Shown here: one piece after another, positions 1-64,000 of the stretch | Layout of the letters: every line of letters begins with the position of its first letter | Position numbering within the stretch: the stretch's first letter is position 1 | Assembly: GCF_000195275.1 (NCBI RefSeq) | Contig: NC_015385.1 | Coordinates: 1,054,001 to 1,118,000, forward strand | Reading direction: 5' to 3' | DNA: 64,000 nt | Source of the DNA: Treponema succinifaciens DSM 2489 | GTDB lineage: Bacteria; Spirochaetota; Spirochaetia; Treponematales; Treponemataceae | The notes under the pieces: model-generated | The model's input: the letters and a program-made list of their open reading frames with translations, nothing else | What the model was told of the DNA's origin: nothing | Databases searched by the model: none | Position numbers and translations under genes: made by a program

Positions 1-252
1 TTTGCTGTTTATTGCGGTCGAAATATCCCGGATAATTTGTCCGCAGACTGAGCATACTGGCTGATTTGCCGATTTGAATTTTTTTATGGCTTCTTCATCA
101 TGCTGAATTTGTTCCGGCGACACAGATTTTATTGTAGGACGAAATACTGGCTTCGGAGGCTGAAAATTTTTCCGCTCGTCAAAATCCCTTCTATTGTTGC
201 TGTTGTTTTTCCAGTTTCCGTTGTGTCTTCTTGAATGTCTGTCTCTTCGCAT
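1..252 (-). CDS. hypothetical protein with CxxC motif, 3' end outside window
   Basis: An open frame starts at ATG 250-252 on the minus strand and runs off the left edge, giving 84 visible residues. The N-terminus is very basic and Asn/Arg-rich (MRRDRHSRRHNGN). Near the window edge is a PVCSVCGQ motif that could be half of a zinc ribbon. I do not recognise the family. It follows the 54-codon gene by 19 nt and is probably the last visible member of the yraN operon. Another in-frame-independent ATG lies 5 nt upstream (255-257) but in a different frame. Function unknown; coding status is inferred from the uninterrupted frame and operon position. Confidence 0.6.
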   Translation of the reverse strand, partial: MRRDRHSRRHNGNWKNNSNNRRDFDERKNFQPPKPVFRPTIKSVSPEQIQHDEEAIKKFKSANQPVCSVCGQIIRDISTAINSK

Positions 253-271
253 GGCATGAATTATAGTTCAA

Positions 272-436
272 TTACAATTTTTTTTCTATATGAAATTCTA
301 CAATATGGCGGCTCATTATAAGCGCGATTCTGTCTACGGCTGAATTTATATAGTTTTCATCCTGAATTTTTTTCTGTAGCTCCCTTATGCGGGGAGAAAG
401 TGCTGAATTTGGCGTTGCATTGTTTACAGCCTGCAT
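272..436 (-). CDS. small hypothetical protein (54 aa)
   Basis: Short frame from ATG 434-436 to TAA 272-274, 54 codons, with a GGAG Shine-Dalgarno sequence lying inside the last codons of the upstream yraN gene. Start and stop are tightly packed between yraN (stop at 440) and the next gene (start at 252), as expected for operon members. The sequence is amphipathic and probably helical (LSPRIRELQKKIQDENYI), with no motif I recognise. Function unknown. The spacing and ribosome binding site are the main reasons for calling it real. Confidence 0.6.
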   Translation of the reverse strand: MQAVNNATPNSALSPRIRELQKKIQDENYINSAVDRIALIMSRHIVEFHIEKKL

Positions 437-439
437 TAT

Positions 440-802
440 TTACTCCGAAAAAGCGTTTTCAATATGATAAACCGGATCCAGCCCCGGAACATCAATTGCT
501 ATTACATCATAGCGTATGAATCTGTTATTATATTGTCGATGTTTTTTCAGGTAACATTTAGAAGTTTTAATAATCTTTTTTCGTTTTATTGAATTGAGCT
601 CATGCGCAAGAATTTCAGCATTTCCAAGCGGAAGGCTTTTTACTTCCACAAAAACTAAAAAATTCTGTTTTTCCGCTATTATGTCGATTTCTCCTTCCCG
701 AATTCTGAAATTTCTGTCAAGAATTGAATATCCGTTTTTTATTAGAAAATCCCTGGCTTTTTCTTCGCCTGTTATTCCTTTTGTCCGCGTGGATTCTTTC
801 AC
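440..802 (-). CDS. yraN: YraN/UPF0102 family endonuclease-like protein
   Basis: A 120-residue protein of the UPF0102 family, a Holliday-junction-resolvase-like (PD-(D/E)XK) fold of unsettled role. Visible motifs in order: GEEKARDFLIKNGY, then RNFRIREGEIDIIA, then LVFVEVKSL, which carry the expected Glu, Asp and Glu-x-Lys metal-site residues. The start is GTG at 800-802. It overlaps the stop of the upstream FlhB-like gene in a GTGA arrangement, and this start gives the normal family length. A longer frame opens at 874 but would overlap that neighbour by 75 nt. The FliK-like, FlhB-like, yraN order resembles the Bacillus ylqG-ylqH neighbourhood beside rplS. Confidence 0.9.
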   Translation of the reverse strand: MKESTRTKGITGEEKARDFLIKNGYSILDRNFRIREGEIDIIAEKQNFLVFVEVKSLPLGNAEILAHELNSIKRKKIIKTSKCYLKKHRQYNNRFIRYDVIAIDVPGLDPVYHIENAFSE

Positions 803-1062
803 TGGGCTTTTTCCATATTTTTTATAAAAGTGAAAATTTCTGCAATCGCTTCCCAAGTGCTTTCTGGAATGCATTCGCCAATCTGCCGCATTGAAAGAAT
901 ATTTGCTGCAATGTCGTTTTCTACAACTGGAATATTGTTTTCCTGCGCAATTTCGACCATCTTTTTTGCGAGAATTCCGCTTTCTTTGGCTGAAATAAAA
1001 GGCGCGTCTGCATTTTCAGGATATTTTAAGGATACTGCGAAAAAATTTCTTATCTGTTTCAT
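799..1062 (-). CDS. small FlhB C-terminal-like protein (EscU/YlqH family)
   Basis: 87 residues resembling only the cytoplasmic C-terminal domain of the flagellar export switch FlhB, with no transmembrane part. The expected strand-helix pattern is visible: the FAVSLKYPENADAPFI stretch, AKKMVEIAQENNIPVVEND, then an IGECIPESTWEAIAEIF tail. The NPTH autocleavage motif of true FlhB is absent. Such stand-alone proteins can substitute for the FlhB C-terminal domain in some bacteria. Here that would be periplasmic flagellum assembly, which is an inference. Start overlaps the FliK-like stop by 4 nt, implying coupled translation. Confidence 0.85.
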   Translation of the reverse strand: MKQIRNFFAVSLKYPENADAPFISAKESGILAKKMVEIAQENNIPVVENDIAANILSMRQIGECIPESTWEAIAEIFTFIKNMEKAQ

Positions 1063-2093
1063 ACAGCAGAATCCTTGAATGGCAGGAAAAGTTCTGAATC
1101 AGTGCAAAGACTGTCAGAAAAAGCCAAGGCGGAATAGGTTACTGTCACAGAATCGCCGTTCATGCCGGAACAAAGCAATTCTCCAAGCCGCTCTTCCTCA
1201 GAATGAATGTTAGAGGTCAAAAGCGACGGTAATGTACAGAACCGCACTTCCGTAACCTTGCTCTTATTTAAATATAACACAAAAAAAAATTTTTTCCACT
1301 CAAATTCGCAATTTATTTGTATTTTTTCTGTTATTTTTTTGTTAAAATCAATTAAAATTCTGATTAATCCTTTTGCTTCGTCTTTTTCAAGCTGCCACAA
1401 AAAGGGGAGGATTATCCAGTGCTTTCCAGTTCCGTCTTTTGACTTTATGTGGTTTGCAAGCGTAAGAATTCCGTCTTTGTTTTCTGGAATTTCCTTGTAG
1501 ATTTTTTTTAGGAAGTTTTCGGTGCTTTTCGCGATTTTTTTTTCTTTGTTGCTGGAATTTTTCCATTTGCCGGGGTCGGTTAAAAGCAAAAATTTTTCTA
1601 TTAAATTTTCTTCCGGCTCGATTCCTTTTTCCATTAGCATTGCTGAAATTTCCGCCGCTTGTTTTTCTTTTCCCGGAAACAAAGATGAAATTGATTTTGC
1701 TTTCCTGATTACTGATTTGTCAAGTTTTACGCCGCTTTGAATCATCTGCTGGACAGTTTTTAGGACAACGGAATCCGATTCAATTCCCGCCGAATTTAAA
1801 AATTCCAACAGCGTGCGCGGAAAAACGTCCGCAGCTTTTTGCTCTGAAAGTGTTTTTAGAATGATTTTTGAATCTGCGCCTATTTCGAGCGTGGCTTTGA
1901 ATGAGTTTCCTTCGGCAAGCGGAATTTTGCTTTTTACGTTGATTTTTGCGCCTTGCAGAAAAACTGTGTAGTTTCCGTTTCCAAGATTTTTTATAACTTT
2001 TACAGAAACTTCGTTTCCTGCCGAAAGTTTTTTCTGCGGAATGTTCTGGCTTTGAATGTATGAGCTTTTTATGTTGTCGATTGCTGCGGACAT
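1059..2093 (-). CDS. FliK/YlqG-like protein (flagellar hook-length control family)
   Basis: 344 residues preceding the FlhB-like gene. The N-terminal third is beta-rich (VSVKVIKNLGNGNYTVFLQG). The C-terminal 130 residues fit the FliK C-terminal pattern, with HWIILPFLWQ, a LIRILIDFNKK block and later strand segments. Assignment rests on this pattern plus pairing with the YlqH-like gene; simple similarity is weak, so a related unknown protein is possible. A terminator separates it from rplS, so it probably has its own promoter. A TAAAAT box sits 7 nt before the ATG, suggesting a leaderless start, but no convincing -35 is visible. Confidence 0.65.
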   Translation of the reverse strand: MSAAIDNIKSSYIQSQNIPQKKLSAGNEVSVKVIKNLGNGNYTVFLQGAKINVKSKIPLAEGNSFKATLEIGADSKIILKTLSEQKAADVFPRTLLEFLNSAGIESDSVVLKTVQQMIQSGVKLDKSVIRKAKSISSLFPGKEKQAAEISAMLMEKGIEPEENLIEKFLLLTDPGKWKNSSNKEKKIAKSTENFLKKIYKEIPENKDGILTLANHIKSKDGTGKHWIILPFLWQLEKDEAKGLIRILIDFNKKITEKIQINCEFEWKKFFFVLYLNKSKVTEVRFCTLPSLLTSNIHSEEERLGELLCSGMNGDSVTVTYSALAFSDSLCTDSELFLPFKDSAV

Positions 2094-2116
2094 TTTGATA
2101 ATTTTATAAACATTGA

Positions 2117-2148
2117 TAAAAAAAGGGAAGACACAAAAGTATCTTCCC
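2117..2148 (-). terminator. rho-independent terminator of the rpsP-rplS operon
   Basis: On the minus strand a 10-bp stem (2139-2148 pairing with 2125-2134, one wobble, 4-nt loop) is followed by a run of seven T residues. It lies just past the rplS stop and separates the translation operon from the flagellar-type genes. Confidence 0.8.
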
Positions 2149-2187
2149 CTGGATTAAGCTGTAAGAATGTAGGATTTCTTAAAAATC

Positions 2188-2661
2188 TTATTTCTTTTCT
2201 TTTGCTGCTGCGGATGCCGCGGCTTCTTCTGCCTTGTGCTCTGCGTTGATTGCAGCTTCTTTTTTGTCTTCTGCTGCGTTTGCTGCCTTAGCTGCTGCAA
2301 GTTTTGCGTTTGCCTTTGGTCCGAGAAGCTCCTTGATTTTTGCAGCTTTTCCAACCTTGTCGCGAACGTAGTAAATCTTTGAGCGGCGAACTTTTCCAAG
2401 GCGAACAATTTCAACCTTGATAATGCGCGGGCTGTTTACAGGGAATACACGCTCAACTCCAACGCCATAGCTAGTCTTGCGAACTGTGAATGTCTTTGAA
2501 ATTCCTGAGTTCTTGAAGCAAATAACAAGACCTTCATAAATCTGAATACGTTTTGTTTTTCCTTCGATGATTTCAAAGTGAACTTTTACAGTGTCTCCTA
2601 CGCTGAAATATTCTGCGTTAGGTTTCTTCTGCTGTTCTTCAATAGTCTTTATAAGATCCAT
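2188..2661 (-). CDS. rplS: 50S ribosomal protein L19 with long Ala/Lys/Glu tail
   Basis: Large-subunit protein at the 30S-50S interface. The core is canonical: GDTVKVHF near residue 23, [35 protein letters not shown], and [22 protein letters not shown] ending near residue 112. The usual protein stops about there, at roughly 115 residues. This one continues another 45 residues as a low-complexity A/K/E segment likely to be helical or disordered. Ribosome binding site AGGAG lies before the ATG; the gene is 9 nt downstream of trmD. Identity is certain; the role of the tail is unknown. Confidence 0.97.
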
Positions 2662-2670
2662 TTTTATCTC

Positions 2671-3483
2671 CTATTTGCCGCTGTCTTTTGTTCTTGACTG
2701 AACATAACGCAGCTTGCTTTTTTGCTTGCGGTCGTTCTTGTATGTTACAAAGTCCGTAAGCGTCCCGATCATTTTTTCTGCTTCTTCTGTAAGAGTACCG
2801 TCAGTTCTTGCCTTTTGAATCAGATCTGGTCTGTTCCGCAAGGTTTTCTGAAGGCTCTTAAAAAGCCGCCACTTTCGGATTTCTTCATGGTTTCCGCTGC
2901 TTAAAACAGCCGGCACTTCCATGCCTTTGTATACATTCGGCCTTGTATACTGGGGATATTCCAAAAGGCTGCCTGAAAAACTTTCTTCATCCAAAGATTC
3001 GCTGGTTATTACGCCGTCAACAAGTCTGTAAACTGTGTCCACAATGACTGTAGCGGCAACTTCCCCGCTGGACATTACGTAATCCCCTATGGAGATTTCC
3101 TCGTCAACGTAGGAGTCAATAATCCGCTGGTCGATACCTTCGTATCTTCCGCAAATCAGGACAATTTCATCTTTCCGGCTGAGTTCCTGGGCTTTTTTCT
3201 GTGTAAAAGGCTTTCCGCTTGGCGTAACATAAATAACATGCTTCGTCTTTTTGTATGCTTCTACACTGTCCAATGCCAGTCCTAGAGGTTCCGGGAGCAA
3301 AAGCTGTCCAGCGCCTCCGCCGTAGGGAGCGTCATCACAAGTGTGGTGTCTATCAAAGGCAAAATCCCTGATATTGACCAAATCGTAGGCAATAATTCCT
3401 TTCTCTACCGCTTTCGCCATGATCGAGCTTGTAAAAAAAGCGCGCGGAATTTCAGGAAATAAGGTCAGCACAGTAAATTTCAT
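2671..3483 (-). CDS. trmD: tRNA (guanine-N1)-methyltransferase TrmD
   Basis: Methylates G37 of tRNAs reading CNN codons from S-adenosylmethionine, preventing frameshifts. The trefoil-knot (SPOUT) hallmarks are present: DDAPYGGGAGQLL near residue 50, LICGRYEGIDQR near 110, and EISIGDYVMSSGE near 135. The helical C-terminal domain carries WRLFKSLQKTLRNRPDLI. 270 residues, slightly longer than usual because of a basic tail. Lies 5 nt after rimM and 9 nt before rplS, in the classic operon order. Confidence 0.97.
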   Translation of the reverse strand: MKFTVLTLFPEIPRAFFTSSIMAKAVEKGIIAYDLVNIRDFAFDRHHTCDDAPYGGGAGQLLLPEPLGLALDSVEAYKKTKHVIYVTPSGKPFTQKKAQELSRKDEIVLICGRYEGIDQRIIDSYVDEEISIGDYVMSSGEVAATVIVDTVYRLVDGVITSESLDEESFSGSLLEYPQYTRPNVYKGMEVPAVLSSGNHEEIRKWRLFKSLQKTLRNRPDLIQKARTDGTLTEEAEKMIGTLTDFVTYKNDRKQKSKLRYVQSRTKDSGK

Positions 3484-3488
3484 AGGAA

Positions 3489-4094
3489 TTACTCCAGAAT
3501 CCAGAGGTGCATGAGCTGCATAGCTTTATTTTCAATATCGACTTTGCCAATAAACTGGTCTTTGAATGGAACAAAAACTGTTCTTGCTCCGCCATTTTTA
3601 TTCAGCTTAATCGAATCGTCCAAAAAACTGCAAGCCTCGGACAGCAAAATCTCAACGAGATAACCTGATCCGCCTTCCGTTACGTTTGTGACTGTTCCAA
3701 CAACTGAATTTTCATCAATTGCCGGTGCGGTATTATCCGCCGTTTCCTTTTTATACCATACCGAGCATCCTTTTAAATCCTCGATATACCACTCATTTTT
3801 CTGCAGTTTATGAGCATTTTTGCGTGGAACTACGATTTTCCACCTGTTGTATCTTGCAGCTTCTTCAGGTGAATTTATTCCAGCTAGTTTCATGTACAGA
3901 GTGGACGCCGCTTCCTTTGTTGATTCAACTTTGAAAGTTTTTTCAGCTGTTCCGTCTGTCAAAGCCACTTCTTCCATACTTGCAAAATGCCCGTACTCGC
4001 CGGAAGTGCTTTCTACTTTGAATTCGCCCGTTATTCCATGGGAACCGCGGACAATGCCAACTACAAACCGCTCTGTCATCGCATTCGATGCCAT
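3489..4094 (-). CDS. rimM: 16S rRNA processing protein RimM
   Basis: 30S maturation factor that binds ribosomal protein S19. The N-terminal beta-barrel starts VGIVRGSHGITGEFKVEST. The PRC-barrel half contains NEWYIEDLKGCSVW and later VPFKDQFIGKVDIENKAM, a variant of the usual VPFV..fv..VD...k.i. 201 residues, somewhat longer than the usual 165-180 because of an insert around residue 120. Its ATG overlaps the khpA stop by one base (TGATG), indicating translational coupling. Confidence 0.93.
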   Translation of the reverse strand: MASNAMTERFVVGIVRGSHGITGEFKVESTSGEYGHFASMEEVALTDGTAEKTFKVESTKEAASTLYMKLAGINSPEEAARYNRWKIVVPRKNAHKLQKNEWYIEDLKGCSVWYKKETADNTAPAIDENSVVGTVTNVTEGGSGYLVEILLSEACSFLDDSIKLNKNGGARTVFVPFKDQFIGKVDIENKAMQLMHLWILE

Positions 4095-4327
4095 CAGTCC
4101 AGAATTTCCAGGCTGTAATGCTTTCCGTCTTTATTTGACGTTGCGCTTAAAACAGTACGCAGAGCTTTTGCAATACGACCGTATTTGCCAATAACCTTGC
4201 CAATATCACCTTGTGCAACGCTTAACTGAAGAACAGGTCCGCGCTCGCCTTCGGTTTCCGTTACAGAGACTGCATTTGGATCATCGACCAATGACTTTGC
4301 AATAAATTCAATCAGGTCTTTTTCCAT
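4094..4327 (-). CDS. khpA: KH-domain RNA-binding protein KhpA (YlqC)
   Basis: A 77-residue single KH domain protein. The signature GKVIGKYGRIAKALRTVL is at residues 43-60. The family binds small RNAs and mRNAs, usually with KhpB/Jag, and affects cell elongation in Gram-positives. It sits between rpsP and rimM exactly as in Firmicutes and other spirochaetes. Start is ATG with GGGAGCACA upstream. No unusual features. Confidence 0.95.
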   Translation of the reverse strand: MEKDLIEFIAKSLVDDPNAVSVTETEGERGPVLQLSVAQGDIGKVIGKYGRIAKALRTVLSATSNKDGKHYSLEILD

Positions 4328-4344
4328 GTTGTGCTCCCTGTAAT

Positions 4345-4611
4345 TTATTTGGTGATTTTTGTTCCGTCAGCAGCCAATCCGCCCTGTCTGAAAATCTTTT
4401 TTACGATTTCTGTAGGCTGAGCTCCAACGCTGATCCAGTATTTGGCGCGTTCTTCATTGAAAGAAGTCTGGCTTCCTTCTGCAGCAATTGGATGGTACTG
4501 TCCGATTTCTTCGATTGTTGCGCCATCACGTGGTTTTGCTGCGTCAAGGACGACAATGCGGTAGTCTGGGCGTTTTTTTGTGCCCATCTTCTTTAGTCTG
4601 ATTTTGACCAA
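4345..4611 (-). CDS. rpsP: 30S ribosomal protein S16, TTG start
   Basis: 88 residues: KIRLKKMGTKKRPDYRIVV, then GQYHPIA, WISVGAQPTEIV and KKIF motifs, typical of S16 at the 5' domain of 16S rRNA. The start is chosen as TTG at 4609-4611 because a perfect GGAGG lies 6 nt upstream and S16 proteins begin M-V-K-I-R. The upstream ATG at 4638 would add nine residues lying over the Shine-Dalgarno sequence. First gene of the rpsP-rplS operon, transcribed away from galK. Confidence 0.95.
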   Translation of the reverse strand: MVKIRLKKMGTKKRPDYRIVVLDAAKPRDGATIEEIGQYHPIAAEGSQTSFNEERAKYWISVGAQPTEIVKKIFRQGGLAADGTKITK

Positions 4612-4658
4612 TTTTTTCCTCCGATATGAGTTTTCCACACTAAACAGTGTGAACTAAC

Positions 4659-4687
4659 ATTTTAGTGAAAAGATTCAGTAAATTCAA
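4659..4687 (-). promoter_or_regulatory. sigma70-type promoter of the rpsP operon plus leader hairpin
   Basis: Minus strand: -35 TTGAAT (4682-4687), 17-nt spacer, -10 TAAAAT (4659-4664). The leader then holds a small perfect hairpin, CACACT-AAAC-AGTGTG (4636-4651), just upstream of the rpsP Shine-Dalgarno. That hairpin may modulate initiation; this is inference. Confidence 0.65.
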
Positions 4688-4778
4688 GAGTTAAAAGCAT
4701 TTATGGCGCAGTTTCATTGTAAAAAAAATACTTCTGTTCATTTTGCGCAACTGATTGCTCTTTGCTTTTTCCTTTAAC

Positions 4779-4807
4779 TTGCTAACTGAAAAATTCTTTG
4801 TTATCAT
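4779..4807 (+). promoter_or_regulatory. candidate galK promoter
   Basis: -35 TTGCTA (4779-4784), 17-nt spacer, -10 TATCAT (4802-4807), 49 nt before the galK ATG. Divergent from the rpsP promoter. Confidence 0.55.
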
Positions 4808-4856
4808 AAAGTCATCTTTAAGAACTCACTTTAATTTTTGAATTGCGAGGTTTCAA

Positions 4857-6041
4857 ATGGCTGAATTGTATAATCCAAATTCGCTTCCTGCTGATTTTGT
4901 AAAGTTTTACGGCGGAACAGAAGATTCTGTAAAGATTTTTTCTTCACCGGCAAGAATCAATATTATAGGCGAGCATATTGACTACAACGGCGGAAAAGTT
5001 TTCCCTGCTGCTATAAACCGCTATCTTTATGTTGCCATCAGAAAACGCAATGACACAAAAGTTGTCTACAACGACCTTAAATTTCCTGGAAAATATGAAT
5101 TTGACATAAATGACGATTTTAAATATGCCAAGGAAAACGGATATGCAAACTATCTAAACGGAATTCTTTCCCAGATGAAGGAAAAAGGCTTTAAATTTGA
5201 CTGCGGATTTGAAATTCTCATGGTAAGCAATGTTCCTGCGGCCGGCGGAATTTCATCTTCTTCTGCCCTTGAATGCGGTTTTGCCTATGCTGTAAGCGAA
5301 ACTTTTGGCTTTGGAATCGACCGTGTTGAAATTGCCAAGCTTGGCCAGATGAGCGAGCATAATTTTATGAACGTAAACTGCGGAATTATGGATCAGTTTA
5401 TAATTTCCACAGGAAAAAAGAATACAGCAATTGTCCTTGACTGCAACACGCTTGAATATGAATATGTTCCGCTTGAGCTTGGAGACTACAGATTTGTTGT
5501 CATGAACACAAACAAGCAGCGCCGTCTTGCAGACAGCAAGTACAACGAGCGCAGAAGCCAGTGCGAGGAGGCCTTGAAGATTCTTCAGGACGGAGGCGTG
5601 AAAATTTCCGCGTTGTGCGAGCTTTCTCCAGAGCAGTTGGAAAATTTAAAAGCTTTGATAAAAGATGAACTTCTTGTCCGCCGCGCAAAGCATTGTGTCT
5701 ATGAAAATCAGCGTGTAAAAGATGCCGTTAGCGCATTAAAAGCCGGAAATCTTGAAAAACTCGGCAAACTCCTGAACGAAAGCCACGAGTCCCTCAAAAA
5801 TGACTATGAAGTTACAGGAATTGAGCTTGATACTCTTGCGGAAACTGCCCAGAAACAGGACGGATGCATCGGAGCAAGAATGACTGGAGCTGGATTTGGC
5901 GGCTGCGGAATTGCGCTTGTTCATAAAGACAAAGTTGAGCAGTTTGTTGAAAATGTCCAGACTGAATACAAGAAAGTTGTAGGATACGAAGCTTCATTCT
6001 TTGACTGCGAAAGCGGCGATGGAGTTTCTCACTTCAACTAA
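4857..6041 (+). CDS. galK: galactokinase
   Basis: GHMP kinase phosphorylating galactose at C1 with ATP, first step of the Leloir pathway. In order: the galactokinase signature ARINIIGEHIDYNGGKVFP (residues 32-50), ATP loop NVPAAGGISSSSALECGF (near 126-143), catalytic Asp region CGIMDQFIIS (near 178), and C-terminal MTGAGFGGCGIALV. 394 residues is normal. ATG start preceded by GAGG. It stands alone between divergent and intergenic DNA, with no other gal genes in the window. Confidence 0.96.
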   Translation: MAELYNPNSLPADFVKFYGGTEDSVKIFSSPARINIIGEHIDYNGGKVFPAAINRYLYVAIRKRNDTKVVYNDLKFPGKYEFDINDDFKYAKENGYANYLNGILSQMKEKGFKFDCGFEILMVSNVPAAGGISSSSALECGFAYAVSETFGFGIDRVEIAKLGQMSEHNFMNVNCGIMDQFIISTGKKNTAIVLDCNTLEYEYVPLELGDYRFVVMNTNKQRRLADSKYNERRSQCEEALKILQDGGVKISALCELSPEQLENLKALIKDELLVRRAKHCVYENQRVKDAVSALKAGNLEKLGKLLNESHESLKNDYEVTGIELDTLAETAQKQDGCIGARMTGAGFGGCGIALVHKDKVEQFVENVQTEYKKVVGYEASFFDCESGDGVSHFN

Positions 6042-6090
6042 AATAGTTAGTCTGAAAGTTGAGTTTTATTAAAAACCATTGTTTAACTTG

Positions 6091-6183
6091 ACTGTCATTC
6101 CCGTGCAGTGCGCCGCAAGGCGGACGTTGACACGGGAATCTTTAGTTCTATGGGATTGTCGGGTCAAGCCAGATAATGACAGT
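6091..6183 (+). repeat. 93-bp palindromic (MITE/REP-like) element
   Basis: Bounded by perfect 9-bp inverted ends, ACTGTCATT at 6091-6099 and AATGACAGT at 6175-6183. Inside are nested inverted repeats: CCCGTG (6100-6105) with CACGGG (6131-6136), and CGCC-GCAA-GGCG. A shortened relative of its right half recurs at 27911-27955. The rest of the galK-rny gap (6042-6345) holds only this element and the rny promoter. No coding potential; it may fold in the galK 3' RNA. Confidence 0.7.
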
Positions 6184-6275
6184 AAAGTATAAAATTCAGA
6201 ATTCGTCTTTTTGAGATTTTCAGGATTTATTTTGCTTTTAAAAGTTATTTTCTTCTATATAATAAACTATAGTAT

Positions 6276-6304
6276 TTGACATTCTCTTTCTTATATATTA
6301 CTAT
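6276..6304 (+). promoter_or_regulatory. rny promoter
   Basis: Consensus -35 TTGACA (6276-6281), 17-nt spacer, -10 TACTAT (6299-6304), with an overlapping TATAAT 3 nt further on. The 5' untranslated region is about 35 nt and holds AGGAGA. Confidence 0.7.
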
Positions 6305-6345
6305 AATAAATCAATTATTCTAACTAAATGATAGGAGAAAATGAA

Positions 6346-7881
6346 ATGTCAATGAATTTGATATTGTTCATTGTTCTCCCTGTAGCAGGAATACTTCTTG
6401 GATGGACAATTCGCTGGGTTTATGCCAGATTTCAACTTTCCGCCTCGGAGCAAAAAGCCGAGCGCGTTAAACAAGATGCAATAAAAGAAGCGGAAGCTCA
6501 GAAAAAAGAGATTCTTCTTCAGGCAAAAGAACAACTCATTCAGGACCGTAATCAGCAGGAAAGGGAGAACCGTGAACGCCGTACAGAACTACAGCGTTAT
6601 GAAAGCCGTGTAAACAAAAAAGAAGAGCTTCTGGAGCAACGAAATCAGGAGTTTGAAAAGCGCGACAAGGAATTTGCTCTAAATGTAGCGGAGCTTCACA
6701 AGCGCGAGGCTGTTCTTTCTGAAGAAGAAGGAAAGCTTCGGGTGGAGCTTGAAAGAATTTCGGGGCTTACTGCGGAAGAAGCAAAGGCTCTTATAATCAA
6801 GAACCTTGAAAATGACGCCCGCCATGACGCTCAGTCTTTGCTGAACAAGATTGATCAGGAAGCTCAGCTTAATGCAGAAAAAAAAGCGCAGGAAATTCTT
6901 GTTTCCGCCATTCAGCGCATTGCAACAGAAACTACAAGCGAAATCACAGTCGCGACAGTTTCTCTTCCAAGTGACGAAATGAAGGGCCGCATTATTGGAC
7001 GCGAAGGCCGCAACATCCGTTCTTTGGAAACTTTGACTGGCGTTGACATTATTATTGATGATACGCCGGAAGCCGTTGTTATCAGTTGCTTTGATCCTGT
7101 AAGAAAGGAAATTGCGCGTGTGGCTTTGGAGCGTCTTATTATCGACGGAAGAATTCATCCGGCTCGTATAGAAGAAATTGTTCAGAAGGTTACCCGCGAA
7201 ATTCAGCAGAAGATTTACGAGGAAGGCGAAAAGGCTTTGTTTGAGCTTGGTCTGCACAGCATGAGCCAGGAAGCGATAAGAGCTATCGGCCGCCTTTACT
7301 TTAGAACAAGCTACGGACAGAATGTTCTTACGCACTCAAAGGAAGTTGCTGAGCTTGCAAGCATTCTTGCCGCAGAAGTCGGTGCAAACAGGGAACTTGC
7401 AAAACGCGCGGCATTGCTTCATGACATTGGAAAAGGCGCGGAAAATGACAGCGACCAGAACCATGCAGAAGTTGGTGCGGAAATGGCACGCAAGATGGGC
7501 GAAGATCCTCGAGTAGTCAATGCAATTGAAGCGCACCACAACGATTGCGAGCCTCAGACAATAGAAGCTGTTATTGTTCAAGTTGCCGATGCGATAAGCG
7601 CAGCCCGTCCGGGAGCAAGACGAGAAACTGTAGACAACTATGTTAAGCGTCTTGAGAATCTTGAGGAAACTGCAAAGAAATTCCACGGAGTAGAGCAGGC
7701 CTATGCAATTCAGGCTGGACGTGAACTTCGCATTCTTGTAAACAATGATAAAATTCCAGATGAGCAGGTAAAAGATCTTGCAAAGCAGATTGCAAAGCAG
7801 ATTGAAACTGACTTGCGTTATCCTGGAAGAATCAAAATTACAATGATTCGCGAAACCCGCATTATTGAATACGCAAGATAA
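6346..7881 (+). CDS. rny: ribonuclease Y
   Basis: Membrane-anchored endoribonuclease that starts mRNA decay. Order: one N-terminal transmembrane helix (LILFIVLPVAGILLGWTI), a long charged coiled coil (about residues 25-190), a KH domain with GRIIGREGRNIRSLETLTGV, and an HD domain with ALLHDIGKG and a second EAHHND motif. Start is the ATG at 6346, 8 nt after GGAG. The in-frame ATG at 6328 would place the Shine-Dalgarno inside the gene. 511 residues is typical. Followed directly by a strong terminator. Confidence 0.96.
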   Translation: MSMNLILFIVLPVAGILLGWTIRWVYARFQLSASEQKAERVKQDAIKEAEAQKKEILLQAKEQLIQDRNQQERENRERRTELQRYESRVNKKEELLEQRNQEFEKRDKEFALNVAELHKREAVLSEEEGKLRVELERISGLTAEEAKALIIKNLENDARHDAQSLLNKIDQEAQLNAEKKAQEILVSAIQRIATETTSEITVATVSLPSDEMKGRIIGREGRNIRSLETLTGVDIIIDDTPEAVVISCFDPVRKEIARVALERLIIDGRIHPARIEEIVQKVTREIQQKIYEEGEKALFELGLHSMSQEAIRAIGRLYFRTSYGQNVLTHSKEVAELASILAAEVGANRELAKRAALLHDIGKGAENDSDQNHAEVGAEMARKMGEDPRVVNAIEAHHNDCEPQTIEAVIVQVADAISAARPGARRETVDNYVKRLENLEETAKKFHGVEQAYAIQAGRELRILVNNDKIPDEQVKDLAKQIAKQIETDLRYPGRIKITMIRETRIIEYAR

Positions 7882-7887
7882 TTATTG

Positions 7888-7920
7888 AGCCCTGGAAAAA
7901 TTCCGGGGCTTGTTTTTTTT
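7888..7920 (+). terminator. rny terminator
   Basis: 10-bp stem 7888-7897 / 7901-7910 with one G-T wobble and an AAA loop, followed by TG and eight T residues. It argues that the next gene is separate and starts at 7990 rather than at the in-frame ATG 7885. Confidence 0.9.
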
Positions 7921-7989
7921 GTATTATTGTGCTGGCGAATTTCAAATAATTTGTTTGACAAAATGCGTTTTAGGGTTCAGGATTTTATT

Positions 7990-9183
7990 ATGACAGATGT
8001 TGAAAATCTTGAAAAAATAATCCGCGATATTTTTGGTGTAAGAAAAATCATCAAGAAAAGACGGAACACAAACAAATGCATTCAGCCTCTTAACATTTAT
8101 CCGCTGAATATGTTTGCCTTCAATTTTATAAACCGCCTTACCCGGCTAAATGAAAAATTCAAGGACAATAAAGATGCGTTAAACACAATCTGCGAGCGTG
8201 TAAAAAATCTTGGCGAGGCGAAAGATTCAGGCTGGGCAGGACCTTACAGCGAGCTTGTGGCTTTGGATTTTTATTCGCAGTTTTCAGAGTTCCTTGGAAT
8301 TTCTTATATAAATCTTCTTGAAATAAAGCGGCACAAGGAAAGCATTCCGGCTAAAAACGGACAGAAAGAAAAAATCGACATTGACTTGTGCCTTTCACTT
8401 AAAAATGAAAATCTTTTTACTGATGTAAAGTCGTTCAACTGTGTGCATCAGATTATTTTTGACCGGATTTTTGAAGCGGTGGAAAATTATGCCGCAAAGG
8501 AATTTAAGAAAAACATTTTAATCGGCGTAGACAACCTTTCAAGTCTTGACTATCTTGATGTGAAAAATTCCCTTGTTTCAAAACGGCACGAGATTGAGCG
8601 GCTTTTGAAAAATGCAGTGAAGAAGAATCAGAATTTTGTTTCGTATTTTTCTGATTCAGGACTTGCGTTTAATTTTAGAATCAGCTGGCCGGGCGAGCTT
8701 TTGACTGTAAAAGATTATTCTCCGTTCGCAATGGCTCAGGCTTATAGATACAAATTCCTTGACTACGGAAACAAGCTTGTGGACAACGAATATTCGCTTA
8801 TAACAATGGTAAAAAATCCTTGGTTCAATGAAGAAACTGTGGACTTTGGAAATTTCAATAATATGTTTTACCGCTCGTTGAGCCGCCGCACTTTTATGGA
8901 GCTTGCCAAAAATGATTTTCCTGCAAAAGATTATTCTTCCGCCTATAAAACTGAAAAAATAAAAGTCTGCGATGTTTCAAAAAGCATTGCCGGAATTGTT
9001 TTTATTGATGACAACAGCGTGCGATCAAAATATTACAAAAGCCTTTATTCCGCCTACATTTATCTGAATCCGAATTACAAAAACAAAACGCCGCTTTCAA
9101 TCCGCAGCATAGAAAAATTTTTCCGCAACAAATACGAAGTTCAGATAAAAGATTTTGACGATTTCAAGTGGGATAATTATTAG
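7990..9183 (+). CDS. hypothetical protein with possible PD-(D/E)XK nuclease core
   Basis: 397 residues from ATG 7990 (AGGA 7 nt upstream; the longer frame from 7885 runs through the rny terminator). I do not recognise a named family. A suggestive segment near residues 80-140 has SELVALDFYSQF, then KEKIDIDLCLSL, then LFTDVKSF. This Glu / Asp / Asp-x-Lys spacing is seen in PD-(D/E)XK nucleases. The rest is mixed alpha/beta with many aromatic residues. No methylase or partner gene is adjacent. Codon use matches core neighbours rather than the AT-rich cassette that follows. Nuclease activity is a guess. Confidence 0.65.
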   Translation: MTDVENLEKIIRDIFGVRKIIKKRRNTNKCIQPLNIYPLNMFAFNFINRLTRLNEKFKDNKDALNTICERVKNLGEAKDSGWAGPYSELVALDFYSQFSEFLGISYINLLEIKRHKESIPAKNGQKEKIDIDLCLSLKNENLFTDVKSFNCVHQIIFDRIFEAVENYAAKEFKKNILIGVDNLSSLDYLDVKNSLVSKRHEIERLLKNAVKKNQNFVSYFSDSGLAFNFRISWPGELLTVKDYSPFAMAQAYRYKFLDYGNKLVDNEYSLITMVKNPWFNEETVDFGNFNNMFYRSLSRRTFMELAKNDFPAKDYSSAYKTEKIKVCDVSKSIAGIVFIDDNSVRSKYYKSLYSAYIYLNPNYKNKTPLSIRSIEKFFRNKYEVQIKDFDDFKWDNY

Positions 9184-9243
9184 AAAATTAAAAATGCTCT
9201 GCTCTTTTATATAAATGAAAAATGTGTTATAATTTCTTCTATT

Positions 9244-10551
9244 ATGCAGAGACGCTTTGTCCTTTCAGTAAAAATTGTTTTGTTCGGAATTATTTTCTTT
9301 GTTTTGTCTTCAATAATAGCTTTTTTTATTAAAAATGATTCTGATGCTTATACTAGAATTCTCATGTATGAATTTAATAATCAAGAAAATATTGATGTGA
9401 TTTTTTGCGGCGCATCTCATGTAAGCCACGGAATTTATCCAAAATTAGCTGATGAAAAATTCAATTTGAATACATTTTGTACAGGAACACCTTCTCAAGG
9501 CATAGATGGAACTTATGCCATTTTATCCGCGGCAGTAAGAAAATATAAAATAAAAAAAGTTTTCTTGGAAATGGATTTTGCTGTGGCCGGCAGAGGTGAA
9601 ACTCCGTTTTTTCAGAAAACACCTTCTACAAGCGCTTATTTAGTTTCGGAATATTTGAAAGATTCAAGGGTAAAACTTGAATATCTTCTTACTGTAACAA
9701 GTCCTAAATATTATTTGAATTCACTTTTGCCAATTGGAAAAGACAAGCTGCTGGATTTAAATCCTTCAGTTATTTTTAAAACAGTAAAGTCAAAAGTAGA
9801 CGGCTCTTATTATCGGTATGAATATTCTGGAAAAGATTTTTATACAGGAAAAGGTTGTATTTTTGATAGAAAAGTTATTGCCAATGGAACTTTTTCGTCT
9901 GGATTTGAAAAACCAATCCCTGTTAAAAATATTTCAAATGAATGGAAAAATACTATTAGAAAAATTGTGAAATTGTGCAAAGAAAACAATATAAGCATTG
10001 ATTTCTATTCAAATCCAAGCAGCGATTTTTACCTTATGGAAAAAGGCAATTACGATGAATATGTTTCTTTTTTACGCTCTTTTTTAAATGAACTTGGTTA
10101 CGACTATTATGATTTTAATCTTTGCCATCCAGAATTTTTAAATCTTGAAGACTGTGATTTCAGCGATGACAATCACCTGAACAAAACAGGAATAGAAAAA
10201 TTTACATCTGTTTTTTGCGATTTCTTTAATGGAAAAATAGAAACTGACAAACTTTTTTATAAAACTTATTCTGAAAAAATTGAAAATCAGCTTCCAAAAA
10301 TTTATGGTTTAATGCTGAAAGAATCTCCTGATAAAAAATCAATCGAAATAAAACCAGTTATAAATCATGAGGGAGGGCTTGTGACTTATACAGTTTATGC
10401 TTTGTACGATGGAAAAGAAGAGATTCTTTTTGAAAATTCTAGCAACAATATTATAGTTTATCCTGCCGCAACTTCTGGAAAAATAAAAATTTTAAGTTTT
10501 TATGACGGAATCCTTAATAACACTATTATAGAAGACTACACAGCTTTTTAA
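9244..10551 (+). CDS. SGNH-fold membrane-anchored protein (DltD/AlgX-like acyl-transfer partner)
   Basis: 435 residues with one N-terminal transmembrane anchor (about 8-29) and an extracytoplasmic domain. SGNH hallmarks: IFCGASHVSHGIYP with candidate nucleophile Ser58, and DDNHLNKTG near residue 315 supplying the Asp-x-x-His pair. Such proteins work with MBOAT proteins to move acyl or aminoacyl groups onto surface polymers. First gene of a five-gene cluster; the MBOAT starts 12 nt downstream. A TATAAT (9228-9233) lies 10 nt before the ATG and there is no Shine-Dalgarno, so the transcript may be nearly leaderless. More AT-rich than rny and galK, hinting at transfer. Confidence 0.8.
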   Translation: MQRRFVLSVKIVLFGIIFFVLSSIIAFFIKNDSDAYTRILMYEFNNQENIDVIFCGASHVSHGIYPKLADEKFNLNTFCTGTPSQGIDGTYAILSAAVRKYKIKKVFLEMDFAVAGRGETPFFQKTPSTSAYLVSEYLKDSRVKLEYLLTVTSPKYYLNSLLPIGKDKLLDLNPSVIFKTVKSKVDGSYYRYEYSGKDFYTGKGCIFDRKVIANGTFSSGFEKPIPVKNISNEWKNTIRKIVKLCKENNISIDFYSNPSSDFYLMEKGNYDEYVSFLRSFLNELGYDYYDFNLCHPEFLNLEDCDFSDDNHLNKTGIEKFTSVFCDFFNGKIETDKLFYKTYSEKIENQLPKIYGLMLKESPDKKSIEIKPVINHEGGLVTYTVYALYDGKEEILFENSSNNIIVYPAATSGKIKILSFYDGILNNTIIEDYTAF

Positions 10552-10563
10552 TTTGGAAATTTT

Positions 10564-12180
10564 ATGAATTTTAGAACTTGGTCATTTTGTTTTTTTCTTG
10601 TAATTTCACTTTTTTGTTATTATAAACTTCCAAAGAAATTTCAATGGATTTGTATTTTAATTTCCAGCGTTGTCTTTTATGCTTTTAGTGGAGCTGTAAA
10701 TCTTATTTTTATTTTATTTAGTTCTTTTTTAACTTTTTATGGAGCTAAAAAAATAACATCATACAATCTTTTGCTTAGAGAAAAAAAATCTGTTTTAACA
10801 AAAGAAGATTTTAAAGTTGAAAGAGAAAATATAAAACATATAAAAAGAATTGTTCTTTTGATAGTTCTAATATTAAATATTGGTCTTTTGGCATATTTAA
10901 AATATTGGAACGCATTTGTTTCTTTTTTGGGCAATTGTTTTTTACTTAATTTTGATTTCCTGAAATTTTCCGGCTTTAGAGGCATTCTTCTTCCTCTTGG
11001 AATTTCATTTTATACATTCCAGACAACTGCATATTTCATGGATATCTATAATGGAAAATATGAAAATGAAAAGAATTTCCTGAAATATTTTACGTTTGTT
11101 TCTTTTTTTCCGCAGTTGATAATGGGACCGATTAATCGGTTTGACAAGCTTGGAATTCAGCTGAAAGAAGAGCATGAATTTGATTTTGAAAATATTAAGC
11201 ATGGTGTGCTTTTGATTTTGTTTGGTGCAATGAAAAAATATTGCATTGCTGACTTGCTTTATACTCGAATTTCTTCTGTTCTTGATCATCCTTATGATAA
11301 TCTTCCTGGCAGCTTGATTGCTTTTGGAATTTTAGCTTTTTCAATTTATCAATATGCTGATTTTTCTGGCGGAATAGATATGGTTCTAGGAATTTCAAAA
11401 TTGTTTGGGCTTGAAATGCAACCGAACTTTAAGCAGCCGTATTTTGCAAGAAACCTGGCGGACTTTTGGAGAAGGTGGCATATAAGTTTGGGATTATGGA
11501 TGAAAGACTATGTTTTTTATCCGCTTGCATTAACTCATTTTATGCAGAACATTGGAAAGTTTTTTTCTGCGCATGGCGGCAAAAAAATTGGCAAGCATTT
11601 AGCGCGCACTGTTCCTGCTGGAATTGCAAATATTGTGGTTTTTCTTCTTGTTGGAATTTGGCATGGGCCGGAACTTCATTTTGTTTTATGGGGCTTGTAT
11701 AATGGTCTTGTAATTGCTTTTAGTGATTTGTTTAAGCCGGCTTTTGAAAAATTATCTTCTATTCTTCATATTAATGTAAAAAGTAAAAGTTTTGTTGTTT
11801 TTCAAATAGTCAGAACTTTTATAGTTGTTAACATAGGCGCATATTTTGACAGGATAACAGATGTTAAAAAATGCTTTTTGTATTTGAAGCGGACATTTTT
11901 TAATTTTGGCACTTTAGAAATTTACAAATCACAAGCTTATTTAAAAAGTGTTTTCGGTAGTTTTAGATATGTAGAATCTGAACTTGTTTTAATAATTTCA
12001 GCTTCGATTATTGTTTTTATAACAAGTTTTCTAAAGGAAAATAAAGTCGATTTGTATACTGCGATACAAAAGAAAAACATTGCATTTAGGTGGAGCGCAT
12101 ATTATGTTCCGTTAATACTCGTTATTCTTTCTATGTCATTTTCTCCGTCAAATCCTGTGTTTATGTATGCCCAGTATTAA
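10564..12180 (+). CDS. MBOAT family O-acyltransferase (DltB/AlgI-like)
   Basis: 538-residue polytopic membrane protein. Family signatures: LPLGISFYTFQTTAYFMDIY (near 143-162), FFPQLIMGPINRF (near 182), ARNLADFWRRWHISLG (near 298), and VGIWHGPELHFVLWG with the invariant His at about residue 367. It should carry an acyl or aminoacyl group across the membrane from a carrier to an extracytoplasmic acceptor. Partners are the SGNH protein upstream and the adenylation, PLP and carrier genes downstream. DltB handles D-alanine in Gram-positives; the substrate here is unknown. Confidence 0.92.
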   Translation: MNFRTWSFCFFLVISLFCYYKLPKKFQWICILISSVVFYAFSGAVNLIFILFSSFLTFYGAKKITSYNLLLREKKSVLTKEDFKVERENIKHIKRIVLLIVLILNIGLLAYLKYWNAFVSFLGNCFLLNFDFLKFSGFRGILLPLGISFYTFQTTAYFMDIYNGKYENEKNFLKYFTFVSFFPQLIMGPINRFDKLGIQLKEEHEFDFENIKHGVLLILFGAMKKYCIADLLYTRISSVLDHPYDNLPGSLIAFGILAFSIYQYADFSGGIDMVLGISKLFGLEMQPNFKQPYFARNLADFWRRWHISLGLWMKDYVFYPLALTHFMQNIGKFFSAHGGKKIGKHLARTVPAGIANIVVFLLVGIWHGPELHFVLWGLYNGLVIAFSDLFKPAFEKLSSILHINVKSKSFVVFQIVRTFIVVNIGAYFDRITDVKKCFLYLKRTFFNFGTLEIYKSQAYLKSVFGSFRYVESELVLIISASIIVFITSFLKENKVDLYTAIQKKNIAFRWSAYYVPLILVILSMSFSPSNPVFMYAQY

Positions 12181-12212
12181 TCTAAAATTAATAAAATAAG
12201 GATGCTTGTAAA

Positions 12213-13718
12213 ATGAAATATACAGTTCTTGATTATCTTGAAAAAACAGCTGAAATATATCCTGATAAAGTTGCGTTTGCAGATGTTAATGATTCTATTA
12301 CTTGGAAATCTCTTGTTGATGAATCAAAATCTCTTTCTGGTGCAATTGCAAAATATTTTCCAAAAGGAACAGCTGTTCCTGTCATGTGTGAAAAATCAGT
12401 TGTTACAGTGAAATTATTTTTTGCTGCTTTATATGCTGGCTGTTTTTATTCTTTTTTCGATTTTTCATTTCCAGATGAACGTTTAAATTTAATGATAAAA
12501 ACTCTTGAAACTCCATTCATTCTAACAGATAAAAAAAGAGAGAAAAAAGTTCAGAACCTTTGTGCACAGCCGCTTTTTATAGAAGACTTGCTGGCGGAAA
12601 ATATTTGCTATAATGAAAAAAGACGTAATAATATAATAGATGTAGAACCCGTTTATGCAAATTTTACATCTGGCTCAACAGGTGTTCCTAAAGCCGTTGT
12701 AGTTTCTCATCGTTCTGTTATAGATTTTATAAGCTGTTTTACTGAAATTTTTGAAATAACTTCAGATGACAGAATTGCTAATCAAGCTCCTTTTGATTTT
12801 GATGTTTCAGTGAAAGATATTTTTTCTGCAGTTTTTACAGGCGCTTCCGTTTATCTTATCCCAAAAATGTATTTTTCATTTCCTGTAAAACTTTTGGATT
12901 TCCTTTGTGAGAATCAGATTACAACTCTTATCTGGGCTGTTTCTGCTTTGTGCATAATTTCAACATTGAATGGATTTTCTTATAAAATTCCAACGTCAAT
13001 AAAAAAGATTATGTTTTCAGGCGAAGTTATGCCGATAAAGCAGCTGAAAATATGGAAAAAATATATTCCAGATGCAAAATATGTAAATCTTTTCGGACCT
13101 ACAGAAATAACCTGCAACTGTTCATATTTTATAATTCCAGATGAAATTCCAGATGATTATGATATTCCAATTGGAAAGCCGTTCCCTAATGAAAGAATTT
13201 TACTTATTGATGAAAATGAAAATCTTATAGCAGAAAATGACACTGAATCAAAAGGTGAAATTTGCGTGTCTGGAACTTGTGTTTCGCTTGGCTACATAAA
13301 TAATAGCAAAACGAATGAGGTTTTTATTCAGAATCCATTGAACAAAAAATATTTTGAAAGAATCTACAAAACTGGCGATCTTGGACGCTATGGAAAAGAT
13401 GGAAATCTTTACTATCTTGGCCGCAAAGATAATCAGATAAAGCACATGGGACACAGAATTGAGTTGTCTGAAATTGAAAAAGGAATAGAAAAAATATGCA
13501 CAATATCAAGGGCTTGCTGTATTTTTTTTGAAAATAAAATAACTGCTTTTTATACAGGCTCTCAAACTGAAAAAAAAGAAATAGTTTTTCAACTGAAATC
13601 AATTCTTCCTGCATACATGATTCCAGCTGATTTTCTTTTTATAAAAGAATTTCCTGTAACAAAAAATGGAAAAATTGATAAGAATATTTTAAAAGGACTA
13701 ATGAATGAAAAGTCATAA
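12213..13718 (+). CDS. amino-acid adenylating enzyme (DltA-like, AMP-dependent ligase)
   Basis: 501-residue stand-alone adenylation domain. Core motifs: FTSGSTGVPKAVVVSHRS (A3, near 150-167), FGPTEITCNCSY (A5, near 292), YKTGDLGRYGKDGNLYYLGR (A7-A8, near 386-405), and C-terminal FPVTKNGKIDKN with the catalytic Lys. It should activate an amino acid or similar acid as acyl-AMP and load the carrier protein encoded two genes downstream. The motif order matches DltA, but substrate specificity cannot be read by eye. Its 3' end overlaps the PLP gene by 14 nt. Confidence 0.9.
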   Translation: MKYTVLDYLEKTAEIYPDKVAFADVNDSITWKSLVDESKSLSGAIAKYFPKGTAVPVMCEKSVVTVKLFFAALYAGCFYSFFDFSFPDERLNLMIKTLETPFILTDKKREKKVQNLCAQPLFIEDLLAENICYNEKRRNNIIDVEPVYANFTSGSTGVPKAVVVSHRSVIDFISCFTEIFEITSDDRIANQAPFDFDVSVKDIFSAVFTGASVYLIPKMYFSFPVKLLDFLCENQITTLIWAVSALCIISTLNGFSYKIPTSIKKIMFSGEVMPIKQLKIWKKYIPDAKYVNLFGPTEITCNCSYFIIPDEIPDDYDIPIGKPFPNERILLIDENENLIAENDTESKGEICVSGTCVSLGYINNSKTNEVFIQNPLNKKYFERIYKTGDLGRYGKDGNLYYLGRKDNQIKHMGHRIELSEIEKGIEKICTISRACCIFFENKITAFYTGSQTEKKEIVFQLKSILPAYMIPADFLFIKEFPVTKNGKIDKNILKGLMNEKS

Positions 13719-14874
13719 TTTTAAGGAACTTGCAGAAAAATATGGAACGCCTTTTTATCTTTTTGATTTTGAGATATTAAAAAATCGAATTGAGCTGTTA
13801 AATAATAAGCTTCCTAAAAATGCTGAGCTTTGCTATGCTATAAAGGCTAACGCTTTTTTACTTCAGGCTTTGAAAGATTTGAAAATTCTTTTTGAAGTTT
13901 GTTCTAATGGGGAACTTTCTATTTGCCATAAATACAATGTAAATCCTAATCATATTGTTTTTTCCGGCGTAGTAAAAACAAAAGAAGATATAAAAAATGC
14001 GTGGAAAATGCACGTTAACACAATAACGCTGGAATCTCTTGAACATTGCCGATTTTTAAAAGAAGTTGCAAATGAAGAAAATGGCGATTACATTCAAAAT
14101 GTTTTAATTAGGCTTTCAAGCGGAAACCAGTTTGGAATGTCAGAAAATGATGTTTTGGATGCTCTGAAAATTTTAAAGCAGTTAAAAAATGTAAATTTTA
14201 GAGGCGTTCATTATTTTTCAGGTACTCAAAAAAAATTAAAAAAAATAGAAACTGAAATTCAATATATTCAGGATTATTGTGACAATCTTCAAAAAATGTC
14301 TGGAATTGAATTCAATGAAATAGAATATGGTCCGGGATTTTCATTTGATTATTTTGCGCAGCCAGATTTTTCTGAAAACTATAATGACTTTGACGCTGTT
14401 GCAGGCTTGTTGGAAAAATCAAAATATAAATTTACAATTGAAGCAGGACGTTTTATTGCATCTTCGTGCGGATTTTATGTTTCAAGGATAATGGATCTAA
14501 AATCTACAAATGATGTAAATTATTGCTTGATAGATGGCGGCATAAATCATTTGAATTATTATGGCCAGATAATGGGAATGAAAATTCCGCCTGTTTCTCT
14601 TGTAAAAAATAATACTGACGCGAAATCTGATAAATGTGCCAGTTTTGAAATTTGCGGTTCTCTTTGCACAACAGCTGATGTGATTACAAAATGTTTGTCG
14701 CTTGATTCTCCTGCTATAGGCGATTTCCTTGTTTTTAAAAACATTGGCGCGTATTCTGTTACAGAAGGCATTTATTTGTTTTTAAGCCATGCGTTGCCGT
14801 GTGTGATTTCCTATGATAAAATGGAATATAAAATTTTAAGACAAAGTTTTGAAACATATAAAATAAATTCATAA
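13705..14874 (+). CDS. fold type III PLP-dependent enzyme (DAP/ornithine decarboxylase or BtrK-like)
   Basis: 389 residues. N-terminal TIM barrel with the Schiff-base Lys in CYAIKANAF (Lys47), FEVCSNGEL, a VLIRLSSGNQFG strand, HYFSGTQ, and TIEAGRFI. The C-terminal beta domain has CGSLCTTADVI, containing the Cys usual in decarboxylases, and GAYSVTEGIYLFL. dlt operons do not normally encode this enzyme. Triads of ligase, PLP decarboxylase and acyl carrier are known in exosortase-A loci, and in butirosin synthesis BtrK decarboxylates glutamate held on a carrier. Decarboxylation of a carrier-bound amino acid is therefore an attractive inference; racemisation or a free substrate is also possible. 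Confidence 0.85.
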   Translation: MKSHNFKELAEKYGTPFYLFDFEILKNRIELLNNKLPKNAELCYAIKANAFLLQALKDLKILFEVCSNGELSICHKYNVNPNHIVFSGVVKTKEDIKNAWKMHVNTITLESLEHCRFLKEVANEENGDYIQNVLIRLSSGNQFGMSENDVLDALKILKQLKNVNFRGVHYFSGTQKKLKKIETEIQYIQDYCDNLQKMSGIEFNEIEYGPGFSFDYFAQPDFSENYNDFDAVAGLLEKSKYKFTIEAGRFIASSCGFYVSRIMDLKSTNDVNYCLIDGGINHLNYYGQIMGMKIPPVSLVKNNTDAKSDKCASFEICGSLCTTADVITKCLSLDSPAIGDFLVFKNIGAYSVTEGIYLFLSHALPCVISYDKMEYKILRQSFETYKINS

Positions 14875-14893
14875 TAATAAGGATGGTTGATTT

Positions 14894-15115
14894 ATGGAAA
14901 AATTACTTGAAATTCTTACAGAGCTTAAACCTGATGTAGATTTCTCTACGGAAAAAAATCTTATTGACAATGCTGTTCTTGACTCATTTGACATTGTCCA
15001 ATTGATTTCTCAGCTAAATGATGCGTTTGATATTGAAATTACGCCAGCTGATATTATTCCTGAAAATTTCAATTCAGCTGAAAGCCTTTGGGCTATGATT
15101 CAAAAACTTCAATAA
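14894..15115 (+). CDS. phosphopantetheine-binding carrier protein (DltC/ACP-like)
   Basis: 73 residues, acidic, four-helix carrier pattern. The attachment serine is Ser31 in AVLDSFDIVQLI. It should be the thioester carrier loaded by the adenylating enzyme and used by the MBOAT protein. RBS AAGGATG lies 10 nt before the ATG, 19 nt after the PLP gene. Last gene of the plus-strand cluster; the next gene converges with only 5 nt between stops. Confidence 0.9.
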   Translation: MEKLLEILTELKPDVDFSTEKNLIDNAVLDSFDIVQLISQLNDAFDIEITPADIIPENFNSAESLWAMIQKLQ

Positions 15116-15120
15116 AAATC

Positions 15121-16014
15121 TTATAAGCTGTTTTTAATTTTAAAAAGTAATTTATAAAGGTTAAAAACAGCCAGCAAATATTTTGCAAAGTTTGCAGCAT
15201 TTGGATTATATTTGAAAATTATTTTCATCTCATCTTTTGGATTTTTCCTTGTTTTGCAGACAAAAGATGCTTTTTTCCTAAAAAAACTTTCGACAATTTC
15301 CGGGTCAGAAAGAATTGCCTCTTTGTGTTTTTCAAAAAGCATTTCCATTCCTCTTACACCTTTTTGAGGATTTTTTGTTATGGAATCTTTTTGCTGGTAG
15401 ACATCAACAAGAACTGCTTGCTGATAATATAATTTATATTTTTTTACTAAATCAAGGGAGAGTGCCCAGTCTGTAAATCTAGGTTGGTTTTCATCAAATA
15501 GAACATATTTAAAACATTCTGCTTTTCCAATGATTGTCTGGGATGTAGTACAGTTGTATTTCAATAATTGCTTATATGAAACAAAACCTTCTTTTACTAA
15601 TTTTTCATTCGGATGATTATATAAATATTTGTGAGTATCTTCATCGTTTACGGCAGTCTGACAGCATAAAATGTCCGCATCAACTTCTTGAAATTTATTC
15701 ATCTGGACTTCTAGTTTATTCAGATGCCATATATCATCACTGTCGTGATGGGCGATATATTCACCAGAACTTTCTTTTATGCCAGTGTTTCTCGCCGCAT
15801 TTTGCCCTTTGTTTTTAGGATGTCTGATAACTTTTAGCCTTTTATCATTGATTTTTTCCAAAATGTCGATTGTATCATCAGTTGAGCAGTCGTCAACAAC
15901 AATCAACTCGATATTCTTGTAAGTCTGATTCAAAACAGAGTTTACCGAGGCTAGAATTGTATTTTTTCTGTTGTAAGTCGGAATAATTACAGATACTAAT
16001 GGTTCGTTTTTCAT
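15121..16014 (-). CDS. GT2 family glycosyltransferase
   Basis: 297-residue GT-A glycosyltransferase: VSVIIPTYNRKNTILASVNSVLNQ at the N-terminus, IELIVVDDCSTDDT, then GEYIAHHDSDDIW holding the DxD metal/nucleotide-sugar motif. No transmembrane segments, so probably cytoplasmic at the membrane face. ATG at 16014 is preferred, with GGAAA 8 nt upstream; an in-frame TTG at 16029 would add five residues. It faces the carrier gene and follows a broken toxin-antitoxin locus. Sugar specificity unknown; membership in the surface-glycan region is inferred from context. Confidence 0.9.
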   Translation of the reverse strand: MKNEPLVSVIIPTYNRKNTILASVNSVLNQTYKNIELIVVDDCSTDDTIDILEKINDKRLKVIRHPKNKGQNAARNTGIKESSGEYIAHHDSDDIWHLNKLEVQMNKFQEVDADILCCQTAVNDEDTHKYLYNHPNEKLVKEGFVSYKQLLKYNCTTSQTIIGKAECFKYVLFDENQPRFTDWALSLDLVKKYKLYYQQAVLVDVYQQKDSITKNPQKGVRGMEMLFEKHKEAILSDPEIVESFFRKKASFVCKTRKNPKDEMKIIFKYNPNAANFAKYLLAVFNLYKLLFKIKNSL

Positions 16015-16019
16015 GGTTT

Positions 16020-16115
16020 TTATTTCCAAATAGATTTTATTGGATATTTCAGAATTGTAAGTTTTTCTGTTTGATCAAAACTAAATAGTAAAATGTTTGT
16101 ATCTATTAAATACAC
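16020..16115 (-). pseudogene. truncated VapC-type PIN-domain toxin remnant
   Basis: Immediately after the antitoxin stop, a GTG (16113-16115) overlapping that stop opens a frame beginning V-YLIDTNILLFSFDQTEKL. This is the classic PIN N-terminus with the first catalytic Asp. After about 18 residues the resemblance ends and the frame stops at codon 32; a full PIN toxin is about 130 residues. The remainder was evidently deleted when the GT2 gene (start 16014) was joined here. Non-functional. Confidence 0.75.
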
Positions 16116-16327
16116 TAAATATAATCCTTGAAACATTCTGGAGTTTTATCAAAATCTTCTGTCATAAAGATTTTGCCTTTCAAGCCACCTAGTTTTCTTT
16201 TGGGCTTCTTTTCTATTTTCGGATTATGTTTTAACAAATCTGCAATAAATGATAAAAGCGTTATTTTTTCATCATAAGAACATTCTTTTATCTGTTGTGT
16301 AAGTGTTGAAAATGCAATATCACTCAT
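16115..16327 (-). CDS. DUF2281-like antitoxin (orphaned)
   Basis: 70 residues. The C-terminal half has the pattern KLGGLKGKIFMTEDFDKTPECFKDYI, typical of the small DUF2281 antitoxins paired with PIN toxins. The N-terminal half is a short helical dimerisation segment. A strong GGAGG precedes the ATG. The toxin downstream is a stub, so this is an antitoxin without a partner. A promoter with an overlapping palindrome upstream fits autoregulation. Expression and any present function are unknown. Confidence 0.75.
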   Translation of the reverse strand: MSDIAFSTLTQQIKECSYDEKITLLSFIADLLKHNPKIEKKPKRKLGGLKGKIFMTEDFDKTPECFKDYI

Positions 16328-16364
16328 TTTAAGCCCTCCAATAGAAAATATTTTTACTGTGCTT

Positions 16365-16409
16365 ATTCTAACACAAAACTATTTTCTTGTCAGTTGTAAT
16401 TTACAACTG
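16365..16409 (-). promoter_or_regulatory. antitoxin promoter with overlapping palindromic operator
   Basis: Minus strand: -35 CTGACA (16388-16393), 17-nt spacer, -10 TAGAAT (16365-16370). A perfect 9+1+9 palindrome, CAGTTGTAATTTACAACTG (16391-16409), overlaps the -35. That is where a toxin-antitoxin autorepressor would bind. Confidence 0.65.
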
Positions 16410-16486
16410 CTATATAACACAACTATTTTTCTAGAAAATATTCGTAAAGTTTGAAGTGAAAAAGCATTTTGTTTTTTAAGTGAAAT

Positions 16487-17311
16487 TCAATATAATCTTA
16501 GCTTTATTAAAATTAATTTAAGAAAATCTTTTATTATATTTTTCTTCATTTTATCAACAACCTTTAGCTTTTTATAGAATTTAATATTATTTTCGTCAAA
16601 TATACATTCATTTCTAGTAAATAAAGAATCTTCAATCGTTTCTGGCATCCTGTTCCAAGCGCTTACATCAGTTCTTTTCTTTGTTGCTGCGCGATCTTTT
16701 ATTCTTTTTTCTATTTGCTGCGGACTTCGATATTGATAATGTTTTACAAGTATTTTTTCTGGTGCCATAATACCGATATTCATAGGATATTGGCTTGCAA
16801 CTCCATTGTCCCATTGTATATTTTTTCTATATCTAAAAAATCTGCCTTCTGACCAGCATGTCGGTTTTAAATATTTTATATACATTTTATCTTCTTCAAA
16901 GTTTCCAGAAAAATCATATTCTTTTAAATCCTCTTTTGTAAGAACATAATCAATAGATTTTTTAGAAACCCATTAGAATCTTTTTGGTATTCTTTGCAAA
17001 AAATCTCTGGGATTCTCAATATAAAATTCATCTGCATCCAGCGCATAACACCACCAGTCTTCTTTTGTAGAAAGATGTCGGAATTCATTAAAAACATCAG
17101 CTCTCATTCCTCTTCTGAATGAGCCAAAATCTTGTTTCCATGGAGTGATTATTTCATTCTTCATGGATTTTATAATTTCCCAGGTTCCGTCGGTTGAACC
17201 ATTGTCTATTATAAAGATTTTATCAGCCCACTTTTCAGCTTCTTTTAAAACATAGCCAACAATATCGGCTTCATTTTTTACAAGCATTATCGCAAAGATT
17301 TTCATATCCAC
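16487..17311 (-). pseudogene. GT2-like glycosyltransferase interrupted by one in-frame stop
   Basis: Two open segments (17311-16973 and 16885-16487) lie in the same frame. The codons between them also read through apart from a single TAA at 16973-16975. The joined product matches the intact paralogue at 17364-18197 end to end: MKIFAIMLVKNEADIV, FIIDNGSTDGTWEII, WWCYALDADEFY, then SIDYVLTKEDLKEYDFSG, CWSEGRFFRYRK, ILVKHYQYRSP. In the paralogue the stop position is Ser, so one C-to-A change (TCA to TAA) explains it. No good Shine-Dalgarno precedes the start, in contrast to the paralogue. Probably a recent pseudogene; readthrough is not excluded. Confidence 0.85.
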
Positions 17312-17363
17312 ATTTTAGGGGCACTTTTAGTTTGTCCATTTGCTGCGGATATGTTTTTTTTGC

Positions 17364-18197
17364 TTAGAAAAGTTTTAAGGCAATTCCAATCCGCAGAATA
17401 ATTCTTTTAAGCAGTGGCTGCTGTAAAGAATTGCGGACAGGTATTTCTCTGTACCCCCCCCCATGAGATTTTATGTCGTTGTTATCAAGCAGGCAATTTT
17501 TTTTGTCTGCTAAAAGTTCTTTGTAATTTGTCTCTTTTACGTGTCTGAAGCAAATTCCGTCTTTTTTGTTTGCAAGTGAATTGCGTAAATCAAGCCTTGC
17601 TTGCATTTGCTTTGGAGAGCGGAACTGATAATGCTTTACAAGTATTAACTCTGGCGCTAAAAGTCCTGCGAATTTAGGGTAGTGTGATGTGGCGTCAAAA
17701 TTCCATTTTAATGATTTTCTATAGCGGAAGAATCTTGGTTCGCTCCAGCAGCTATTCTTTAAATGCATTATATGTTCTTTATCTTTTTCAAAATCTCCGG
17801 AAAAATCATACTCTTCCACATCTTCTGTTGTTAAAACGTAGTCAAGAGATTGTTTTGCAACTAATGAATACTTTTTAGGAATCTTCGCAAGAAATTCTTT
17901 TGGATTGTCATAATAAAATTCGTCTGCATCAAGTTTAAAGCACCACCAGTCTCCGTCGCTTGCTTCATGTCTGAATTCATTGAATACATCTGCTCTAAGT
18001 CCGTTTGAATAAGGTCTGAAATCCTGCTTCCATGGCACAACTATGTCATCTGCAAGGGACTGTATGATTTCCCATGTTCCGTCGGTTGAACCGTTGTCCA
18101 TTATGAATATTCTGTCAGCCCAGGTTTTTGCGTCAAGAATAACACTTTTTACTATGTCAGCCTCGTTTTTCACGAGCATTATGGCAAATATTTTCAT
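17364..18197 (-). CDS. GT2-like glycosyltransferase with poly-G tract near its 3' end
   Basis: 277 residues: MKIFAIMLVKNEADIVKSV, FIMDNGSTDGTWEII, and FKLDADEFYYDNP with the Asp-x-Asp motif. The C-terminal domain has CWSEPRFFRYRK and LVKHYQFRSPKQM. No transmembrane segments. A G9 run (17454-17462, G on the minus strand) encodes Gly-Gly-Gly about 30 residues before the end. With nine G the protein is full length; a change of one base would replace the last helical segment and alter the stop. AAGGAC precedes the ATG. Likely part of the phase-variable surface-glycan machinery. Confidence 0.85.
   Translation of the reverse strand: MKIFAIMLVKNEADIVKSVILDAKTWADRIFIMDNGSTDGTWEIIQSLADDIVVPWKQDFRPYSNGLRADVFNEFRHEASDGDWWCFKLDADEFYYDNPKEFLAKIPKKYSLVAKQSLDYVLTTEDVEEYDFSGDFEKDKEHIMHLKNSCWSEPRFFRYRKSLKWNFDATSHYPKFAGLLAPELILVKHYQFRSPKQMQARLDLRNSLANKKDGICFRHVKETNYKELLADKKNCLLDNNDIKSHGGGYREIPVRNSLQQPLLKRIILRIGIALKLF
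17454..17462 (-). repeat. G9 homopolymer inside a glycosyltransferase gene
   Basis: Nine consecutive C on the plus strand. On the coding strand they read CAT GGG GGG GGG TAC. Long enough for slipped-strand mispairing; currently in frame. Confidence 0.85.
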
Positions 18198-18446
18198 ATA
18201 GTCCTTGTTAAATATTTTTATTTAAAATGCTATCTACATACAGTAAATCTGCACTTATATCTATTTTGTTGTTTTGAAAGCAATTTACCTTCAAGGATTT
18301 CAATATACAGATATTATAATATCATATATTTTATCTTTTATAAAGAAAAAATGTATAAGTGTTTCTTTTCATAAAAAACTTCTCTATATACAAATTAATC
18401 TTAAAACTATATAATAATATAAATTTATTATTCGGAGATACAATTC
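18198..18446. promoter_or_regulatory. divergent intergenic region with promoter for the phase-variable leader
   Basis: AT-rich region between divergent genes. For the plus strand: -35 TATACA (18387-18392), 17-nt spacer, -10 TATAAT (18410-18415), then GGAGA 8 nt before the leader ATG at 18447. The same hexamers, spacing and GGAGA recur upstream of 24418. No clear promoter for the minus-strand glycosyltransferase is visible, and I see nothing else in this stretch. Confidence 0.65.
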
Positions 18447-18551
18447 ATGTATGTTTCCATATTTAATGCAAGATTTTTGACGGGGGGGGGACAAGTAGTC
18501 TTCCGTTTTGTTCTATCTGTGCCAGAGGAAAATTATGGCGCAGATAATTAA
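18447..18551 (+). CDS. phase-variable leader peptide upstream of the ketoisomerase gene
   Basis: A 34-residue frame: MYVSIFNARFL, then T-G-G-G from a G9 tract, ending SVPEENYGADN. It has an ideal GGAGA 8 nt before its ATG. Its stop (18549-18551) lies 14 nt beyond the start of the next gene (18535), so translation of the two overlaps. Changing the tract to 8 or 11 G brings a TAG at 18496-18498 into frame, 37 nt short of that start. A homologous leader precedes the gene at 24508. I infer a translation-coupling switch; it could also be an incidental remnant. Confidence 0.6.
   Translation: MYVSIFNARFLTGGGQVVFRFVLSVPEENYGADN
18482..18490 (+). repeat. G9 homopolymer in leader peptide
   Basis: Nine consecutive G inside the 18447-18551 leader frame, flanked by TTGAC and ACAAG. 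Confidence 0.9.
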
Positions 18552-18903
18552 TCTTCCTACCTTTTCAGATGAGCGCGGCTCTCTTACTGTTATAGAAAAA
18601 CTTCTTCCATTTGAAATCAAGCGCATTTACTACATCTACAATGCAAAAGAAAAACGCGGTGGACACAGGCATTTAAAGACAACCCAGGCTCTCGTTTGTC
18701 CAAAAGGCTCATGCGAAATTTTTATAAATAACGGAAATTCGGAACAGACTGTTCTTCTTGATTCTCCAGAAAAATGTCTTATCCTTTCACCAGAAGACTG
18801 GCACTCAATGGACAAATTTACATCAGACTGCGTGCTTCTTGTTTTGGCATCTGAATTTTTTGATAAAGCTGATTATATAGAAGAGGAGTATCCACGTGAT
18901 TGA
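18535..18903 (+). CDS. FdtA/WxcM-like sugar 3,4-ketoisomerase (cupin)
   Basis: 122-residue single cupin. Characteristic motifs: FSDERGSLTVIE, IYYIYNAKEKRGGHRHLKTTQ with the catalytic His pair, and LSPEDWHSMDKFTSD. The family isomerises dTDP-4-keto-6-deoxyglucose to the 3-keto sugar, the step before 3-amination. ATG at 18535 follows AGAGGAAAATT. An upstream in-frame TTG would add nine residues with no support. It overlaps the aminotransferase by 8 nt. Which epimer is made (galacto or gluco) cannot be told from motifs. Control by the upstream poly-G leader is inferred. Confidence 0.88.
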   Translation: MAQIINLPTFSDERGSLTVIEKLLPFEIKRIYYIYNAKEKRGGHRHLKTTQALVCPKGSCEIFINNGNSEQTVLLDSPEKCLILSPEDWHSMDKFTSDCVLLVLASEFFDKADYIEEEYPRD

Positions 18904-19993
18904 GTATGAAAATTTAGGAAAGTTGAATAGACCTTTCTTTGACGAATATAAAAAATCTTTCGAAACTGTTCTTGATTCAGGATGGTATATTTTAGGAAAT
19001 CAGGTTGCTGAATTTGAAAAGGAATTTGCTGCTTTCTGCGGCGTAAAATATTGTGTTGGTGTTGCGAACGGACTTGAGGCTCTTACAATTTCATTGAAAG
19101 CTTTCGATTTTCCGGCTGGTTCAGAAGTTATTGTTCCTTCAAACACTTATATTGCGACAATTCTTGCGATTGTAAATGCTAACTTAAAGCCCGTGCTTGT
19201 TGAGCCAGAAATTACAACGTATAACATTGATGTTTCTAAAATTGAAAATGCGATAACATCAAAAACAAAAGCTATTATGCCAGTTCATCTTTATGGAAGA
19301 ATGGCTAATATGCCGGCAATCATTGAAATTGCTAAAAAATACAATTTGAAGATTGTTGAAGATGCTGCTCAGGCACACAACGCTTCCATAAACGGAAAGA
19401 AAGTTGGCTCTTGGGGCGAATTCACAGCATTCAGCTTTTATCCTACAAAAAATCTTGGCGCGCTAGGAGATGCCGGAGCTATAACAACTGACAACGAGGA
19501 GCTTTATAATAAAGTAAAAGCTCTTAGAAATTATGGTTCAAATATAAAATATCATAATGAATATATTGGTGAAAATTCAAGACTTTCAGAAGTTCAGGCT
19601 TCTTTTCTTAGAATAAAACTGAAAAAACTGGAAGAAATTACATGCCATAAAGAAAAACTTGCAGACATTTATTACTCAATGTTAAGCGGCACAGACTTTA
19701 TTCTTCCGGCAAAACTAGAAGGGTATCGTCACGTTTATCATATCTTTAATATCCGCTCAAAAAGGCGTGATGAACTAAAATCGTTTCTTCTTGAAAATGG
19801 TGTAAAAACTGAAATTCATTATCCTGTTGCTCCAAACAGACAGCTTGCCATGAAAGGAATTCTTGATAATTTTGAAACTCCTATAGCAGAAGAAATCCAT
19901 AACACAACATTGAGCCTGCCGATTTCATATTTTCACACAGAACAGGATATTGAGCAGGTTTGCGATGTTTTAAGAAAATTCAACAATAAATAA
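18896..19993 (+). CDS. DegT/DnrJ/EryC1 sugar aminotransferase (FdtB-like)
   Basis: 365-residue PLP aminotransferase that should aminate the 3-keto sugar made by the upstream isomerase, giving dTDP-3-amino-3,6-dideoxyhexose. Motifs: VGVANGLEALTISLKA, VEDAAQAHNASINGKKVGSWG, and FSFYPTKNLGALGDAGAI with the PLP lysine; late RHVYHIFNIR. GTG start at 18896 with GAGGAG upstream, overlapping the previous gene. Acetylation of the amino sugar would need another enzyme; none is evident nearby. Confidence 0.9.
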   Translation: MIEYENLGKLNRPFFDEYKKSFETVLDSGWYILGNQVAEFEKEFAAFCGVKYCVGVANGLEALTISLKAFDFPAGSEVIVPSNTYIATILAIVNANLKPVLVEPEITTYNIDVSKIENAITSKTKAIMPVHLYGRMANMPAIIEIAKKYNLKIVEDAAQAHNASINGKKVGSWGEFTAFSFYPTKNLGALGDAGAITTDNEELYNKVKALRNYGSNIKYHNEYIGENSRLSEVQASFLRIKLKKLEEITCHKEKLADIYYSMLSGTDFILPAKLEGYRHVYHIFNIRSKRRDELKSFLLENGVKTEIHYPVAPNRQLAMKGILDNFETPIAEEIHNTTLSLPISYFHTEQDIEQVCDVLRKFNNK

Positions 19994-20001
19994 GGAAAAT
20001 T

Positions 20002-20916
20002 ATGAAACTTTCTATTTGCATTCCTGTTTATAACGGAGCTGATACAATCTGCCCCCTTATGGAAAATTTGGACTCAACGTTTTCTAATATTGAAAAAGAA
20101 GTTGTTCTTGTGAATGATGGCAGCCGCGATAACAGCGCAGAAGTGTGCAAGGATTTGTGTAAAAAATATGATTATGTGAAGTTTATAAATCTAAGGCGAA
20201 ATTTCGGTGAGCATAATGCCGTGATGTGCGCTTTGAATTATTGCACAGGAGACTATGCGGTAATTATTGATGATGATTTGCAGAATCCTCCGGAAGAAAT
20301 TTTTAAACTTTTGAATGAAATCGAAAAAGGCTATGATGTTGTTTATTCAAAATATCATGTGAAAAAACATCATTGGTTTAGAAATTTTGGAAGCAAAGTG
20401 AATGATATTTTTGCAACATGGCTTATCGGTAAACCGAAAAATCTTTATTTGTGCAGTTTTAAAATTATAAACCGGGCGATGATTGACGAGTTGAAGAAAT
20501 ATAAAGGGCCGTTTCCTTATATTGACGGACTTTTGCTTAGGGCAACAAACAATGTTTCTTCTGTGTTTGTTGAGCATAAGGCAAGAACTCAAGGCAAATC
20601 TAATTACACGTTAGGAAAACTTCTGAATTTATGGCTTAGTATGTTTATAAATTTTTCAATAAAGCCAATGCGTTTTATTACAATTACAGGTTTGACTATT
20701 TCGTTTATTTCTGTGGTTATGGCGTTGTTTTTTATTGTAGAAAAAATTTTAAATCCGCAGACAGTTCCTGGCTGGACAACTATAATCGTTCTGCTTCTTT
20801 TCTTTGGCGGACTGCAGAGTACTTTTCTTGGAATAATTGGCGAGTACATTGGAAAGAACTATCTTGATCAAAACAATACACCTCAGTGGGTTGTAAAAGA
20901 AACATTTGGAGTCTGA
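20002..20916 (+). CDS. ArnC/DPM-like polyprenyl-phosphate glycosyltransferase
   Basis: 304 residues: LSICIPVYNGADTICPLMENLD, EVVLVNDGSRDNS, INLRRNFGEHNAVMCAL and AVIIDDDLQNPPEEI, the DPM1/ArnC signature. Two C-terminal transmembrane helices follow (about 225-247 and 258-280). It probably transfers a sugar, perhaps the FdtA/FdtB amino sugar, to undecaprenyl phosphate on the cytoplasmic face. AAGGAAAATT precedes the ATG, 8 nt after fdtB-like. It fits a three-part glycosylation set with the small carriers and YfhO-like proteins downstream. Confidence 0.9.
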   Translation: MKLSICIPVYNGADTICPLMENLDSTFSNIEKEVVLVNDGSRDNSAEVCKDLCKKYDYVKFINLRRNFGEHNAVMCALNYCTGDYAVIIDDDLQNPPEEIFKLLNEIEKGYDVVYSKYHVKKHHWFRNFGSKVNDIFATWLIGKPKNLYLCSFKIINRAMIDELKKYKGPFPYIDGLLLRATNNVSSVFVEHKARTQGKSNYTLGKLLNLWLSMFINFSIKPMRFITITGLTISFISVVMALFFIVEKILNPQTVPGWTTIIVLLLFFGGLQSTFLGIIGEYIGKNYLDQNNTPQWVVKETFGV

Positions 20917-20925
20917 TTATTTATT

Positions 20926-23625
20926 ATGGAAAATGTTATTGAAAAAAAGTCGTTGTTAAAAAATGTTTATGCAAAATATTCCTTGCTTTTCTGCCTGTTA
21001 GTTCCTTTATGTTTTTTCCAATTTTTTGTATATGGAAAATCGTTTCTTGTTCATGATGGTCTTAATGAGCATACAGCATTCCTAGCTTTTTATGGTGAAT
21101 GGCTTAGAAATATAATATGTAATATTTTTCATGGAAAATTTATTGTTCCGACTTTCTCTTTTTCTTTAGGATTTGGAGCAGATGTTATATCGACTTTGAA
21201 TTGGTTTTGTGTTGGAGATCCTTTAAATCTTGTTTCTGTTTTTGTTCCAAAAGAAGGCTCTTATGTTCTCTTTGTTGTACTGGCTATTATTCGCCTTTAT
21301 TTGATGGGCATTGCTTTTATTGTTTTTTGCAGGAAGAAGACATTCTTTAATACATCTGTTGTTTTTGGTGCTTTGGCATACTCTTTTTGCGGGTATGCGA
21401 TTTTTGTCGGTCTTAGGCATCCTTATTTTTTAAATCCTATGATTTACTTTCCAATGCTTTGTCTTGGAATTGATTTTATTTTAGAAAAAAAGAGTCCATT
21501 TCTTTTTATAATAACAGTCTTTATTTCTTGTGCATGTAATTATTACTTTTTTTATATGCTTTCTATTTTCGTCTTTATATACGCAATCGTGCGTTTTTTC
21601 TTTGTTGACACTTCAGATAAAAAAATAAATGCTTTTGTTAAAGTTTTTTTTAAAACTGCCGGATTTTATTTTATAGGTGTCGCCTTAGCAGCATTTATTC
21701 TTTTTCCAAATATTTACGGTTTTTTTACAGCGTCAAGAACAACTGAAAAAATCAATGTTTCGTTGCTTTATGATTTTAATTATTATGCAAATTTGTTTTT
21801 TTCACCTTCAGCTCCACCATCATTTGGCTCGTACGGAAATTTGGGATTTGCTGCGCCGGTTTTATTGTTCTTGCTTTTTTTATTTACTCAGAAAGATTCA
21901 GTTTCAAAACAATTGAAAATTTATCTTTTGATTGGACTTGCATTTTTTGTTGTTCCATTTTTAGCTCATGTTACAAACGGATTTAATTATATAACGAACA
22001 GATGGTCTTTTATTTTTGCATTTCCTGTTTGTATTGCATTTGTCCATGTTTTTCCAAAATTCTGTTCTGCCTCAAAAGAAAATATAAAATTGCCTATATT
22101 TCTTGTAATGGCACACTCGTTAATTATATTGGCAGTTTGCTGTATAGACAGAAATGTAAGGCAACAATATTTTGTTTGCTATGCATTTTCATTGATATTT
22201 TTAATTTCAACTTATTTGCTTTTTGTAAAGAATAAAAATACATTCTTGCAAAAATTTATCTATTTCTTTGTGTTTTTAGGAATTATTGTAAATTCAAACG
22301 TTAGGTTTTCTCCTTACGGGCTTAATTATCTGGAAAAATATACAAATTATGGAAGCTATGAGAAAAATCTAAAATCTAATACTGATATTGAAATAAAAAA
22401 GCTTCCAGATGATGATTTTTTTAGATATGATGAAGAGCAAAAGTTTACTGCGAATAATTCAGTTATCTTTGGAACGCATGGAACAAATTATTATTATAGC
22501 ATTTCAGATATACACTTGATGCAGCTTTATGAAGAGCTTTGCCTTGCAACAACCAACAATATGAGATGTTCAAGCCTGAACCGGCGTTCTGCATTGCAGA
22601 ATTTGTTTGCAGTAAAATATTTCGTTCTTCCTACGGAAACAGAATACGCACCTGAATACATGACTTTTGTAAAAGAGTTTGATACTTACGGCGGCAGGAA
22701 AAAGCTGTTCAAACTGAACAATCCTTCGCCGTTTGCCGTGCCGTATAAAAATGTTTTGTATGCAGATAATAATTTTGAGAATCTGAATCCTATTGAAAAG
22801 CAGGAGCTGTTCCTGGACACAGCAGTCATTTATGATGAAAAATCTGAAGACAATACTGATGGGCAGGAGCTAAAACTGAATTCAAAAGTTTTTTGCAAAA
22901 ATGTTTCTTTTATCGGAAATGATGATGTGAAAATTGAAGAGGGCAAGATAATCACAAGGAAGAAAAACGCGACATTTGAGATTGACTTTTCAGGCGATGA
23001 GGATTTCGACTCAGAAAAAGAGCTTTATCTCTTGTTCAAGAATTTCTATTACACGACAGACCGTTATGAGCAGTTTAAGCCGCAGATTAGATTTGTCTCG
23101 TCATCAGGCAAAGAAGAAAAGTTCTCATTCGGGATGACAAACGCGAATGACAGCATGGGGCATAACAGAATGCCGTGCTTCGGTCTGCAAGAGTGCAAGT
23201 CTGGAAAATTCTTTGTTACGCTTGAAAACAAAGGCGTGTATGAATTTGATGAAATATCAGTTTTCGCACTTGATATTTCCGATAGAGATGAAAAGTTTAA
23301 TTCGATAGATAGAGAGGAAATCAGCAATCTTGCATTTGTGGAAAATAAAATTTCACTTGAGACTTCATTGAATGAAAAACAGTTCGTAAGATTTTCAATG
23401 CCATACTCAAAAGGCTGGAAGATTTTTATAGACGGCAAAGAGACAAAGTCTTATAGATGCGACATTGCATTTATAGGAACGTTTGTGGATGCAGGAAATC
23501 ATTCGGTTGTCCTGAAGTACAGCACGCCGTTCTTGGCTGCAGGGCTTGTCACGTCATTTATAGGATTGATTGCTCTTGTTGCTTTATGTTTTTATTTAAA
23601 ATCAAGAAAAAAAGAAAATGAATAA
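20926..23625 (+). CDS. YfhO-family membrane protein (putative GT-C glycosyltransferase), copy 1
   Basis: 899 residues. About a dozen transmembrane helices fill residues 15-460, with the early loop SFSLGFGADVISTLNWFCVGDPLNLV typical of YfhO. The soluble C-terminal half ends FSMPYSKGWKIFIDGKETKS, then a final transmembrane helix and a basic tail. YfhO proteins are thought to transfer sugars from lipid-phosphate donors to surface polymers outside the membrane. Downstream of the ArnC-like enzyme and overlapping a small carrier gene by 8 nt. Its 3' kilobase is almost identical to copy 2 while the 5' part has diverged, indicating gene conversion. Confidence 0.85.
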   Translation: MENVIEKKSLLKNVYAKYSLLFCLLVPLCFFQFFVYGKSFLVHDGLNEHTAFLAFYGEWLRNIICNIFHGKFIVPTFSFSLGFGADVISTLNWFCVGDPLNLVSVFVPKEGSYVLFVVLAIIRLYLMGIAFIVFCRKKTFFNTSVVFGALAYSFCGYAIFVGLRHPYFLNPMIYFPMLCLGIDFILEKKSPFLFIITVFISCACNYYFFYMLSIFVFIYAIVRFFFVDTSDKKINAFVKVFFKTAGFYFIGVALAAFILFPNIYGFFTASRTTEKINVSLLYDFNYYANLFFSPSAPPSFGSYGNLGFAAPVLLFLLFLFTQKDSVSKQLKIYLLIGLAFFVVPFLAHVTNGFNYITNRWSFIFAFPVCIAFVHVFPKFCSASKENIKLPIFLVMAHSLIILAVCCIDRNVRQQYFVCYAFSLIFLISTYLLFVKNKNTFLQKFIYFFVFLGIIVNSNVRFSPYGLNYLEKYTNYGSYEKNLKSNTDIEIKKLPDDDFFRYDEEQKFTANNSVIFGTHGTNYYYSISDIHLMQLYEELCLATTNNMRCSSLNRRSALQNLFAVKYFVLPTETEYAPEYMTFVKEFDTYGGRKKLFKLNNPSPFAVPYKNVLYADNNFENLNPIEKQELFLDTAVIYDEKSEDNTDGQELKLNSKVFCKNVSFIGNDDVKIEEGKIITRKKNATFEIDFSGDEDFDSEKELYLLFKNFYYTTDRYEQFKPQIRFVSSSGKEEKFSFGMTNANDSMGHNRMPCFGLQECKSGKFFVTLENKGVYEFDEISVFALDISDRDEKFNSIDREEISNLAFVENKISLETSLNEKQFVRFSMPYSKGWKIFIDGKETKSYRCDIAFIGTFVDAGNHSVVLKYSTPFLAAGLVTSFIGLIALVALCFYLKSRKKENE

Positions 23626-23974
23626 GAAAATATTATCTTTATTAAAACTGCATCTTTTGGTTATTGTATATTCCTTAAGCACAGTTTTTTCAAAATTCGC
23701 AGGGCAGCAGGAATTTCTTTCGTCAAAGTTTATTATATTTACATTTTTATTATTTTTATGTCTTGGAGTCTATGCTTTTTTTTGGCAAAAAATTCTTTCA
23801 AATTTTAATCTTTCTGTTGCTTATGCAAACCGTGCGGCTGATTTGCTTTGGGGAATTATTTTAGGAGCAGTGTTTTTTGCGGAAAAAGTTACTTTCACAA
23901 AAGTAGTCAGCGTCATTCTTGTCTTTTTAGGAATAATTCTTGTTATACGTTCTGAAAAAACAAAAGGGGTTTGA
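23618..23974 (+). CDS. SMR/EamA-type small membrane carrier (ArnE-like), first of pair
   Basis: 118 residues with four predicted helices: LLKLHLLVIVYSLSTVFSKFAG, IIFTFLLFLCLGVYAFFW, RAADLLWGIILGAVFF, and VVSVILVFLGIILVI. Half-size EamA-like proteins of this kind flip drugs or, as ArnE/ArnF, lipid-linked aminosugars. Placed next to an ArnC-like transferase and a YfhO protein, a glycolipid-flipping role is the best inference. The ATG overlaps the YfhO stop by 8 nt. A relic of this gene's first codons also follows YfhO copy 2 at 27231. Confidence 0.8.
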   Translation: MNKKILSLLKLHLLVIVYSLSTVFSKFAGQQEFLSSKFIIFTFLLFLCLGVYAFFWQKILSNFNLSVAYANRAADLLWGIILGAVFFAEKVTFTKVVSVILVFLGIILVIRSEKTKGV

Positions 23975-23977
23975 TCA

Positions 23978-24322
23978 ATGGATGAAAAAATGATTTTTTC
24001 TGCAGTTTTCCTTTTAGGAGTTTTGATTTCAAGTTTTTCACAAATTCTTTTAAAAAAAAGTGCAGGGCAGAATGGAAGTTCCGGAATAAAAGCTTATTTG
24101 AATCCTCTTGTTATAATTTCATACAGCCTTTTTGTATTCTCAACATTGCTTTCGTTGTTGTGCCTAAAATTCATACCTTTATCAAAAGCTCCAGTCCTTG
24201 ATTCTGCCTCTTATATTTTTGTAGCGGTTTTAAGCAGATTTTTTTTCAATGAAAAGCTTAATGTTCAAAAGGTCGCCGGTTTTATTTTTATTATAGCTGG
24301 AATTTTTGTTTCAAGTTTTTAA
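23978..24322 (+). CDS. SMR/EamA-type small membrane carrier (ArnF-like), second of pair
   Basis: 114 residues, four helices: MIFSAVFLLGVLISSFSQILLKKSAG, LVIISYSLFVFSTLLSLLCL, ASYIFVAVLSRFFFNEKLN, and VAGFIFIIAGIFVSSF. It pairs with the preceding gene 3 nt upstream, as expected for a heterodimer. The SFSQILLKKSAGQNG segment is the half-EamA signature. Likely flips a lipid-linked sugar; substrate unknown. Confidence 0.8.
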   Translation: MDEKMIFSAVFLLGVLISSFSQILLKKSAGQNGSSGIKAYLNPLVIISYSLFVFSTLLSLLCLKFIPLSKAPVLDSASYIFVAVLSRFFFNEKLNVQKVAGFIFIIAGIFVSSF

Positions 24323-24357
24323 GATTGATTTAGTGTTTTGTTATCTAAAAGTGTTTA

Positions 24358-24386
24358 TATACAATTTTACTTAATAAATATATAAT
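24358..24386 (+). promoter_or_regulatory. promoter of the second phase-variable leader
   Basis: -35 TATACA (24358-24363), 17-nt spacer, -10 TATAAT (24381-24386), matching the upstream unit at 18387-18415, followed by GGAGA at 24405-24409. The rest of the 24323-24507 gap is the leader frame below. Confidence 0.65.
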
Positions 24387-24417
24387 AGTTAAAATTTTTT
24401 ATTTGGAGATGCGGTTT

Positions 24418-24471
24418 ATGCATATTTTCATATTTAGTTCAAGACATTTGTCGGGGGGGGGGTACAACTAA
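24418..24471 (+). CDS. phase-variable leader peptide upstream of YfhO copy 2
   Basis: Homologue of the 18447 leader: MHIFIFSSRHLS-GGG, with GGAGA 8 nt before its ATG. With the present G10 tract it stops at 24469-24471, 36 nt before the next gene. With 8 or 11 G it would run to a TAA at 24522-24524, 14 nt past the gene start. That is exactly the offset seen at the first locus, with a conserved ending (SV-E-N-G). I read the present state as uncoupled; that interpretation needs experimental proof. Confidence 0.55.
   Translation: MHIFIFSSRHLSGGGYN
24453..24462 (+). repeat. G10 homopolymer in leader peptide
   Basis: Ten consecutive G inside the 24418 leader frame, flanked by TTGTC and TACAAC. 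Confidence 0.9.
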
Positions 24472-24507
24472 CCCCTTGTTTTATTAATTCTGTGCTGGAG
24501 AAAAACG

Positions 24508-27237
24508 ATGGCACAGAAAAATAATTTATTGACCTTTCCGGCAAAGCGGAATTTTAATTGCTTTCAACTAAAAACTTTTTTAATCTATTCCTTGCTTTTC
24601 TGCTTGTTAGTTACTTTATGCTTTTTTCAGTTTTTTGTATATGGAAAATCGTTTTGTTCTGGTGATGGAATTACAGAGCATACGGCATTTCTTGCATTTT
24701 ATGGAGAGTGGCTTAGGACTATAGCATATAATTTTATTCATGGAAAATTTATTGTTCCAACTTTTTCATTTTCACTTGGATTTGGAGCGGATATTATTTC
24801 AAGCCTGACTTGGTTTTGCATTGGAGATCCTCTAAATTTGCTTTCGATATTTGTTCCTAAAAATGGGACTTATATTCTTTTTGTGTTTCTTGCGGTTCTT
24901 CGTTTTTATCTTAGCGGGATTTATTTTATATTTTATTGCAATACTCATAAATTTCAAAAAAATATTATTCCATTTGGTGCCATCTCTTATTCTTTTTGTG
25001 GATATGCGCTTTTTGTTGGTATCAGGCATCCATATTTTTTGAATCCTCTTATTTTTTTGCCATTGCTTTGTATTGGAATTGATAAAATTCTTGATAGAAA
25101 AAGTCCGATGTTTTTTATCATTTTTTCATTCTTGGCTTGTGTGTGCAATTATTATTTCTTTTATATGCTTTCTTTCTTTGTCTTTGTATATGCGGCTGTC
25201 AGATTCTTTTTCGTAGTGAAAATAGAAAGAAAATTTTTGTGCAAAGAATTTTTTAAAACCTTCTTTAGGGCATTTGGATTTTATATGATAGCTGTTATGA
25301 TGGCAGCCTTTATATTGCTTCCTAGTGCATACGGATTTTTAACAGCATCAAGAACAACTGAAAAGATAGAAGTTAATTTCTTTTATAGCCTTGCATATTA
25401 TGCAAATCTTTTTTCATCAGTATCATCTCCAGCTTCTGTTGGTGGATTTTTTGGCAGCATAGGTTTTGCTCCAGTTGTGTTTGTTACATTGCTATTTTTG
25501 TTCACTTTAAATGATAAAATTTCAAAGCAATTAAAAATTTTTATTTTATTGGGTGTTTTGTTTTTTATTTGTCCTTTTTTTGGACACTTTATCAATGGCT
25601 TTAATTATATAACGAACCGCTGGTGTTTTGCTTTTGCTTTTTTAGGTTGTGTGTCTTTTGTTTATGCATTCCCCATATTTTGCAAAAGTTCTTTTAAAGA
25701 ATTAAAAATTCCGCTGCTTATTGCTGTTGTCCAAAATCTTCTTGTTGTTTTTTCTTGTATAATAAGCCAGGCTAGACGGCAGCATTATGCGTTGTGTTAT
25801 ATATATTCTTTAGCGGTTTTTCTGATTTTGTATTTTCTGATTAAAAAACGAAAAGATATTCGAATTTTTTCTCTTGTTTCAATTTTTATAGGAATTGTTG
25901 TAATTGCATTTGTTCGCTATTCTCCTTATGGTCTTTCTTATTTAGATGATTTTAGAGAGTTCGGTATCTATGAAGGCAATGTTGCAAAAAATACTGATAT
26001 TGAAATTTTAAAATTAAATGATGCAGATTTTTTCCGTTATGACGAAGAAAACAAGTTTACAGCTAATAACGCTGTTGTTTTTGGAACTAAAAGTACGGCT
26101 TATAATTACAGCATTTCAGACATTCATCTCATGCAGTTTTATGAGGATATTGCGCTTGCAAAGACATCTTTAATGTCTTGTTCAAGCCTGAACCGTCGCT
26201 CCGCGTTGCAAAAACTTTTTGCAGTAAAATATTTTGTTCTTCTTGCGGAAACAGAATACGCGCCTGAATACATGACTTTTGTAAAGGAATTTGATACTTA
26301 CGGCGGCAAGAAAAAACTGTACAAGCTGAACAATCCTTCTCCGTTTGCCGTGCCGTATAAAAATGTTTTGTATGCAGATAAGAATTTTGAAAAACTGAAT
26401 CCTATTGAAAAGCAGGAGCTGTTCCTGGACACAGCAGTCATTTATGATGAAAAATCTGAAGACAATACTGATGAGCCGGAGCTAAAACTGAATTCAAAAA
26501 TTCTACGCAAAAATGTTTCTTTTGTCGGAAACGATGATGTAAAAATTGAAGAAAACAAAATAACTACAAAAAGGAAAAACGCGGCATTTGAGATTGACTT
26601 TGCAGGCGATGAGAATTCTGATTCAAAAAAGGAGCTTTATCTCTTGTTCAAGAATTTTTACTACACTACAGACAGTTATGAGCAGTTTAAGCCGCAGATT
26701 AGATTTGTCTCGTCATCGGGCAAAGAAGAGTCATTCTCATTCGGGATGACAAACGCGAATGACAGCATGGGACATAACAGAATGCCGTGCTTCGGTCTGC
26801 AAGAGTGCAAGTCTGGAAAATTCTTTGTTACGCTTGAAAACAAAGGCGTGTATGAATTTGATGAAATATCGGTTTTCGCGCTGGATATTTCTGAAAGGGA
26901 TGAAAAGTTTAATTCGAGAGATACTGATGAAATCTCCAGTCTGGCATTTTCGGAAAATAAAATTTCACTTGAGACTTCATTAAATGAAAAACAGTTCGTA
27001 AGATTTTCAATGCCATACTCAAAAGGCTGGAAGATTTTTATAGACGGAAAGGAAACAAAATCTTATAGATGCGACATTGCATTTATAGGAACGTTTGTGG
27101 ATGCAGGAAACCATTCGGTTGTCCTGAAGTACAGCACGCCGTTCTTGGCTGCAGGGGTTGTTTCGTCATTCATAGGACTGATTGCTCTTGTGGCTTTATG
27201 TTTTTATTTGAAATCAAGAAAAAAAGAAAATGAATAA
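24508..27237 (+). CDS. YfhO-family membrane protein (putative GT-C glycosyltransferase), copy 2
   Basis: 909 residues, paralogous to copy 1 over its whole length: same helices, same SFSLGFGADIISSL loop, same C-terminal MPYSKGWKIFIDGKETKS and basic tail. The first 17 residues (MAQKNNLLTFPAKRN) instead resemble the start of the FdtA-like protein (MAQIINLPTF). So the leader cassette brought along its first codons. From about 26177 to the end the DNA is nearly identical to copy 1. GGAG lies 7 nt before the ATG. A poly-G leader precedes it. Substrate unknown; likely another sugar-transfer step of the same glycan. Confidence 0.85.
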   Translation: MAQKNNLLTFPAKRNFNCFQLKTFLIYSLLFCLLVTLCFFQFFVYGKSFCSGDGITEHTAFLAFYGEWLRTIAYNFIHGKFIVPTFSFSLGFGADIISSLTWFCIGDPLNLLSIFVPKNGTYILFVFLAVLRFYLSGIYFIFYCNTHKFQKNIIPFGAISYSFCGYALFVGIRHPYFLNPLIFLPLLCIGIDKILDRKSPMFFIIFSFLACVCNYYFFYMLSFFVFVYAAVRFFFVVKIERKFLCKEFFKTFFRAFGFYMIAVMMAAFILLPSAYGFLTASRTTEKIEVNFFYSLAYYANLFSSVSSPASVGGFFGSIGFAPVVFVTLLFLFTLNDKISKQLKIFILLGVLFFICPFFGHFINGFNYITNRWCFAFAFLGCVSFVYAFPIFCKSSFKELKIPLLIAVVQNLLVVFSCIISQARRQHYALCYIYSLAVFLILYFLIKKRKDIRIFSLVSIFIGIVVIAFVRYSPYGLSYLDDFREFGIYEGNVAKNTDIEILKLNDADFFRYDEENKFTANNAVVFGTKSTAYNYSISDIHLMQFYEDIALAKTSLMSCSSLNRRSALQKLFAVKYFVLLAETEYAPEYMTFVKEFDTYGGKKKLYKLNNPSPFAVPYKNVLYADKNFEKLNPIEKQELFLDTAVIYDEKSEDNTDEPELKLNSKILRKNVSFVGNDDVKIEENKITTKRKNAAFEIDFAGDENSDSKKELYLLFKNFYYTTDSYEQFKPQIRFVSSSGKEESFSFGMTNANDSMGHNRMPCFGLQECKSGKFFVTLENKGVYEFDEISVFALDISERDEKFNSRDTDEISSLAFSENKISLETSLNEKQFVRFSMPYSKGWKIFIDGKETKSYRCDIAFIGTFVDAGNHSVVLKYSTPFLAAGVVSSFIGLIALVALCFYLKSRKKENE

Positions 27238-27331
27238 GAATTGCAATAGCAAATCAAAATAGGAGTGTATTCTGTAAGAAGAAAACCTAAGCTGCTATGA
27301 TAAAAAAAATTCTATCTTTCTATTGCTTCTG

Positions 27332-27397
27332 CTGTTTTACCAACTAAAACATACTGTTTTTCCCAATAAAATACTTTGTTTTTCCAACTAAAACAGT
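27332..27397. repeat. three-copy 22-bp imperfect tandem repeat
   Basis: Units at 27332, 27354 and 27376, each of the form (C/T)TGTTTT(A/T)CC followed by an A-rich half; a fourth unit begins at 27398. Same period as the large array at 33501-33757, and both share a TTTGTTTTT core. The rest of the gap 27238-27432 has a relic of the carrier gene's first codons at 27231 and nothing else recognisable. Confidence 0.7.
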
Positions 27398-27432
27398 CTG
27401 TTGTCTTAGGAAAAACTCTTGCAATTGTATTT

Positions 27433-27858
27433 TCAATAGCTCCAGTCATAGTCTTCTGTGAATTTTTCGTATTTGACTTCTGCTTCTATTCCGTTTTTTT
27501 GGAAGATTTTTGTGAATATCTGCTGGTCGGATGGAAAAAGCGGTTTCTCGCATCTGTAAAACTGATAGTATTTTGTTCTTCCGTATTTTATAAGGAGTTC
27601 CTTTTTTATTTCCGCGGCTTTTTTGTTAGGAATATCGTCAAGAATATTTTTTGTTCCCCAGGCAAGCTTTATTTTCTTGTCTGTCCTAAAATAAGGACAG
27701 TCCTCATTTTTCTTTGGAAAAAGAAGCGGATTCAAAACATAAATGCCAATATCATTTTTTGTTAATTGCCTGTAGCAAATTTGCCTTAGGCAATTCCCGG
27801 ACTTTTTGCAAGCTGAATTCGCGCATAATTTATATTGTTCTGGTGGTGTAAGGTTCAT
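27433..27858 (-). CDS. hypothetical protein, DUF6078-like
   Basis: 141 residues with a Cys-rich N-terminus (YKLCANSACKKSGNCLRQICYRQ) and a later ED-CPYF. That spacing could bind a metal. The C-terminal part (YQFYRCEKPLFPSDQQIFTKIFQKNGI) resembles what I recall of DUF6078 proteins from Bacteroidetes; this is memory, not a search. It stands alone. AGGA directly abuts the ATG, too close for a normal ribosome binding site. A TATAAT (27870-27875) ends 11 nt upstream, so the mRNA leader would be very short. Function unknown. Confidence 0.65.
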   Translation of the reverse strand: MNLTPPEQYKLCANSACKKSGNCLRQICYRQLTKNDIGIYVLNPLLFPKKNEDCPYFRTDKKIKLAWGTKNILDDIPNKKAAEIKKELLIKYGRTKYYQFYRCEKPLFPSDQQIFTKIFQKNGIEAEVKYEKFTEDYDWSY

Positions 27859-27910
27859 TCCTATTAATTATTATACAATAAAAAATCACATTTACTAAAG
27901 AGATTTTTTA

Positions 27911-27955
27911 GAGATTATCGGGTCAATCCCGATAATGACATTAAATTATAAAATT
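27911..27955. repeat. second copy (right half) of the 6091 palindromic element
   Basis: Matches 6153-6197 at most positions, including GATAATGACA and TATAAAATTC. Here the core is a perfect inverted repeat, ATTATCGGG (27914-27922) and CCCGATAAT (27928-27936), with loop TCAAT. Confidence 0.65.
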
Positions 27956-27976
27956 CGATATTCTGACTATTTAAGC

Positions 27977-28015
27977 AAAAAAATACCTCCCACGTTTTTT
28001 AACAAACCTGGGAGG
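27977..28015 (-). terminator. terminator of the TRAP-TAXI operon
   Basis: Minus strand: 7-bp stem CCTCCCA/TGGGAGG (28009-28015 with 27986-27992) followed by a T-rich run (27977-27985), about 20 nt past the permease stop. Confidence 0.8.
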
Positions 28016-28034
28016 CGGATAACTTTCAATGGCT

Positions 28035-30083
28035 TTATGCTATTGCTTTTGTGCTGTGTATTTTTTTTAGAATCAACTGGTATGCAATGAGGATTGCAAG
28101 CAGGCTTACTCCTATGATGTCGGTTTTTGCCTCTGGAATTACACAGAGAAGTCCGGCAACGGCAAAGAGAATTCTTTCAGCTGCGTCAAATGCAATTATT
28201 GTTGTCTTGCGTTTTCCTGAATTGTAGAAAAATCCAGTGTTGTTGAATCCGTAGCCTTCAAGAGCAACGCTGATTCCGAACATTCCGAGAATTGCGGTTA
28301 CAATTATCATAACGACAGAAAGAGCGGATGCATTTATCATAAGCATTTTGCTGTTGTAGACAAACATATAAGGAATTATAAATGCGCCTATGGCAAGTTT
28401 TGTCGCATTCAGGGCGGTTTTCATTGGCTTGGCTTTTGCTATTGCGGCACCGGCAATTGCGGCAAGTGCGACTGGAGGCGTAACATCGGCAATGATTCCA
28501 AAGTAGAACGCGAACATGTGGGCTGCAAGCGGCTCTATTCCAAGGCTTATGATTGCTCCTGCTGTAATTGTGGAAGTGATAAGATAGTTTGCAGTTGTCG
28601 GAGCTCCCATTCCGAGAATTATTGAAGCAATCATTGTGAATACCAATGTTAGCAAGAGTTTTCCGTGCGCCAGCATGACAAGTCCGTTTCCAAGCCTTAG
28701 TCCCAAACCTGTCAGCGTTACAATTCCGATTATGATTCCCGCCATTCCGCAGGCAATCGCCACGCTTATTATTTTTCTTGCGGCAGTGCACATGATTTCA
28801 ACAATGTCTTTTCCGCCGAAAGAAGGCTTACGCCCATGCGCCAAATCAGAGACAGAAACTCCGAACCCGACTAGAACGCAGGCAATGATTCCCATTAACG
28901 CCGCAAAAACCGCAGTCTTTCCTGCGCAGAGGAAATAAATAATCACAACAAGCGGAAGAATCATATAGCCTTTTCTAAGAAGAAGTGGCATAAAGCGCGG
29001 AAGCTGTTCCTTTGGAAGTCCTTTAAGTCCGAGCTTTTTTGCTTCAAGATGAACGGTTATAAAAATTCCTGTAAAGTAAAGAATCGCCGGAACAATCGCT
29101 GCCTTTACAATCGTTATGTACGGAAGACCGAGGCTTTCCGCCATAAGAAACGCTGCGGCTCCCATGATTGGCGGCATTAACTGACCTCCTGTGGAAGCGG
29201 CTGCCTCAACTGCGCCTGCAAATTCGCCTTTGTAGCCAAGTTTTTTCATCATCGGAATTGTGAACGAGCCTGAGCCTACAGTGTTTGAAACAGACGAGCC
29301 TGAAACAGTTCCCAAAAGCGCGGAAGACAAAACGGCAACTTTCGCAGGACCGCCGCTTGCTCCTCCTGCAACCGCATTGCAAACGTCAATAAAAAAATGT
29401 CCGATTCCGGTTTTTTCAAGAAGCGCGCCGAACAAAATAAAAAGAAAAATAAATGTAGAGCAAGCACCGATTGGAGTTCCCATGATTCCTTCTGTGTTGT
29501 AAAAAAGATGGCATACAACACGCTGAAGCGAATATCCTCTGTGATGCAAAAATCCCGGAAGATATTTTCCCGCGAACGCAAACACGATAAAAGAGCCTGC
29601 TATAATCATAATCGGAAGCCCTACGATTCTTCGGCAGCTTTCAAAAAGAACAAGGATTCCGACAATTCCTATTGCAACATCTAGCGGCGTGTTGTTTCCA
29701 GAGCGTCTTACAAGCGAATCAAAGTTAACGACAATGTAAAGCCAGCAGGCTGCTCCAATCAGTCCAAGCACAATGTCGTACCAGGGAAGCGTGTTCCGGG
29801 GACTGTGTTTTGTTGGAGGAAAAAGAAGAAATGCCAGAAGCTGCACAAAAGCTAAATGTGTTGCGCGAAGAACCTGCGCTGTGATTGCTCCAGACAAAGT
29901 CGCATACAACTGAAAAAGCACAAAAATAACAGAAATAAAAACTGTAATATACTGACGCCAGCATTTGTGTTCACGGTAAGACTGCTCGCGGTCCAGTTCC
30001 TTCATCATTCTCTTCATTTCTTCTTCGTTTGAAGTAGGAAGAATATGTTCAATGTAGTCGTTAGTGCCTTTATTGTTTGCCAT
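28035..30083 (-). CDS. TRAP transporter fused permease (DctQM type)
   Basis: 682-residue membrane protein joining the small (4-TM) and large (12-TM) TRAP permease subunits, as usual for TAXI systems. N-terminal helices begin CWRQYITVFISVIFVLFQLY. The large-subunit signatures are GALLEKTGIGHFFIDVCNAVAGGASGGPAKVAV in outline, then AAASTGGQLMPPIMGAAAFLMAE, and late GMGAPTTANYLI. It imports an organic anion driven by an ion gradient; TAXI systems often take glutamate or C4/C5 acids, but the substrate here is unknown. Last gene of a three-gene operon; stop is followed by a terminator. Confidence 0.93.
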   Translation of the reverse strand: MANNKGTNDYIEHILPTSNEEEMKRMMKELDREQSYREHKCWRQYITVFISVIFVLFQLYATLSGAITAQVLRATHLAFVQLLAFLLFPPTKHSPRNTLPWYDIVLGLIGAACWLYIVVNFDSLVRRSGNNTPLDVAIGIVGILVLFESCRRIVGLPIMIIAGSFIVFAFAGKYLPGFLHHRGYSLQRVVCHLFYNTEGIMGTPIGACSTFIFLFILFGALLEKTGIGHFFIDVCNAVAGGASGGPAKVAVLSSALLGTVSGSSVSNTVGSGSFTIPMMKKLGYKGEFAGAVEAAASTGGQLMPPIMGAAAFLMAESLGLPYITIVKAAIVPAILYFTGIFITVHLEAKKLGLKGLPKEQLPRFMPLLLRKGYMILPLVVIIYFLCAGKTAVFAALMGIIACVLVGFGVSVSDLAHGRKPSFGGKDIVEIMCTAARKIISVAIACGMAGIIIGIVTLTGLGLRLGNGLVMLAHGKLLLTLVFTMIASIILGMGAPTTANYLITSTITAGAIISLGIEPLAAHMFAFYFGIIADVTPPVALAAIAGAAIAKAKPMKTALNATKLAIGAFIIPYMFVYNSKMLMINASALSVVMIIVTAILGMFGISVALEGYGFNNTGFFYNSGKRKTTIIAFDAAERILFAVAGLLCVIPEAKTDIIGVSLLAILIAYQLILKKIHSTKAIA

Positions 30084-30099
30084 TCAAACCTCCAATAAT

Positions 30100-30615
30100 T
30101 TATTTTATATGGTGAAAAATATAATCTGCAATCGAAACATTTTTTATCTGAAAGACTATGCTTGTCTGTGGCTCAAAAAAATCAGCAAGAAAATAGTCTG
30201 TGTATTTTCCATTTTTGTCTTGAATGGAAATTGCGTGGTTTGCCACAATTCCTACAGCCATTACAAGATTTTCAACAGTTCTGTTTATATTTGAAATTTC
30301 GTAGCCTTCATCAGTTGAGTTAAAAACTGCGCCAGGCATTTCCTGCGGCTCCGGGATTCCGGCTCCGTAAGAAACAAAAACAGTTTTGCCGCACACAAGC
30401 TTGCGCCCTTTTTCCTTGTAGAAATCTTTTACTCGCCCTTTGTTGACTGAATGCGTGTATGAAATTGAAAATCCGTCCTTAAAGCCATTCATAAAATAAA
30501 ACCTTTGCGACATATTTTTTCTATTGCTGACTGAAAGAACGGGAAGCGCAGGGAAAAGAAAAATTCCCCCTGCCAAAAGAAGTAAAATAAGAACTGTAAA
30601 AAGCCTTTTAGACAA
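30100..30615 (-). CDS. DUF1850 family protein, TRAP-TAXI associated
   Basis: 171 residues. The N-terminus is a membrane anchor or signal (LFTVLILLLLAGGIFLFPALPVLSV). It is followed by an extracytoplasmic beta-rich domain containing FSISYTHSVNKGRVKDFY, the DUF1850 core pattern. These proteins are typically encoded between the TAXI binding protein and the fused permease, as here (14 nt after the binding protein, 16 nt before the permease). Role in transport unproven. Confidence 0.85.
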   Translation of the reverse strand: MSKRLFTVLILLLLAGGIFLFPALPVLSVSNRKNMSQRFYFMNGFKDGFSISYTHSVNKGRVKDFYKEKGRKLVCGKTVFVSYGAGIPEPQEMPGAVFNSTDEGYEISNINRTVENLVMAVGIVANHAISIQDKNGKYTDYFLADFFEPQTSIVFQIKNVSIADYIFHHIK

Positions 30616-30629
30616 ATATTTCCGCCGTA

Positions 30630-31580
30630 TTAGTTCAAGTCAAGCTCACTGAAATATCTTTTTGCACCCGGATGAAACGGAACAGAAACGCCAGTTACAG
30701 CTGAGTGCGCGGAAACCTCTTTGCCTTTTGCGTGTGCAGTCGCAAGGTCTGAAAGATTTTCAAACAGAGCCTTTGTCATCTCATAGACAATTTCCTCATC
30801 AAGTTTTGCGCTTACAGCAAGTGTCGCCTTGATTGCAAGAGCCTGAGTGTCGGAATCTGTTCCTTTATATGTTCCGCCTGGAATTATTGTCTGAGTGTAA
30901 TATCCGTATTTTTCGCAGATTTTCTTTGCGGCATCTCCGTCAACTGGAACAAGTGTAAGTCCTGCTGTGAAGGCAAGTTCCTGCAATGCCGCGTTTGGAA
31001 CACCGGCAGTTATAAAGCAGCCGTCCAAAGTTCCGTTCTGAATTCCTTCTGCGGATTCCTTGAATGAAAGGTTGCTTTTCTTGATGTCGCCGAATGTGAG
31101 TCCGTAGCCTTCCATAATCTGCTTTGCGTTGAATTCAACTCCAGAGCCGGCATCTCCAACAGAAATGCGCTTTCCCTTGAAATCTGCGACAGATTTTATT
31201 CCGCTGTCTTTTGAAACTGCAATCTGGACAACTTCAGGATAAAGTGTTCCGATTGTCATGATGTTTTCAAGTTTTTCGCCTTCAAAAAGATCTGTTCCGT
31301 TGTAAGCGTAGTCCATTACATCGTTCTGGACAATTGCGTATTCTGCTTCACCCTTGTTTATAAGACGAAGATTTTCTGCGGAAGCTCCAGTTGCCTGTGC
31401 CGTAACGTTCATATTTTCAATTTTTGTATTCCAAATATTTGCAATTGCTCCGCCGAACGGATAATATGTTCCACCAGTTCCGCCAGTCGCAAGAATGTAG
31501 TCTTTTTTAGCATTTGAGCAACCTGAAAGAAGCAGCCCTGCGCAAATCAACAGCACACTAAGTTTTACAATTTTCTTCAT
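30630..31580 (-). CDS. TAXI family TRAP transporter solute-binding lipoprotein
   Basis: 316 residues. Lipoprotein signal MKKIVKLSVLLICAGLLLSGC, with Cys21 the lipidation site, then YILATGGTGGTYYPFGGAIA, the TAXI family N-terminal motif. Later: GEAEYAIVQNDVMDYAYNG and VGDAGSGVEFNAKQIMEGYG. It delivers solute to the fused permease. ATG 31580 is chosen because GAGG sits 6 nt upstream; an in-frame GTG/ATG at 31592 lies within that site. First gene of the operon, with a good promoter upstream. Confidence 0.93.
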   Translation of the reverse strand: MKKIVKLSVLLICAGLLLSGCSNAKKDYILATGGTGGTYYPFGGAIANIWNTKIENMNVTAQATGASAENLRLINKGEAEYAIVQNDVMDYAYNGTDLFEGEKLENIMTIGTLYPEVVQIAVSKDSGIKSVADFKGKRISVGDAGSGVEFNAKQIMEGYGLTFGDIKKSNLSFKESAEGIQNGTLDGCFITAGVPNAALQELAFTAGLTLVPVDGDAAKKICEKYGYYTQTIIPGGTYKGTDSDTQALAIKATLAVSAKLDEEIVYEMTKALFENLSDLATAHAKGKEVSAHSAVTGVSVPFHPGAKRYFSELDLN

Positions 31581-31614
31581 AGAAACCTCCAAAAAATCAA
31601 CAAAAATACTCTAA

Positions 31615-31644
31615 ATTATACTATATAACAGAGTTTTTTTTCAA
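31615..31644 (-). promoter_or_regulatory. promoter of the TRAP-TAXI operon
   Basis: Minus strand: -35 TTGAAA (31639-31644), 18-nt spacer, -10 TATAAT (31615-31620), leader about 28 nt with GGAGG. Confidence 0.75.
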
Positions 31645-31685
31645 TTGGCGGAGAATGGAGATTTGTGTATGTAAATTTTTTGTTT

Positions 31686-32648
31686 TTACTTTGAAAACTT
31701 CATAAGCAATTTTGCAATTGAATTACAAAAATTAAATAATTTTTTATTGGTCTCGTAAATTCCTCGGAGAAAAACATAGGCTGGCGTTTTTGACATTTCT
31801 ACAGAATAGAAATCTGTGTTTAAGTCATAAACATCATGAAAGGCTGCTTTTGGATTTGCAAGAATCTTATCAAGTTCTGGATGTTCATCTTCAAGCACAG
31901 ATCTTATTATTTCATTTTTTGCCATGTCATGCGCATACATTTTCTTGTTTGTGTATAAATGAAGAATTTTTGCATCGTGGATATATGGCATGCAACGACA
32001 ATTTCTATTTATCTGGCAGTTCCAAATACCGTCAATTTCTGTGATTGCTCCGTTAAGCCTGTAATTTGCTTCGTTTAAAGAAGTCTGGTCAAAAACAGTT
32101 CCGTTTGATTTTTCCCGGCTTTCATTCCAAAGTTTATGCCAAAGAGTAAAAAGGGCATCGGATTTTTCTGAGCCATTAACACTCATAAAACCTCCGTTAA
32201 AATGCTTGTCATCATAGCCGTCATGCCAGCCAAATTCCTTTGCATTTTTTTCAAAGAAGTCTTTTACTGGACTTTCCGAAATTTTCATGTGGCGGTTTAA
32301 AACCATGCCAACAGCAGGTTTTTTAGGCAAGTCTTCAAGTGATTCATAAATAATTGTGTCGCAATCTATATAAACGAAATCTCTTGGCAAATATTTATTC
32401 ATAGAAGTTTTTATGAATCTTGAACGATCACGGTTGTTGAATTTAGTTGGAACATCAACTGTAATAATATTCACATTGTATTTTTCAAGAATTGTTCTTT
32501 TGTCTTTGAATGTAGATTTTGTGTCCTCGTCAACCAAAATATATACATTTGCATATGGCATTACTTTTCTTAATGTCATAACGCTTATTGCTGTCTGTTC
32601 GTAAAATGTGTCGTTCGGTGTGCTTATTAAAATATATGCTATGTTCAT
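31686..32648 (-). CDS. GT8-like glycosyltransferase
   Basis: 320 residues: NIAYILISTPNDTFYEQTAISVMTLRK, VYILVDEDTK, and DFVYIDCDTIIYESLEDLP with the DxD metal motif. Then HFNGGFMSVN and FDQTSLNEANYRLNG, the acceptor-side pattern of GT8 and related retaining enzymes. No membrane segments. Single-gene unit on the minus strand between the TRAP operon and decayed DNA. Its promoter -10 box ends 6 nt before the ATG and there is no Shine-Dalgarno, so the mRNA should be leaderless. Sugar specificity unknown. Confidence 0.88.
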   Translation of the reverse strand: MNIAYILISTPNDTFYEQTAISVMTLRKVMPYANVYILVDEDTKSTFKDKRTILEKYNVNIITVDVPTKFNNRDRSRFIKTSMNKYLPRDFVYIDCDTIIYESLEDLPKKPAVGMVLNRHMKISESPVKDFFEKNAKEFGWHDGYDDKHFNGGFMSVNGSEKSDALFTLWHKLWNESREKSNGTVFDQTSLNEANYRLNGAITEIDGIWNCQINRNCRCMPYIHDAKILHLYTNKKMYAHDMAKNEIIRSVLEDEHPELDKILANPKAAFHDVYDLNTDFYSVEMSKTPAYVFLRGIYETNKKLFNFCNSIAKLLMKFSK

Positions 32649-32654
32649 TAGTTC

Positions 32655-32683
32655 AGTATATTATTAAATATTTTTTTTTTCAA
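32655..32683 (-). promoter_or_regulatory. promoter giving a leaderless GT8-like mRNA
   Basis: Minus strand: -35 TTGAAA (32678-32683), 17-nt spacer, -10 TATACT (32655-32660); only six bases (32649-32654) separate the -10 from ATG 32648. Confidence 0.75.
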
Positions 32684-32703
32684 TGAAAAAGTATTTTCAA
32701 TAA

Positions 32704-32773
32704 ATATGCAACAACATTGCTTAGTGCTTAAAATATGCAAATTACTCATTTCAAATGTGCTTAAAATATGCAA
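32704..32773. repeat. short direct repeats GTGCTTAAAATATGCAA
   Basis: 17-bp perfect repeats at 32724-32740 and 32757-32773 (33-bp period), with a third partial AATATGCAA at 32704. They lie in the otherwise empty 234-bp gap between the GT8-like gene and the 123-residue hypothetical gene. Confidence 0.7.
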
Positions 32774-32882
32774 TAATATGGCTCTCAGATGAATAAGTTT
32801 TTATTTTCTAAGCGATTTGCTTATTGGTCAAAAAACATTCCTTTATATATTCTCGGTTTTGATAGTAAAAGTCTGTGCTGAA

Positions 32883-33254
32883 TCAGCTTATGCTGTCGCT
32901 GATCCAGGAATTGTAAACTTTGAACAGGGTTTCAATTATGCTGTCAACATTTTCATTCGGCTGGACATCCTCAATAAGGCGCTCATACACTTCACCTATT
33001 GTCCAGTAATCAGGAACTTCATATTTGCATTTTGCAACATTGTCAAAATCGCCTGTTTTTATGGACCACATATTTATAAATTCTTCCGCAACGCTGTCTA
33101 TCAGCTCGCAATGCAGAACATCTGAATGGGTATATATTCTTTTCACAACACTCTTGCCCAATGTATTTACAATATATGCTCTCTTTTGTTTTTGTCTGCG
33201 GCCAATAAATTCGATTAAGCTGCAAGTATAAAACAGCGCGTTATCATTCTTCAT
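32883..33254 (-). CDS. conserved hypothetical protein next to DUF3990 gene
   Basis: 123 residues: FYTCSLIEFIGRRQKQKRA, YTHSDVLHCELIDSVAEEFI, CKYEVPDYWTIGEVYERLI. I recall this pattern as a small protein that commonly follows DUF3990-type genes, but cannot name a function. Its start overlaps the end of the DUF3990 fragment by 11 nt, preserving that arrangement. The upstream gene is broken, so its own expression is doubtful. It reads open throughout. Confidence 0.6.
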   Translation of the reverse strand: MKNDNALFYTCSLIEFIGRRQKQKRAYIVNTLGKSVVKRIYTHSDVLHCELIDSVAEEFINMWSIKTGDFDNVAKCKYEVPDYWTIGEVYERLIEDVQPNENVDSIIETLFKVYNSWISDSIS

Positions 33255-33917
33255 CGGTAACCTCGTATGAATCTATGAATTTTAAGCATTTCAAGGCTTC
33301 TTCCGTATTGAAGCTTATTTGATGTGTCGGGTATTTGAATTCTACCAAGCTCCAAAAATTTTTCCTGCTGATTTTGCCGTCAATGAAGTTCTGTACATAA
33401 TTAAAAATAGTGTCATCTGCCATCGGACCTTCAACAATATCATAACAGTGCTTTTTACCGTTTCGGCAGCACCTCTCCACTGCTTGTGAATCTGAAAAAT
33501 CAACTTAATTTCACTTTATTTTTAAGTTGATTTCATTTTGTTTTTAACTTGATTTCATTTTGTTTTTAACTTAATTTCATTTTGTTTTTAAGTTAATTTC
33601 ATTTTGTTTTTAAGTTGATTTCATTTTGTTTTTAAGTTGATTTCACTTTGTTTTTAAGTTGATTTCACTTTGTTTTTAAGTTGATTTCACTTTGTTTTTA
33701 AGTTGATTTCACTTTGTTTTTAAGTTGATTTTGTTTTGTTTTTAAGTTGATTTCATAAACCATACATACCTTGTTCTGGAGTTGCCCACCTTGCAGCCTG
33801 ATTTTCAAGCAGCGTACAGTAAAAACCATAATAAAAATCCTTATTATATTTTGCCGGTCTTATTTCAGGAATTTTCACAACTTCCTTGCTTCCATGAAAT
33901 AAAATTTTATTATTCAT
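33244..33917 (-). pseudogene. DUF3990-like gene disrupted by a tandem-repeat array
   Basis: The N-terminal part is intact from ATG 33917: LFHGSKEVVKIPEIRPAKYN, FYYGFYCTLLENQAARWATP, then a TGA at 33753-33755 where the 22-bp repeats begin. The C-terminal part resumes on the other side of the array (33480-33244): KHCYDIVEGPMADDTIFNY, then FWSLVEFKYPTHQISFNTEEAL. The middle, about 40 codons in relatives I recall, is missing or replaced by the array. The fold family is ADP-ribosyltransferase-like and function is unknown. The present gene cannot make a full product. Confidence 0.8.
33501..33757. repeat. 22-bp tandem repeat array, about 11.5 copies
   Basis: Units of the form TTTTTAAGTTGATTTCA(C/T)TTTG start every 22 bp at 33519, 33541 and so on to 33739. 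Two subtypes form blocks: TTTCATTTTG units on the left and TTTCACTTTG units from 33629 onward. There are no spacers between units, so this is a minisatellite, not CRISPR. It sits inside the DUF3990-like gene. Confidence 0.92.
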
Positions 33918-33987
33918 GGAATTATTTTAACATAGTTCAGAAGATATTTGAACTTAAATTTTATTCTAATATTAATATTTTACATTT

Positions 33988-34127
33988 TTAAAATTTTCCA
34001 ATAAAAATTATTAGTTTTGTATGTTTTATTAAAAAAGTTAATAAGTGTAAAAGAATCATAGTAATTATAAGGATAAGTATATTTATAGAATATTTTGTTA
34101 AATATTCATTTCTAATAGGATATAATA
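33988..34127 (-). pseudogene. severed 3' end of the membrane acyltransferase gene
   Basis: Joining minus-strand base 36069 directly to 34127, that is removing the IS and one target copy, continues the acyltransferase frame for 46 more codons through a hydrophobic helix (INILILIITMILLHLLTFLI) to a TAA at 33988-33990. Alone, this piece has no start. The gap between it and the DUF3990 start (33918-33987) shows nothing else. Confidence 0.8.
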
Positions 34128-34135
34128 TTTCTGTA
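34128..34135 (+). repeat. target-site duplication TTTCTGTA, left copy (right copy 36069-36076)
   Basis: Perfect 8-bp direct repeats directly abutting the inverted ends of the IS1595-like element. Eight bp is the size reported for the IS1595 family. Confidence 0.85.
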
Positions 34136-34173
34136 CGGAATTATCCCCTAACACACTCTTAGTTATTAAAAAA

Positions 34174-34213
34174 AACAAGAAATATTACAAACGACAAAAC
34201 TATATTTCTTGTT
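34174..34213. terminator. bidirectional terminator-like hairpin inside the IS left end
   Basis: Perfect 12-bp inverted repeat AACAAGAAATAT (34174-34185) and ATATTTCTTGTT (34202-34213), with A and T runs outside the stems. It could block readthrough into or out of the element. A second perfect 10-bp stem, GCCTTTCTTT / AAAGAAAGGC, lies at about 34460-34485. I see nothing else in 34214-34525. Confidence 0.65.
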
Positions 34214-34525
34214 TTTTTATTATATGCTAAAATTCAAAATCTTTCCATATTAAATCAAAAAAATGTTCATCATAAAAATCAATGTAATTTTTTTTACACC
34301 TCATTAAATTTATCCTTTTAAGAGGCTTTCTGTATCATATTGACAAATAACTTATAAATGCTTAATATTATACAAAAAGCGAGAACATTTGTTCCCTTTG
34401 TTAATAAATATCAGATTGCCGTTTCCCAAAAGTATCTGATAATCCGTTTCAAAAGCCTTTCTTTCGCCAAAAAGAAAGGCTTTATCTTTATACTATACAT
34501 TTCAAGGATTTAAATCAATATTGAA

Positions 34526-35437
34526 TTATGCCGCAAATATCCCCTGCTTTAACAGTACATCAAATGAGCTTGTTCCGTTGTTCTGCCGGAAACAGAATTC
34601 GTTTACATATTCCTGCAAGTAGTCTACAGAAACGTGATGATAAATTCCGAGAATTCCACGCTTCAACAGTGCCCAGAACGATTCAATTCCGTTTGTATGA
34701 AGTCCGTTGCCGAGGCTGTAAATGCTTTCTAAATGATTTACGCTGATTCTGTAGTAGTTGTTTTTATTTGTGTTTTTATGGTTCATAAAATTGTAGCCTC
34801 TAAAATCATCGGTCAGAACCGTTGCGTCTTTCTTGCATACGCTGTCAAGAATATTGAAAAGCTGCTTTCCTGTAAGTTTCTTGCCTTCTTCGTTTGGAAG
34901 TGCTACCTTTGCGAATACGTGGCTTGAACTTCTTTCTTTTACACCTACAACAGGAGTTTTTTTAGTTCCACGTCCACGCTTTGAAGGCTCTGTTTCGCCG
35001 TTCATTTTTCTAGGTTTACCGCCGATATATGTTTCGTCAATTTCGACCATTGCTTCAAATGCTTTTGACATATCAGTGTTTCCCATTGCAGAGCGTATCT
35101 GCTTGAGCATTCTCCACGCTGTTTTATATGTTACGCCGATTTCACGCTGTAACTGCAAGCCGGAAATTCCTTTTTTAGAATTCAAAAATAAATGGATTGC
35201 ATAGAACCATTTACGCAGGTCTGTTGATGACTTTTCAAAGATTGTGTTTTTGAATGGTGAGAATGTATTATTGCAGTTATGGCAGTTACAAAGTTTTAGA
35301 TTGTCATTTCTGTGCTGAACACGAACTTTTGAACCGCAGTGAGGGCATATAAGAACATCGTTATATCTGATTTTGAGAAAGTATTTTATAACGGCTTTTT
35401 CAGTCGGAAACTTTATCATAAAATCAAAGAATGTCAT
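34526..35437 (-). CDS. IS1595/ISXO2-like transposase
   Basis: 303 residues. An N-terminal zinc ribbon (LICPHCGSKVRVQ with CNCHNCNNTF, residues about 28-60) is followed by a helix-turn-helix-like stretch GISGLQLQREIGVTYKTAWRML. The catalytic core is VEIDETYIGGKPRK (first Asp), ATVLTDDFRGYNFM (second Asp) and HTNGIESFWALLKRGILGIYHHV (terminal motif). Start ATG has AGGAGG 7 nt upstream, 16 nt after the small basic gene. Full length and uninterrupted. Confidence 0.95.
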   Translation of the reverse strand: MTFFDFMIKFPTEKAVIKYFLKIRYNDVLICPHCGSKVRVQHRNDNLKLCNCHNCNNTFSPFKNTIFEKSSTDLRKWFYAIHLFLNSKKGISGLQLQREIGVTYKTAWRMLKQIRSAMGNTDMSKAFEAMVEIDETYIGGKPRKMNGETEPSKRGRGTKKTPVVGVKERSSSHVFAKVALPNEEGKKLTGKQLFNILDSVCKKDATVLTDDFRGYNFMNHKNTNKNNYYRISVNHLESIYSLGNGLHTNGIESFWALLKRGILGIYHHVSVDYLQEYVNEFCFRQNNGTSSFDVLLKQGIFAA

Positions 35438-35453
35438 ATATGCCTCCTGCTTT

Positions 35454-35654
35454 TTAGTTTTTCAAAACAGAATCAATAATCAACCTGCTTACTGTTTTAT
35501 TCTGTTCTTTTGCTTTTTGTTTTATTGCCATTTCCTCAGATTCAAGGCAGGAAATGACAATCCGTCCGTTTTTATATCCTGTATTATTTGTTGTGCTTCC
35601 TTTTTTTCTGCCTGCTCCGGCTCTTGTTCCGCCGTGCTGTGTTGTTTTTTCCAT
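35454..35654 (-). CDS. small basic DNA-binding-like passenger protein of the IS
   Basis: 66 residues from ATG 35654 with TAGGTGA upstream. It starts MEKTTQHGGTRAGAGRKKG, a motif common in small proteins encoded with mobilisation and transposition genes. It ends with a strand-helix pattern (GRIVISCLESEEMAIKQKAKEQ), possibly ribbon-helix-helix. A longer frame (to 35783) overlaps the 25-residue peptide gene and lacks a start site. It may regulate transposase expression, by analogy only. Confidence 0.7.
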   Translation of the reverse strand: MEKTTQHGGTRAGAGRKKGSTTNNTGYKNGRIVISCLESEEMAIKQKAKEQNKTVSRLIIDSVLKN

Positions 35655-35662
35655 AAAATCAC

Positions 35663-35740
35663 CTACATTATAAACCTTAACGCAATATCCAAAACTTGAA
35701 GAATTAAAATTGCTATCAGTATTTTTTCCATTCTGTTCAT
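35663..35740 (-). CDS. tiny hydrophobic peptide (25 aa) in IS
   Basis: MNRMEKILIAILILQVLDIA then LRFIM: a single hydrophobic segment with a short basic start. TAGGAGTG lies 7 nt before the ATG. Its stop TAG forms part of the Shine-Dalgarno of the next gene, suggesting coupled translation. Too short for family assignment. It could be a real membrane peptide or only a coupling leader. Confidence 0.5.
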   Translation of the reverse strand: MNRMEKILIAILILQVLDIALRFIM

Positions 35741-35775
35741 TATTGACACTCCTATATAATTTGATTATTTTTAAA

Positions 35776-35808
35776 CCGTTCATAGATATTGGCGGTATCT
35801 ATGAACGG
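35776..35808. terminator. perfect 13-bp hairpin in IS
   Basis: CCGTTCATAGATA (35776-35788), loop TTGGCGG, TATCTATGAACGG (35796-35808). It lies 7 nt after the 37-residue peptide stop on the minus strand and is followed by A/T-rich sequence, so it may act as a terminator or attenuator before the downstream IS genes. Confidence 0.55.
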
Positions 35809-35815
35809 TGGAAAA

Positions 35816-35929
35816 CTAAGCAGACAGCTTAGAAACCAGGTCAAGTATGAACTTTAGAAGTTCTAGCAGAAAAACCAGCAAGGCGATTTTGTCTGCTCTT
35901 GACCACAGTTTTTTCTTTTTTCGTTTCAC
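35816..35929 (-). CDS. 37-aa toxin-like membrane peptide encoded in IS
   Basis: GTG start at 35927-35929 with a perfect AGGAGG 10 nt upstream and a consensus promoter before that. The sequence has a strongly basic start (KRKKKKLWSRADK), one hydrophobic helix (IALLVFLLELLKFILDLV) and a short SKLSA tail, the architecture of type I toxin or small membrane-stress peptides. I know of no named match. It is the first gene of the minus-strand IS unit, followed by the 13-bp hairpin. Confidence 0.6.
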   Translation of the reverse strand: MKRKKKKLWSRADKIALLVFLLELLKFILDLVSKLSA

Positions 35930-35954
35930 ATTTCTATTACCTCCTGATGTTTAT

Positions 35955-35983
35955 AATATAATACATCTTGATTATTATGTCAA
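35955..35983 (-). promoter_or_regulatory. consensus promoter inside the IS right end
   Basis: Minus strand: TTGACA (35978-35983), 17-nt spacer, TATATT (35955-35960), leading to AGGAGG and the 37-residue peptide. Confidence 0.75.
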
Positions 35984-36068
35984 TAAAAATCAAATAAAAA
36001 TGTAAAAAAAAATATGAAAATTTGTCGAATTTTATGTTATATTAAGAGTGTATGAGGGGATAATTCCG

Positions 36069-36964
36069 TTTCTGTAAAATGAGATATTAATAAAATTACA
36101 ATTTGATTCAAACAAACATAAACTATTGAATTTGAGCCGACAAATGTTAATTCTGATTTTATAAGTTTAAAAATGCCATGAGAAAATAAATTTTCTATAA
36201 ATTTTGATATGTTTAGAATTATTATAGAAGAAAGTACTGCATTTATCCAAAATAGTGGAATAAAGGCATATTTAGAACTTCTCATATTTATATATCCATT
36301 TAAAAATATAAGTATCCCGACAATAAAAGATGATATTATTATTGATAATACTTTCATGTTTAATAAAGAACAAATGATTTTTTCTTCTTTGTGATTTTTT
36401 ATTAGACGACCTATGTAAAATAATCCGATTCCTACAAAAGCACTGTCAATTGCATACGGCAAGCGAAATGAAAAAACTTTTGTTTCAATTGTTCCAAAAG
36501 TAGAAATTAACAAAATTATAAAAAATTTCAAAGAATTATAGGTTATAAATTTTTCAATAAGTAAATAAAATATATCTACAAAAAATAATGCTGTTAAAAA
36601 CCATAATGCGCCTGCTATAGGTAAAGTATATGTATTTGTCCAAAGTAAATTTTTTAACAATCCAAAATGATATTGCATTTTATTGATTGCAATATACCAA
36701 AATATAAAATGAAAGATTCCAAATGAAAAATATGGAACTATTAATGTTTTTGTTTTCTTTAATATATATTCTCTCCCCCCCCCCATGAAGTTCTGATATA
36801 TTCTTTGATAAATATCCTGAAATAAAGAAAAACATAGGCATATGAAATGCATGAATCCATTTATCAAAAATACTTGAAAACCCAATATGTCCCATAACCA
36901 TAAAGAGAATACCAATTCCTTTAAATATGTCTATGTGTGTTATTCTATTTATTCTTGCTTCCAT
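36069..36964 (-). pseudogene. membrane O-acyltransferase (acyltransferase family 3), frameshifted at poly-G and split by IS
   Basis: N-terminal part from ATG 36964: RINRITHIDIFKGIGILFMVMGHIG, then FHMPMFFFISGYLSKNISELHGGG, the classic start of the OafA/acyltransferase-3 family. A G10 tract then throws translation out of frame. Removing one G joins the frame REYILKKTKTLIVPYFSFG, followed by some eight more helices. This second frame is cut by the IS at 36069 and resumes at 34127. Repaired length is 344 residues, normal for the family. It would acetylate or acylate a surface sugar. Currently both phase-off and insertionally disrupted. Confidence 0.88.
36775..36784 (-). repeat. G10 homopolymer, out-of-frame contingency tract
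   Basis: Ten consecutive C on the plus strand. Nine G on the coding strand would read CAT GGG GGG GGG AGA and keep the acyltransferase open; ten G leads to early termination at 36680. Confidence 0.88.
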
Positions 36965-37015
36965 AAATAATTAAAATCCTTTTTTTATTTACTGTAATGC
37001 AATAAAATGTTTCCA

Positions 37016-38560
37016 TTATTTTTTTATTTTATAAATTGTTAATTTTAAAATTCTGGAAACAAAAATATACGAAAAACTGAATAAGATGGTTGCAACAGTT
37101 CCTGTTATGAGCAGAGTGAAAATGAAAGTTCTTGTTGCATCAAGTTCTGGAATAAATGTTGTTGCTGTAAATGTTAGTATACAAATTGAAAAACTCATAA
37201 CAGCAATCATTCCTTCAAATAAAAAATATCTAATCATTTTATTGTTTTTATAGTAAAGTTTGAACAAGAATTGCCCATTCCAAAAATGTCCTATTATTGC
37301 CGTTATTACAGTTGAAATAACGATTCCGTATATTCCAATATATTTTACAAGAATAAAGTTTCCCAAAAGGTTTAAAAGTGCTTCTGTTATTGCTCTATAT
37401 TTTCCATGCCACCACATTCCGGAAGCATTGTAATAAAGTGAATTTATATCACCAGCCTTTAATATGTAAAAATATAGGCATAATAAAACAACAGCTCCAA
37501 ATGGAAGCAAAAAATCTTTACCAAGCCAAAGTTCCATAAAAGATTGATACATACATAACATGCAAGTTGTACACCAGCCAACGAAAAGCGTATAAAGAAG
37601 ATTGAATTTTTTTAGATTTTCATAATTTTTTTCTTTTGTTTCTGTTTGAAGAGTGTTACCAACTCCTGCTTGCAGGGAATTAATAACTATATTTAAAATT
37701 CCTGTAATTGCAGAAATAACAAGAAGATAGTTTGAATAAATTGTTGTCATTGCAAGACCAAGAAAAGCGCTTATAAAAATGCTGTCAAAACTGTTTCTTG
37801 AAGTTTGTGCAAGTTTACTTATCATCAATCCTGCAACTTTTTTTCTTATGTCTTTTTTTACTGATATATCGAGTTTTCCTTTGCATGAATATTCAGGGAA
37901 CATTCTTTTTGTCTCAATTCCAACCATAACATTGTTAAGAACTGTAAAAATCGGCATCATTAAGACATATAAATAATAATTTTTTATTGTAACGAGAATA
38001 AACAGCTGGCAGATATTCATCAGTCCCTGGGTTATTGTAAGTATGTTGCTTATTACATCCCGTCTTTGGTGTGCATTTAACAGTGAATTTTTATAGCCAA
38101 ATAAAAGATAGCTCAAAGATGTGTTTACTAAATAAATACTGTAAAGCACATATATGTTTATATCCTGTGGAACATTTCCCTTTATAAGGTGCGGCAGGAA
38201 TGGCATTACAGCAGATCCAAGCGCAAGAATGACAAGCCCGATTATAAAATAAACTCGTTTGTAAAAATTAAGAAGCGCGCAGATTGTGTCTTTGTCATCT
38301 TCTGCAATAGGTTTGTACATGGAGTAGACAACAGCACTTGCGAAACCTAATTCTGTAAGATTCAACACTTGCAGAACCGATGAAAAAAGGCTGTTCAGAC
38401 CAGCATACTCAATTCCGATTTTCTTAATAAGAACGGTTCGTATTAAAAATGGAAAAAATATAGTAAAAATTTTGTTGAACATTCCGCTGTATATGTTTCT
38501 AACAGCATTTTTTGTACGAGAGAGTTTTATTTTGGGTTTTAATATTTCTTGTTCTGACAA
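37016..38560 (-). CDS. Wzx-like polysaccharide flippase
   Basis: 514 residues, 12-14 helices. The N-terminus SGMFNKIFTIFFPFLIRTVLIKKIGIEYAGLNSLF is the oligosaccharide-flippase (MATE/MVF superfamily) pattern, followed by LGFASAVVYSMYKPIAEDD. It should move undecaprenyl-linked glycan units to the periplasmic side. TTG start at 38560 with AGGAA upstream, 11 nt after the barrel gene. It belongs to one minus-strand unit with the Wzi-like protein and the acyltransferase. Confidence 0.9.
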   Translation of the reverse strand: MSEQEILKPKIKLSRTKNAVRNIYSGMFNKIFTIFFPFLIRTVLIKKIGIEYAGLNSLFSSVLQVLNLTELGFASAVVYSMYKPIAEDDKDTICALLNFYKRVYFIIGLVILALGSAVMPFLPHLIKGNVPQDINIYVLYSIYLVNTSLSYLLFGYKNSLLNAHQRRDVISNILTITQGLMNICQLFILVTIKNYYLYVLMMPIFTVLNNVMVGIETKRMFPEYSCKGKLDISVKKDIRKKVAGLMISKLAQTSRNSFDSIFISAFLGLAMTTIYSNYLLVISAITGILNIVINSLQAGVGNTLQTETKEKNYENLKKFNLLYTLFVGWCTTCMLCMYQSFMELWLGKDFLLPFGAVVLLCLYFYILKAGDINSLYYNASGMWWHGKYRAITEALLNLLGNFILVKYIGIYGIVISTVITAIIGHFWNGQFLFKLYYKNNKMIRYFLFEGMIAVMSFSICILTFTATTFIPELDATRTFIFTLLITGTVATILFSFSYIFVSRILKLTIYKIKK

Positions 38561-38571
38561 TTAAATAATTC

Positions 38572-40269
38572 CTATAGCCTGTATTTTAAAGCAAGCTCAA
38601 AATGCCAGTTGTTAATCTGATCATTTCCTACAGTTTCTTTGTCTTCATTTCTTATGTTGTAAAGTGGATTTATTATTAAGTCGAATGCAGCTCCAGCTGT
38701 TGCGGAAAGGCTTTTGGTAATGAAATATGTGGTTGTTGCTCCAAAATAGTAATTTGCTTTGAATGCATGACTATATTTTATCTCTGTTTCATTTGTATTT
38801 GAATTTATTGCCTTTGCATAGATATAGTTATTGTCTGGATTATTTCTGCCTATACACAAAAATGTAGAACCTTTTGGATAATAGATCCTATATTCGAGGT
38901 GCTGGGAATTTCCTCCATATCCAATTCCTGAGCCTAGCCACTGACCTCTGTTTGTGTATCCCTGTGTGATTTGATAATGAAATCCAAAACTGTAACCACC
39001 GACAAGCTGGTAGTTCTGCGACATTTCTGTATTGTTCCATTCAAAGACAAGCTCGCTGTATATTTTTTTCTCTTCTGAAATTGTAATTGATTTTTTTGCA
39101 CCTACAGTGTATGTCATTGTATGAGTAAGATAACGCTGATAGCCTTTAAATCCACCTCCTGGCGCATAATCGTCAGTTCCGATTTCTCCATATATTTCAA
39201 ATCCTACAGAAGGAAACAAATAATCTGCTGTAAAAGAAAATTTCTGATCTTCACCAGCACCTTGTTCTCCTATATGGGTATTGTTCCCCACTGGTATTAC
39301 ATATTTAAGGTTTTCTTTTGAGGATTTTACAAGACAAGTTCTGTTTAGCCCGACAGTAAATCCAGGTAAAAAAGAAGGAGCATAACTGAATGTAAATCCA
39401 TGAATCAAGTTATGGTCATTGCTAGAATCATTGTCAAAATATTTTGATTCTGTGAGATAGCCTGTCCAAATTCTTCCTTCGACATAGCCAATATTCCAAT
39501 CAATATGCGGTATATAGATTTCTGTTTTTCTTAGACCTACATCAAATTTTGGATAAGTTGCGGCATTATTGGAATGAAGCATTGGATTTAAAAATGCAGG
39601 TCCTAGCCAAATTGCCTGTGTTCCAAATCCTGCCGTAAGTTTTTTCCATGAATAGCGGAGTTCTGTGTCGCCCCAGTCAAATGTCCAGAATGAAGAGTCT
39701 CCAAATCTTTGAGGTGCATCAACACCAATGTTGTTTCCGTAGCCCCAGGTGTATGCGTACTTATTTGTATAATATGCGCTATTGTCGACTAACTTAAATT
39801 CCCTGTTCTGGCTCCAGCTCACCTGCGGCTTAAAAGTTGCCTCAAATCCGAACGCTTCAAGTCTTGCGCCGGCTGTAAGGCTTGTGTTGTAGCCTTTTCC
39901 TTGCCAGAGCGCGCCGTCGTTTTGGCCGTAAGGGGCTTTTGTGTTGTATGAATTGAACCATTCCGGGTCGTAGAGCTTGAGTTTTACGCTGCGGTCGATT
40001 CCTGCTGTAAACCAGTTTGTTTCTGTTGAGTCAGATTCGTATAAAGTGCGTTTTGTTCCGAGATTGTTGTCTTTCCAAAGATGTTTTTCGTCCGTAACCT
40101 GCCATTCACTGTCGCTGAGTGTGCGGTAGTTTAGTGTAGGGCGTTCTGCAGCCCCTGTAAGGCTTAAAAAGTCGTAGTATTCTTCTTCTGTTGATTTTAA
40201 GGTTTCCTGGGCGAAAATGGATGAAAAAACAGAAAGCACAATTGGCATTATAAAGTTGATTTTTTTCAT
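38572..40269 (-). CDS. Wzi-like outer-membrane beta-barrel (capsule assembly) protein
   Basis: 565 residues. Signal peptide MKKINFIMPIVLSVFSSIFA-QE; then an aromatic-rich, alternating beta pattern over the whole length (WTFDWGDTELRYSWKKLTAGFG, GFEIYGEIGTDDYAPGG). The strand arrangement resembles Wzi, the surface lectin that attaches capsule to the outer membrane; that assignment is from pattern, with moderate certainty. ATG 40269 is preferred because the signal peptide starts there; longer in-frame starts exist. The -10 box ends 6 nt before this ATG and no Shine-Dalgarno is present, so a leaderless mRNA is expected. Confidence 0.75.
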   Translation of the reverse strand: MKKINFIMPIVLSVFSSIFAQETLKSTEEEYYDFLSLTGAAERPTLNYRTLSDSEWQVTDEKHLWKDNNLGTKRTLYESDSTETNWFTAGIDRSVKLKLYDPEWFNSYNTKAPYGQNDGALWQGKGYNTSLTAGARLEAFGFEATFKPQVSWSQNREFKLVDNSAYYTNKYAYTWGYGNNIGVDAPQRFGDSSFWTFDWGDTELRYSWKKLTAGFGTQAIWLGPAFLNPMLHSNNAATYPKFDVGLRKTEIYIPHIDWNIGYVEGRIWTGYLTESKYFDNDSSNDHNLIHGFTFSYAPSFLPGFTVGLNRTCLVKSSKENLKYVIPVGNNTHIGEQGAGEDQKFSFTADYLFPSVGFEIYGEIGTDDYAPGGGFKGYQRYLTHTMTYTVGAKKSITISEEKKIYSELVFEWNNTEMSQNYQLVGGYSFGFHYQITQGYTNRGQWLGSGIGYGGNSQHLEYRIYYPKGSTFLCIGRNNPDNNYIYAKAINSNTNETEIKYSHAFKANYYFGATTTYFITKSLSATAGAAFDLIINPLYNIRNEDKETVGNDQINNWHFELALKYRL

Positions 40270-40275
40270 GTGCAT

Positions 40276-40305
40276 ATTATAGCTTTTTTGGACTGATAGA
40301 ATCAA
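40276..40305 (-). promoter_or_regulatory. promoter giving a leaderless wzi-like mRNA
   Basis: Minus strand: -35 TTGATT (40300-40305), 18-nt spacer, -10 TATAAT (40276-40281), then six bases to ATG 40269. Confidence 0.7.
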
Positions 40306-40401
40306 CTGTAAATTTTCTTACAAACTTAAAAAATTGAAGTTTTTCTATTGACATAATTTATTCAGCTTGATATAGTATTATCACGCTTTGCAAAAAGCAA
40401 T

Positions 40402-40483
40402 GCGGGGATGGTGGAATTGGTAGACACGCCAGCTTGAGGTGCTGGTGGCGCAAGCTGTGCCTGTTCAAGTCAGGTTCTCCGCA
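40402..40483 (+). tRNA. tRNA-Leu (anticodon GAG)
   Basis: 82 nt. Acceptor GCGGGGA pairs with TCTCCGC with one G-T. The anticodon stem CCAGC/GCTGG encloses TTGAGGT, so anticodon GAG. A variable arm makes it class II, and TTCAAGT is in the T loop. The 3' CCA is not encoded. Confidence 0.95.
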
Positions 40484-40485
40484 CT

Positions 40486-40517
40486 TAAGGGCTGCTAAAT
40501 TGCAGTCCTTTTTTTTT
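40486..40517 (+). terminator. terminator of tRNA-Leu
   Basis: Stem AAGGGCTGC / GCAGTCCTT around TAAATT, followed by seven further T residues. Its 3' arm and T-run plus ATGCCTT are duplicated at 41423-41443. Confidence 0.85.
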
Positions 40518-40537
40518 ATGCCTTTATAGAAAAAAAC

Positions 40538-40566
40538 TAGACAATTTTAATAAAAGTTTATAATAT
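40538..40566 (+). promoter_or_regulatory. candidate promoter of the small two-gene insert
   Basis: -35 TAGACA (40538-40543), 17-nt spacer, -10 TAATAT (40561-40566), then AAGGAGG at 40594-40600. Confidence 0.55.
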
Positions 40567-40605
40567 ACTTATGTTAGGTAATTTTACTAAATTAAGGAGG
40601 ATGTT

Positions 40606-40776
40606 ATGTTTAAGCCAATTTTTTCAAACATTCTTGTTCTTCGTGGAAAATCAGGAAAGAAAGTTTTTGATTTTATAAAAAAAGCAAGACCTGTAACAAC
40701 TCCTATTATGACCTCTTTAGAAAAAGAAAATTTTGAGAGAGAGTTTTCAAAGTTTCTTTCTTCTTGTAAAAAATGA
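40606..40776 (+). CDS. small protein (56 aa), first of a two-gene pair beside tRNA-Leu
   Basis: MFKPIFSNILVLRGKSGKK at the N-terminus and a charged helical C-terminus (SLEKENFEREFSKFL). AAGGAGG lies 5 nt before ATG 40606. Its stop overlaps the next start as ATGA, so the two are translationally coupled, as in many toxin-antitoxin pairs. No recognised antitoxin fold; function unknown. Confidence 0.65.
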   Translation: MFKPIFSNILVLRGKSGKKVFDFIKKARPVTTPIMTSLEKENFEREFSKFLSSCKK

Positions 40777-41405
40777 AAGAATTAGTTTTAAATACTGATA
40801 AATTTCTCCTAGAGTCTATTCAAGAAAAGAAAAATGCGAATCTTTTAAATAGTTTTAGAGCATCGCATGAGCAGATAAAAATTACAAAGCATTTCAAAAA
40901 GCTGGCAAAGAAAGAAGAAGCTGAAGGTTCTGCTAGAACTTTTGTTGTGAAAGTAAACAGTGGTAATGAAGATTTAAATTTTCTTGTGATGGCATTTACT
41001 ATAAAATTGAATCCAATTCCTTATGTTTCTGAAAGTGGAAGAAAAGAACATAGCGATTTTATATCAGCTTTGCAGATAACTTATTTAGCAACAAATGAAA
41101 CCATAGTCAATATGATAAAAAATTCTGTTAACTTAACAACTTCTATAGGAACTTATATTTATTCTACAGTTATAGAGCCTCTTTTGTATCATATTGCTGA
41201 TCTTATCGGAAATACTGATATTGTGTATTTGTATGCAATAAATTCTATTGTAAAAAAGATATATGAAAATTGGGGATTTACAGAATTAAAAAGAACCGAA
41301 GATTTAAATTTAGTAAACAAGAAAATTCGTAAGCAGGAAGAAAACGGCTGTATATTTATGTTTAAAAAACTAGATCCAAGAAGATTAAATCCTGATTTTC
41401 AATAG
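40773..41405 (+). CDS. GNAT-like protein, second of the pair
   Basis: 210 residues. The C-terminal third contains DIVYLYAINSIVKKIYENWGFTELKR, close to the acetyltransferase motif (helix, then F/I-Y-x-x-x-GF). The upstream part has DLNFLVMAFTIKLNPIPYV, which could be the core beta strands. The acetyl-CoA loop is not clear, so the assignment is tentative. Coupling to a 56-residue partner resembles GNAT toxin modules, but the partner is not a DUF1778 protein. Possible toxin or modification enzyme; unproven. Confidence 0.6.
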   Translation: MKELVLNTDKFLLESIQEKKNANLLNSFRASHEQIKITKHFKKLAKKEEAEGSARTFVVKVNSGNEDLNFLVMAFTIKLNPIPYVSESGRKEHSDFISALQITYLATNETIVNMIKNSVNLTTSIGTYIYSTVIEPLLYHIADLIGNTDIVYLYAINSIVKKIYENWGFTELKRTEDLNLVNKKIRKQEENGCIFMFKKLDPRRLNPDFQ

Positions 41406-41422
41406 GAAAAGTGAGCTTGCAA

Positions 41423-41443
41423 TGCAGTCCTTTTTTATGCCTT
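41423..41443 (+). repeat. direct repeat of the tRNA-Leu terminator 3' arm
   Basis: TGCAGTCC, T6, ATGCCTT repeats 40501-40524 (same with T9). The matching 5' arm of the hairpin is absent here. The two copies bracket the 56-aa/GNAT-like pair. Confidence 0.65.
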
Positions 41444-41472
41444 GAATTGCTGTTTCAGCTAGAGAAAACTTC

Positions 41473-41501
41473 TTGCTATTTTTTTTGCCGGGTTTTACAA
41501 T
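41473..41501 (+). promoter_or_regulatory. promoter giving a leaderless ade mRNA
   Basis: -35 TTGCTA (41473-41478), 17-nt spacer, -10 TACAAT (41496-41501), then TTCAGC and ATG 41508. Confidence 0.7.
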
Positions 41502-41507
41502 TTCAGC

Positions 41508-43238
41508 ATGAATGCAAAAAAACTTTCGCTCCTTATAAACGCTGCTTCTGGAAAATGCGAGGCGGAGCTTGTGATAAAAAATTGCCGTGTTGTAAATCCT
41601 ATAACGCGGACTGTAAAAAATGCGGACATTGCTGTGGAGCAGGGATTGATTGCCGGCGTTGGCTCGTACCGCGGAAAAACAGAAATTGATGCGCATGGGC
41701 TTTTTGCGGTTGCAGGGCTTATTGACGCCCATGTTCATATAGAGTCTTCAATGTGCACGCCGGAATCTTTTGCGCAGCTTGTAGTTCCAAAAGGCACAAC
41801 AACGGTAATTGCCGACCCTCACGAAATTGCGAATGTCAGCGGTTCTGAAGGAATTCACTTTATGATTAATTCCGCGCGCCGTGTTCCGCTAAAAGTTCAT
41901 TTTATGATTCCGTCCTGTGTTCCCGCTACTAGCTTTGAAGATTCCGGAGCTATTCTTGATTCAGAATCAGTTGAAGAGCTTTTAAAAGAGCCTGAAATTT
42001 TGGGACTTGGTGAATTGATGAATGCGCCCGGAGTTTCTTCCTGCAATTCTGAAGTTCTGGAAAAAATATGCGCGGCAAAAAATGCCCAGAAAATTATAGA
42101 TGGACACGCGCCTGGCTTGAACGGTTTTGCTCTTAATGCTTATTCTGCGGCGGGAATAAAAACTGACCATGAATGCAGTTCTCCACAGGAAGTTTTGGAA
42201 CGGCTTGAAAACGGAATGTATGTTCTTTTGCGTCAAGGTTCTGCTGCCCAAAATCTGGCTGAAATTCTTCCTTCCGTAACAAAAGAAAATTCCAGAAGAT
42301 GCGCGATGTGCACTGACGACAAGCATCCTCAGGATATAATTGAATCCGGTCATATAAACGCAAATCTTAAGCTTGCTGTAAAAAACGGACTTGACTGCTT
42401 TACGGCGATTGCAATGGCGACCATAAACGCTGCGGAATGCTACGGCTTGAATGATGTCGGACTGATTGCGCCAGGATATTCCGCGGACATTGTTCTCTTT
42501 AATAATCTTGAGAATTTTGAAGCTGAAAAAGTTTTTATAGACGGAAAACTCGCTGCGGAAAATGGAAAGGCTGTTTTTGAAATCCGAAACAGGGTAGACA
42601 AGGCTGTAACTCATTCAGTTCATATCAAGCCACTTATAATAGAAGATTTATCAATAAAATTAACTTCTGAAAATGCAAAAGTCATAAGTTTAAAAAATCA
42701 TGAGCTTGTAACAAAGTGCGAAATCCGGAAAGTGAATTTGACTAACGGAATTTTTGACTGCAAGGAAAATCCTCAGATTCAAAAACTTATTGTAATGGAG
42801 CGGCACAAGAAAACTGGAAAAATCGGAAAAGGTCTTATAGAAAACTACGGAATCCACGGCGGAGCGATTGCCACTACAATTGCCCACGATTCCCACAATA
42901 TTATTTCTGCAGGCGACAACGACAATGACATTTTTGTTGCGATAAATGAGCTTAACAAAATGGGCGGCGGAATTATTCTTGTAAAAGACGGAACTGTCAT
43001 TGGTTCTTTGTCTCTTCCGATTGCGGGCTTGATGTCCGACAGGAATTTTGTGGAAGTAAGCCAGACTTTGAAAAGTCTTTTGGAACTTGCCTGGAACGAG
43101 CTTGGAATCAGCCGTGAAATTGAGCCTTTTATGACGCTTTCATTTTTAAGCCTGCCTGTGATTCCTGAAATAAAGCTTACTCCGCGCGGACTTTTCGATG
43201 TCAATAAGTTTGAATTCACGCCGATTGAAGCTGACTGA
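41508..43238 (+). CDS. ade: adenine deaminase
   Basis: 576-residue amidohydrolase converting adenine to hypoxanthine and ammonia in purine salvage. Motifs: AGLIDAHVHIESSMCTP (metal His pair, near 69-85), GTTTVIADPHEIANV (near 98), IIDGHAPGL, and CTDDKHPQDI (near 266). The C-terminal domain has GIHGGAIATTIAHDSHNI. No Shine-Dalgarno precedes the ATG, and the -10 box ends 6 nt upstream, so it is probably leaderless. Single-gene unit. Confidence 0.96.
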   Translation: MNAKKLSLLINAASGKCEAELVIKNCRVVNPITRTVKNADIAVEQGLIAGVGSYRGKTEIDAHGLFAVAGLIDAHVHIESSMCTPESFAQLVVPKGTTTVIADPHEIANVSGSEGIHFMINSARRVPLKVHFMIPSCVPATSFEDSGAILDSESVEELLKEPEILGLGELMNAPGVSSCNSEVLEKICAAKNAQKIIDGHAPGLNGFALNAYSAAGIKTDHECSSPQEVLERLENGMYVLLRQGSAAQNLAEILPSVTKENSRRCAMCTDDKHPQDIIESGHINANLKLAVKNGLDCFTAIAMATINAAECYGLNDVGLIAPGYSADIVLFNNLENFEAEKVFIDGKLAAENGKAVFEIRNRVDKAVTHSVHIKPLIIEDLSIKLTSENAKVISLKNHELVTKCEIRKVNLTNGIFDCKENPQIQKLIVMERHKKTGKIGKGLIENYGIHGGAIATTIAHDSHNIISAGDNDNDIFVAINELNKMGGGIILVKDGTVIGSLSLPIAGLMSDRNFVEVSQTLKSLLELAWNELGISREIEPFMTLSFLSLPVIPEIKLTPRGLFDVNKFEFTPIEAD

Positions 43239-43290
43239 TGTTCTTTTTTGTCATTTGTATTTTTCTAAATTTTTGATTATATTATAGTCT

Positions 43291-45696
43291 ATGAAAAAAC
43301 AACCAAACGAAAAAGAAATTTTAGGACTTCCAGCTGAAACTCAGCTTCCTTTAAAACTTAATATTCTTCCTATTGGCGGCCGTCCGATTTTTCCGGGAAT
43401 TTTTACGCCGCTTATGATAAATAATTCCGAGGATATAAAAGTTATTGAAAATTCTTTGGCAGGCGACGGTTTTATTGGAATCGTCATGTTAAAAGAAGAC
43501 AAGGAAAATCCGACTGTTGTTGATCTTCATAAAGTTGGAACTGTTGCCCGCATTATAAAAAAAATAAATTTGCCTGATGGCGGTGTGAATGTTTTTGTTT
43601 CTACCTTGCAGCGTTTTAAAATCCGCAAGGTCTTGAACAGTTCAAATCCTATTGCCGCGGCTGTTGAATATCTTGAGGACGAAGAGGATAATACTTTTGA
43701 AGTAAAGGCTCTTACACGCGCTCTTATAAGTGAAATGAAGGAAATCAGCGAAAATAATCCGATGTTCAGCGAGGAAATGCGCCTTAACATGGTGAATATT
43801 GATCATCCCGGAAAAATCGCGGACTTCATTGTTTCTATTTTGAATATTGACAAAGAAGAACAGCAGAAAGTTCTTGAAATGACAAATGTTCACAAAAGAA
43901 TGGAGCAGGTTCTTGTCTTTATAAAAAAAGAGCAGGAAATTTTCCGTGTTCAGAAAAAAATTCAGACTGAGCTTAATGAAAAAGTTGAAAAAAATCAGCG
44001 TGAATATTTTTTGCGCGAGGAAATGAAAAGCATTCAGGAAGAACTTGGAATTGCAGGGGATTCAAAGACAAGCGACTATCAGAAGTTTAAGTCAAAAATA
44101 GAATCATTTAATTTTAAAGGCGAAGTGAAAGAAGCGTTGGACAGCGAGCTTGAGAAATTTCATTTGCTTGATCCGCATGATCCTGATTACAACATGAGCC
44201 GAAATTATCTTGAAACGGTTTGTTCTCTTCCGTGGAATGACGAGCCGCTTGAAAACTACAATATTGAAAAAGCTTCAAAAATTCTTGAAAATGACCATTA
44301 CGGTCTTGAAGATGTAAAAAAACGCATCATTGAATATCTTGCTGTGCGGATGCTAAAAAACGACGGAAAGGGGTCTGTGCTTATTCTTGTCGGACCTCCG
44401 GGAGTTGGAAAAACCAGCGTTGGACGTTCGATTGCAAATGCGATGAACAAAAAATTTTTTAGATTCAGCGTGGGCGGTGAGCATGATGAGTCCAAGATAA
44501 AAGGCTTCAGGCGGACTTATATCGGTTCTATGCCGGGACAAATTATCGAAGGCTTGAAAATTACAAAGTCAAAAGCTCCTGTTTTTATGATTGATGAAGT
44601 TGACAAGATGAATGCAAGCGCACAGGGAGATCCTGCTGCTGCATTGCTTGAGGTTCTTGATCCTGAGCAGAATTCAACTTTCCGCGACAACTATTTGAAT
44701 TTGCCGTTCGATTTGAGCAAGGTTTTCTTTATCCTTACTGCGAACACTTTGGACACAATTCCTCGGCCATTGCTTGACCGCGCTGAAATAATTGAACTTT
44801 CCGGCTACATAGATCAGGAAAAAATTGAAATTGCGCGGAAATATTTGCTTCCGAAAAATCTTGTTAAAAACGGATTCAAAAAAAATCAGGTGAAATATTC
44901 AAAGCAGGCTTTTGCTTTAATTGCAACGGAATATGCAAGGGAAGCCGGAGTCCGCAATTTTGAAAAGTGCATTGATAAGATAAACAGAAAACTTGCCGCC
45001 GTGGAAGTAAGCCAGCTTGAGAAAAACGGAGCGACTGATTCTGCAAAGATTGGCGAGGCTGTTGCAAAGAAAATTTTCAGCATCGATATTCCAGAAGTCA
45101 GAAAATATCTTGGCAAGGCTATTTTTGATGAAAGCCAGATAAAAACAGCTTCTGTGCCAGGGACTGCAATTGGTCTTGCCTGGACAAGCATGGGCGGCGA
45201 CACTTTGCTTTTGGAATCGATTGCGATAAAGTCTTCTAAAGGCGGGCTTCAGCTTACAGGACAAATGGGCGATGTTATGAAGGAAAGCGCACAGATTGCC
45301 ATGAACTGGAGCCGTCAGTTTGCAATAGAAAATAAAATCAAGGACAGCAAATGGTTTGAGGAAAATACAGTTCATCTGCATATTCCAGAAGGCGCAACTC
45401 CCAAGGACGGGCCTAGCGCGGGAATTACGATGGCGGTAACTTTTACTTCGCTTTTTAAAGGAAAGAAAATAAAGACGAATCTTGCAATGACAGGTGAACT
45501 TAGCCTTACTGGTCAGGTGCTTCCGATTGGCGGACTTAGGGAAAAAACTGTCGCCGCAAAGCGCAACAAAATAAAAACGATTATAATTCCAAAGGCGAAT
45601 GTCCGAGACCTTGACGAAATTCCAGAGCACGTAAAAAGCGGAATAAAATTTATTCCAGTGTCAAATGTTCAGGAAGTGATTGACATTGTCTTTTAG
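43291..45696 (+). CDS. lon: ATP-dependent protease Lon
   Basis: 801 residues. The N-terminal substrate-binding LON domain (LKLNILPIGGRPIFPGIF) is followed by a coiled coil. The AAA+ module has Walker A GPPGVGKTS (near 367-375) and Walker B PVFMIDEVDK. The C-terminal protease has catalytic Ser709 in KDGPSAGIT and Lys752 in REKTVAAK. Degrades misfolded and regulatory proteins in the cytoplasm. A TATATT box ends 7 nt before the ATG and no Shine-Dalgarno is visible, suggesting a leaderless mRNA. No heat-shock operator recognised. Confidence 0.97.
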   Translation: MKKQPNEKEILGLPAETQLPLKLNILPIGGRPIFPGIFTPLMINNSEDIKVIENSLAGDGFIGIVMLKEDKENPTVVDLHKVGTVARIIKKINLPDGGVNVFVSTLQRFKIRKVLNSSNPIAAAVEYLEDEEDNTFEVKALTRALISEMKEISENNPMFSEEMRLNMVNIDHPGKIADFIVSILNIDKEEQQKVLEMTNVHKRMEQVLVFIKKEQEIFRVQKKIQTELNEKVEKNQREYFLREEMKSIQEELGIAGDSKTSDYQKFKSKIESFNFKGEVKEALDSELEKFHLLDPHDPDYNMSRNYLETVCSLPWNDEPLENYNIEKASKILENDHYGLEDVKKRIIEYLAVRMLKNDGKGSVLILVGPPGVGKTSVGRSIANAMNKKFFRFSVGGEHDESKIKGFRRTYIGSMPGQIIEGLKITKSKAPVFMIDEVDKMNASAQGDPAAALLEVLDPEQNSTFRDNYLNLPFDLSKVFFILTANTLDTIPRPLLDRAEIIELSGYIDQEKIEIARKYLLPKNLVKNGFKKNQVKYSKQAFALIATEYAREAGVRNFEKCIDKINRKLAAVEVSQLEKNGATDSAKIGEAVAKKIFSIDIPEVRKYLGKAIFDESQIKTASVPGTAIGLAWTSMGGDTLLLESIAIKSSKGGLQLTGQMGDVMKESAQIAMNWSRQFAIENKIKDSKWFEENTVHLHIPEGATPKDGPSAGITMAVTFTSLFKGKKIKTNLAMTGELSLTGQVLPIGGLREKTVAAKRNKIKTIIIPKANVRDLDEIPEHVKSGIKFIPVSNVQEVIDIVF

Positions 45697-45699
45697 AGT

Positions 45700-46422
45700 A
45701 TGAAATTTGCCTTTGCTTTTTTTTCTGAATTTTTTATTCTTGTTTCTGCTTCTTTTGCTTTTCCGTTTAATTTGAGACTTTCGGAGCAGGAACTCGATTC
45801 GGCTTTAAATGGTGAAATTCTTATTCGGAATATCAGCTCGTACAAAAATATTTGCCTTGATGTGGAAAATGCGGAAATAAATTCTTGCCTTGATGAATTG
45901 AAAGAGTTGAATCCGCGTTATTTTGTTGAAGTTCTTCAGATTAGGAAAGCAAATGATGGAGATGAAGTTATAAAAAAACTTTCTGAGCTTCTTTCAAATG
46001 TTGAGTCTTATACAGAAATTCCTTATTATTCTGAACGGCACAAGACGACAGCTCCGCTTTATTCATACTGCAAAATTCTTTCTGATTCGCAGGTTGATGG
46101 AATTCACAGTTTTACTGTTGATATGGAAATGCCGCCTTTTGAAGTTTACACTGCGGAAATTTCGATAAAAACAGATTATGAAAATTTTCTGCTTTATAAG
46201 TCAAAAAACTTAAATGACATGGCTTGTATTTCTTTTGTGCGTGTAAAAGAAAATAATCTTAGGTCTGTTGTTACTGCTTTTAAATATAACGAATATTGGA
46301 TTATCTATGGAATTGGAGCGGCAAAAGCACCCAAAATAAAATTTTTGACGCACAGAATTGAAGTTGCCTTTATTTCTCGAGTAAAAGCATTTTGTTCTTT
46401 TGCAACATCTTTTTTAGATTAG
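45700..46422 (+). CDS. exported hypothetical protein (DUF6675-like, treponemal)
   Basis: 240 residues with an N-terminal signal (FAFFSEFFILVSASFAFPF) and a mixed alpha/beta body: DELKELNPRYFVEVLQI, then WIIYGIGAAKAPKIKFLTHRIEVAFISRVKAF near the end. That ending resembles what I recall of DUF6675 proteins in treponemes; recollection only. It starts 3 nt after lon and probably shares its transcript. The last 53 nt overlap the minus-strand peptidase remnant. Function unknown. Confidence 0.7.
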   Translation: MKFAFAFFSEFFILVSASFAFPFNLRLSEQELDSALNGEILIRNISSYKNICLDVENAEINSCLDELKELNPRYFVEVLQIRKANDGDEVIKKLSELLSNVESYTEIPYYSERHKTTAPLYSYCKILSDSQVDGIHSFTVDMEMPPFEVYTAEISIKTDYENFLLYKSKNLNDMACISFVRVKENNLRSVVTAFKYNEYWIIYGIGAAKAPKIKFLTHRIEVAFISRVKAFCSFATSFLD

Positions 46423-46696
46423 GCATTACATTATAAAGTTCTGTATTTTTTTCGCCTGCGTTTAAATCATGATTGCTTTCATAATGAAAAAGCTCATGAA
46501 GTATTGAAAACTTTGAATGTGCGGGCGGCTTTGTTTCATTGTAAAAGACTGTGTAGCGTCCATTTTTCTCATACAGTTCTGCCGATTCGCTTTTAAAATA
46601 TACTCGTTGAAAGCCATGTTTTTCTGCCCAGTCAAACGAATGAAGCTCCAAGTCTGAAAAATCTTCAATGATTTTAGCAGTTTTAAAAGGTCGGCC
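46370..46696 (-). pseudogene. ImmA/IrrE (M78) metallopeptidase fragment
   Basis: A frame without a start, bounded by a stop at 46697-46699. It reads FKTAKIIEDFSDLELHSFDWAEK in pieces, then KFSILHELFHYESNHDLN with the HExxH zinc motif. Family members continue with a third metal ligand, but here the sequence diverges after HDLN. N-terminus and C-terminus are both lost. It lies against a transposase remnant, so deletion during transposition is likely. Confidence 0.65.
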
Positions 46697-47223
46697 TTAA
46701 AACGCGGACCCTGATAGAAACTGAAGTGCAGAAGATTCATGAGAAAACCGAAATCAAAGTTTCAGATCTTGTAGCTTTTGCAGGAGTTTCTAAAAGTACC
46801 TGGCATGAATGGAAGAGTCGGAAAGGAATTGAGACAAGGCATAATCACGAAACGCCGAAATTCAACTGGTACACATTGGAAGAAAGAACGGCTGTTATAA
46901 AATATGTCCTCACCCACAAGAACTTCCTGTACGGCTACCGCTACCTTGCCTGGCAGATGATTGACGAAAATGTAGCCTTTGTCCGCCCTGCAAGCGTCTA
47001 CAACATCATGAAAGAGTACGATTTATTCCATAAATGGGCTAAAAATGAAGGAGAGGCAAAGAAAAAAGGCTTTGACCAGCCCGAGGCTCAGCATGAGCGG
47101 AAAAATTCTGGACTGGGCATTATGCGAAAATATGGAGGGAATAAAAATTGAGCTTCTGGTTGCAAGAGTAAAGGAAAAGTATCCGGAAGCAAAAGCACGA
47201 ATCATCCACGACAACGGAAAGCA
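46693..47223 (+). pseudogene. degenerate IS3-like transposase (OrfB type)
   Basis: The frame from about 46693 reads LVAFAGVSKSTWHEWK (helix-turn-helix) and AVIKYVLTHKNFLYGYRYLAWQMIDENVAFV (HTH_21-like). At about 47100 it shifts frame and has lost the segment carrying the first catalytic Asp. It resumes as ILDWALCENMEGIKIELLVARVKEKYP and ARIIHDNGKQ (second Asp), where it fuses to glycosyltransferase sequence at 47224. Non-functional, no intact ends seen. Confidence 0.8.
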
Positions 47224-47973
47224 GTTGACGGGCTTGAATGGCGGCGCGACAAATGGAAGTGGTACGCAAAAAAGCTTTTGAAGCTCAGCGAGAAAATGGC
47301 GGTAAAATATTCTGACATTGTGATTGGCGACAACAAAGGGATTATTGACTACATAAAATCTGAATATTCAAAAACCGTAAAAAACAAGAGAGTTGAGCTG
47401 ATTGCGTATGGCGGCGACCAGGTTTCGAGTGTTCAGGACAATTCTTTGTTTGAAAGATATCCGTTCTGCCGCGAGCCTTATTCGGTTACTGTCTGCCGGA
47501 TTGAGCCTGAAAATAATGTCCATGTGATTCTTGAGGCATTCTCCGAAATGCTGGACGAGACTCTTGTTTTTGTAGGCAATTGGGAAAAATCGGAGTATGG
47601 TCGTAGCTTAAAAGAAAAATTCAGCGTATGCAAAAATATTCACTTGCTTGCACCGATTTACGAGCCGCATATCGTGAACTGGCTTCGCTCAAATGCCCAT
47701 GTTTATATTCATGGACACAGCGCAGGCGGAACAAATCCATCTCTTGTTGAGGCGATGAATCTTTCTCTTCCGATTCTTGCGTTTGACTGCGTTTACAATC
47801 GCGCCACAACAGAAGAAAAATGCCTTTACTGGAAAATTGCGGAAGATTTGCAGAATCTGATGAAAAATAAAAGCGGAAAATTTGCGGAAATCGCGCACGA
47901 AATGGGCGAGGCTGGAAAACATCTTTACAGCTGGGAGCGGATTGCAAGGCAGAACAACGCTTTGTATCAGTAA
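47224..47973 (+). pseudogene. 5'-truncated GT4 glycosyltransferase (DUF1972 type)
   Basis: In-frame from the transposase junction: VDGLEWRRDKWKWYAKKLLK, then KYSDIVIGDNKGIIDYI, YSVTVCRIEPENNVHVILEAF and HVYIHGHSAGGTNPSLVEAM. This is the C-terminal two thirds of a rhamnosyl/galactosyltransferase-type GT4 enzyme with its Glu-containing nucleotide-sugar motif. The N-terminal domain, about 130 residues, is missing. An internal ATG at 47293 has no clear ribosome binding site. It probably survives as a scar of a lost glycan gene. Confidence 0.8.
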
Positions 47974-47975
47974 AT

Positions 47976-48206
47976 TTAAATCTGCTTTTTTCCTTCTTCT
48001 GTAATTTTGAAGTTTCCGTCGCCAGTTGGAGCTGCAAATCCTTTTGCAATGCAGCCATTCAGCGCATTTTTTATCATCTGTGGCGTTGCAGCGGAATTTT
48101 TTTCTCTGTTTTGGAAGATTTCTTCTATTGTTTGCTCTTTTTCAAGAAACTCTATTTGATTGAGAATTTTTAATACTTCAGTTTCTATTTTAGTTGCGGT
48201 AAACAC
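47976..48206 (-). CDS. small winged-helix-like protein (76 aa)
   Basis: GTG start at 48206; the sequence is helical with a basic C-terminal wing-like strand pair (GFAAPTGDGNFKITEEGKKQI). The fold resembles small winged-helix DNA-binding proteins, without a family match. No good Shine-Dalgarno. It lies just past tRNA-Pro on the same strand and faces the truncated glycosyltransferase. Real coding is probable but not certain. Confidence 0.5.
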   Translation of the reverse strand: MFTATKIETEVLKILNQIEFLEKEQTIEEIFQNREKNSAATPQMIKNALNGCIAKGFAAPTGDGNFKITEEGKKQI

Positions 48207-48238
48207 ATTATTTGATTTTTTTTTGAAAGGAAAAAGTG

Positions 48239-48311
48239 TCGGGCAACCGGGATTCGAACCCGGGACCTCTAACTCCCGAAGCTAGCGCGCTACCAGCTGC
48301 GCTATTGCCCG
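48239..48311 (-). tRNA. tRNA-Pro (anticodon CGG)
   Basis: 73 nt on the minus strand. Acceptor CGGGCAA/TTGCCCG, anticodon loop TTCGGGA in stem CTAGC/GTTAG, T loop TTCGAAT. CCA not encoded. Confidence 0.93.
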
Positions 48312-48313
48312 AA

Positions 48314-48342
48314 TAAAAAAAATACCGCTCATAACGAACGGT
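48314..48342 (-). terminator. terminator between tRNA-Asp and tRNA-Pro
   Basis: Minus strand 7-bp stem ACCGTTC/GAGCGGT with a 5-nt loop, followed by about eight T residues. The two tRNAs may thus be separately transcribed, or processed. Confidence 0.7.
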
Positions 48343-48346
48343 ACAA

Positions 48347-48420
48347 CGGGATGTACGGGACTCGAACCCGTGGTCTCCGGCGTGACAGGCCAGCGCGATA
48401 ACCAGCTTCGCTAACACCCC
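48347..48420 (-). tRNA. tRNA-Asp (anticodon GTC)
   Basis: 74 nt on the minus strand. Acceptor GGGGTGT/ACATCCC with one G-T pair, anticodon loop CTGTCAC, T loop TTCGAGT. CCA not encoded. Confidence 0.93.
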
Positions 48421-48515
48421 ATGTGCTACTGAATATAGCATTAAAATCTTATCTGTGTCAATAGTGTTTTTCTTTTGTAATGAAAAATTTTTTTTCATAT
48501 AACTTGAAATAAAAC

Positions 48516-48543
48516 TTGAAAATTTGAAAAACTGTTTTATAAT
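48516..48543 (+). promoter_or_regulatory. promoter giving a leaderless FHA-kinase operon mRNA
   Basis: -35 TTGAAA (48516-48521), 16-nt spacer, -10 TATAAT (48538-48543), then seven bases to ATG 48551. Confidence 0.7.
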
Positions 48544-48550
48544 ATATTTC

Positions 48551-48895
48551 ATGGCTGATACAACTATTATAAATTCAAGTCCTTTGGGGCAACATTTGGA
48601 CAAAATTGCGGAATCTCAGCAGGTTTCGTATCTTGTTTTCAATAAGAAAAAAATTCAGATTGCCGCAAAAATCACAATGGGTCGTGAATCCGATAATGAT
48701 ATTGTGATTGACTCAAAACTGGCAAGCCGTCATCACTGCATCATTCAAAAAATCCGTGATGCCTATTTCTTGAAAGATGAAGGAAGCACAAACGGAACAT
48801 TTTTAAACGGTCGCAGGATTCCGCCGGATAAATATGTTAAGCTTAATGCCGGAGACAAGCTTACAATTGGCTCTTCAAATCTTATAATGGGCTAG
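48551..48895 (+). CDS. FHA-domain phosphothreonine-binding protein
   Basis: 114 residues, essentially one forkhead-associated domain. Motifs: ITMGRESDNDIVIDSKLASRHH in outline (Gly-Arg, Ser and His phosphopeptide contacts near 48-66), then EGSTNGTFLNGRRI (Asn-Gly near 80-88). It should bind phosphothreonine on targets of the kinase encoded two genes downstream. ATG 48551 is preferred over an in-frame TTG at 48524, because the -10 box would lie inside the longer frame. Starts a three-gene signalling unit with 1-nt spacing to the phosphatase. Confidence 0.93.
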   Translation: MADTTIINSSPLGQHLDKIAESQQVSYLVFNKKKIQIAAKITMGRESDNDIVIDSKLASRHHCIIQKIRDAYFLKDEGSTNGTFLNGRRIPPDKYVKLNAGDKLTIGSSNLIMG

Positions 48896-48896
48896 A

Positions 48897-49913
48897 ATGT
48901 TTTCAAAAGAAGAGCTGGATTGTTTTAGAAATCATCTGCATGAAATAAACGACTCAAATTCTTTTCCAGAAGAATGCGAATTTCAGCTCTTTTTGGATAA
49001 ATCTTTGTCTACTCTTGAAAATGAAAGTCCGTCTTATAGACCTGTTGGTTCAGATTGCAAGCCAGGCGGTCTTCTTGATTTTTCGTCTGAAAAAATTCCT
49101 TCTATAATAGTTCCTGATATTCATGCACGCGCAGATTTTCTTTTAAAGCTGCTTGATTTTAAAATTGAAGATGAATCAGTTTTGTCTCTTTTGAATGAGA
49201 AAAAAATTTTTGTTATTTGCGTTGGAGATGCGTTTCATTCGGAGATGCGTGGTTATGAAAGGTGGATTGCGGCTTATAAAGACTGGTCGATGGATGTTTA
49301 CGCCGGTCAGCCTATGCAGGAAGAAATGAAGGAAAATATTTCAACTCTTATGATTATCATGGAGCTAAAAAATAATTTCACTGAGAATTTTCACTTTTTA
49401 AAAGGAAACCACGAGAACATTTTTAATGAAAGCAGCCACGGAAATCTTGCTTTTAGAAAATTTGTGCAGGAAGGAAGCATGTGCTGCGATTTTATCCGGC
49501 AAGTTTACGGCGATGTGATTCTTCATTTGATAAGTCTGTGGGAAAAGGCTTTGCCGGTTTGCGCTTTGTTCTATGATTTTGCTGTGAGCCATGCCGAGCC
49601 TGCCTGCTGTTTTTCAAGAAAGCAAATTGTTGACTATCACAAAAATGACGATGTTGTTCTAGGTCTTACTTGGACTGCGAATGATGCGGCTGAAAAGGGG
49701 AGCGTGAAAAAGCTTTTTAAAAATTTGAATCCTTCCGCGAAAAGAAGCGGCGTTTTGTGGTTTGGCGGTCATCGTCCTGTAAAAGATGGAAAATATTTGC
49801 TGCGCCAAGACGGAACTTATCTGCAGCTTCATAATCCAAATGAAATGAATGTTGCTATTGTTGTTCCTGAAAAAAAATTCAATCCTGAAATTGACATAAA
49901 AAGTGTTTTATAA
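48897..49913 (+). CDS. PPP-family metallophosphatase (putative Ser/Thr phosphatase)
   Basis: 338 residues. Calcineurin-like metal motifs in order: IIVPDIHARADF (GDxH-type, near 78), VICVGDAFHSEMRGYERW (GDxxD-like, near 108), FLKGNHENIF (GNHE, near 165), FAVSHAEP (near 226), and LWFGGHRPV (near 288). PPP proteins of this type remove phosphate from Ser/Thr residues. Between an FHA protein and a Ser/Thr kinase it probably resets the same pathway. No signal peptide, so cytoplasmic. Confidence 0.85.
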   Translation: MFSKEELDCFRNHLHEINDSNSFPEECEFQLFLDKSLSTLENESPSYRPVGSDCKPGGLLDFSSEKIPSIIVPDIHARADFLLKLLDFKIEDESVLSLLNEKKIFVICVGDAFHSEMRGYERWIAAYKDWSMDVYAGQPMQEEMKENISTLMIIMELKNNFTENFHFLKGNHENIFNESSHGNLAFRKFVQEGSMCCDFIRQVYGDVILHLISLWEKALPVCALFYDFAVSHAEPACCFSRKQIVDYHKNDDVVLGLTWTANDAAEKGSVKKLFKNLNPSAKRSGVLWFGGHRPVKDGKYLLRQDGTYLQLHNPNEMNVAIVVPEKKFNPEIDIKSVL

Positions 49914-49932
49914 AATAAAATCGGAGTATCTA

Positions 49933-51564
49933 ATGGAAAGCGAGACGATTGGAAAATACAAAAACTGCACAAAAATTGCGACTGGCGGAATGGGTGCTGT
50001 GTATCTTGCGACTCATCCTGAATTAAAGCGGAAAGTCGTCATAAAAAAACTTATTTTAAAAAGCGGCGGGGCTGCAATCCGTGAAAGGTTCAAAAGGGAA
50101 GCACGGATTTTAAGCGAGCTGTCCAGTCCTTATGTTGTTAGGATGTTCGATTATTTTACTGAAGGCAGAGCAAACTATATTGTGCTTGAGTTTGTTGACG
50201 GAATGTCTTTGGACAAGCTTATTGAAAAGCAGGTTTCTCTTCCGCCTGAGCTTGCGCTTTTGATTTTTCTTGATGCCTGCCTTGGTTTGAAAAATGCGCA
50301 TTCAAAGGATATTGTTCACCGCGACATAAAGCCGGGAAACATTCTTATTTCAAAAAGAGCCGAAGTAAAACTTGCGGACTTTGGAATTGCCAGTGATGAA
50401 AAAGACGAATTTGAAGAGCCAAAGAAAACTGTGGACTCTGATAAAACTGTTGTTTCTACAAAAAACAGTTCTATAACGCAAGCCGGCTCTACGCTTGGAA
50501 CTCCTGCCTATATGTCTCCAGAGCAACTCATGGATTCAAGTTCTGTGGATGTTCGCGCTGATATTTATTCAATGGGTGTAATGCTTTATGAAATGGTTAC
50601 TGGCTCTAAGCCTTATGCGGGAGACATGGCTCCAGAAACAATTGCAAAAATAAAAAAAGGAAAATATATTCCGCCGCAGAAAATTGTAAAAAATCTTCCG
50701 CCTGTTGTAAAAACTCTTATTAGAAAAATGATGAAGCCTGAGCCAGAAAAGCGATACAAAAGCTTGGAGCCTGTAATTGCAAAAGTAAGACGGTACTTAA
50801 AAAATTACGATACGCATGCAATAAGAGTTTCGCTTGCTCAGTCTATAATTTCTACTAAGACAATAAAGTTTCCTTTGTATATTCCCAAAAATTATAAAGC
50901 CAAACGGATTGCGCTTGGGGCTTGTGCAGTTTGTGCGGTTGCGCTTCTTTTTTGTGAGGCTTGGAATTCTGGAATGATTCATAGAACTGTTCTTAGAAAT
51001 TGGTTTACTCCTGTTTCTTTGTCTATGCTCATGCCTTCAACTGCCAGTGTAAATGCCGACCTTCCTGCGCGCGCATTTTTCTTTGTGAACGATAATGACG
51101 GAATCCCAGAAGTTCCAAACACACGGAGAGTTTTTTCAGTTGCAAAAAATTCTTCAAAAGGAAAAAATCTTGAGTACATAACCAAGGATGTTTTTCTGCG
51201 TCCTGGAGAATACAGAATAAAAATTGCTGAAGGACCTTATGTCTGGTGGAAAAGCATTTATGTTGGAAAAGAAAAAGTTATTATGAATCTTGATTTCTTA
51301 AAAAACGCAAGCCGGAATATTACCGTACATTTTTCTGCCATGGACTGTGAAACTGGAAAAGATTTAACGCAAAGCTCCCTGTTTAGAATTCAAGTCGGCT
51401 CAAAATGGGTTGATGCTTCCAAAGTTGATTTCTCCAAGTTAAAAACAGGAAACGTTTATAAATTCCTTATGATTCATGAAGGCTATTATGATGAATATTT
51501 CAGCCTGCTTATTGACTGGTATCAAGATGAGCTTTTTATAACTGGAAACATGAGGAAAAAATGA
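49933..51564 (+). CDS. transmembrane Ser/Thr protein kinase (PknB-like)
   Basis: 543 residues. Kinase domain 1-290: GGMGAVYLATHPELKRKVVIKKL, IVHRDIKPGNILIS with catalytic Asp131, LADFGIAS, and GTPAYMSPEQLMD. A long activation-loop insert is rich in Thr and Ser. One transmembrane helix near 325-345 (IALGACAVCAVALLF) is followed by an extracytoplasmic domain of about 200 residues with FLRPGEYRIKI, possibly PEGA-like. The start at 49933 has CGGAG 6 nt upstream; the frame opens earlier at 49903. It likely senses an envelope signal and phosphorylates Thr for the FHA partner. Confidence 0.92.
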   Translation: MESETIGKYKNCTKIATGGMGAVYLATHPELKRKVVIKKLILKSGGAAIRERFKREARILSELSSPYVVRMFDYFTEGRANYIVLEFVDGMSLDKLIEKQVSLPPELALLIFLDACLGLKNAHSKDIVHRDIKPGNILISKRAEVKLADFGIASDEKDEFEEPKKTVDSDKTVVSTKNSSITQAGSTLGTPAYMSPEQLMDSSSVDVRADIYSMGVMLYEMVTGSKPYAGDMAPETIAKIKKGKYIPPQKIVKNLPPVVKTLIRKMMKPEPEKRYKSLEPVIAKVRRYLKNYDTHAIRVSLAQSIISTKTIKFPLYIPKNYKAKRIALGACAVCAVALLFCEAWNSGMIHRTVLRNWFTPVSLSMLMPSTASVNADLPARAFFFVNDNDGIPEVPNTRRVFSVAKNSSKGKNLEYITKDVFLRPGEYRIKIAEGPYVWWKSIYVGKEKVIMNLDFLKNASRNITVHFSAMDCETGKDLTQSSLFRIQVGSKWVDASKVDFSKLKTGNVYKFLMIHEGYYDEYFSLLIDWYQDELFITGNMRKK

Positions 51565-51639
51565 TAGCTGGAAAAATTGCTTGGCAAGAATTTCTGCTTG
51601 TTAAAGTTTTGTATTTTTTAATTACTTATGGGAGGTTTC

Positions 51640-52431
51640 ATGGGAAAGGTTTATCTGCTTATAAAGCCAGATCTTTTAAAAGTTTGCAAATATCTTGCGC
51701 TTCGAATAGAAACTTTTGGCAGTGACGTAAAAATTTTCTTAAAGCCGCATGAGTTTTATGTGGCGTTGAAACTTGTTGAGCATGGTGCTCTTGACTACGT
51801 TTTGATTGATGTCCGAACGTTTCAAAGCGATGTTTTTAATCCTTATATTGAAATGTCCATGATGCCGAATCCTGCGCCAGTTGTTGTTTTCAATGATCCT
51901 TTTCCTGAGCTTGACAAGATGACTGCATTTTGGATTTCAAAAAATAAAACCTATCTTGTTCCGCGGATTGCTCCTGAGCGCATAGATAAACTTGAAGACA
52001 CATTTTTTTTGATTGAAGTGTTTTTGAAAAGTGAACGGTTCAATAAATATATAAATGTAATAAACCGTCCTGAAACTTTTTTGACTGAGGAAGAAAAACT
52101 TTTGCAGCTAGACTTGGAGAAATTTCAGGCAGTTCATAAAATTTCACCGTCAAGATTCAAGGTCTTTAAGTATCTGCATGAGCGGCTTGAAAAAGAAGTT
52201 TCGGAAAAGGAACTTATATCGCTTTTGTTCGGGAGCTATCTGCCGGAAAAGAGAGCAGTTTTGTTTTCGTATATTTGTGAGCTGCGCAAAGCCTGCCGAA
52301 ATGAAAAGTCTGTAAAAATCCGCATAGACAGAGAATACAAAGGTCATTATTCAATGAGAATTACTCTGCCTGCGGAAAAAATAAAGTCGCTGGATGACAA
52401 GAAAAAAATCAGCGGATATTGGCTTTTATAA
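51640..52431 (+). CDS. receiver-like plus winged-helix-like protein of unknown function
   Basis: 263 residues. The N-terminal 120 residues follow a response-regulator-like alternation: KVYLLIKPDLLKVCKYLA, GALDYVLIDVRTFQ with an Asp at the usual strand end, APVVVFNDPF. The C-terminal part (SRFKVFKYLHERLEKEVSEKELISLLFG and KIRIDREYKGHYSM) resembles a winged helix. No histidine kinase is nearby; it follows the Ser/Thr kinase by 75 nt and may be its target. GGGAGG precedes ATG 51640; another ATG at 51628 precedes that site. Converges with pncB, overlapping it by 23 nt. Confidence 0.65.
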   Translation: MGKVYLLIKPDLLKVCKYLALRIETFGSDVKIFLKPHEFYVALKLVEHGALDYVLIDVRTFQSDVFNPYIEMSMMPNPAPVVVFNDPFPELDKMTAFWISKNKTYLVPRIAPERIDKLEDTFFLIEVFLKSERFNKYINVINRPETFLTEEEKLLQLDLEKFQAVHKISPSRFKVFKYLHERLEKEVSEKELISLLFGSYLPEKRAVLFSYICELRKACRNEKSVKIRIDREYKGHYSMRITLPAEKIKSLDDKKKISGYWLL

Positions 52432-53854
52432 AAGCGAGTTTTAAATCTTTCAGCTTTTCTGTCATGGAAACTTTGTAAATATGCGGATTTAAAATTCTCT
52501 TGAACGAAGGATCTAGAGTTTCAATTTCTTCCATCATTCTTCGTCTGCTTATTTTCAGTTGTTCGGAATCAGAAAGGCGAGACTCTGTTCTTTTGCCGTT
52601 TTCAAGCCGTTTTTTTAGCATTGGTTTTATCTGTGAAGCTGTAAACGAAAATTGCCTGTAGTCAACCATCGGATGAAAGTATCGGTATTCTTTTCCGGCT
52701 TCTAAAGTTTCTTCGTCAAGTGCCAAAATGTCAGCGCGCGCCATTCCTTTTTCATCGTAAAGCCTGAACACATTTTTTATTCCAGGGTTTGTGTTCTTTG
52801 AAGGATTGTCGCTGAATTTCATTGTGGGAATAAATTCATTTCCGCTTTTCTTTGCGGCAAGCTTGTAAACTCCTGTAAAACTGGATTCTGTTCCGCCTGT
52901 TACCATGTGAGTTCCGACGCCCCAGCTTGCAATCGGCGCATTTTGCTGAACGAGAGTTTCAATTATTTCTTCTGTCAAGTCATTGGAAACGCAAATGAAG
53001 GCCTGTGGAAATCCTGCCTTATCAAGTTCCTTTCGTACTTCGGCTGTTAAATATGAAATGTCTCCGGAGTCAAGACGTACTCCAAAGTTGTACCCTTGCT
53101 CAACAAGTTTTGTTCCTGCCTTTATTGCGTTTTTTATTCCGCTCTTTAAAGTGTCGTAAGTGTCAATCAGGAAAATTGTCTTGTTTGGATAAAGTCTTGC
53201 GTAAGCTTCAAAGGCTTCAAGTTCGCTTGGAAACGACATTACCCAGGAATGCGCCATTGTCCCCATTACAGGAATTCCATATATTTTTCCTGCAAGAGTG
53301 TTGCTTGTTCCTGCCGCTCCTCCGATATACGAGGCTCTGGTTGCGCTCATTCCGCCGTCTGGGCCTTGTGCTCTTCTGAGTCCGAATTCCATTACATTTC
53401 CTTTTTTGCTTGAAAGCCAGACTCTTGCGGTTTTTGTTGCAATCAGGCTTTGGAAGTTGCAAAGATTCAAGACAAGTCCTTCAATTATCTGGGCTTCAAT
53501 TAAATTTGCGTGGATTCTTACAAGCGGTTCCTGCGGAAAAATGACCGAGCCTTCTTCAAATGAATATAAGTCACCGGAAAATTTAAAGCCTTTTAGATAT
53601 TCAAGAAAGCTTTCTTCAAAAATATCTTGTTCTCTCAAATAGGAAATTTCATCTTCATCAAAAGAAAAATCTTCAAGAGAATCCAGAAGCGGCTCGATTC
53701 CTGCAAAAACACTGAATCCGCCGTTAAAAGGCTGTCTTCTGAAAAACATATCGAACACAACCGGATGGTTCATGTTCTGTTTCCAATATCCCTGCGCCAT
53801 TGTAAGTTCATAGAAATCTGTGAAGAGCGCGCTTTTGCTGAATGTTGAGTGCAT
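52409..53854 (-). CDS. pncB: nicotinate phosphoribosyltransferase
   Basis: 481 residues. Converts nicotinate and PRPP to nicotinate mononucleotide with ATP in NAD salvage. Motifs: FTDFYELTMAQGYWKQ, VFDMFFRRQPFNGGF, EFGLRRAQGPDGGMSATRAS (near 158), MGTMAHSWVMSF with the phospho-accepting His (near 196), LIDTYDTL, and GVRLDSGD. ATG 53854 is chosen for its GGAGGACG site; an in-frame start at 53914 lacks one. Stands alone on the minus strand. Confidence 0.96.
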   Translation of the reverse strand: MHSTFSKSALFTDFYELTMAQGYWKQNMNHPVVFDMFFRRQPFNGGFSVFAGIEPLLDSLEDFSFDEDEISYLREQDIFEESFLEYLKGFKFSGDLYSFEEGSVIFPQEPLVRIHANLIEAQIIEGLVLNLCNFQSLIATKTARVWLSSKKGNVMEFGLRRAQGPDGGMSATRASYIGGAAGTSNTLAGKIYGIPVMGTMAHSWVMSFPSELEAFEAYARLYPNKTIFLIDTYDTLKSGIKNAIKAGTKLVEQGYNFGVRLDSGDISYLTAEVRKELDKAGFPQAFICVSNDLTEEIIETLVQQNAPIASWGVGTHMVTGGTESSFTGVYKLAAKKSGNEFIPTMKFSDNPSKNTNPGIKNVFRLYDEKGMARADILALDEETLEAGKEYRYFHPMVDYRQFSFTASQIKPMLKKRLENGKRTESRLSDSEQLKISRRRMMEEIETLDPSFKRILNPHIYKVSMTEKLKDLKLAFIKANIR

Positions 53855-53968
53855 AATCGTCCTCCAAAAATATTTTGCTTTTGGACGGTTTTCTTTAGAG
53901 TGCACAGACAGCATCTGCTGAACACAACCGGCGTCCTTTTTTTAGAATAGCATTTTACGATTTAAAAT

Positions 53969-54796
53969 TCAATTGCTAGGACGTTTGCAAAATTTGTAAG
54001 TTGCCCAGGCACCAAAATATCGTCCTACAAATCTGCTTGCCGCCGCCTTGAATTTCCATTTGAAAAATTTCATGGAATAAAGTTTTCCCTTGCGTGAACA
54101 TTTTATTGCATCCAGTACAGTTTTTTCAGCTGAAAGTCCATGCCGAACTTTTTTTCTTGCGCCCCTTGAAGCAACGTCTGCAAATTCAGTATTTACAGGT
54201 CCTGGACACAATGCGGTAACTTTTATTCCTTTGTGCTTGAGTTCAGCAGCAAGTGCAACAGAAAAACTTAACACATAGCTTTTGCAAGCTCCATAGACTG
54301 CAAAGTTTCCGAGCGGCAAAAAAGATGCCAAGCTTGCAACGTTTATAATCCGCGAGCCTTTTTGCATATAAGGAATCGCGAAGCCTGTTATTCCAGTTAG
54401 GGAAGTGCAGTCAAGATCGATCATTTTCATTTCGCGCATTATGTCAGTTCTCGCGAATTCTCCGTAAGTTCCAAAGCCTGCGTTGTTTACAAGAACGTTT
54501 ATTTTAAAATCTCCCTTTGACTTTTCGTTTTCAAAAAGCTCTTTTATTTTTAAAGCTCCTTGAATTCCTGAAATGTCGATTGGAAAAATTTTTACTTTTG
54601 GAAATTTTATTTTTTCTTGGAATGATTCATTTTCAATTTGGGTTCTTAATTCTTCAAGCCGCTCTTTTCTTCTGGCTATAATCCAAAGCTCATCGCTGGA
54701 AAGTTTTTCAAACTCAGAGCTTTCATGGGCAAGCAGTTTTGCAAACCAAAATCCCATTCCGCTTGAAGCTCCTGTTACAATAATGATTTTTTTCAT
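53969..54796 (-). CDS. SDR-family short-chain dehydrogenase
   Basis: 275 residues, classical SDR: IIIVTGASSGMGFWFAKLL (TGxxxGxG cofactor loop), NVLVNNAGFGTYG (NNAG near 103), SRIINVASLASF (catalytic Ser), and VYGACKSYVLSFS (YxxxK). Then LCPGPVNTEFAD. Substrate unknown; NADPH-dependent oxidoreductases of the DltE/YqjQ type look most alike. The -10 box ends 6 nt before the ATG with no Shine-Dalgarno, so a leaderless mRNA is expected. Divergent from the GH3 gene. Confidence 0.92.
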   Translation of the reverse strand: MKKIIIVTGASSGMGFWFAKLLAHESSEFEKLSSDELWIIARRKERLEELRTQIENESFQEKIKFPKVKIFPIDISGIQGALKIKELFENEKSKGDFKINVLVNNAGFGTYGEFARTDIMREMKMIDLDCTSLTGITGFAIPYMQKGSRIINVASLASFLPLGNFAVYGACKSYVLSFSVALAAELKHKGIKVTALCPGPVNTEFADVASRGARKKVRHGLSAEKTVLDAIKCSRKGKLYSMKFFKWKFKAAASRFVGRYFGAWATYKFCKRPSN

Positions 54797-54802
54797 ATTC
54801 TG

Positions 54803-54831
54803 ATTGTAGCAGTTTTTTTTTACAACTCCAA
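54803..54831 (-). promoter_or_regulatory. promoter giving a leaderless SDR mRNA
   Basis: Minus strand: -35 TTGGAG (54826-54831), 17-nt spacer, -10 TACAAT (54803-54808), six bases to ATG 54796. Confidence 0.6.
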
Positions 54832-54841
54832 GATGAAACGA

Positions 54842-54870
54842 TAGACTTAAATTAAAAGCTAAATTATAAT
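54842..54870 (+). promoter_or_regulatory. promoter giving a leaderless GH3 mRNA
   Basis: -35 TAGACT (54842-54847), 17-nt spacer, -10 TATAAT (54865-54870), seven bases to ATG 54878. Back to back with the SDR promoter. Confidence 0.65.
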
Positions 54871-54877
54871 TTCTGCC

Positions 54878-55969
54878 ATGAAAAATGTTGCGCTGAAATT
54901 TCTTGCATTGCCACTTGTTTTTTTTCCTTTGTATTCAACAACTCCTGCTGAAAAAATTTGGGGCAGACTTTCTGAAATAGAAAAAATTTCGCAGATTTTT
55001 TTAGTCAATGTTGAAGGCAATGAAACTTTTTATCCAGTTGAATTTCTTGAAGACGGAGCAGCAGTTGTCCCTGGCGGAATTATTTTGTTTTCTTATAATA
55101 TTGGAGATTCAAAAGAGCAGCTGAAAAATTATATTTCTTCAATAAATGCTTTTTACAAAAAAAACAAAAGTCCGCTTCCTTTTATTGCGGTTGATCAGGA
55201 AGGCGGAGAAGTTAACCGCTTAAAAAAAATCACATCACATCTTCCTTCGGAAAAAATAATCAGCGTAAATTATACATTGCAAGAAGCGAAGTCGATTTAT
55301 TCAAATCAGGCAGTGCAAATGAAAGAACTTGGACTCACGATGAATCTTGCGCCAGTTGCCGAAGCTGAAATTGAATCAAATAAATTATTTTTAGGAACAA
55401 GAACTTTTGGCAGTGTCCCAAAGTCAGTTGCATACAGCATGGTTTGTGTAAGAGCTTACGAGGAAAACGGAATTGCTTCGGTTGCAAAACATTTTCCGGG
55501 AAATGCGAATTCAGATCCTCATACTGGCTCTGTAGAAATAACGCTTTCGTCTTCTGAAGTTTTCAAAAATTTTATTTTTCCATTTGCATTGATTTTAAAA
55601 TCGAATCCATCTTGTGTTTTGGTAAGCCATGCAAAAATAAATTCTCTTGATGAAAATCCGGCTTGCATGAGCAGTTTTTGGATAAAAGAAATTCTTCAGT
55701 CGAGGCTTGGCTTTGAAGGTCTTGTTATGAGCGATGATATTTTTATGGGAGCGATTTCAGATTCGCCTCCAGAACAAGTTGCTGCAAATGCTATAATTTC
55801 TGGCGTGGACGTGATTATGCTTAGTGAAAAAAAATTTCTTTCAGTTGCAAAATCGCTTTTAAATCTTGCTGCAGACGATAAATTTTTTGCAACTCGTCTT
55901 TGCGAGGCAGAAAAAAAAGTGCTGGACTTTAAATTAAAAAAGAGGATTATAAAAATTGAAGAAAACTAA
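54878..55969 (+). CDS. GH3 beta-N-acetylhexosaminidase (NagZ-like), exported
   Basis: 363 residues with an N-terminal hydrophobic signal (VALKFLALPLVFFPLYS). GH3 motifs: PFIAVDQEGGEVNRL (substrate Asp/Arg, near 104), LGTRTFGSVP, VAKHFPGNANSDPHTGS (KHFPG and the NagZ His loop, near 205), LVSHAKI, and GLVMSDDIFMGAI with the nucleophile Asp. It probably removes GlcNAc from muropeptides or glycans in the periplasm. Unlike cytoplasmic NagZ it appears exported. Its end overlaps the methyltransferase by 14 nt. Confidence 0.9.
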   Translation: MKNVALKFLALPLVFFPLYSTTPAEKIWGRLSEIEKISQIFLVNVEGNETFYPVEFLEDGAAVVPGGIILFSYNIGDSKEQLKNYISSINAFYKKNKSPLPFIAVDQEGGEVNRLKKITSHLPSEKIISVNYTLQEAKSIYSNQAVQMKELGLTMNLAPVAEAEIESNKLFLGTRTFGSVPKSVAYSMVCVRAYEENGIASVAKHFPGNANSDPHTGSVEITLSSSEVFKNFIFPFALILKSNPSCVLVSHAKINSLDENPACMSSFWIKEILQSRLGFEGLVMSDDIFMGAISDSPPEQVAANAIISGVDVIMLSEKKFLSVAKSLLNLAADDKFFATRLCEAEKKVLDFKLKKRIIKIEEN

Positions 55970-56825
55970 AACGCAAAAAGTTTTTGGGCAAATGGCATTT
56001 GAAAAGTTTTATTCTGAAATTTTTACCGAACGTTGGGAAAAAATAAAGTCTTCTCTTGCCTCGGAGACTTTGCACGCAGAGCTGTCTTATAAAAATTGTG
56101 AAAGTTATTTTTTAGATCCTGCAAGCATTGTCGCAGCTCTTTGTCTGCCTGTAAAAGATTCTGAAAAAATTCTTGACTTGTGCGCGGCTCCTGGTGGAAA
56201 AACTTTAGTTCTGGCAGGAAACAAAAATGACGATGCTGTGCTTTTTTCAAATGAACGTTCTCCTTCAAGAAAAAAACGCCTTTCAAAAGTTGTAGAATCT
56301 TCACTTCCGCCTGAAATTTCTTGCAATGTAAAAGTATGTTTGAGTGACGGAGCTTCTTGGTGCAGGCGTGTATCTGAATGTTATGAAAGCATTCTTTTGG
56401 ATGCGCCGTGTTCGAGCGAACGTCATGTTTTGAATGATAAAAAATATCTTGAGCAATGGACTCCTTCACGAATAAAAACTGTTTCAATGGAGCAGTGGGC
56501 GCTTCTTTCCTGTGCATTCAGACTGCTGAAAAAAAACGGTTTTCTCTTATATGCGACTTGCGCTTTGTGTCCGCAGGAAAATGACGGAGTTGTTTCAAAG
56601 CTGTTGAAAAAATTTCCAGATGTGAATATTGCTTCAAAAGATTTTATGAAAGAAATTTTTGATTTAAATAGGAAATCTATAAAAGCTGATATTTTCTGTC
56701 CGCAAGATTTTTCTCTTGAAGATTATTTTTCATTTGCAGAAAAAACAGAATTTGGATTTCACATTTTGCCCGATAAGTCTTTTGGTGCAGGTCCGCTTTA
56801 CTTTTCCTTGATAAAAAAATCATAG
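55956..56825 (+). CDS. RsmB/NOP2/Sun-family RNA cytosine-5 methyltransferase
   Basis: 289 residues from TTG 55956, overlapping the GH3 stop. Rossmann motifs: ILDLCAAPGGKTLVLAG (SAM binding, near 72), LLDAPCSSERHVL with the Pro-Cys motif IV (near 148), and LLYATCALCPQENDGVV with the catalytic Cys of motif VI (near 200). Shorter than RsmB or RsmF: it has neither the N-terminal NusB-like domain nor a clear PUA domain. Target is probably rRNA or tRNA; the position cannot be inferred. Confidence 0.88.
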   Translation: MKKTKTQKVFGQMAFEKFYSEIFTERWEKIKSSLASETLHAELSYKNCESYFLDPASIVAALCLPVKDSEKILDLCAAPGGKTLVLAGNKNDDAVLFSNERSPSRKKRLSKVVESSLPPEISCNVKVCLSDGASWCRRVSECYESILLDAPCSSERHVLNDKKYLEQWTPSRIKTVSMEQWALLSCAFRLLKKNGFLLYATCALCPQENDGVVSKLLKKFPDVNIASKDFMKEIFDLNRKSIKADIFCPQDFSLEDYFSFAEKTEFGFHILPDKSFGAGPLYFSLIKKS

Positions 56826-56857
56826 CGCGCTAATTTTATTCAAGTCGCCTGAATTAA

Positions 56858-56886
56858 TTGAATTTTGTTTTGAATTGATTTATAAT
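56858..56886 (+). promoter_or_regulatory. promoter of the GAF-HD-GYP gene
   Basis: -35 TTGAAT (56858-56863), 17-nt spacer, -10 TATAAT (56881-56886), leader about 28 nt with AAAGGA. Confidence 0.75.
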
Positions 56887-56920
56887 TTTGTAAATTGAAA
56901 AAAGTAAAGGACGTTGAACT

Positions 56921-58177
56921 ATGTCTAAACAAGAAAGGAAACAGAGTCTTATAACGGAAATAGAAGAGCAGCTTAAAGAAATAAGAGACGTTGATATTCT
57001 TTTGGAAAATATTTTGACTGGTGCGCGTAAAATTGTCAATGCCGACGCTGGTTCAATTTATGAGTACGACAGCAAGGAAAACAAACTTTGGATTCGTTAT
57101 AGTCAGAACGATACGATGCAGAATCAGCTTGCTCCCGGAGAAAAGCTTTCGTACACTTCTTTTTATCTTGTTCCTACAAACCAGTCGATTTCCGGCTACT
57201 GCGTTCTTTCCAAAAAACTTATAAATATTCCAGATGTCTATAACTTGCCTGATTTTGTCGATGATGAAAAAAAAGAAGTAAGGCTTTTTGAATTTAATTC
57301 GGCGAATGATGAAAAAAACGGCTATCACACAAAATCAATGCTTACGATTCCGCTCATAATGACAAACGGAAAAGTTCTTGGAATTCTTCAGATTATAAAT
57401 GCCAAGGACGAGGACGGAAACGTTATTCCTTTTGACAAGGATTCTGAATTTTATATTTCCCAGTTTGCCGCAAAAGTCGGTTCGATTTACGAATATGCTT
57501 ATCTTACAAGGCTTAATGTTGACCGTCTTGTAAAAACTGCCGGTTTCCGCGATCCAAAGGAAACGGGCGCGCACGTTGAAAGAGTTTCCCGCTTTTCTCT
57601 TGAAATATATGACCGCTATGCTTCTAACAAAAGGATTCCAGAAAAAGAACGAAATAAATTCCGTGATAATCTTCGTCTTGCCGCGAGATGCCACGATGTA
57701 GGAAAGGTTGCAATTCCTGATGAAATTTTAAAGAAGCAGGGAATTCTTGATGAAGATGAGCGCGATATTATGAAAGGGCACACTTGTGTTGGCGCGCAGA
57801 TTTTTACTCCAGTTGAAAATGATTTGGATATAATGGCGCGCGATGTCTGTCTTCATCACCATGACCGCTGGGACGGAGGAAACAAGGGTTACCCTGGAAA
57901 CTTTGACTATATGGATTATATTCCTGCAACAAAAATGCCGCACGAAATTGAACAGGCTTTAAAAGAGGATAAAATTCCACTTGCGGCAAGAATTGTTTCG
58001 CTTGCAGATGTTTATGACGCGCTTCGCCACAAAAGATGCTACAAGGCTGAATGGAGTGTTGAAGATACATTTAATGAAATCTGTGAGCAGCGCGGACATC
58101 AGTTTGATCCGGAACTTGTGGATGCCTTTATGCAGATAAAAGACCGTCTGGAAGATATTAACAACGCAATCAGCTGA
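56921..58177 (+). CDS. GAF plus HD-GYP domain protein (putative cyclic-dinucleotide phosphodiesterase)
   Basis: 418 residues. GAF domain about 15-195 (NADAGSIYEYDSKENKLWI, then KSMLTIPLIMTNGKVLGILQI). The HD-GYP domain from about 205 has AHVERVSRFSLEIYDRYA, LAARCHDVGKVAIPDEILKK (HD), GHTCVGAQIF, and HHHDRWDGGNKGYPG, a GYP loop with two extra residues. Such proteins usually hydrolyse c-di-GMP; the altered loop leaves some doubt. Soluble and cytoplasmic. It converges with the DUF188 gene, overlapping by 8 nt. Confidence 0.9.
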   Translation: MSKQERKQSLITEIEEQLKEIRDVDILLENILTGARKIVNADAGSIYEYDSKENKLWIRYSQNDTMQNQLAPGEKLSYTSFYLVPTNQSISGYCVLSKKLINIPDVYNLPDFVDDEKKEVRLFEFNSANDEKNGYHTKSMLTIPLIMTNGKVLGILQIINAKDEDGNVIPFDKDSEFYISQFAAKVGSIYEYAYLTRLNVDRLVKTAGFRDPKETGAHVERVSRFSLEIYDRYASNKRIPEKERNKFRDNLRLAARCHDVGKVAIPDEILKKQGILDEDERDIMKGHTCVGAQIFTPVENDLDIMARDVCLHHHDRWDGGNKGYPGNFDYMDYIPATKMPHEIEQALKEDKIPLAARIVSLADVYDALRHKRCYKAEWSVEDTFNEICEQRGHQFDPELVDAFMQIKDRLEDINNAIS

Positions 58178-58622
58178 ACGAATTTTCAAGAAGGGCGGAG
58201 AAGACGCTTTTGAATTTTTCAAAATCTTTTCTGCTGTAGTTTTTCCATTTTCCGCCAGTTGAAACTCCAAGGCTTTTCATTTGAATACTTAGCATACGTT
58301 CTTCTATAAAATATTCGAGATTTTCTTTATTGAAAACAGTTCCCTTGTCATTCATTACTGATATTTTTTTGTTAAAAATTCTTTGCGCCAAAATTAAGTC
58401 TCTTGTTATAACTATATCGCCCGGCTTGGAATTTTCCACAATAAAATCGTCTGCGGAATTTTTTTCTTTGGAACATATTTCCATTTTGAAAAGTGGATTG
58501 CTAAATGAAAACGGAATATTTTTGTTTGCGGCAAATATTACTTTTAGATTTTTTTTGACCGCCGTATTTAAAATAAATTCTCTTGCATTTTTTTCGCATG
58601 AATCTGCGTCAACAAAAATCAT
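58170..58622 (-). CDS. YaiI/YqxD (DUF188) family protein
   Basis: 150 residues, PIN-like/NYN-related small protein: MIFVDADSCEKNAREFI (metal Asp cluster), VIFAANKNIPF, SADDFIVENSKPGDIVITRDLILAQ, and STGGKWKNYSRKDFEKF. A UPF0178 protein of unknown function, possibly a nuclease. The ATG overlaps the zapA stop by 4 nt, so it is coupled to the cell-division gene. Confidence 0.9.
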   Translation of the reverse strand: MIFVDADSCEKNAREFILNTAVKKNLKVIFAANKNIPFSFSNPLFKMEICSKEKNSADDFIVENSKPGDIVITRDLILAQRIFNKKISVMNDKGTVFNKENLEYFIEERMLSIQMKSLGVSTGGKWKNYSRKDFEKFKSVFSALLENSFS

Positions 58623-58921
58623 TCCAATGCTCCGCTGATTTTTTCTATTATATTCTGCGCGATTCTTTCTGCTTTTTCATCATCTTCGGTTGGAACTGCT
58701 TTTGAAAGTGAAATAGATTTTTGTTTTTCCTTGTAAAGCTCATCTACGAGCGCAATTCCAGATAAAATGCTTATTTTTAATGAGTCTTTTACACCGGAAG
58801 AATTTTTTATGGATTCAGTGATTTCTTTATAATAGGATAGAAGTTTTGCAAGATAGGCATCGTCTTCTGAAGCCTGTGCGGAAAATGATGCTCCGAGCAA
58901 TTCAATTTGAAGTTTTCCCAA
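58619..58921 (-). CDS. zapA: cell division protein ZapA
   Basis: 100 residues: LQIELLGASFSAQASEDDAYLAKLLSYYKEI, then LKISILSGIALVDELYKEK, the ZapA pattern that binds and bundles FtsZ. The C-terminal helix is charged and probably coiled coil. It follows a coiled-coil ZapB-like gene 20 nt upstream and is coupled to DUF188 downstream. Length and pattern are normal. Confidence 0.85.
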   Translation of the reverse strand: MGKLQIELLGASFSAQASEDDAYLAKLLSYYKEITESIKNSSGVKDSLKISILSGIALVDELYKEKQKSISLSKAVPTEDDEKAERIAQNIIEKISGALE

Positions 58922-58941
58922 TGCAGTTTTTCTCCTGCGTA

Positions 58942-59415
58942 TTAGAAAATATCAAACTGTCCGTTTAAATCTGTCTGCGGCTCAGCCGGATTTTCTTGCA
59001 TTTGTTTTGGTTCTTCCTGCTGGAAAATCTGAGGTTCTGAAACAACTGTCTGCTCTGATGCCTGCTGCTCAGAATCTGTGTTTTCTTCCTGTGGAATTTC
59101 ATTTTGAACTGGCTGTGATTCCGAAGAGTTTTCGTTGCCAGTTTGTACGCCTTGACCGCTAAGAATTGCATCTTCAACAGAGTCAAGACGATTTAATGTT
59201 TTCAAAATGCTCTCCTCGATCTTGGCCTGTGTTGATTCAATTGTAGAAACCAGCTCCGTTTTTTCAGAAAACGCTTTTGTAAGCTCGGCGCATTTACTAC
59301 GCAAAGCATCGTTTTCAGATTCAAGCTGCGAAACTTTATCAGTCAGTGAACTGATTTTTTCAACAGCGGCTTCTACTTTTTCCTGCAACAACAAAACTTG
59401 ATCGAGTTTAATCAT
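58942..59415 (-). CDS. coiled-coil protein, ZapB-like, with Gln/Glu-rich tail
   Basis: 157 residues. Residues 1-80 form a continuous heptad-like coiled coil (VLLLQEKVEAAVEKISSLTDKV, then LESENDALRSKCAELTKAF). The C-terminal 70 residues are low complexity, rich in Gln, Glu, Ser and Pro. Position directly before zapA suggests a ZapB-type divisome partner; simple coiled coils are hard to assign. It follows rplT by 3 nt and may be cotranscribed with it. Confidence 0.7.
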   Translation of the reverse strand: MIKLDQVLLLQEKVEAAVEKISSLTDKVSQLESENDALRSKCAELTKAFSEKTELVSTIESTQAKIEESILKTLNRLDSVEDAILSGQGVQTGNENSSESQPVQNEIPQEENTDSEQQASEQTVVSEPQIFQQEEPKQMQENPAEPQTDLNGQFDIF

Positions 59416-59418
59416 TTT

Positions 59419-59778
59419 TTATGCCTTTACTGCGTTTTTTGCAACTTCAACAACAGCCTTGAATGCAACTGGATCTTCGATAGCCATATTGCTCAATGCT
59501 TTGCGGTTGAGTGTAACACCAGCTTTTACAAGACCGTCAATAAAACGGCTGTATGACATTCCTTCAGCGCGAACTGCCGCATTGATACGGGCAATCCAAA
59601 GGCTTCTGTAGTCACGCTTTTTAAGTTTGCGTCCAACATAAGAATGGTCAAGTGCTTTTACAACAGCGTCTTTTGCAGCTTTGTAATTTGATTTTCTGTC
59701 GCCTTTAAAGCCTTTTGCAAGCTTTAAGAGTTTTACACGGCGGTTTTTACGTTTTGTTCCATCTATCGCTCTAGACAT
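59419..59778 (-). CDS. rplT: 50S ribosomal protein L20
   Basis: 119 residues: [71 protein letters not shown]. Assembly protein of the 50S subunit and, in E. coli and B. subtilis, repressor of its own operon. Third gene of infC-rpmI-rplT. Confidence 0.98.
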
Positions 59779-59793
59779 CTTTTACTCCTAAAA

Positions 59794-59994
59794 TCAGCCG
59801 TATGGAAGCTGCTGTTTGCGGATTCTTGCTGCTGAATCTTCAGAAAGAATTCCTGCATGGCGCAAGTGCATCTTTCTTTTTGGTGATCTCTTTGTCAAAA
59901 TATGACGAAGATTCATTTTCTTGTACTTAACTTTTCCAGTACCGGTTAAAGAAAAGCGCTTTGATGCGGATTTCTTTGTTTTCATCTTAGGCAT
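59794..59994 (-). CDS. rpmI: 50S ribosomal protein L35
   Basis: 66 residues: MPKMKTKKSASKRFSLTGTGKVKYKK, then LRHILTKRSPKRKMHLR. Between infC (4 nt) and rplT (15 nt), the usual order. Confidence 0.98.
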   Translation of the reverse strand: MPKMKTKKSASKRFSLTGTGKVKYKKMNLRHILTKRSPKRKMHLRHAGILSEDSAARIRKQQLPYG

Positions 59995-59998
59995 AGTT

Positions 59999-60529
59999 TT
60001 ACCCCTGCTTTTTGACTTTTGAGTTCAAGGTCATAGACATGAATCTGCCTTCCATTGCGGCTGGCTTTTCGATTGCATAAGAACCTTCGACAAGTCTTTT
60101 TTCAACTTCTTTCAGTACATCATAACCAAGTTCTGTGTGTGCAAGCTCACGTCCGCGGAAACGGATTGTAACTTTCACTTTGTCGCCCTCGTTTAGAAAT
60201 TCCTGAACATGCTTTGCTTTCGTGTCAAGGTCGCCTGCGCCGATTTTAGGCTGCATACGAATCTCCTTGAGCTTGAGTACTTTCTGGTTCTTTTTGGAGT
60301 CACGAAGCTTTTTCTCCTGTTCGAACTTGTACTTTCCGAAATCCAGTATTTTACAAACCGGCGGATTTGCGTTTGGCGAAACTTCTACAAGGTCGAGGTC
60401 TCGATCCTTTGCCATTCTGAGGGCTTCAATTGTAGGGACAATTCCCTTCTGTTCACCTTCATCATCAATGAGTCTGATCTCCCTTACGCGTATCTGTTCA
60501 TTTACGCGCATACCTTTGTTGTCTGCCAA
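59999..60529 (-). CDS. infC: translation initiation factor IF-3
   Basis: 176 residues. N-terminal domain [23 protein letters not shown], then [24 protein letters not shown]-terminal domain [24 protein letters not shown] and [17 protein letters not shown]. The start is TTG at 60527-60529 right behind AGGAGG, giving a protein that begins [12 protein letters not shown] rare start codon is typical of infC and allows autoregulation by IF-3. Leads the infC-rpmI-rplT operon. Confidence 0.97.
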
Positions 60530-60540
60530 TTATCCTCCTA

Positions 60541-60578
60541 GAGTATAAAATACTCGCATAGCATAACAAGTATTTTAT
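60541..60578 (-). promoter_or_regulatory. infC leader with two mutually exclusive hairpins
   Basis: Directly upstream of the infC Shine-Dalgarno, a small hairpin GAGTAT-AAA-ATACTC (60541-60555) overlaps a larger perfect 10-bp inverted repeat, ATAAAATACT (60545-60554) and AGTATTTTAT (60569-60578). The shared arm means only one can form, as in a regulatory leader. Regulation by L20 or IF-3 is known for this operon in other bacteria; here it is inferred. No promoter could be assigned with confidence. Confidence 0.5.
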
Positions 60579-60584
60579 CAGAAA

Positions 60585-61238
60585 TTATAGAACTGTGTCT
60601 AGTGAATTTTCTTTGATGAACGTAATTTTATAGAAAATAAATGTTGCCATGGCAAAAATAACTGCGAGCACGGCGTGTGCAAATCCGAATATTTTAAAAT
60701 ACCACAAGGTTTGAATTGCCGGCAGTATGGATGAAATTACAACGAATGCAATTGCAAAAACTGCGGTTTTGTTTTTTTTCTTGGACTCTATGCTGAGTTT
60801 TATTTTCAAATAAAAAGCCTGAGAAAAAAATGCTGTGCAGATAAAGAGAATCGGATTTTCAAATAAAAAGAAAAATGAGTGTTTTTCAGGACTTGAAATT
60901 GATATATATGGAAGAAAAATTGCGTAAAATGATGCTAGCAGCGGAAATGCCGATGTTGTTTTGTATCTTGTTCCGTCTTTTGAAAATAAATCCCAGAACG
61001 CAAATAAAATTACCGGCGGAAAAAATGTTGTTTTCAGTATGTGCAGAAAATGCTCGAAAAATCCCGATGTGGCGACATAGGCTGAAAAAATAAAATATTC
61101 CTTGAAGATTGCTGAGACAATTCCTGCTGTAAGTCCGATTGCGATAGGACCAAAGAAACTTTTGAAGCTGTACTCAGTGTGAATGCAGCAATAAAAAATA
61201 ACTGTAGCCGGAATCGATAAAATTAAAAATGAGTACAT
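60585..61238 (-). CDS. hypothetical integral membrane protein
   Basis: 217 residues with six or seven predicted helices (FLILSIPATVIFYCCIH, GPIAIGLTAGIVSAIFKEYF, FPPVILFAFWDLF, and others). The SKKKNKT stretch near residue 155 is a basic cytoplasmic loop. The early EYFIFSAYVATSGFFEHFLH segment is reminiscent of membrane proteins of the prenyl-protease class but lacks their clear motifs, so no function is claimed. The -10 box ends 8 nt before the ATG; probably leaderless. Confidence 0.75.
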   Translation of the reverse strand: MYSFLILSIPATVIFYCCIHTEYSFKSFFGPIAIGLTAGIVSAIFKEYFIFSAYVATSGFFEHFLHILKTTFFPPVILFAFWDLFSKDGTRYKTTSAFPLLASFYAIFLPYISISSPEKHSFFFLFENPILFICTAFFSQAFYLKIKLSIESKKKNKTAVFAIAFVVISSILPAIQTLWYFKIFGFAHAVLAVIFAMATFIFYKITFIKENSLDTVL

Positions 61239-61246
61239 ATTTGATT

Positions 61247-61275
61247 AGTTTAGCGGCAAAAAAGTTTTTTTTCAA
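61247..61275 (-). promoter_or_regulatory. promoter of the membrane-protein gene
   Basis: Minus strand: -35 TTGAAA (61270-61275), 17-nt spacer, -10 TAAACT (61247-61252), eight bases to ATG 61238. Confidence 0.6.
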
Positions 61276-61303
61276 CAGTTTCATTATAAAGATATTTTTC
61301 GCA

Positions 61304-61346
61304 TAAAAAAAACGGAGAAACTTCATATAAAATGAAATTCCCCCGT
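61304..61346 (-). terminator. fba terminator
   Basis: Minus strand stem of about 15 bp (61332-61346 with 61312-61326, a few mismatches) followed by eight T residues (61304-61311), just past the fba stop. Confidence 0.85.
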
Positions 61347-61371
61347 ATAAAGAATTTATTTCTTTAATGGA

Positions 61372-62376
61372 CTAGTCCAATGCGTGTCCTGCTGAACCAA
61401 GAACGTCAATGTTTTTGTGCATGTACATTTTCTTGAGTTCTTCGCGTGCAGGTCCGAGATATTCGCGTGGATCGAATTTATCCGGGTGCTCGGCGAGGAA
61501 TCTGCGGACCGCCGCTGTCATTGCGAGGCGTCCGTCTGAGTCGATGTTGATTTTGCAAACTGCTGACTTTGAAGCCTTGCGGAGCTGCTCTTCCGGAATT
61601 CCAACTGAATCTGGAATTTTTCCGCCGAACTGCTCGATGATTCTTACATATTCCATTGGAACAGAAGATGAGCCGTGGAGTACGATTGGGAATCCTGGAA
61701 GCTGTTTTTCAATCGCTTCAAGAACATCGAATGCGAGTGGCGGTGGAATAAGAACTCCGTCCGGGCTGCGTGTGCACTGCTCTGGTGTGAATTTGCATCT
61801 TCCGTGTGAAGTTCCGATTGAGATTGCGAGAGAATCGCATCCTGTCTTGCTTGTGAAATCAACAACTTCTTCCGGTTTTGTGTAGTGGCTTTCAGCTGAG
61901 GCAACTTCATCTTCAACACCTGCGAGAACACCAAGCTCAGCTTCTACTGTAACGTAGTCTTTCTGTGAGTGCGCGTATTCAACAACTTTCTTTGTAACAG
62001 CGATGTTCTCTTCATAAGGAAGTGAAGAGCCGTCAATCATTACAGAAGAGAATCCATTGTCAATGCAGTCTTTTGCAACTTCAAAGTTAGGACCGTGGTC
62101 AAGGTGAAGAACGATCGGAATGTCGCATCCAAGCTCATGTGCGTATTCAACAGCTCCGCGGGCCATGTTGCGCAGAATGTACTTGTCTGCATAAGCTCTT
62201 GCGCCCTTTGAAACCTGAAGGATTACAGGTGATTTTGTTTCAACGCAAGCCTGAATAATTGCCTGCATCTGTTCCATGTTGTTGAAGTTGTATGCTGGAA
62301 TCGCATATTTGCCTTTCATTGCCTTTGCAAACAAATCTTTTGTGTTTACAAGTCCAAGATCTTTGTAACTGTACAT
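61372..62376 (-). CDS. fba: class II fructose-bisphosphate aldolase
   Basis: 334 residues, zinc-dependent aldolase of glycolysis. Motifs: YAIPAYNFNNMEQMQAII, IVLHLDHGPNFEVAKDCI (Asp and zinc His, near 87), SVMIDGSSLPYEENI, EAELGVLAGVEDEV (near 139), ISIGTSHGRCKF (zinc His, near 186), and IVLHGSSSVP (zinc His). ATG 62376 follows AAGGAGC; the frame opens further upstream but without support. Neighbouring flaA genes match the order I recall in T. pallidum (TP0662-TP0664). Confidence 0.96.
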   Translation of the reverse strand: MYSYKDLGLVNTKDLFAKAMKGKYAIPAYNFNNMEQMQAIIQACVETKSPVILQVSKGARAYADKYILRNMARGAVEYAHELGCDIPIVLHLDHGPNFEVAKDCIDNGFSSVMIDGSSLPYEENIAVTKKVVEYAHSQKDYVTVEAELGVLAGVEDEVASAESHYTKPEEVVDFTSKTGCDSLAISIGTSHGRCKFTPEQCTRSPDGVLIPPPLAFDVLEAIEKQLPGFPIVLHGSSSVPMEYVRIIEQFGGKIPDSVGIPEEQLRKASKSAVCKINIDSDGRLAMTAAVRRFLAEHPDKFDPREYLGPAREELKKMYMHKNIDVLGSAGHALD

Positions 62377-62413
62377 ATTAGCTCCTTGTATCCGGAATGT
62401 TCGGACTTTTAAT

Positions 62414-62442
62414 AAGATAAAACATTTAAATGCAAAATTCAA
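62414..62442 (-). promoter_or_regulatory. fba promoter
   Basis: Minus strand: -35 TTGAAT (62437-62442), 17-nt spacer, -10 TATCTT (62414-62419), leader about 30 nt. Confidence 0.65.
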
Positions 62443-62478
62443 GACTGAAACCGAATTGCAAAATACTTTATAAATCAT

Positions 62479-62507
62479 TTGACAAAAAATGATTGTGTAA
62501 ATATAAT
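62479..62507 (+). promoter_or_regulatory. full-consensus sigma70 promoter of the flaA genes
   Basis: TTGACA (62479-62484), exactly 17 nt, TATAAT (62502-62507). Leader about 89 nt with AAGGAG before ATG 62603. A perfect housekeeping promoter for an abundant sheath protein, with no sigma28-like motif seen. Confidence 0.85.
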
Positions 62508-62602
62508 AAATGTTGATAATTTAGTTGATTTTTTTTTAATCAGTTAAATAAAATAAAAACTTGGCGATACATGAAAAACAATCGTACTCAAGGAGATTTT
62601 TA

Positions 62603-63337
62603 ATGAAAAAGGGCGTAGTCATTTTAGGTAGCCTGATTCTTGGACTTGCATTCTGCGTGCCGGCAGTAGCTCAGCCAAGCTCTAAGGCTGTTGAAACAAT
62701 TGTTATCGACAACTTCGATACAGATATGGAATGGTCTTGGGCTGTTCAGTCTAGCCGTTTCATTGCTGAAGGCTATCCGATTTTGAAAAAGTTTGAAGGA
62801 ATTCCAAATTCATTGATTCCTTACCACAAAGATTCAGATCCTGCCGCGATGGTCTTGGGTGTGAAGGCAAAATATGATCGCAAAGGCGATAACTGGTTTG
62901 AAGTTTATCCTTCTAAAGATGACGCTGCCTATGAAATTCCTTTTGTAGGAACTGTTACACAGGTTGACTTTTGGGTTTGGGGCGCAAACTATAACTATAG
63001 GCTTGAGATTCTTGTTCGTGATGCGGACGGTCGTGTTCATTCTCTTAAAGCCGGAAACCTTATGTTCAATGGCTGGAGGAATGTTGTTGTGAATATTCCT
63101 GGATATATCCGCCAGCATTCAAGAATCCGCTCGGGAAGAACGAACATGAGTTTTGTTGGATTTAGGATCCGCTCGGATGCGAATGAAGCTGTTGACGATT
63201 ACGTTATCTATTTTGATCAGTTGAAATATACAACAAACACTCTTGCAAACGTATATGATGGATATGCTTTGAAAGATGCGGATTTCGGCGAGTCAGAGAC
63301 ATCATCTTCTGATAATACAGAAACAACAGTTCAATAA
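62603..63337 (+). CDS. flagellar filament outer-layer protein, FlaA family (FlaA2-like)
   Basis: 244 residues with a signal peptide (MKKGVVILGSLILGLAFCVPAVA-QP). The mature domain has IVIDNFDTDMEWSWAVQSSRF, VTQVDFWVWGANYNYRLEILVRD, GWRNVVVNIPGYIRQ, and FVGFRIRSDANEAVDDYVIYFDQLK, typical of the FlaA sheath of spirochaete periplasmic flagella. ATG 62603 has AAGGAG; the frame opens at 62561 without a signal there. Followed 20 nt later by a second flaA gene, presumably cotranscribed. The acidic Ser/Thr-rich tail is variable in this family. Confidence 0.92.
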   Translation: MKKGVVILGSLILGLAFCVPAVAQPSSKAVETIVIDNFDTDMEWSWAVQSSRFIAEGYPILKKFEGIPNSLIPYHKDSDPAAMVLGVKAKYDRKGDNWFEVYPSKDDAAYEIPFVGTVTQVDFWVWGANYNYRLEILVRDADGRVHSLKAGNLMFNGWRNVVVNIPGYIRQHSRIRSGRTNMSFVGFRIRSDANEAVDDYVIYFDQLKYTTNTLANVYDGYALKDADFGESETSSSDNTETTVQ

Positions 63338-63357
63338 AGAATAAAGGTGGAAGACAA

Positions 63358-64000
63358 ATGAAAAAAATAAGTTTTGCTGTTTTAGCGTTGGCTGCTGTTT
63401 TTGCTGGAACTGCTTTTTCTCAGACAGACAGTCTTTCTGAGCCGGATGCATCAAATATCGGAAATGACAGTGCTCGCCAGGCTCTTCGCGAGGTGAGTGT
63501 AGACCGTTTTGAAAGAGAAGGTTCCTGGAATGTTCATATTTCTTCTGACAACGGAGTTATTACAGGACGTTTGTTTGAAGGAAGTCCTGCTGCAAAAGAG
63601 GAATTAAATGATTCTGGAAATCAGCAGATTGAAGATACAAAAGTTCTTGGTGTTAAAGTTGAATTTTTCCGCCGTGGTGTAAATTCATTCTATATCACAG
63701 CTGCCCGGCCGATTCCTATTGAAGGCGTTACAAAGACAGTTTCTATTTGGGCTTGCGGACGCAATATGGGACATCAGCTTTGGCTTTTGGTTCAGGATTA
63801 CAATGGAAACAACTTTGAAATTTGGATGGGTTCATTGGAATTCAGCGGATGGAAAAAACTTACAACCGCCATTCCTCCTTCTCCAGATAGCGAGCATGGA
63901 ATTGTTCAGCAGAGTGTATATCATGGAGATAGACCTGGACTTCGCGTTGTTGGATTCCGTGTAGACTGCAATCCTATGGAAGCAAGAGGCGCTTTCTATA
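63358..64000 (+). CDS. flagellar filament outer-layer protein, FlaA family, 3' end outside window
   Basis: 214 visible residues, open to the window edge. Signal peptide ISFAVLALAAVFAGTAFS-QT, then VDRFEREGSWNVHISSDNG, VLGVKVEFFRRGVNSFYI, ITAARPIPIEGVTKTVSIWACGR in outline, and LRVVGFRVDCNPMEARG. This parallels the strand order of the preceding FlaA protein. AAAGGTGG precedes the ATG. The pair matches the tandem flaA arrangement after fba that I recall in T. pallidum. Confidence 0.92.
   Translation, partial: MKKISFAVLALAAVFAGTAFSQTDSLSEPDASNIGNDSARQALREVSVDRFEREGSWNVHISSDNGVITGRLFEGSPAAKEELNDSGNQQIEDTKVLGVKVEFFRRGVNSFYITAARPIPIEGVTKTVSIWACGRNMGHQLWLLVQDYNGNNFEIWMGSLEFSGWKKLTTAIPPSPDSEHGIVQQSVYHGDRPGLRVVGFRVDCNPMEARGAFY

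Follow-up and report, generated by a model that had tools for sequence, protein, structure and literature searches.

A Dlt-like cassette with a BtrK-like decarboxylase in Treponema succinifaciens: a probable carrier-fed envelope acylation system

Described systems closest to the cassette

D-alanyl esters play a role in the charge and antimicrobial-peptide resistance of Gram-positive bacteria. In the Dlt pathway (DltABCXD), an ANL ligase loads a stand-alone carrier, and a DltB-like MBOAT protein together with a DltD-like SGNH protein hands the acyl group on to a polymer of the envelope; in the literature examined, no other MBOAT-SGNH pathway is described as carrier-fed. The PatA-PatB and AlgI-AlgJ pairs join an SGNH transferase to an MBOAT protein ending in an acyl-shuttle peptide of the FxYxxF type, a motif whose function is known from PatA and DltX, and are described as acyl-CoA-fed and carrier-less (PMC12148441).

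Decarboxylation of carrier-bound acids has precedents in antibiotic pathways. In the vicenistatin (VinN-VinO-VinL) and fluvirucin B2 (FlvN) systems, an A-domain ligase charges a stand-alone ACP with an Asp-type acid, and PLP-dependent decarboxylation takes place there, VinO being active only once the thioester has formed (PMC11284099); in the butirosin system (BtrI-BtrJ-BtrK), Glu is held on the carrier and BtrK decarboxylates the glutamyl-S-carrier (PMC7857480). The first type of product primes a polyketide synthase and the second is an antibiotic side chain, whereas the cassette described here would serve an envelope polymer. To our knowledge, BtrJ is not an ANL ligase. The same two enzyme families, ligase and PLP decarboxylase, also meet in the exosortase-A triad (TIGR03098/TIGR03099).

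Architecture of the cassette and its transfer proteins

The type-strain chromosome of Treponema succinifaciens carries five close-set + strand genes, in the order SGNH-MBOAT-LIG-PLP-ACP, at positions 9244-15115 of the window (the whole 64,000-nucleotide stretch analysed). All five open reading frames of this cassette, proposed in a first-pass annotation, were recovered at these positions, and their linkage recurs in relatives.

9244..10551, + strand: SGNH, DltD-like acyltransferase (435 aa; AF2 model and PDB fold matches)
9415..9417, + strand: Ser58 of SGNH, putative nucleophile (CGASHVSHG), conserved 29/29
10564..12180, + strand: MBOAT, DltB-like membrane O-acyltransferase (538 aa; PF03062 and PDB matches)
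12160..12177, + strand: FMYAQY, C-terminal acyl-shuttle motif (FxYxxF type) of MBOAT, a role held by DltX in Dlt
12213..13718, + strand: LIG, stand-alone A-domain ligase related to DltA (501 aa; TIGR01733 and DltA models below cut-off)
12801..12815, + strand: LIG pocket residues D197 (amino group), V198 and K201, by alignment to DltA
13017..13019, + strand: LIG Ser269, aligned with DltA Cys269 (the D-Ala determinant); Ser in D-V-K ligases
13705..14874, + strand: PLP, fold-III PLP decarboxylase, BtrK-like (389 aa; phmmer and Foldseek)
13843..13845, + strand: Lys47 of PLP, Schiff-base lysine, conserved 80/80
14665..14670, + strand: Cys321-Thr322 of PLP, general-acid Cys followed by Thr as in BtrK/SbnH (Cys 80/80, Thr 80/80)
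14894..15115, + strand: ACP, DltC-like carrier protein (73 aa; PF00550)
14984..14986, + strand: Ser31 of ACP, phosphopantetheine attachment site (LDSFD), conserved 59/59

The tight spacing and AT-richness ascribed to the cassette were also confirmed, with intergenic distances of 12, 32, -14, and 19 bp and a GC content of 0.302 versus 0.42-0.45 in two genes lying further upstream; whole-genome GC is 39.1% (PMC3156407). An Rfam search of window positions 7000-28000 returned zero matches. The window carries a YfhO-like gene; for a recurrent neighbour of ~900 aa in other Treponema, a YfhO reading was dropped, and Pfam identifies a YidC-sulfatase fusion.

The SGNH protein comprises an N-terminal TM helix, an SGNH domain, and an additional C-terminal all-beta (FN3-like) domain. 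It had zero matches in a Pfam search, a PDB profile search with its alignment gave a single chance match (E 0.054), and sequence searching found no DltD. The eight best PDB matches of its AlphaFold2 model (pLDDT 83) are all DltD, including 6pfx, 3bma, 7dxm, and 6o93, at modest TM values of 0.3-0.4, and the protein is accordingly modelled as a DltD-fold SGNH transferase. Its catalytic residues follow the canonical order (S...DxxH), with Ser58 preceding Asp308 (27/29 of the SGNH set) and His311 (29/29), whereas the SGNH motifs of AlgJ/AlgX are circularly permuted (PMC9487903).

MBOAT matches PF03062 (E 2.5e-17), its search of the PDB matched only DltB (8jem/6bug), and it scores 154.9 bits against the DltB model TIGR04091 (cut-off 375). 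His306 and His367 are each conserved in 62/62 sequences, and C-termini of the form FxYxx[FY], a PatA-like shuttle, occur throughout the MBOAT set with few exceptions; the catalytic His, the shuttle motif, and an SGNH partner are all present. Unlike in Dlt, there is no separate DltX, and the gaps leave no room for such a microprotein inside the cassette. Because MBOAT itself ends in FMYAQY, the cassette is a hybrid in which a Dlt-like carrier feed is combined with a DltX function fused to MBOAT as in PatA; it differs from PatA-PatB and AlgI-AlgJ in its linked carrier and ligase. ACP has weak NCBIfam matches to DltC and AmcB, with the DltC models below cut-off, and is a stand-alone carrier with the phosphopantetheine serine expected of a Dlt-type protein. 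Three genomes lacking a local ACP hold a 74% ortholog at another place.

The ligase-decarboxylase pair and its distribution

LIG matches the AMP-binding family PF00501 (E 8e-51). Judged by sequence, it is neither a D-Ala-type DltA (262.8 bits, below the cut-off of 559.85) nor an exosortase-A ligase (184.4 bits versus 592.35 for TIGR03098), and LIG, MBOAT, and ACP all score under the DltA/B/C family cut-offs. An exosortase-A assignment was rejected for PLP as well (175.8 bits versus 478.45 for TIGR03099), and no exosortase was found among the scanned neighbours. The parallel with exosortase-A triads drawn earlier holds for the enzyme families, with a distant likeness only; VinN-VinO-VinL, FlvN, and BtrI-BtrK are the better precedents.

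The LIG pocket was compared with the DltA structures 3fcc/3dhv, in which the corresponding residues are D197, L198, and M201 (PMC11253843); D197 is retained in LIG, and L198, M201, and C269 are replaced by Val, Lys, and Ser. V198 and S269 match the bulkier residues at 236 and 301 (GrsA numbering) that are linked to the activation of beta-amino acids by VinN (F231/S299) and engineered TycA (A236V) (PMC11253843). The one-residue shortening of the beta13-beta14 loop that marks VinN is not visible in the ungapped LIG-DltA alignment. An arginase gene precedes LIG in six Treponema loci and hinted at a basic substrate, a reading rejected because the six are all closely grouped and the gene is missing elsewhere.

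PLP carries the Orn/DAP/Arg decarboxylase domains PF02784 and PF00278. BtrK, its nearest solved relative, is the best phmmer match (E 2.4e-31) and occupies ranks 1-2 when the AF2 model is searched with Foldseek. In-genome paralogs show Cys-Glu plus RPxMY (DAP type) or Cys-Asp (ODC type), whereas in PLP the catalytic Cys is followed by Thr, a non-acidic residue, which fits a fold-III enzyme of the BtrK/VinO type. Identity with LysA was rejected: the score against TIGR01048 is 176.7 bits (cut-off 297.9; E 5.6e-52), and the RPxxY and Cys-Glu motifs, present in the LysA-type paralog (L003), are missing. Because residues binding DAP or ornithine are lacking, activity exclusively on free DAP or ornithine appears unlikely.

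The arrangement is not fortuitous: one scan of species genomes returned 287 relatives of PLP. Eighty loci fetched by such relatives come from Treponema, Lachnospiraceae, other Bacillota, and one actinomycete, and 45 of them have full flanks. The neighbourhood search suggested by the first-pass annotation found both MBOAT and SGNH beside the triad in 36/45 fully flanked loci, in many gene orders and orientations, with a ligase nearby in 44/45 and a carrier in 39/45; SGNH was close by in all 36 fully flanked loci having MBOAT. Neither MBOAT nor SGNH was nearby in the other nine, and five of the eight genomes searched from this group hold a strong full-length MBOAT elsewhere. Among the families around the 80 loci, only the same five genes recur, no other being found in more than 14/80.

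As PLP was the bait for all 80 loci, the informative signal within them lies solely in how PLP-partnered ligases differ from the rest. The D-V-K pocket occurs in 70 of their 79 ligases, namely those partnered with PLP, whereas the pockets in cassettes without PLP are different and closer to that of DltA; one ligase without PLP (L148) shares Lys at position 201, though the rest of its pocket differs. D-V-K/S269 ligases lie within 142 bp of PLP, except for three of those measured (2.9 kb). They form one clade in the ligase tree, and the link between pocket and PLP may therefore reflect one evolutionary event.

The unbiased test consisted of 59 genomes of the genus searched by ligase alone. Close LIG orthologs occurred in the same 9/59 genomes as PLP, and an MBOAT ortholog was present in all nine (11/59 overall; hypergeometric 4e-9). 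MBOAT and SGNH co-occurred with the triad even where unlinked (G001 and G017). Three more distant ligases lacked PLP and had different pockets; two belong to Treponema genomes G043 and G055, whose cassettes have Asn-Leu in place of Val-Lys, carry Cys269, and retain SGNH and MBOAT orthologs. In the MBOAT tree, the G043 and G055 proteins fall at two separate places within the PLP+ Treponema clade; these genomes are 72% and 88% complete, respectively, and the absence of PLP is therefore uncertain. Viral contigs scanned with PLP and with LIG gave zero matches.

Proposed pathway, rival explanations, and significance

We consider it probable that the cassette acylates the envelope from a carrier protein on which the acyl donor is first decarboxylated. 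LIG would adenylate the side-chain carboxyl of an acidic amino acid and load the acid onto holo-ACP, the favoured candidate being L-Asp by its beta-carboxyl, followed by L-Glu by its gamma-carboxyl. PLP would then strip the free alpha-carboxyl from the tethered acid, yielding an omega-aminoacyl thioester (beta-alanyl-S-ACP or GABA-S-ACP). The acyl group would pass to the tyrosine of MBOAT’s own C-terminal FMYAQY at the outer membrane face, from which Ser58 of SGNH would take it and esterify a hydroxyl of an envelope polymer, possibly a glycan or polyol-phosphate polymer, adding positive charge. The core of what was put forward earlier, dlt logic with on-carrier decarboxylation, is well supported by comparative evidence (BtrK-like sequence and fold, Cys-Thr, the distinctive pocket of PLP-partnered ligases, linkage, and catalytic and shuttle motifs); GABA is one candidate for the group, and a beta-amino acyl group from Asp would fit the pocket residues at least as well.

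The order of the first two steps could be reversed, with PLP decarboxylating a free amino acid (lysine from DAP; GABA or beta-alanine from Glu or Asp) before LIG loading, so that lysine or an omega-amino acid would reach the surface with no on-carrier chemistry. Homology to LysA and a fold shared with DAPDC speak for this, but the missing RPxxY and Cys-Glu, a K201 in PLP-partnered ligases that suits a substrate retaining its second carboxylate, and the dependence of VinO on a formed thioester (PMC11284099) make it unlikely. More doubtful still is a role for PLP as a racemase or epimerase of a carrier-bound or free amino acid, which would bring the cassette near ordinary Dlt as a D-amino acid acylation system: PLP has a weak Ala_racemase_N match and belongs to the same fold superfamily, but it also has the decarboxylase C-terminal domain PF00278 and the invariant Cys and Thr of BtrK and SbnH, its best structural matches among those listed are decarboxylases, and LIG lacks the D-Ala determinant Cys269.

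Related triads in the Vin and Btr systems serve antibiotics, and some Lachnospiraceae triads have no MBOAT/SGNH inside 7.5 kb, as would be expected if LIG, PLP, and ACP made a small molecule (siderophore, antibiotic, or lipid) with MBOAT and SGNH nearby by coincidence. The varied order and orientation in which both genes adjoin the triad, the genus-level co-occurrence that persists without linkage, and the absence of NRPS, PKS, and siderophore families among the recurrent neighbours examined render this explanation quite improbable.

For the carrier-fed acylation pathway as a widespread gut-bacterial system of spirochaetes, Bacillota, and Actinomycetota, in which on-carrier decarboxylation and a carrier-fed MBOAT with its own shuttle tyrosine place beta-alanyl or GABA esters on envelope polymers, the case is evenly balanced. 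The open-access literature searched contains no report of such esters on teichoic acid or O-antigen, and we know of no envelope acylation pathway with this acyl group and donor chemistry. The association that cassette comparison reveals between the type of ligase pocket and a decarboxylase partner is testable. If the proposal is true, the cassette is a new relative of the Gram-positive D-alanine surface coating that installs a different positively charged group. Such a decarboxylating counterpart of Dlt, shared by diderm spirochaetes and common gut Lachnospiraceae, would extend the range of surface groups and demonstrate that a conserved MBOAT-SGNH pair can accept different donor modules.

The cassette and its components

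Five tightly spaced genes had been noted in the first-pass annotation, and this observation is confirmed at 9244-15115. Its reading of them as dlt-like logic with an added PLP decarboxylase is supported in its core.

7885-9183, + strand: 432 aa ORF immediately 5' of the cassette
9244-15115, + strand: five cassette ORFs (SGNH, MBOAT, LIG, PLP, ACP), spacings 12, 32, -14 and 19 bp

LIG, PLP and ACP are each preceded by a purine-rich (AAGGA-type) sequence, and cassette GC is 0.30 versus 0.42-0.45 for two genes farther upstream. The genome of 2,897,425 bases, 2,731,853 of them chromosomal (PMC3156407), holds a single close LIG, a single MBOAT of the cassette kind and a single PLP ortholog, so no separate dlt operon is seen in it. 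The 432 aa ORF, unmatched in Pfam even at a threshold of E 0.1, is 96% conserved in the closest relative and absent from all other loci fetched.

SGNH likewise has no Pfam match, while the top PDB match of its AF2 model (pLDDT 83) is DltD; because TM-scores are modest (0.3-0.4), this likeness is one of fold. The model carries an extra C-terminal beta domain. DltB is the sole PDB match of MBOAT, whose C-terminal end, FMYAQY, has similar counterparts in nearly all homologs; in PatA and DltX, the tyrosine of FxYxxF bears the acyl group (PMC12148441). The phosphopantetheine serine of ACP is kept in 59/59 sequences. Since the other MBOAT-SGNH pathways use acyl-CoA and are hence described without a carrier protein, an MBOAT that is fed by a carrier and has its shuttle built in is a combination absent from those descriptions (PMC12148441).

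Decarboxylase, ligase pocket and candidate substrates

The best solved relatives of PLP are, in order, BtrK, SbnH and LysA, both by sequence and by Foldseek with its AF2 model, in which the low-confidence loops 280-292, 321-326 and 355-361 contain active-site motifs. All 80 sequences keep Lys47, Glu246, Gly248, Arg249, Cys321, Thr322, Asp325 and Tyr350. Thr directly follows the catalytic Cys, as in BtrK and SbnH, both of which take amino acids already acylated or thioesterified at the far end (PMC7857480); at this position the in-genome LysA-type paralog, which retains RPGMY, has Glu and the ODC-type paralog Asp.

Aligned with B. cereus DltA, LIG keeps D197 in register and has V198, K201 and S269 where DltA has L198, M201 and C269. 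D-V-K (D197, V198, K201), WAV(S/T), Ser269 and CNC are common to 70/79 ligases in the fetched, and thus PLP-selected, loci; these 70 are the PLP-partnered ligases, and nearly all lie no more than 142 bp from PLP; in three loci the distance is 2.9 kb, with MBOAT, SGNH and ACP genes between. Because the loci were fetched via PLP, the informative contrast is with the other ligases of the same or other genomes, whose pockets differ. The unbiased test, a search of 59 genus genomes with the ligase alone, returned nine close orthologs with invariant D-V-K, all in the nine PLP genomes, and three distant ligases (about 41%), all outside them. The pocket-PLP link is limited by the D-V-K ligases forming a single clade in the tree, and by the L148 locus, whose ligase has Lys201 with PLP absent nearby.

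By established chemistry, the alpha-carboxyl cannot be removed from an alpha-aminoacyl group on a carrier, which means that the acid must hang on the carrier by another carboxyl; judging from sequence, the carboxylate left free could be bound by Lys201. In VinN (F231, S299) and engineered TycA A236V (PMC11253843), beta-amino acid activation has been tied to residues that V198 and S269 resemble, and for this reason Asp is tentatively favoured as substrate; its product would be beta-alanyl, as the FlvN pathway makes (PMC11284099). Glu comes second, somewhat less probable than Asp, and its product would be GABA, the case of BtrK; a substrate other than these two would be only slightly less probable than Glu.

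Distribution and possible exchange of donor modules

A species-genome scan found 287 PLP relatives; the 80 fetched belong to Treponema, Lachnospiraceae, Eubacterium, Gemmiger, Solobacterium, an Atopobiaceae actinomycete and two MAGs labelled Bacteroides. Only the five cassette genes recur at these loci, in many orders and orientations. MBOAT and SGNH are both present in 36 of the 45 loci with full flanks, and five of eight remaining genomes searched encode a strong full-length MBOAT elsewhere. Three Treponema genomes without ACP at the locus have a 74% ortholog elsewhere. PLP is present in the same nine of 59 genus genomes as the close LIG orthologs, and the MBOAT ortholog (57% or more) occurs in 11, including all nine (hypergeometric 4e-9, computed without correction for kinship).

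In six loci of closely related Treponema, all without a local ACP, an arginase gene lies just upstream of LIG, beside the triad (L046, L047, L049, L050, L055, L113); that of L113 scores above the TIGR01229 cut-off.

Two incomplete assemblies, G043 (72%) and G055 (88%), carry LIG-ACP cassettes without PLP, whose ligase pocket is D-N-L with Cys269, this Cys alone being shared with DltA. The MBOATs of the two (70% and 60% identity to that of the window) branch at two separate points within the Treponema clade that bears PLP; this placement, read within the limits of assembly completeness, suggests an exchange of donor modules on a conserved transfer pair. In one Treponema locus (L062:5592-14977) the two donor modules occur together: LIG-PLP-ACP, and another LIG-ACP whose ligase pocket is DltA-like; there, two MBOATs of the cassette clade adjoin an SGNH gene.

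Acceptor and biological significance

Beside the cassette, the window encodes GT2 genes and a glycosylation set.

16487-17311, - strand: two ORFs that jointly resemble a disrupted copy of the 17364-18197 GT2 gene
18508-27237, + strand: FdtA, DegT aminotransferase, ArnC/PgfS-like GT2, two half-size EamA transporters and two YfhO proteins; multi-component transmembrane glycosylation set
L053:15663-18377, - strand: YidC-sulfatase fusion (PF02096 + PF00884)
L113:9640-12360, + strand: YidC-sulfatase fusion (PF02096 + PF00884)
L180:7769-10525 (G000:C1:1583769-1586525), + strand: YidC-sulfatase fusion (PF02096 + PF00884)
L180:11794-13764, + strand: nucleotidyltransferase-class I aminotransferase fusion, adjoining a TagF-like gene

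The window neighbours are read as a putative polyprenyl-phosphate-sugar route that leads to an envelope glycan. Elsewhere in Treponema, TagF-like and YidC-sulfatase fusion genes are among the neighbours and would suit a polyol-phosphate polymer as acceptor. As the neighbourhood varies, it does not fix the acceptor.

The fusion of about 900 aa, joining a YidC/Oxa1 to a sulfatase-superfamily domain, recurs near the cassette in Treponema and often adjoins a TagF-like PF04464 gene; two copies lie elsewhere in the T. succinifaciens genome. The aminotransferase fusion of L180 presumably resembles the PntC-AEP transaminase proteins that act in tailoring phosphonates.

The cassette is a variant of the Dlt/MBOAT-SGNH kind, new in its predicted carrier-level decarboxylation, a step hitherto known in the literature consulted from antibiotic pathways.
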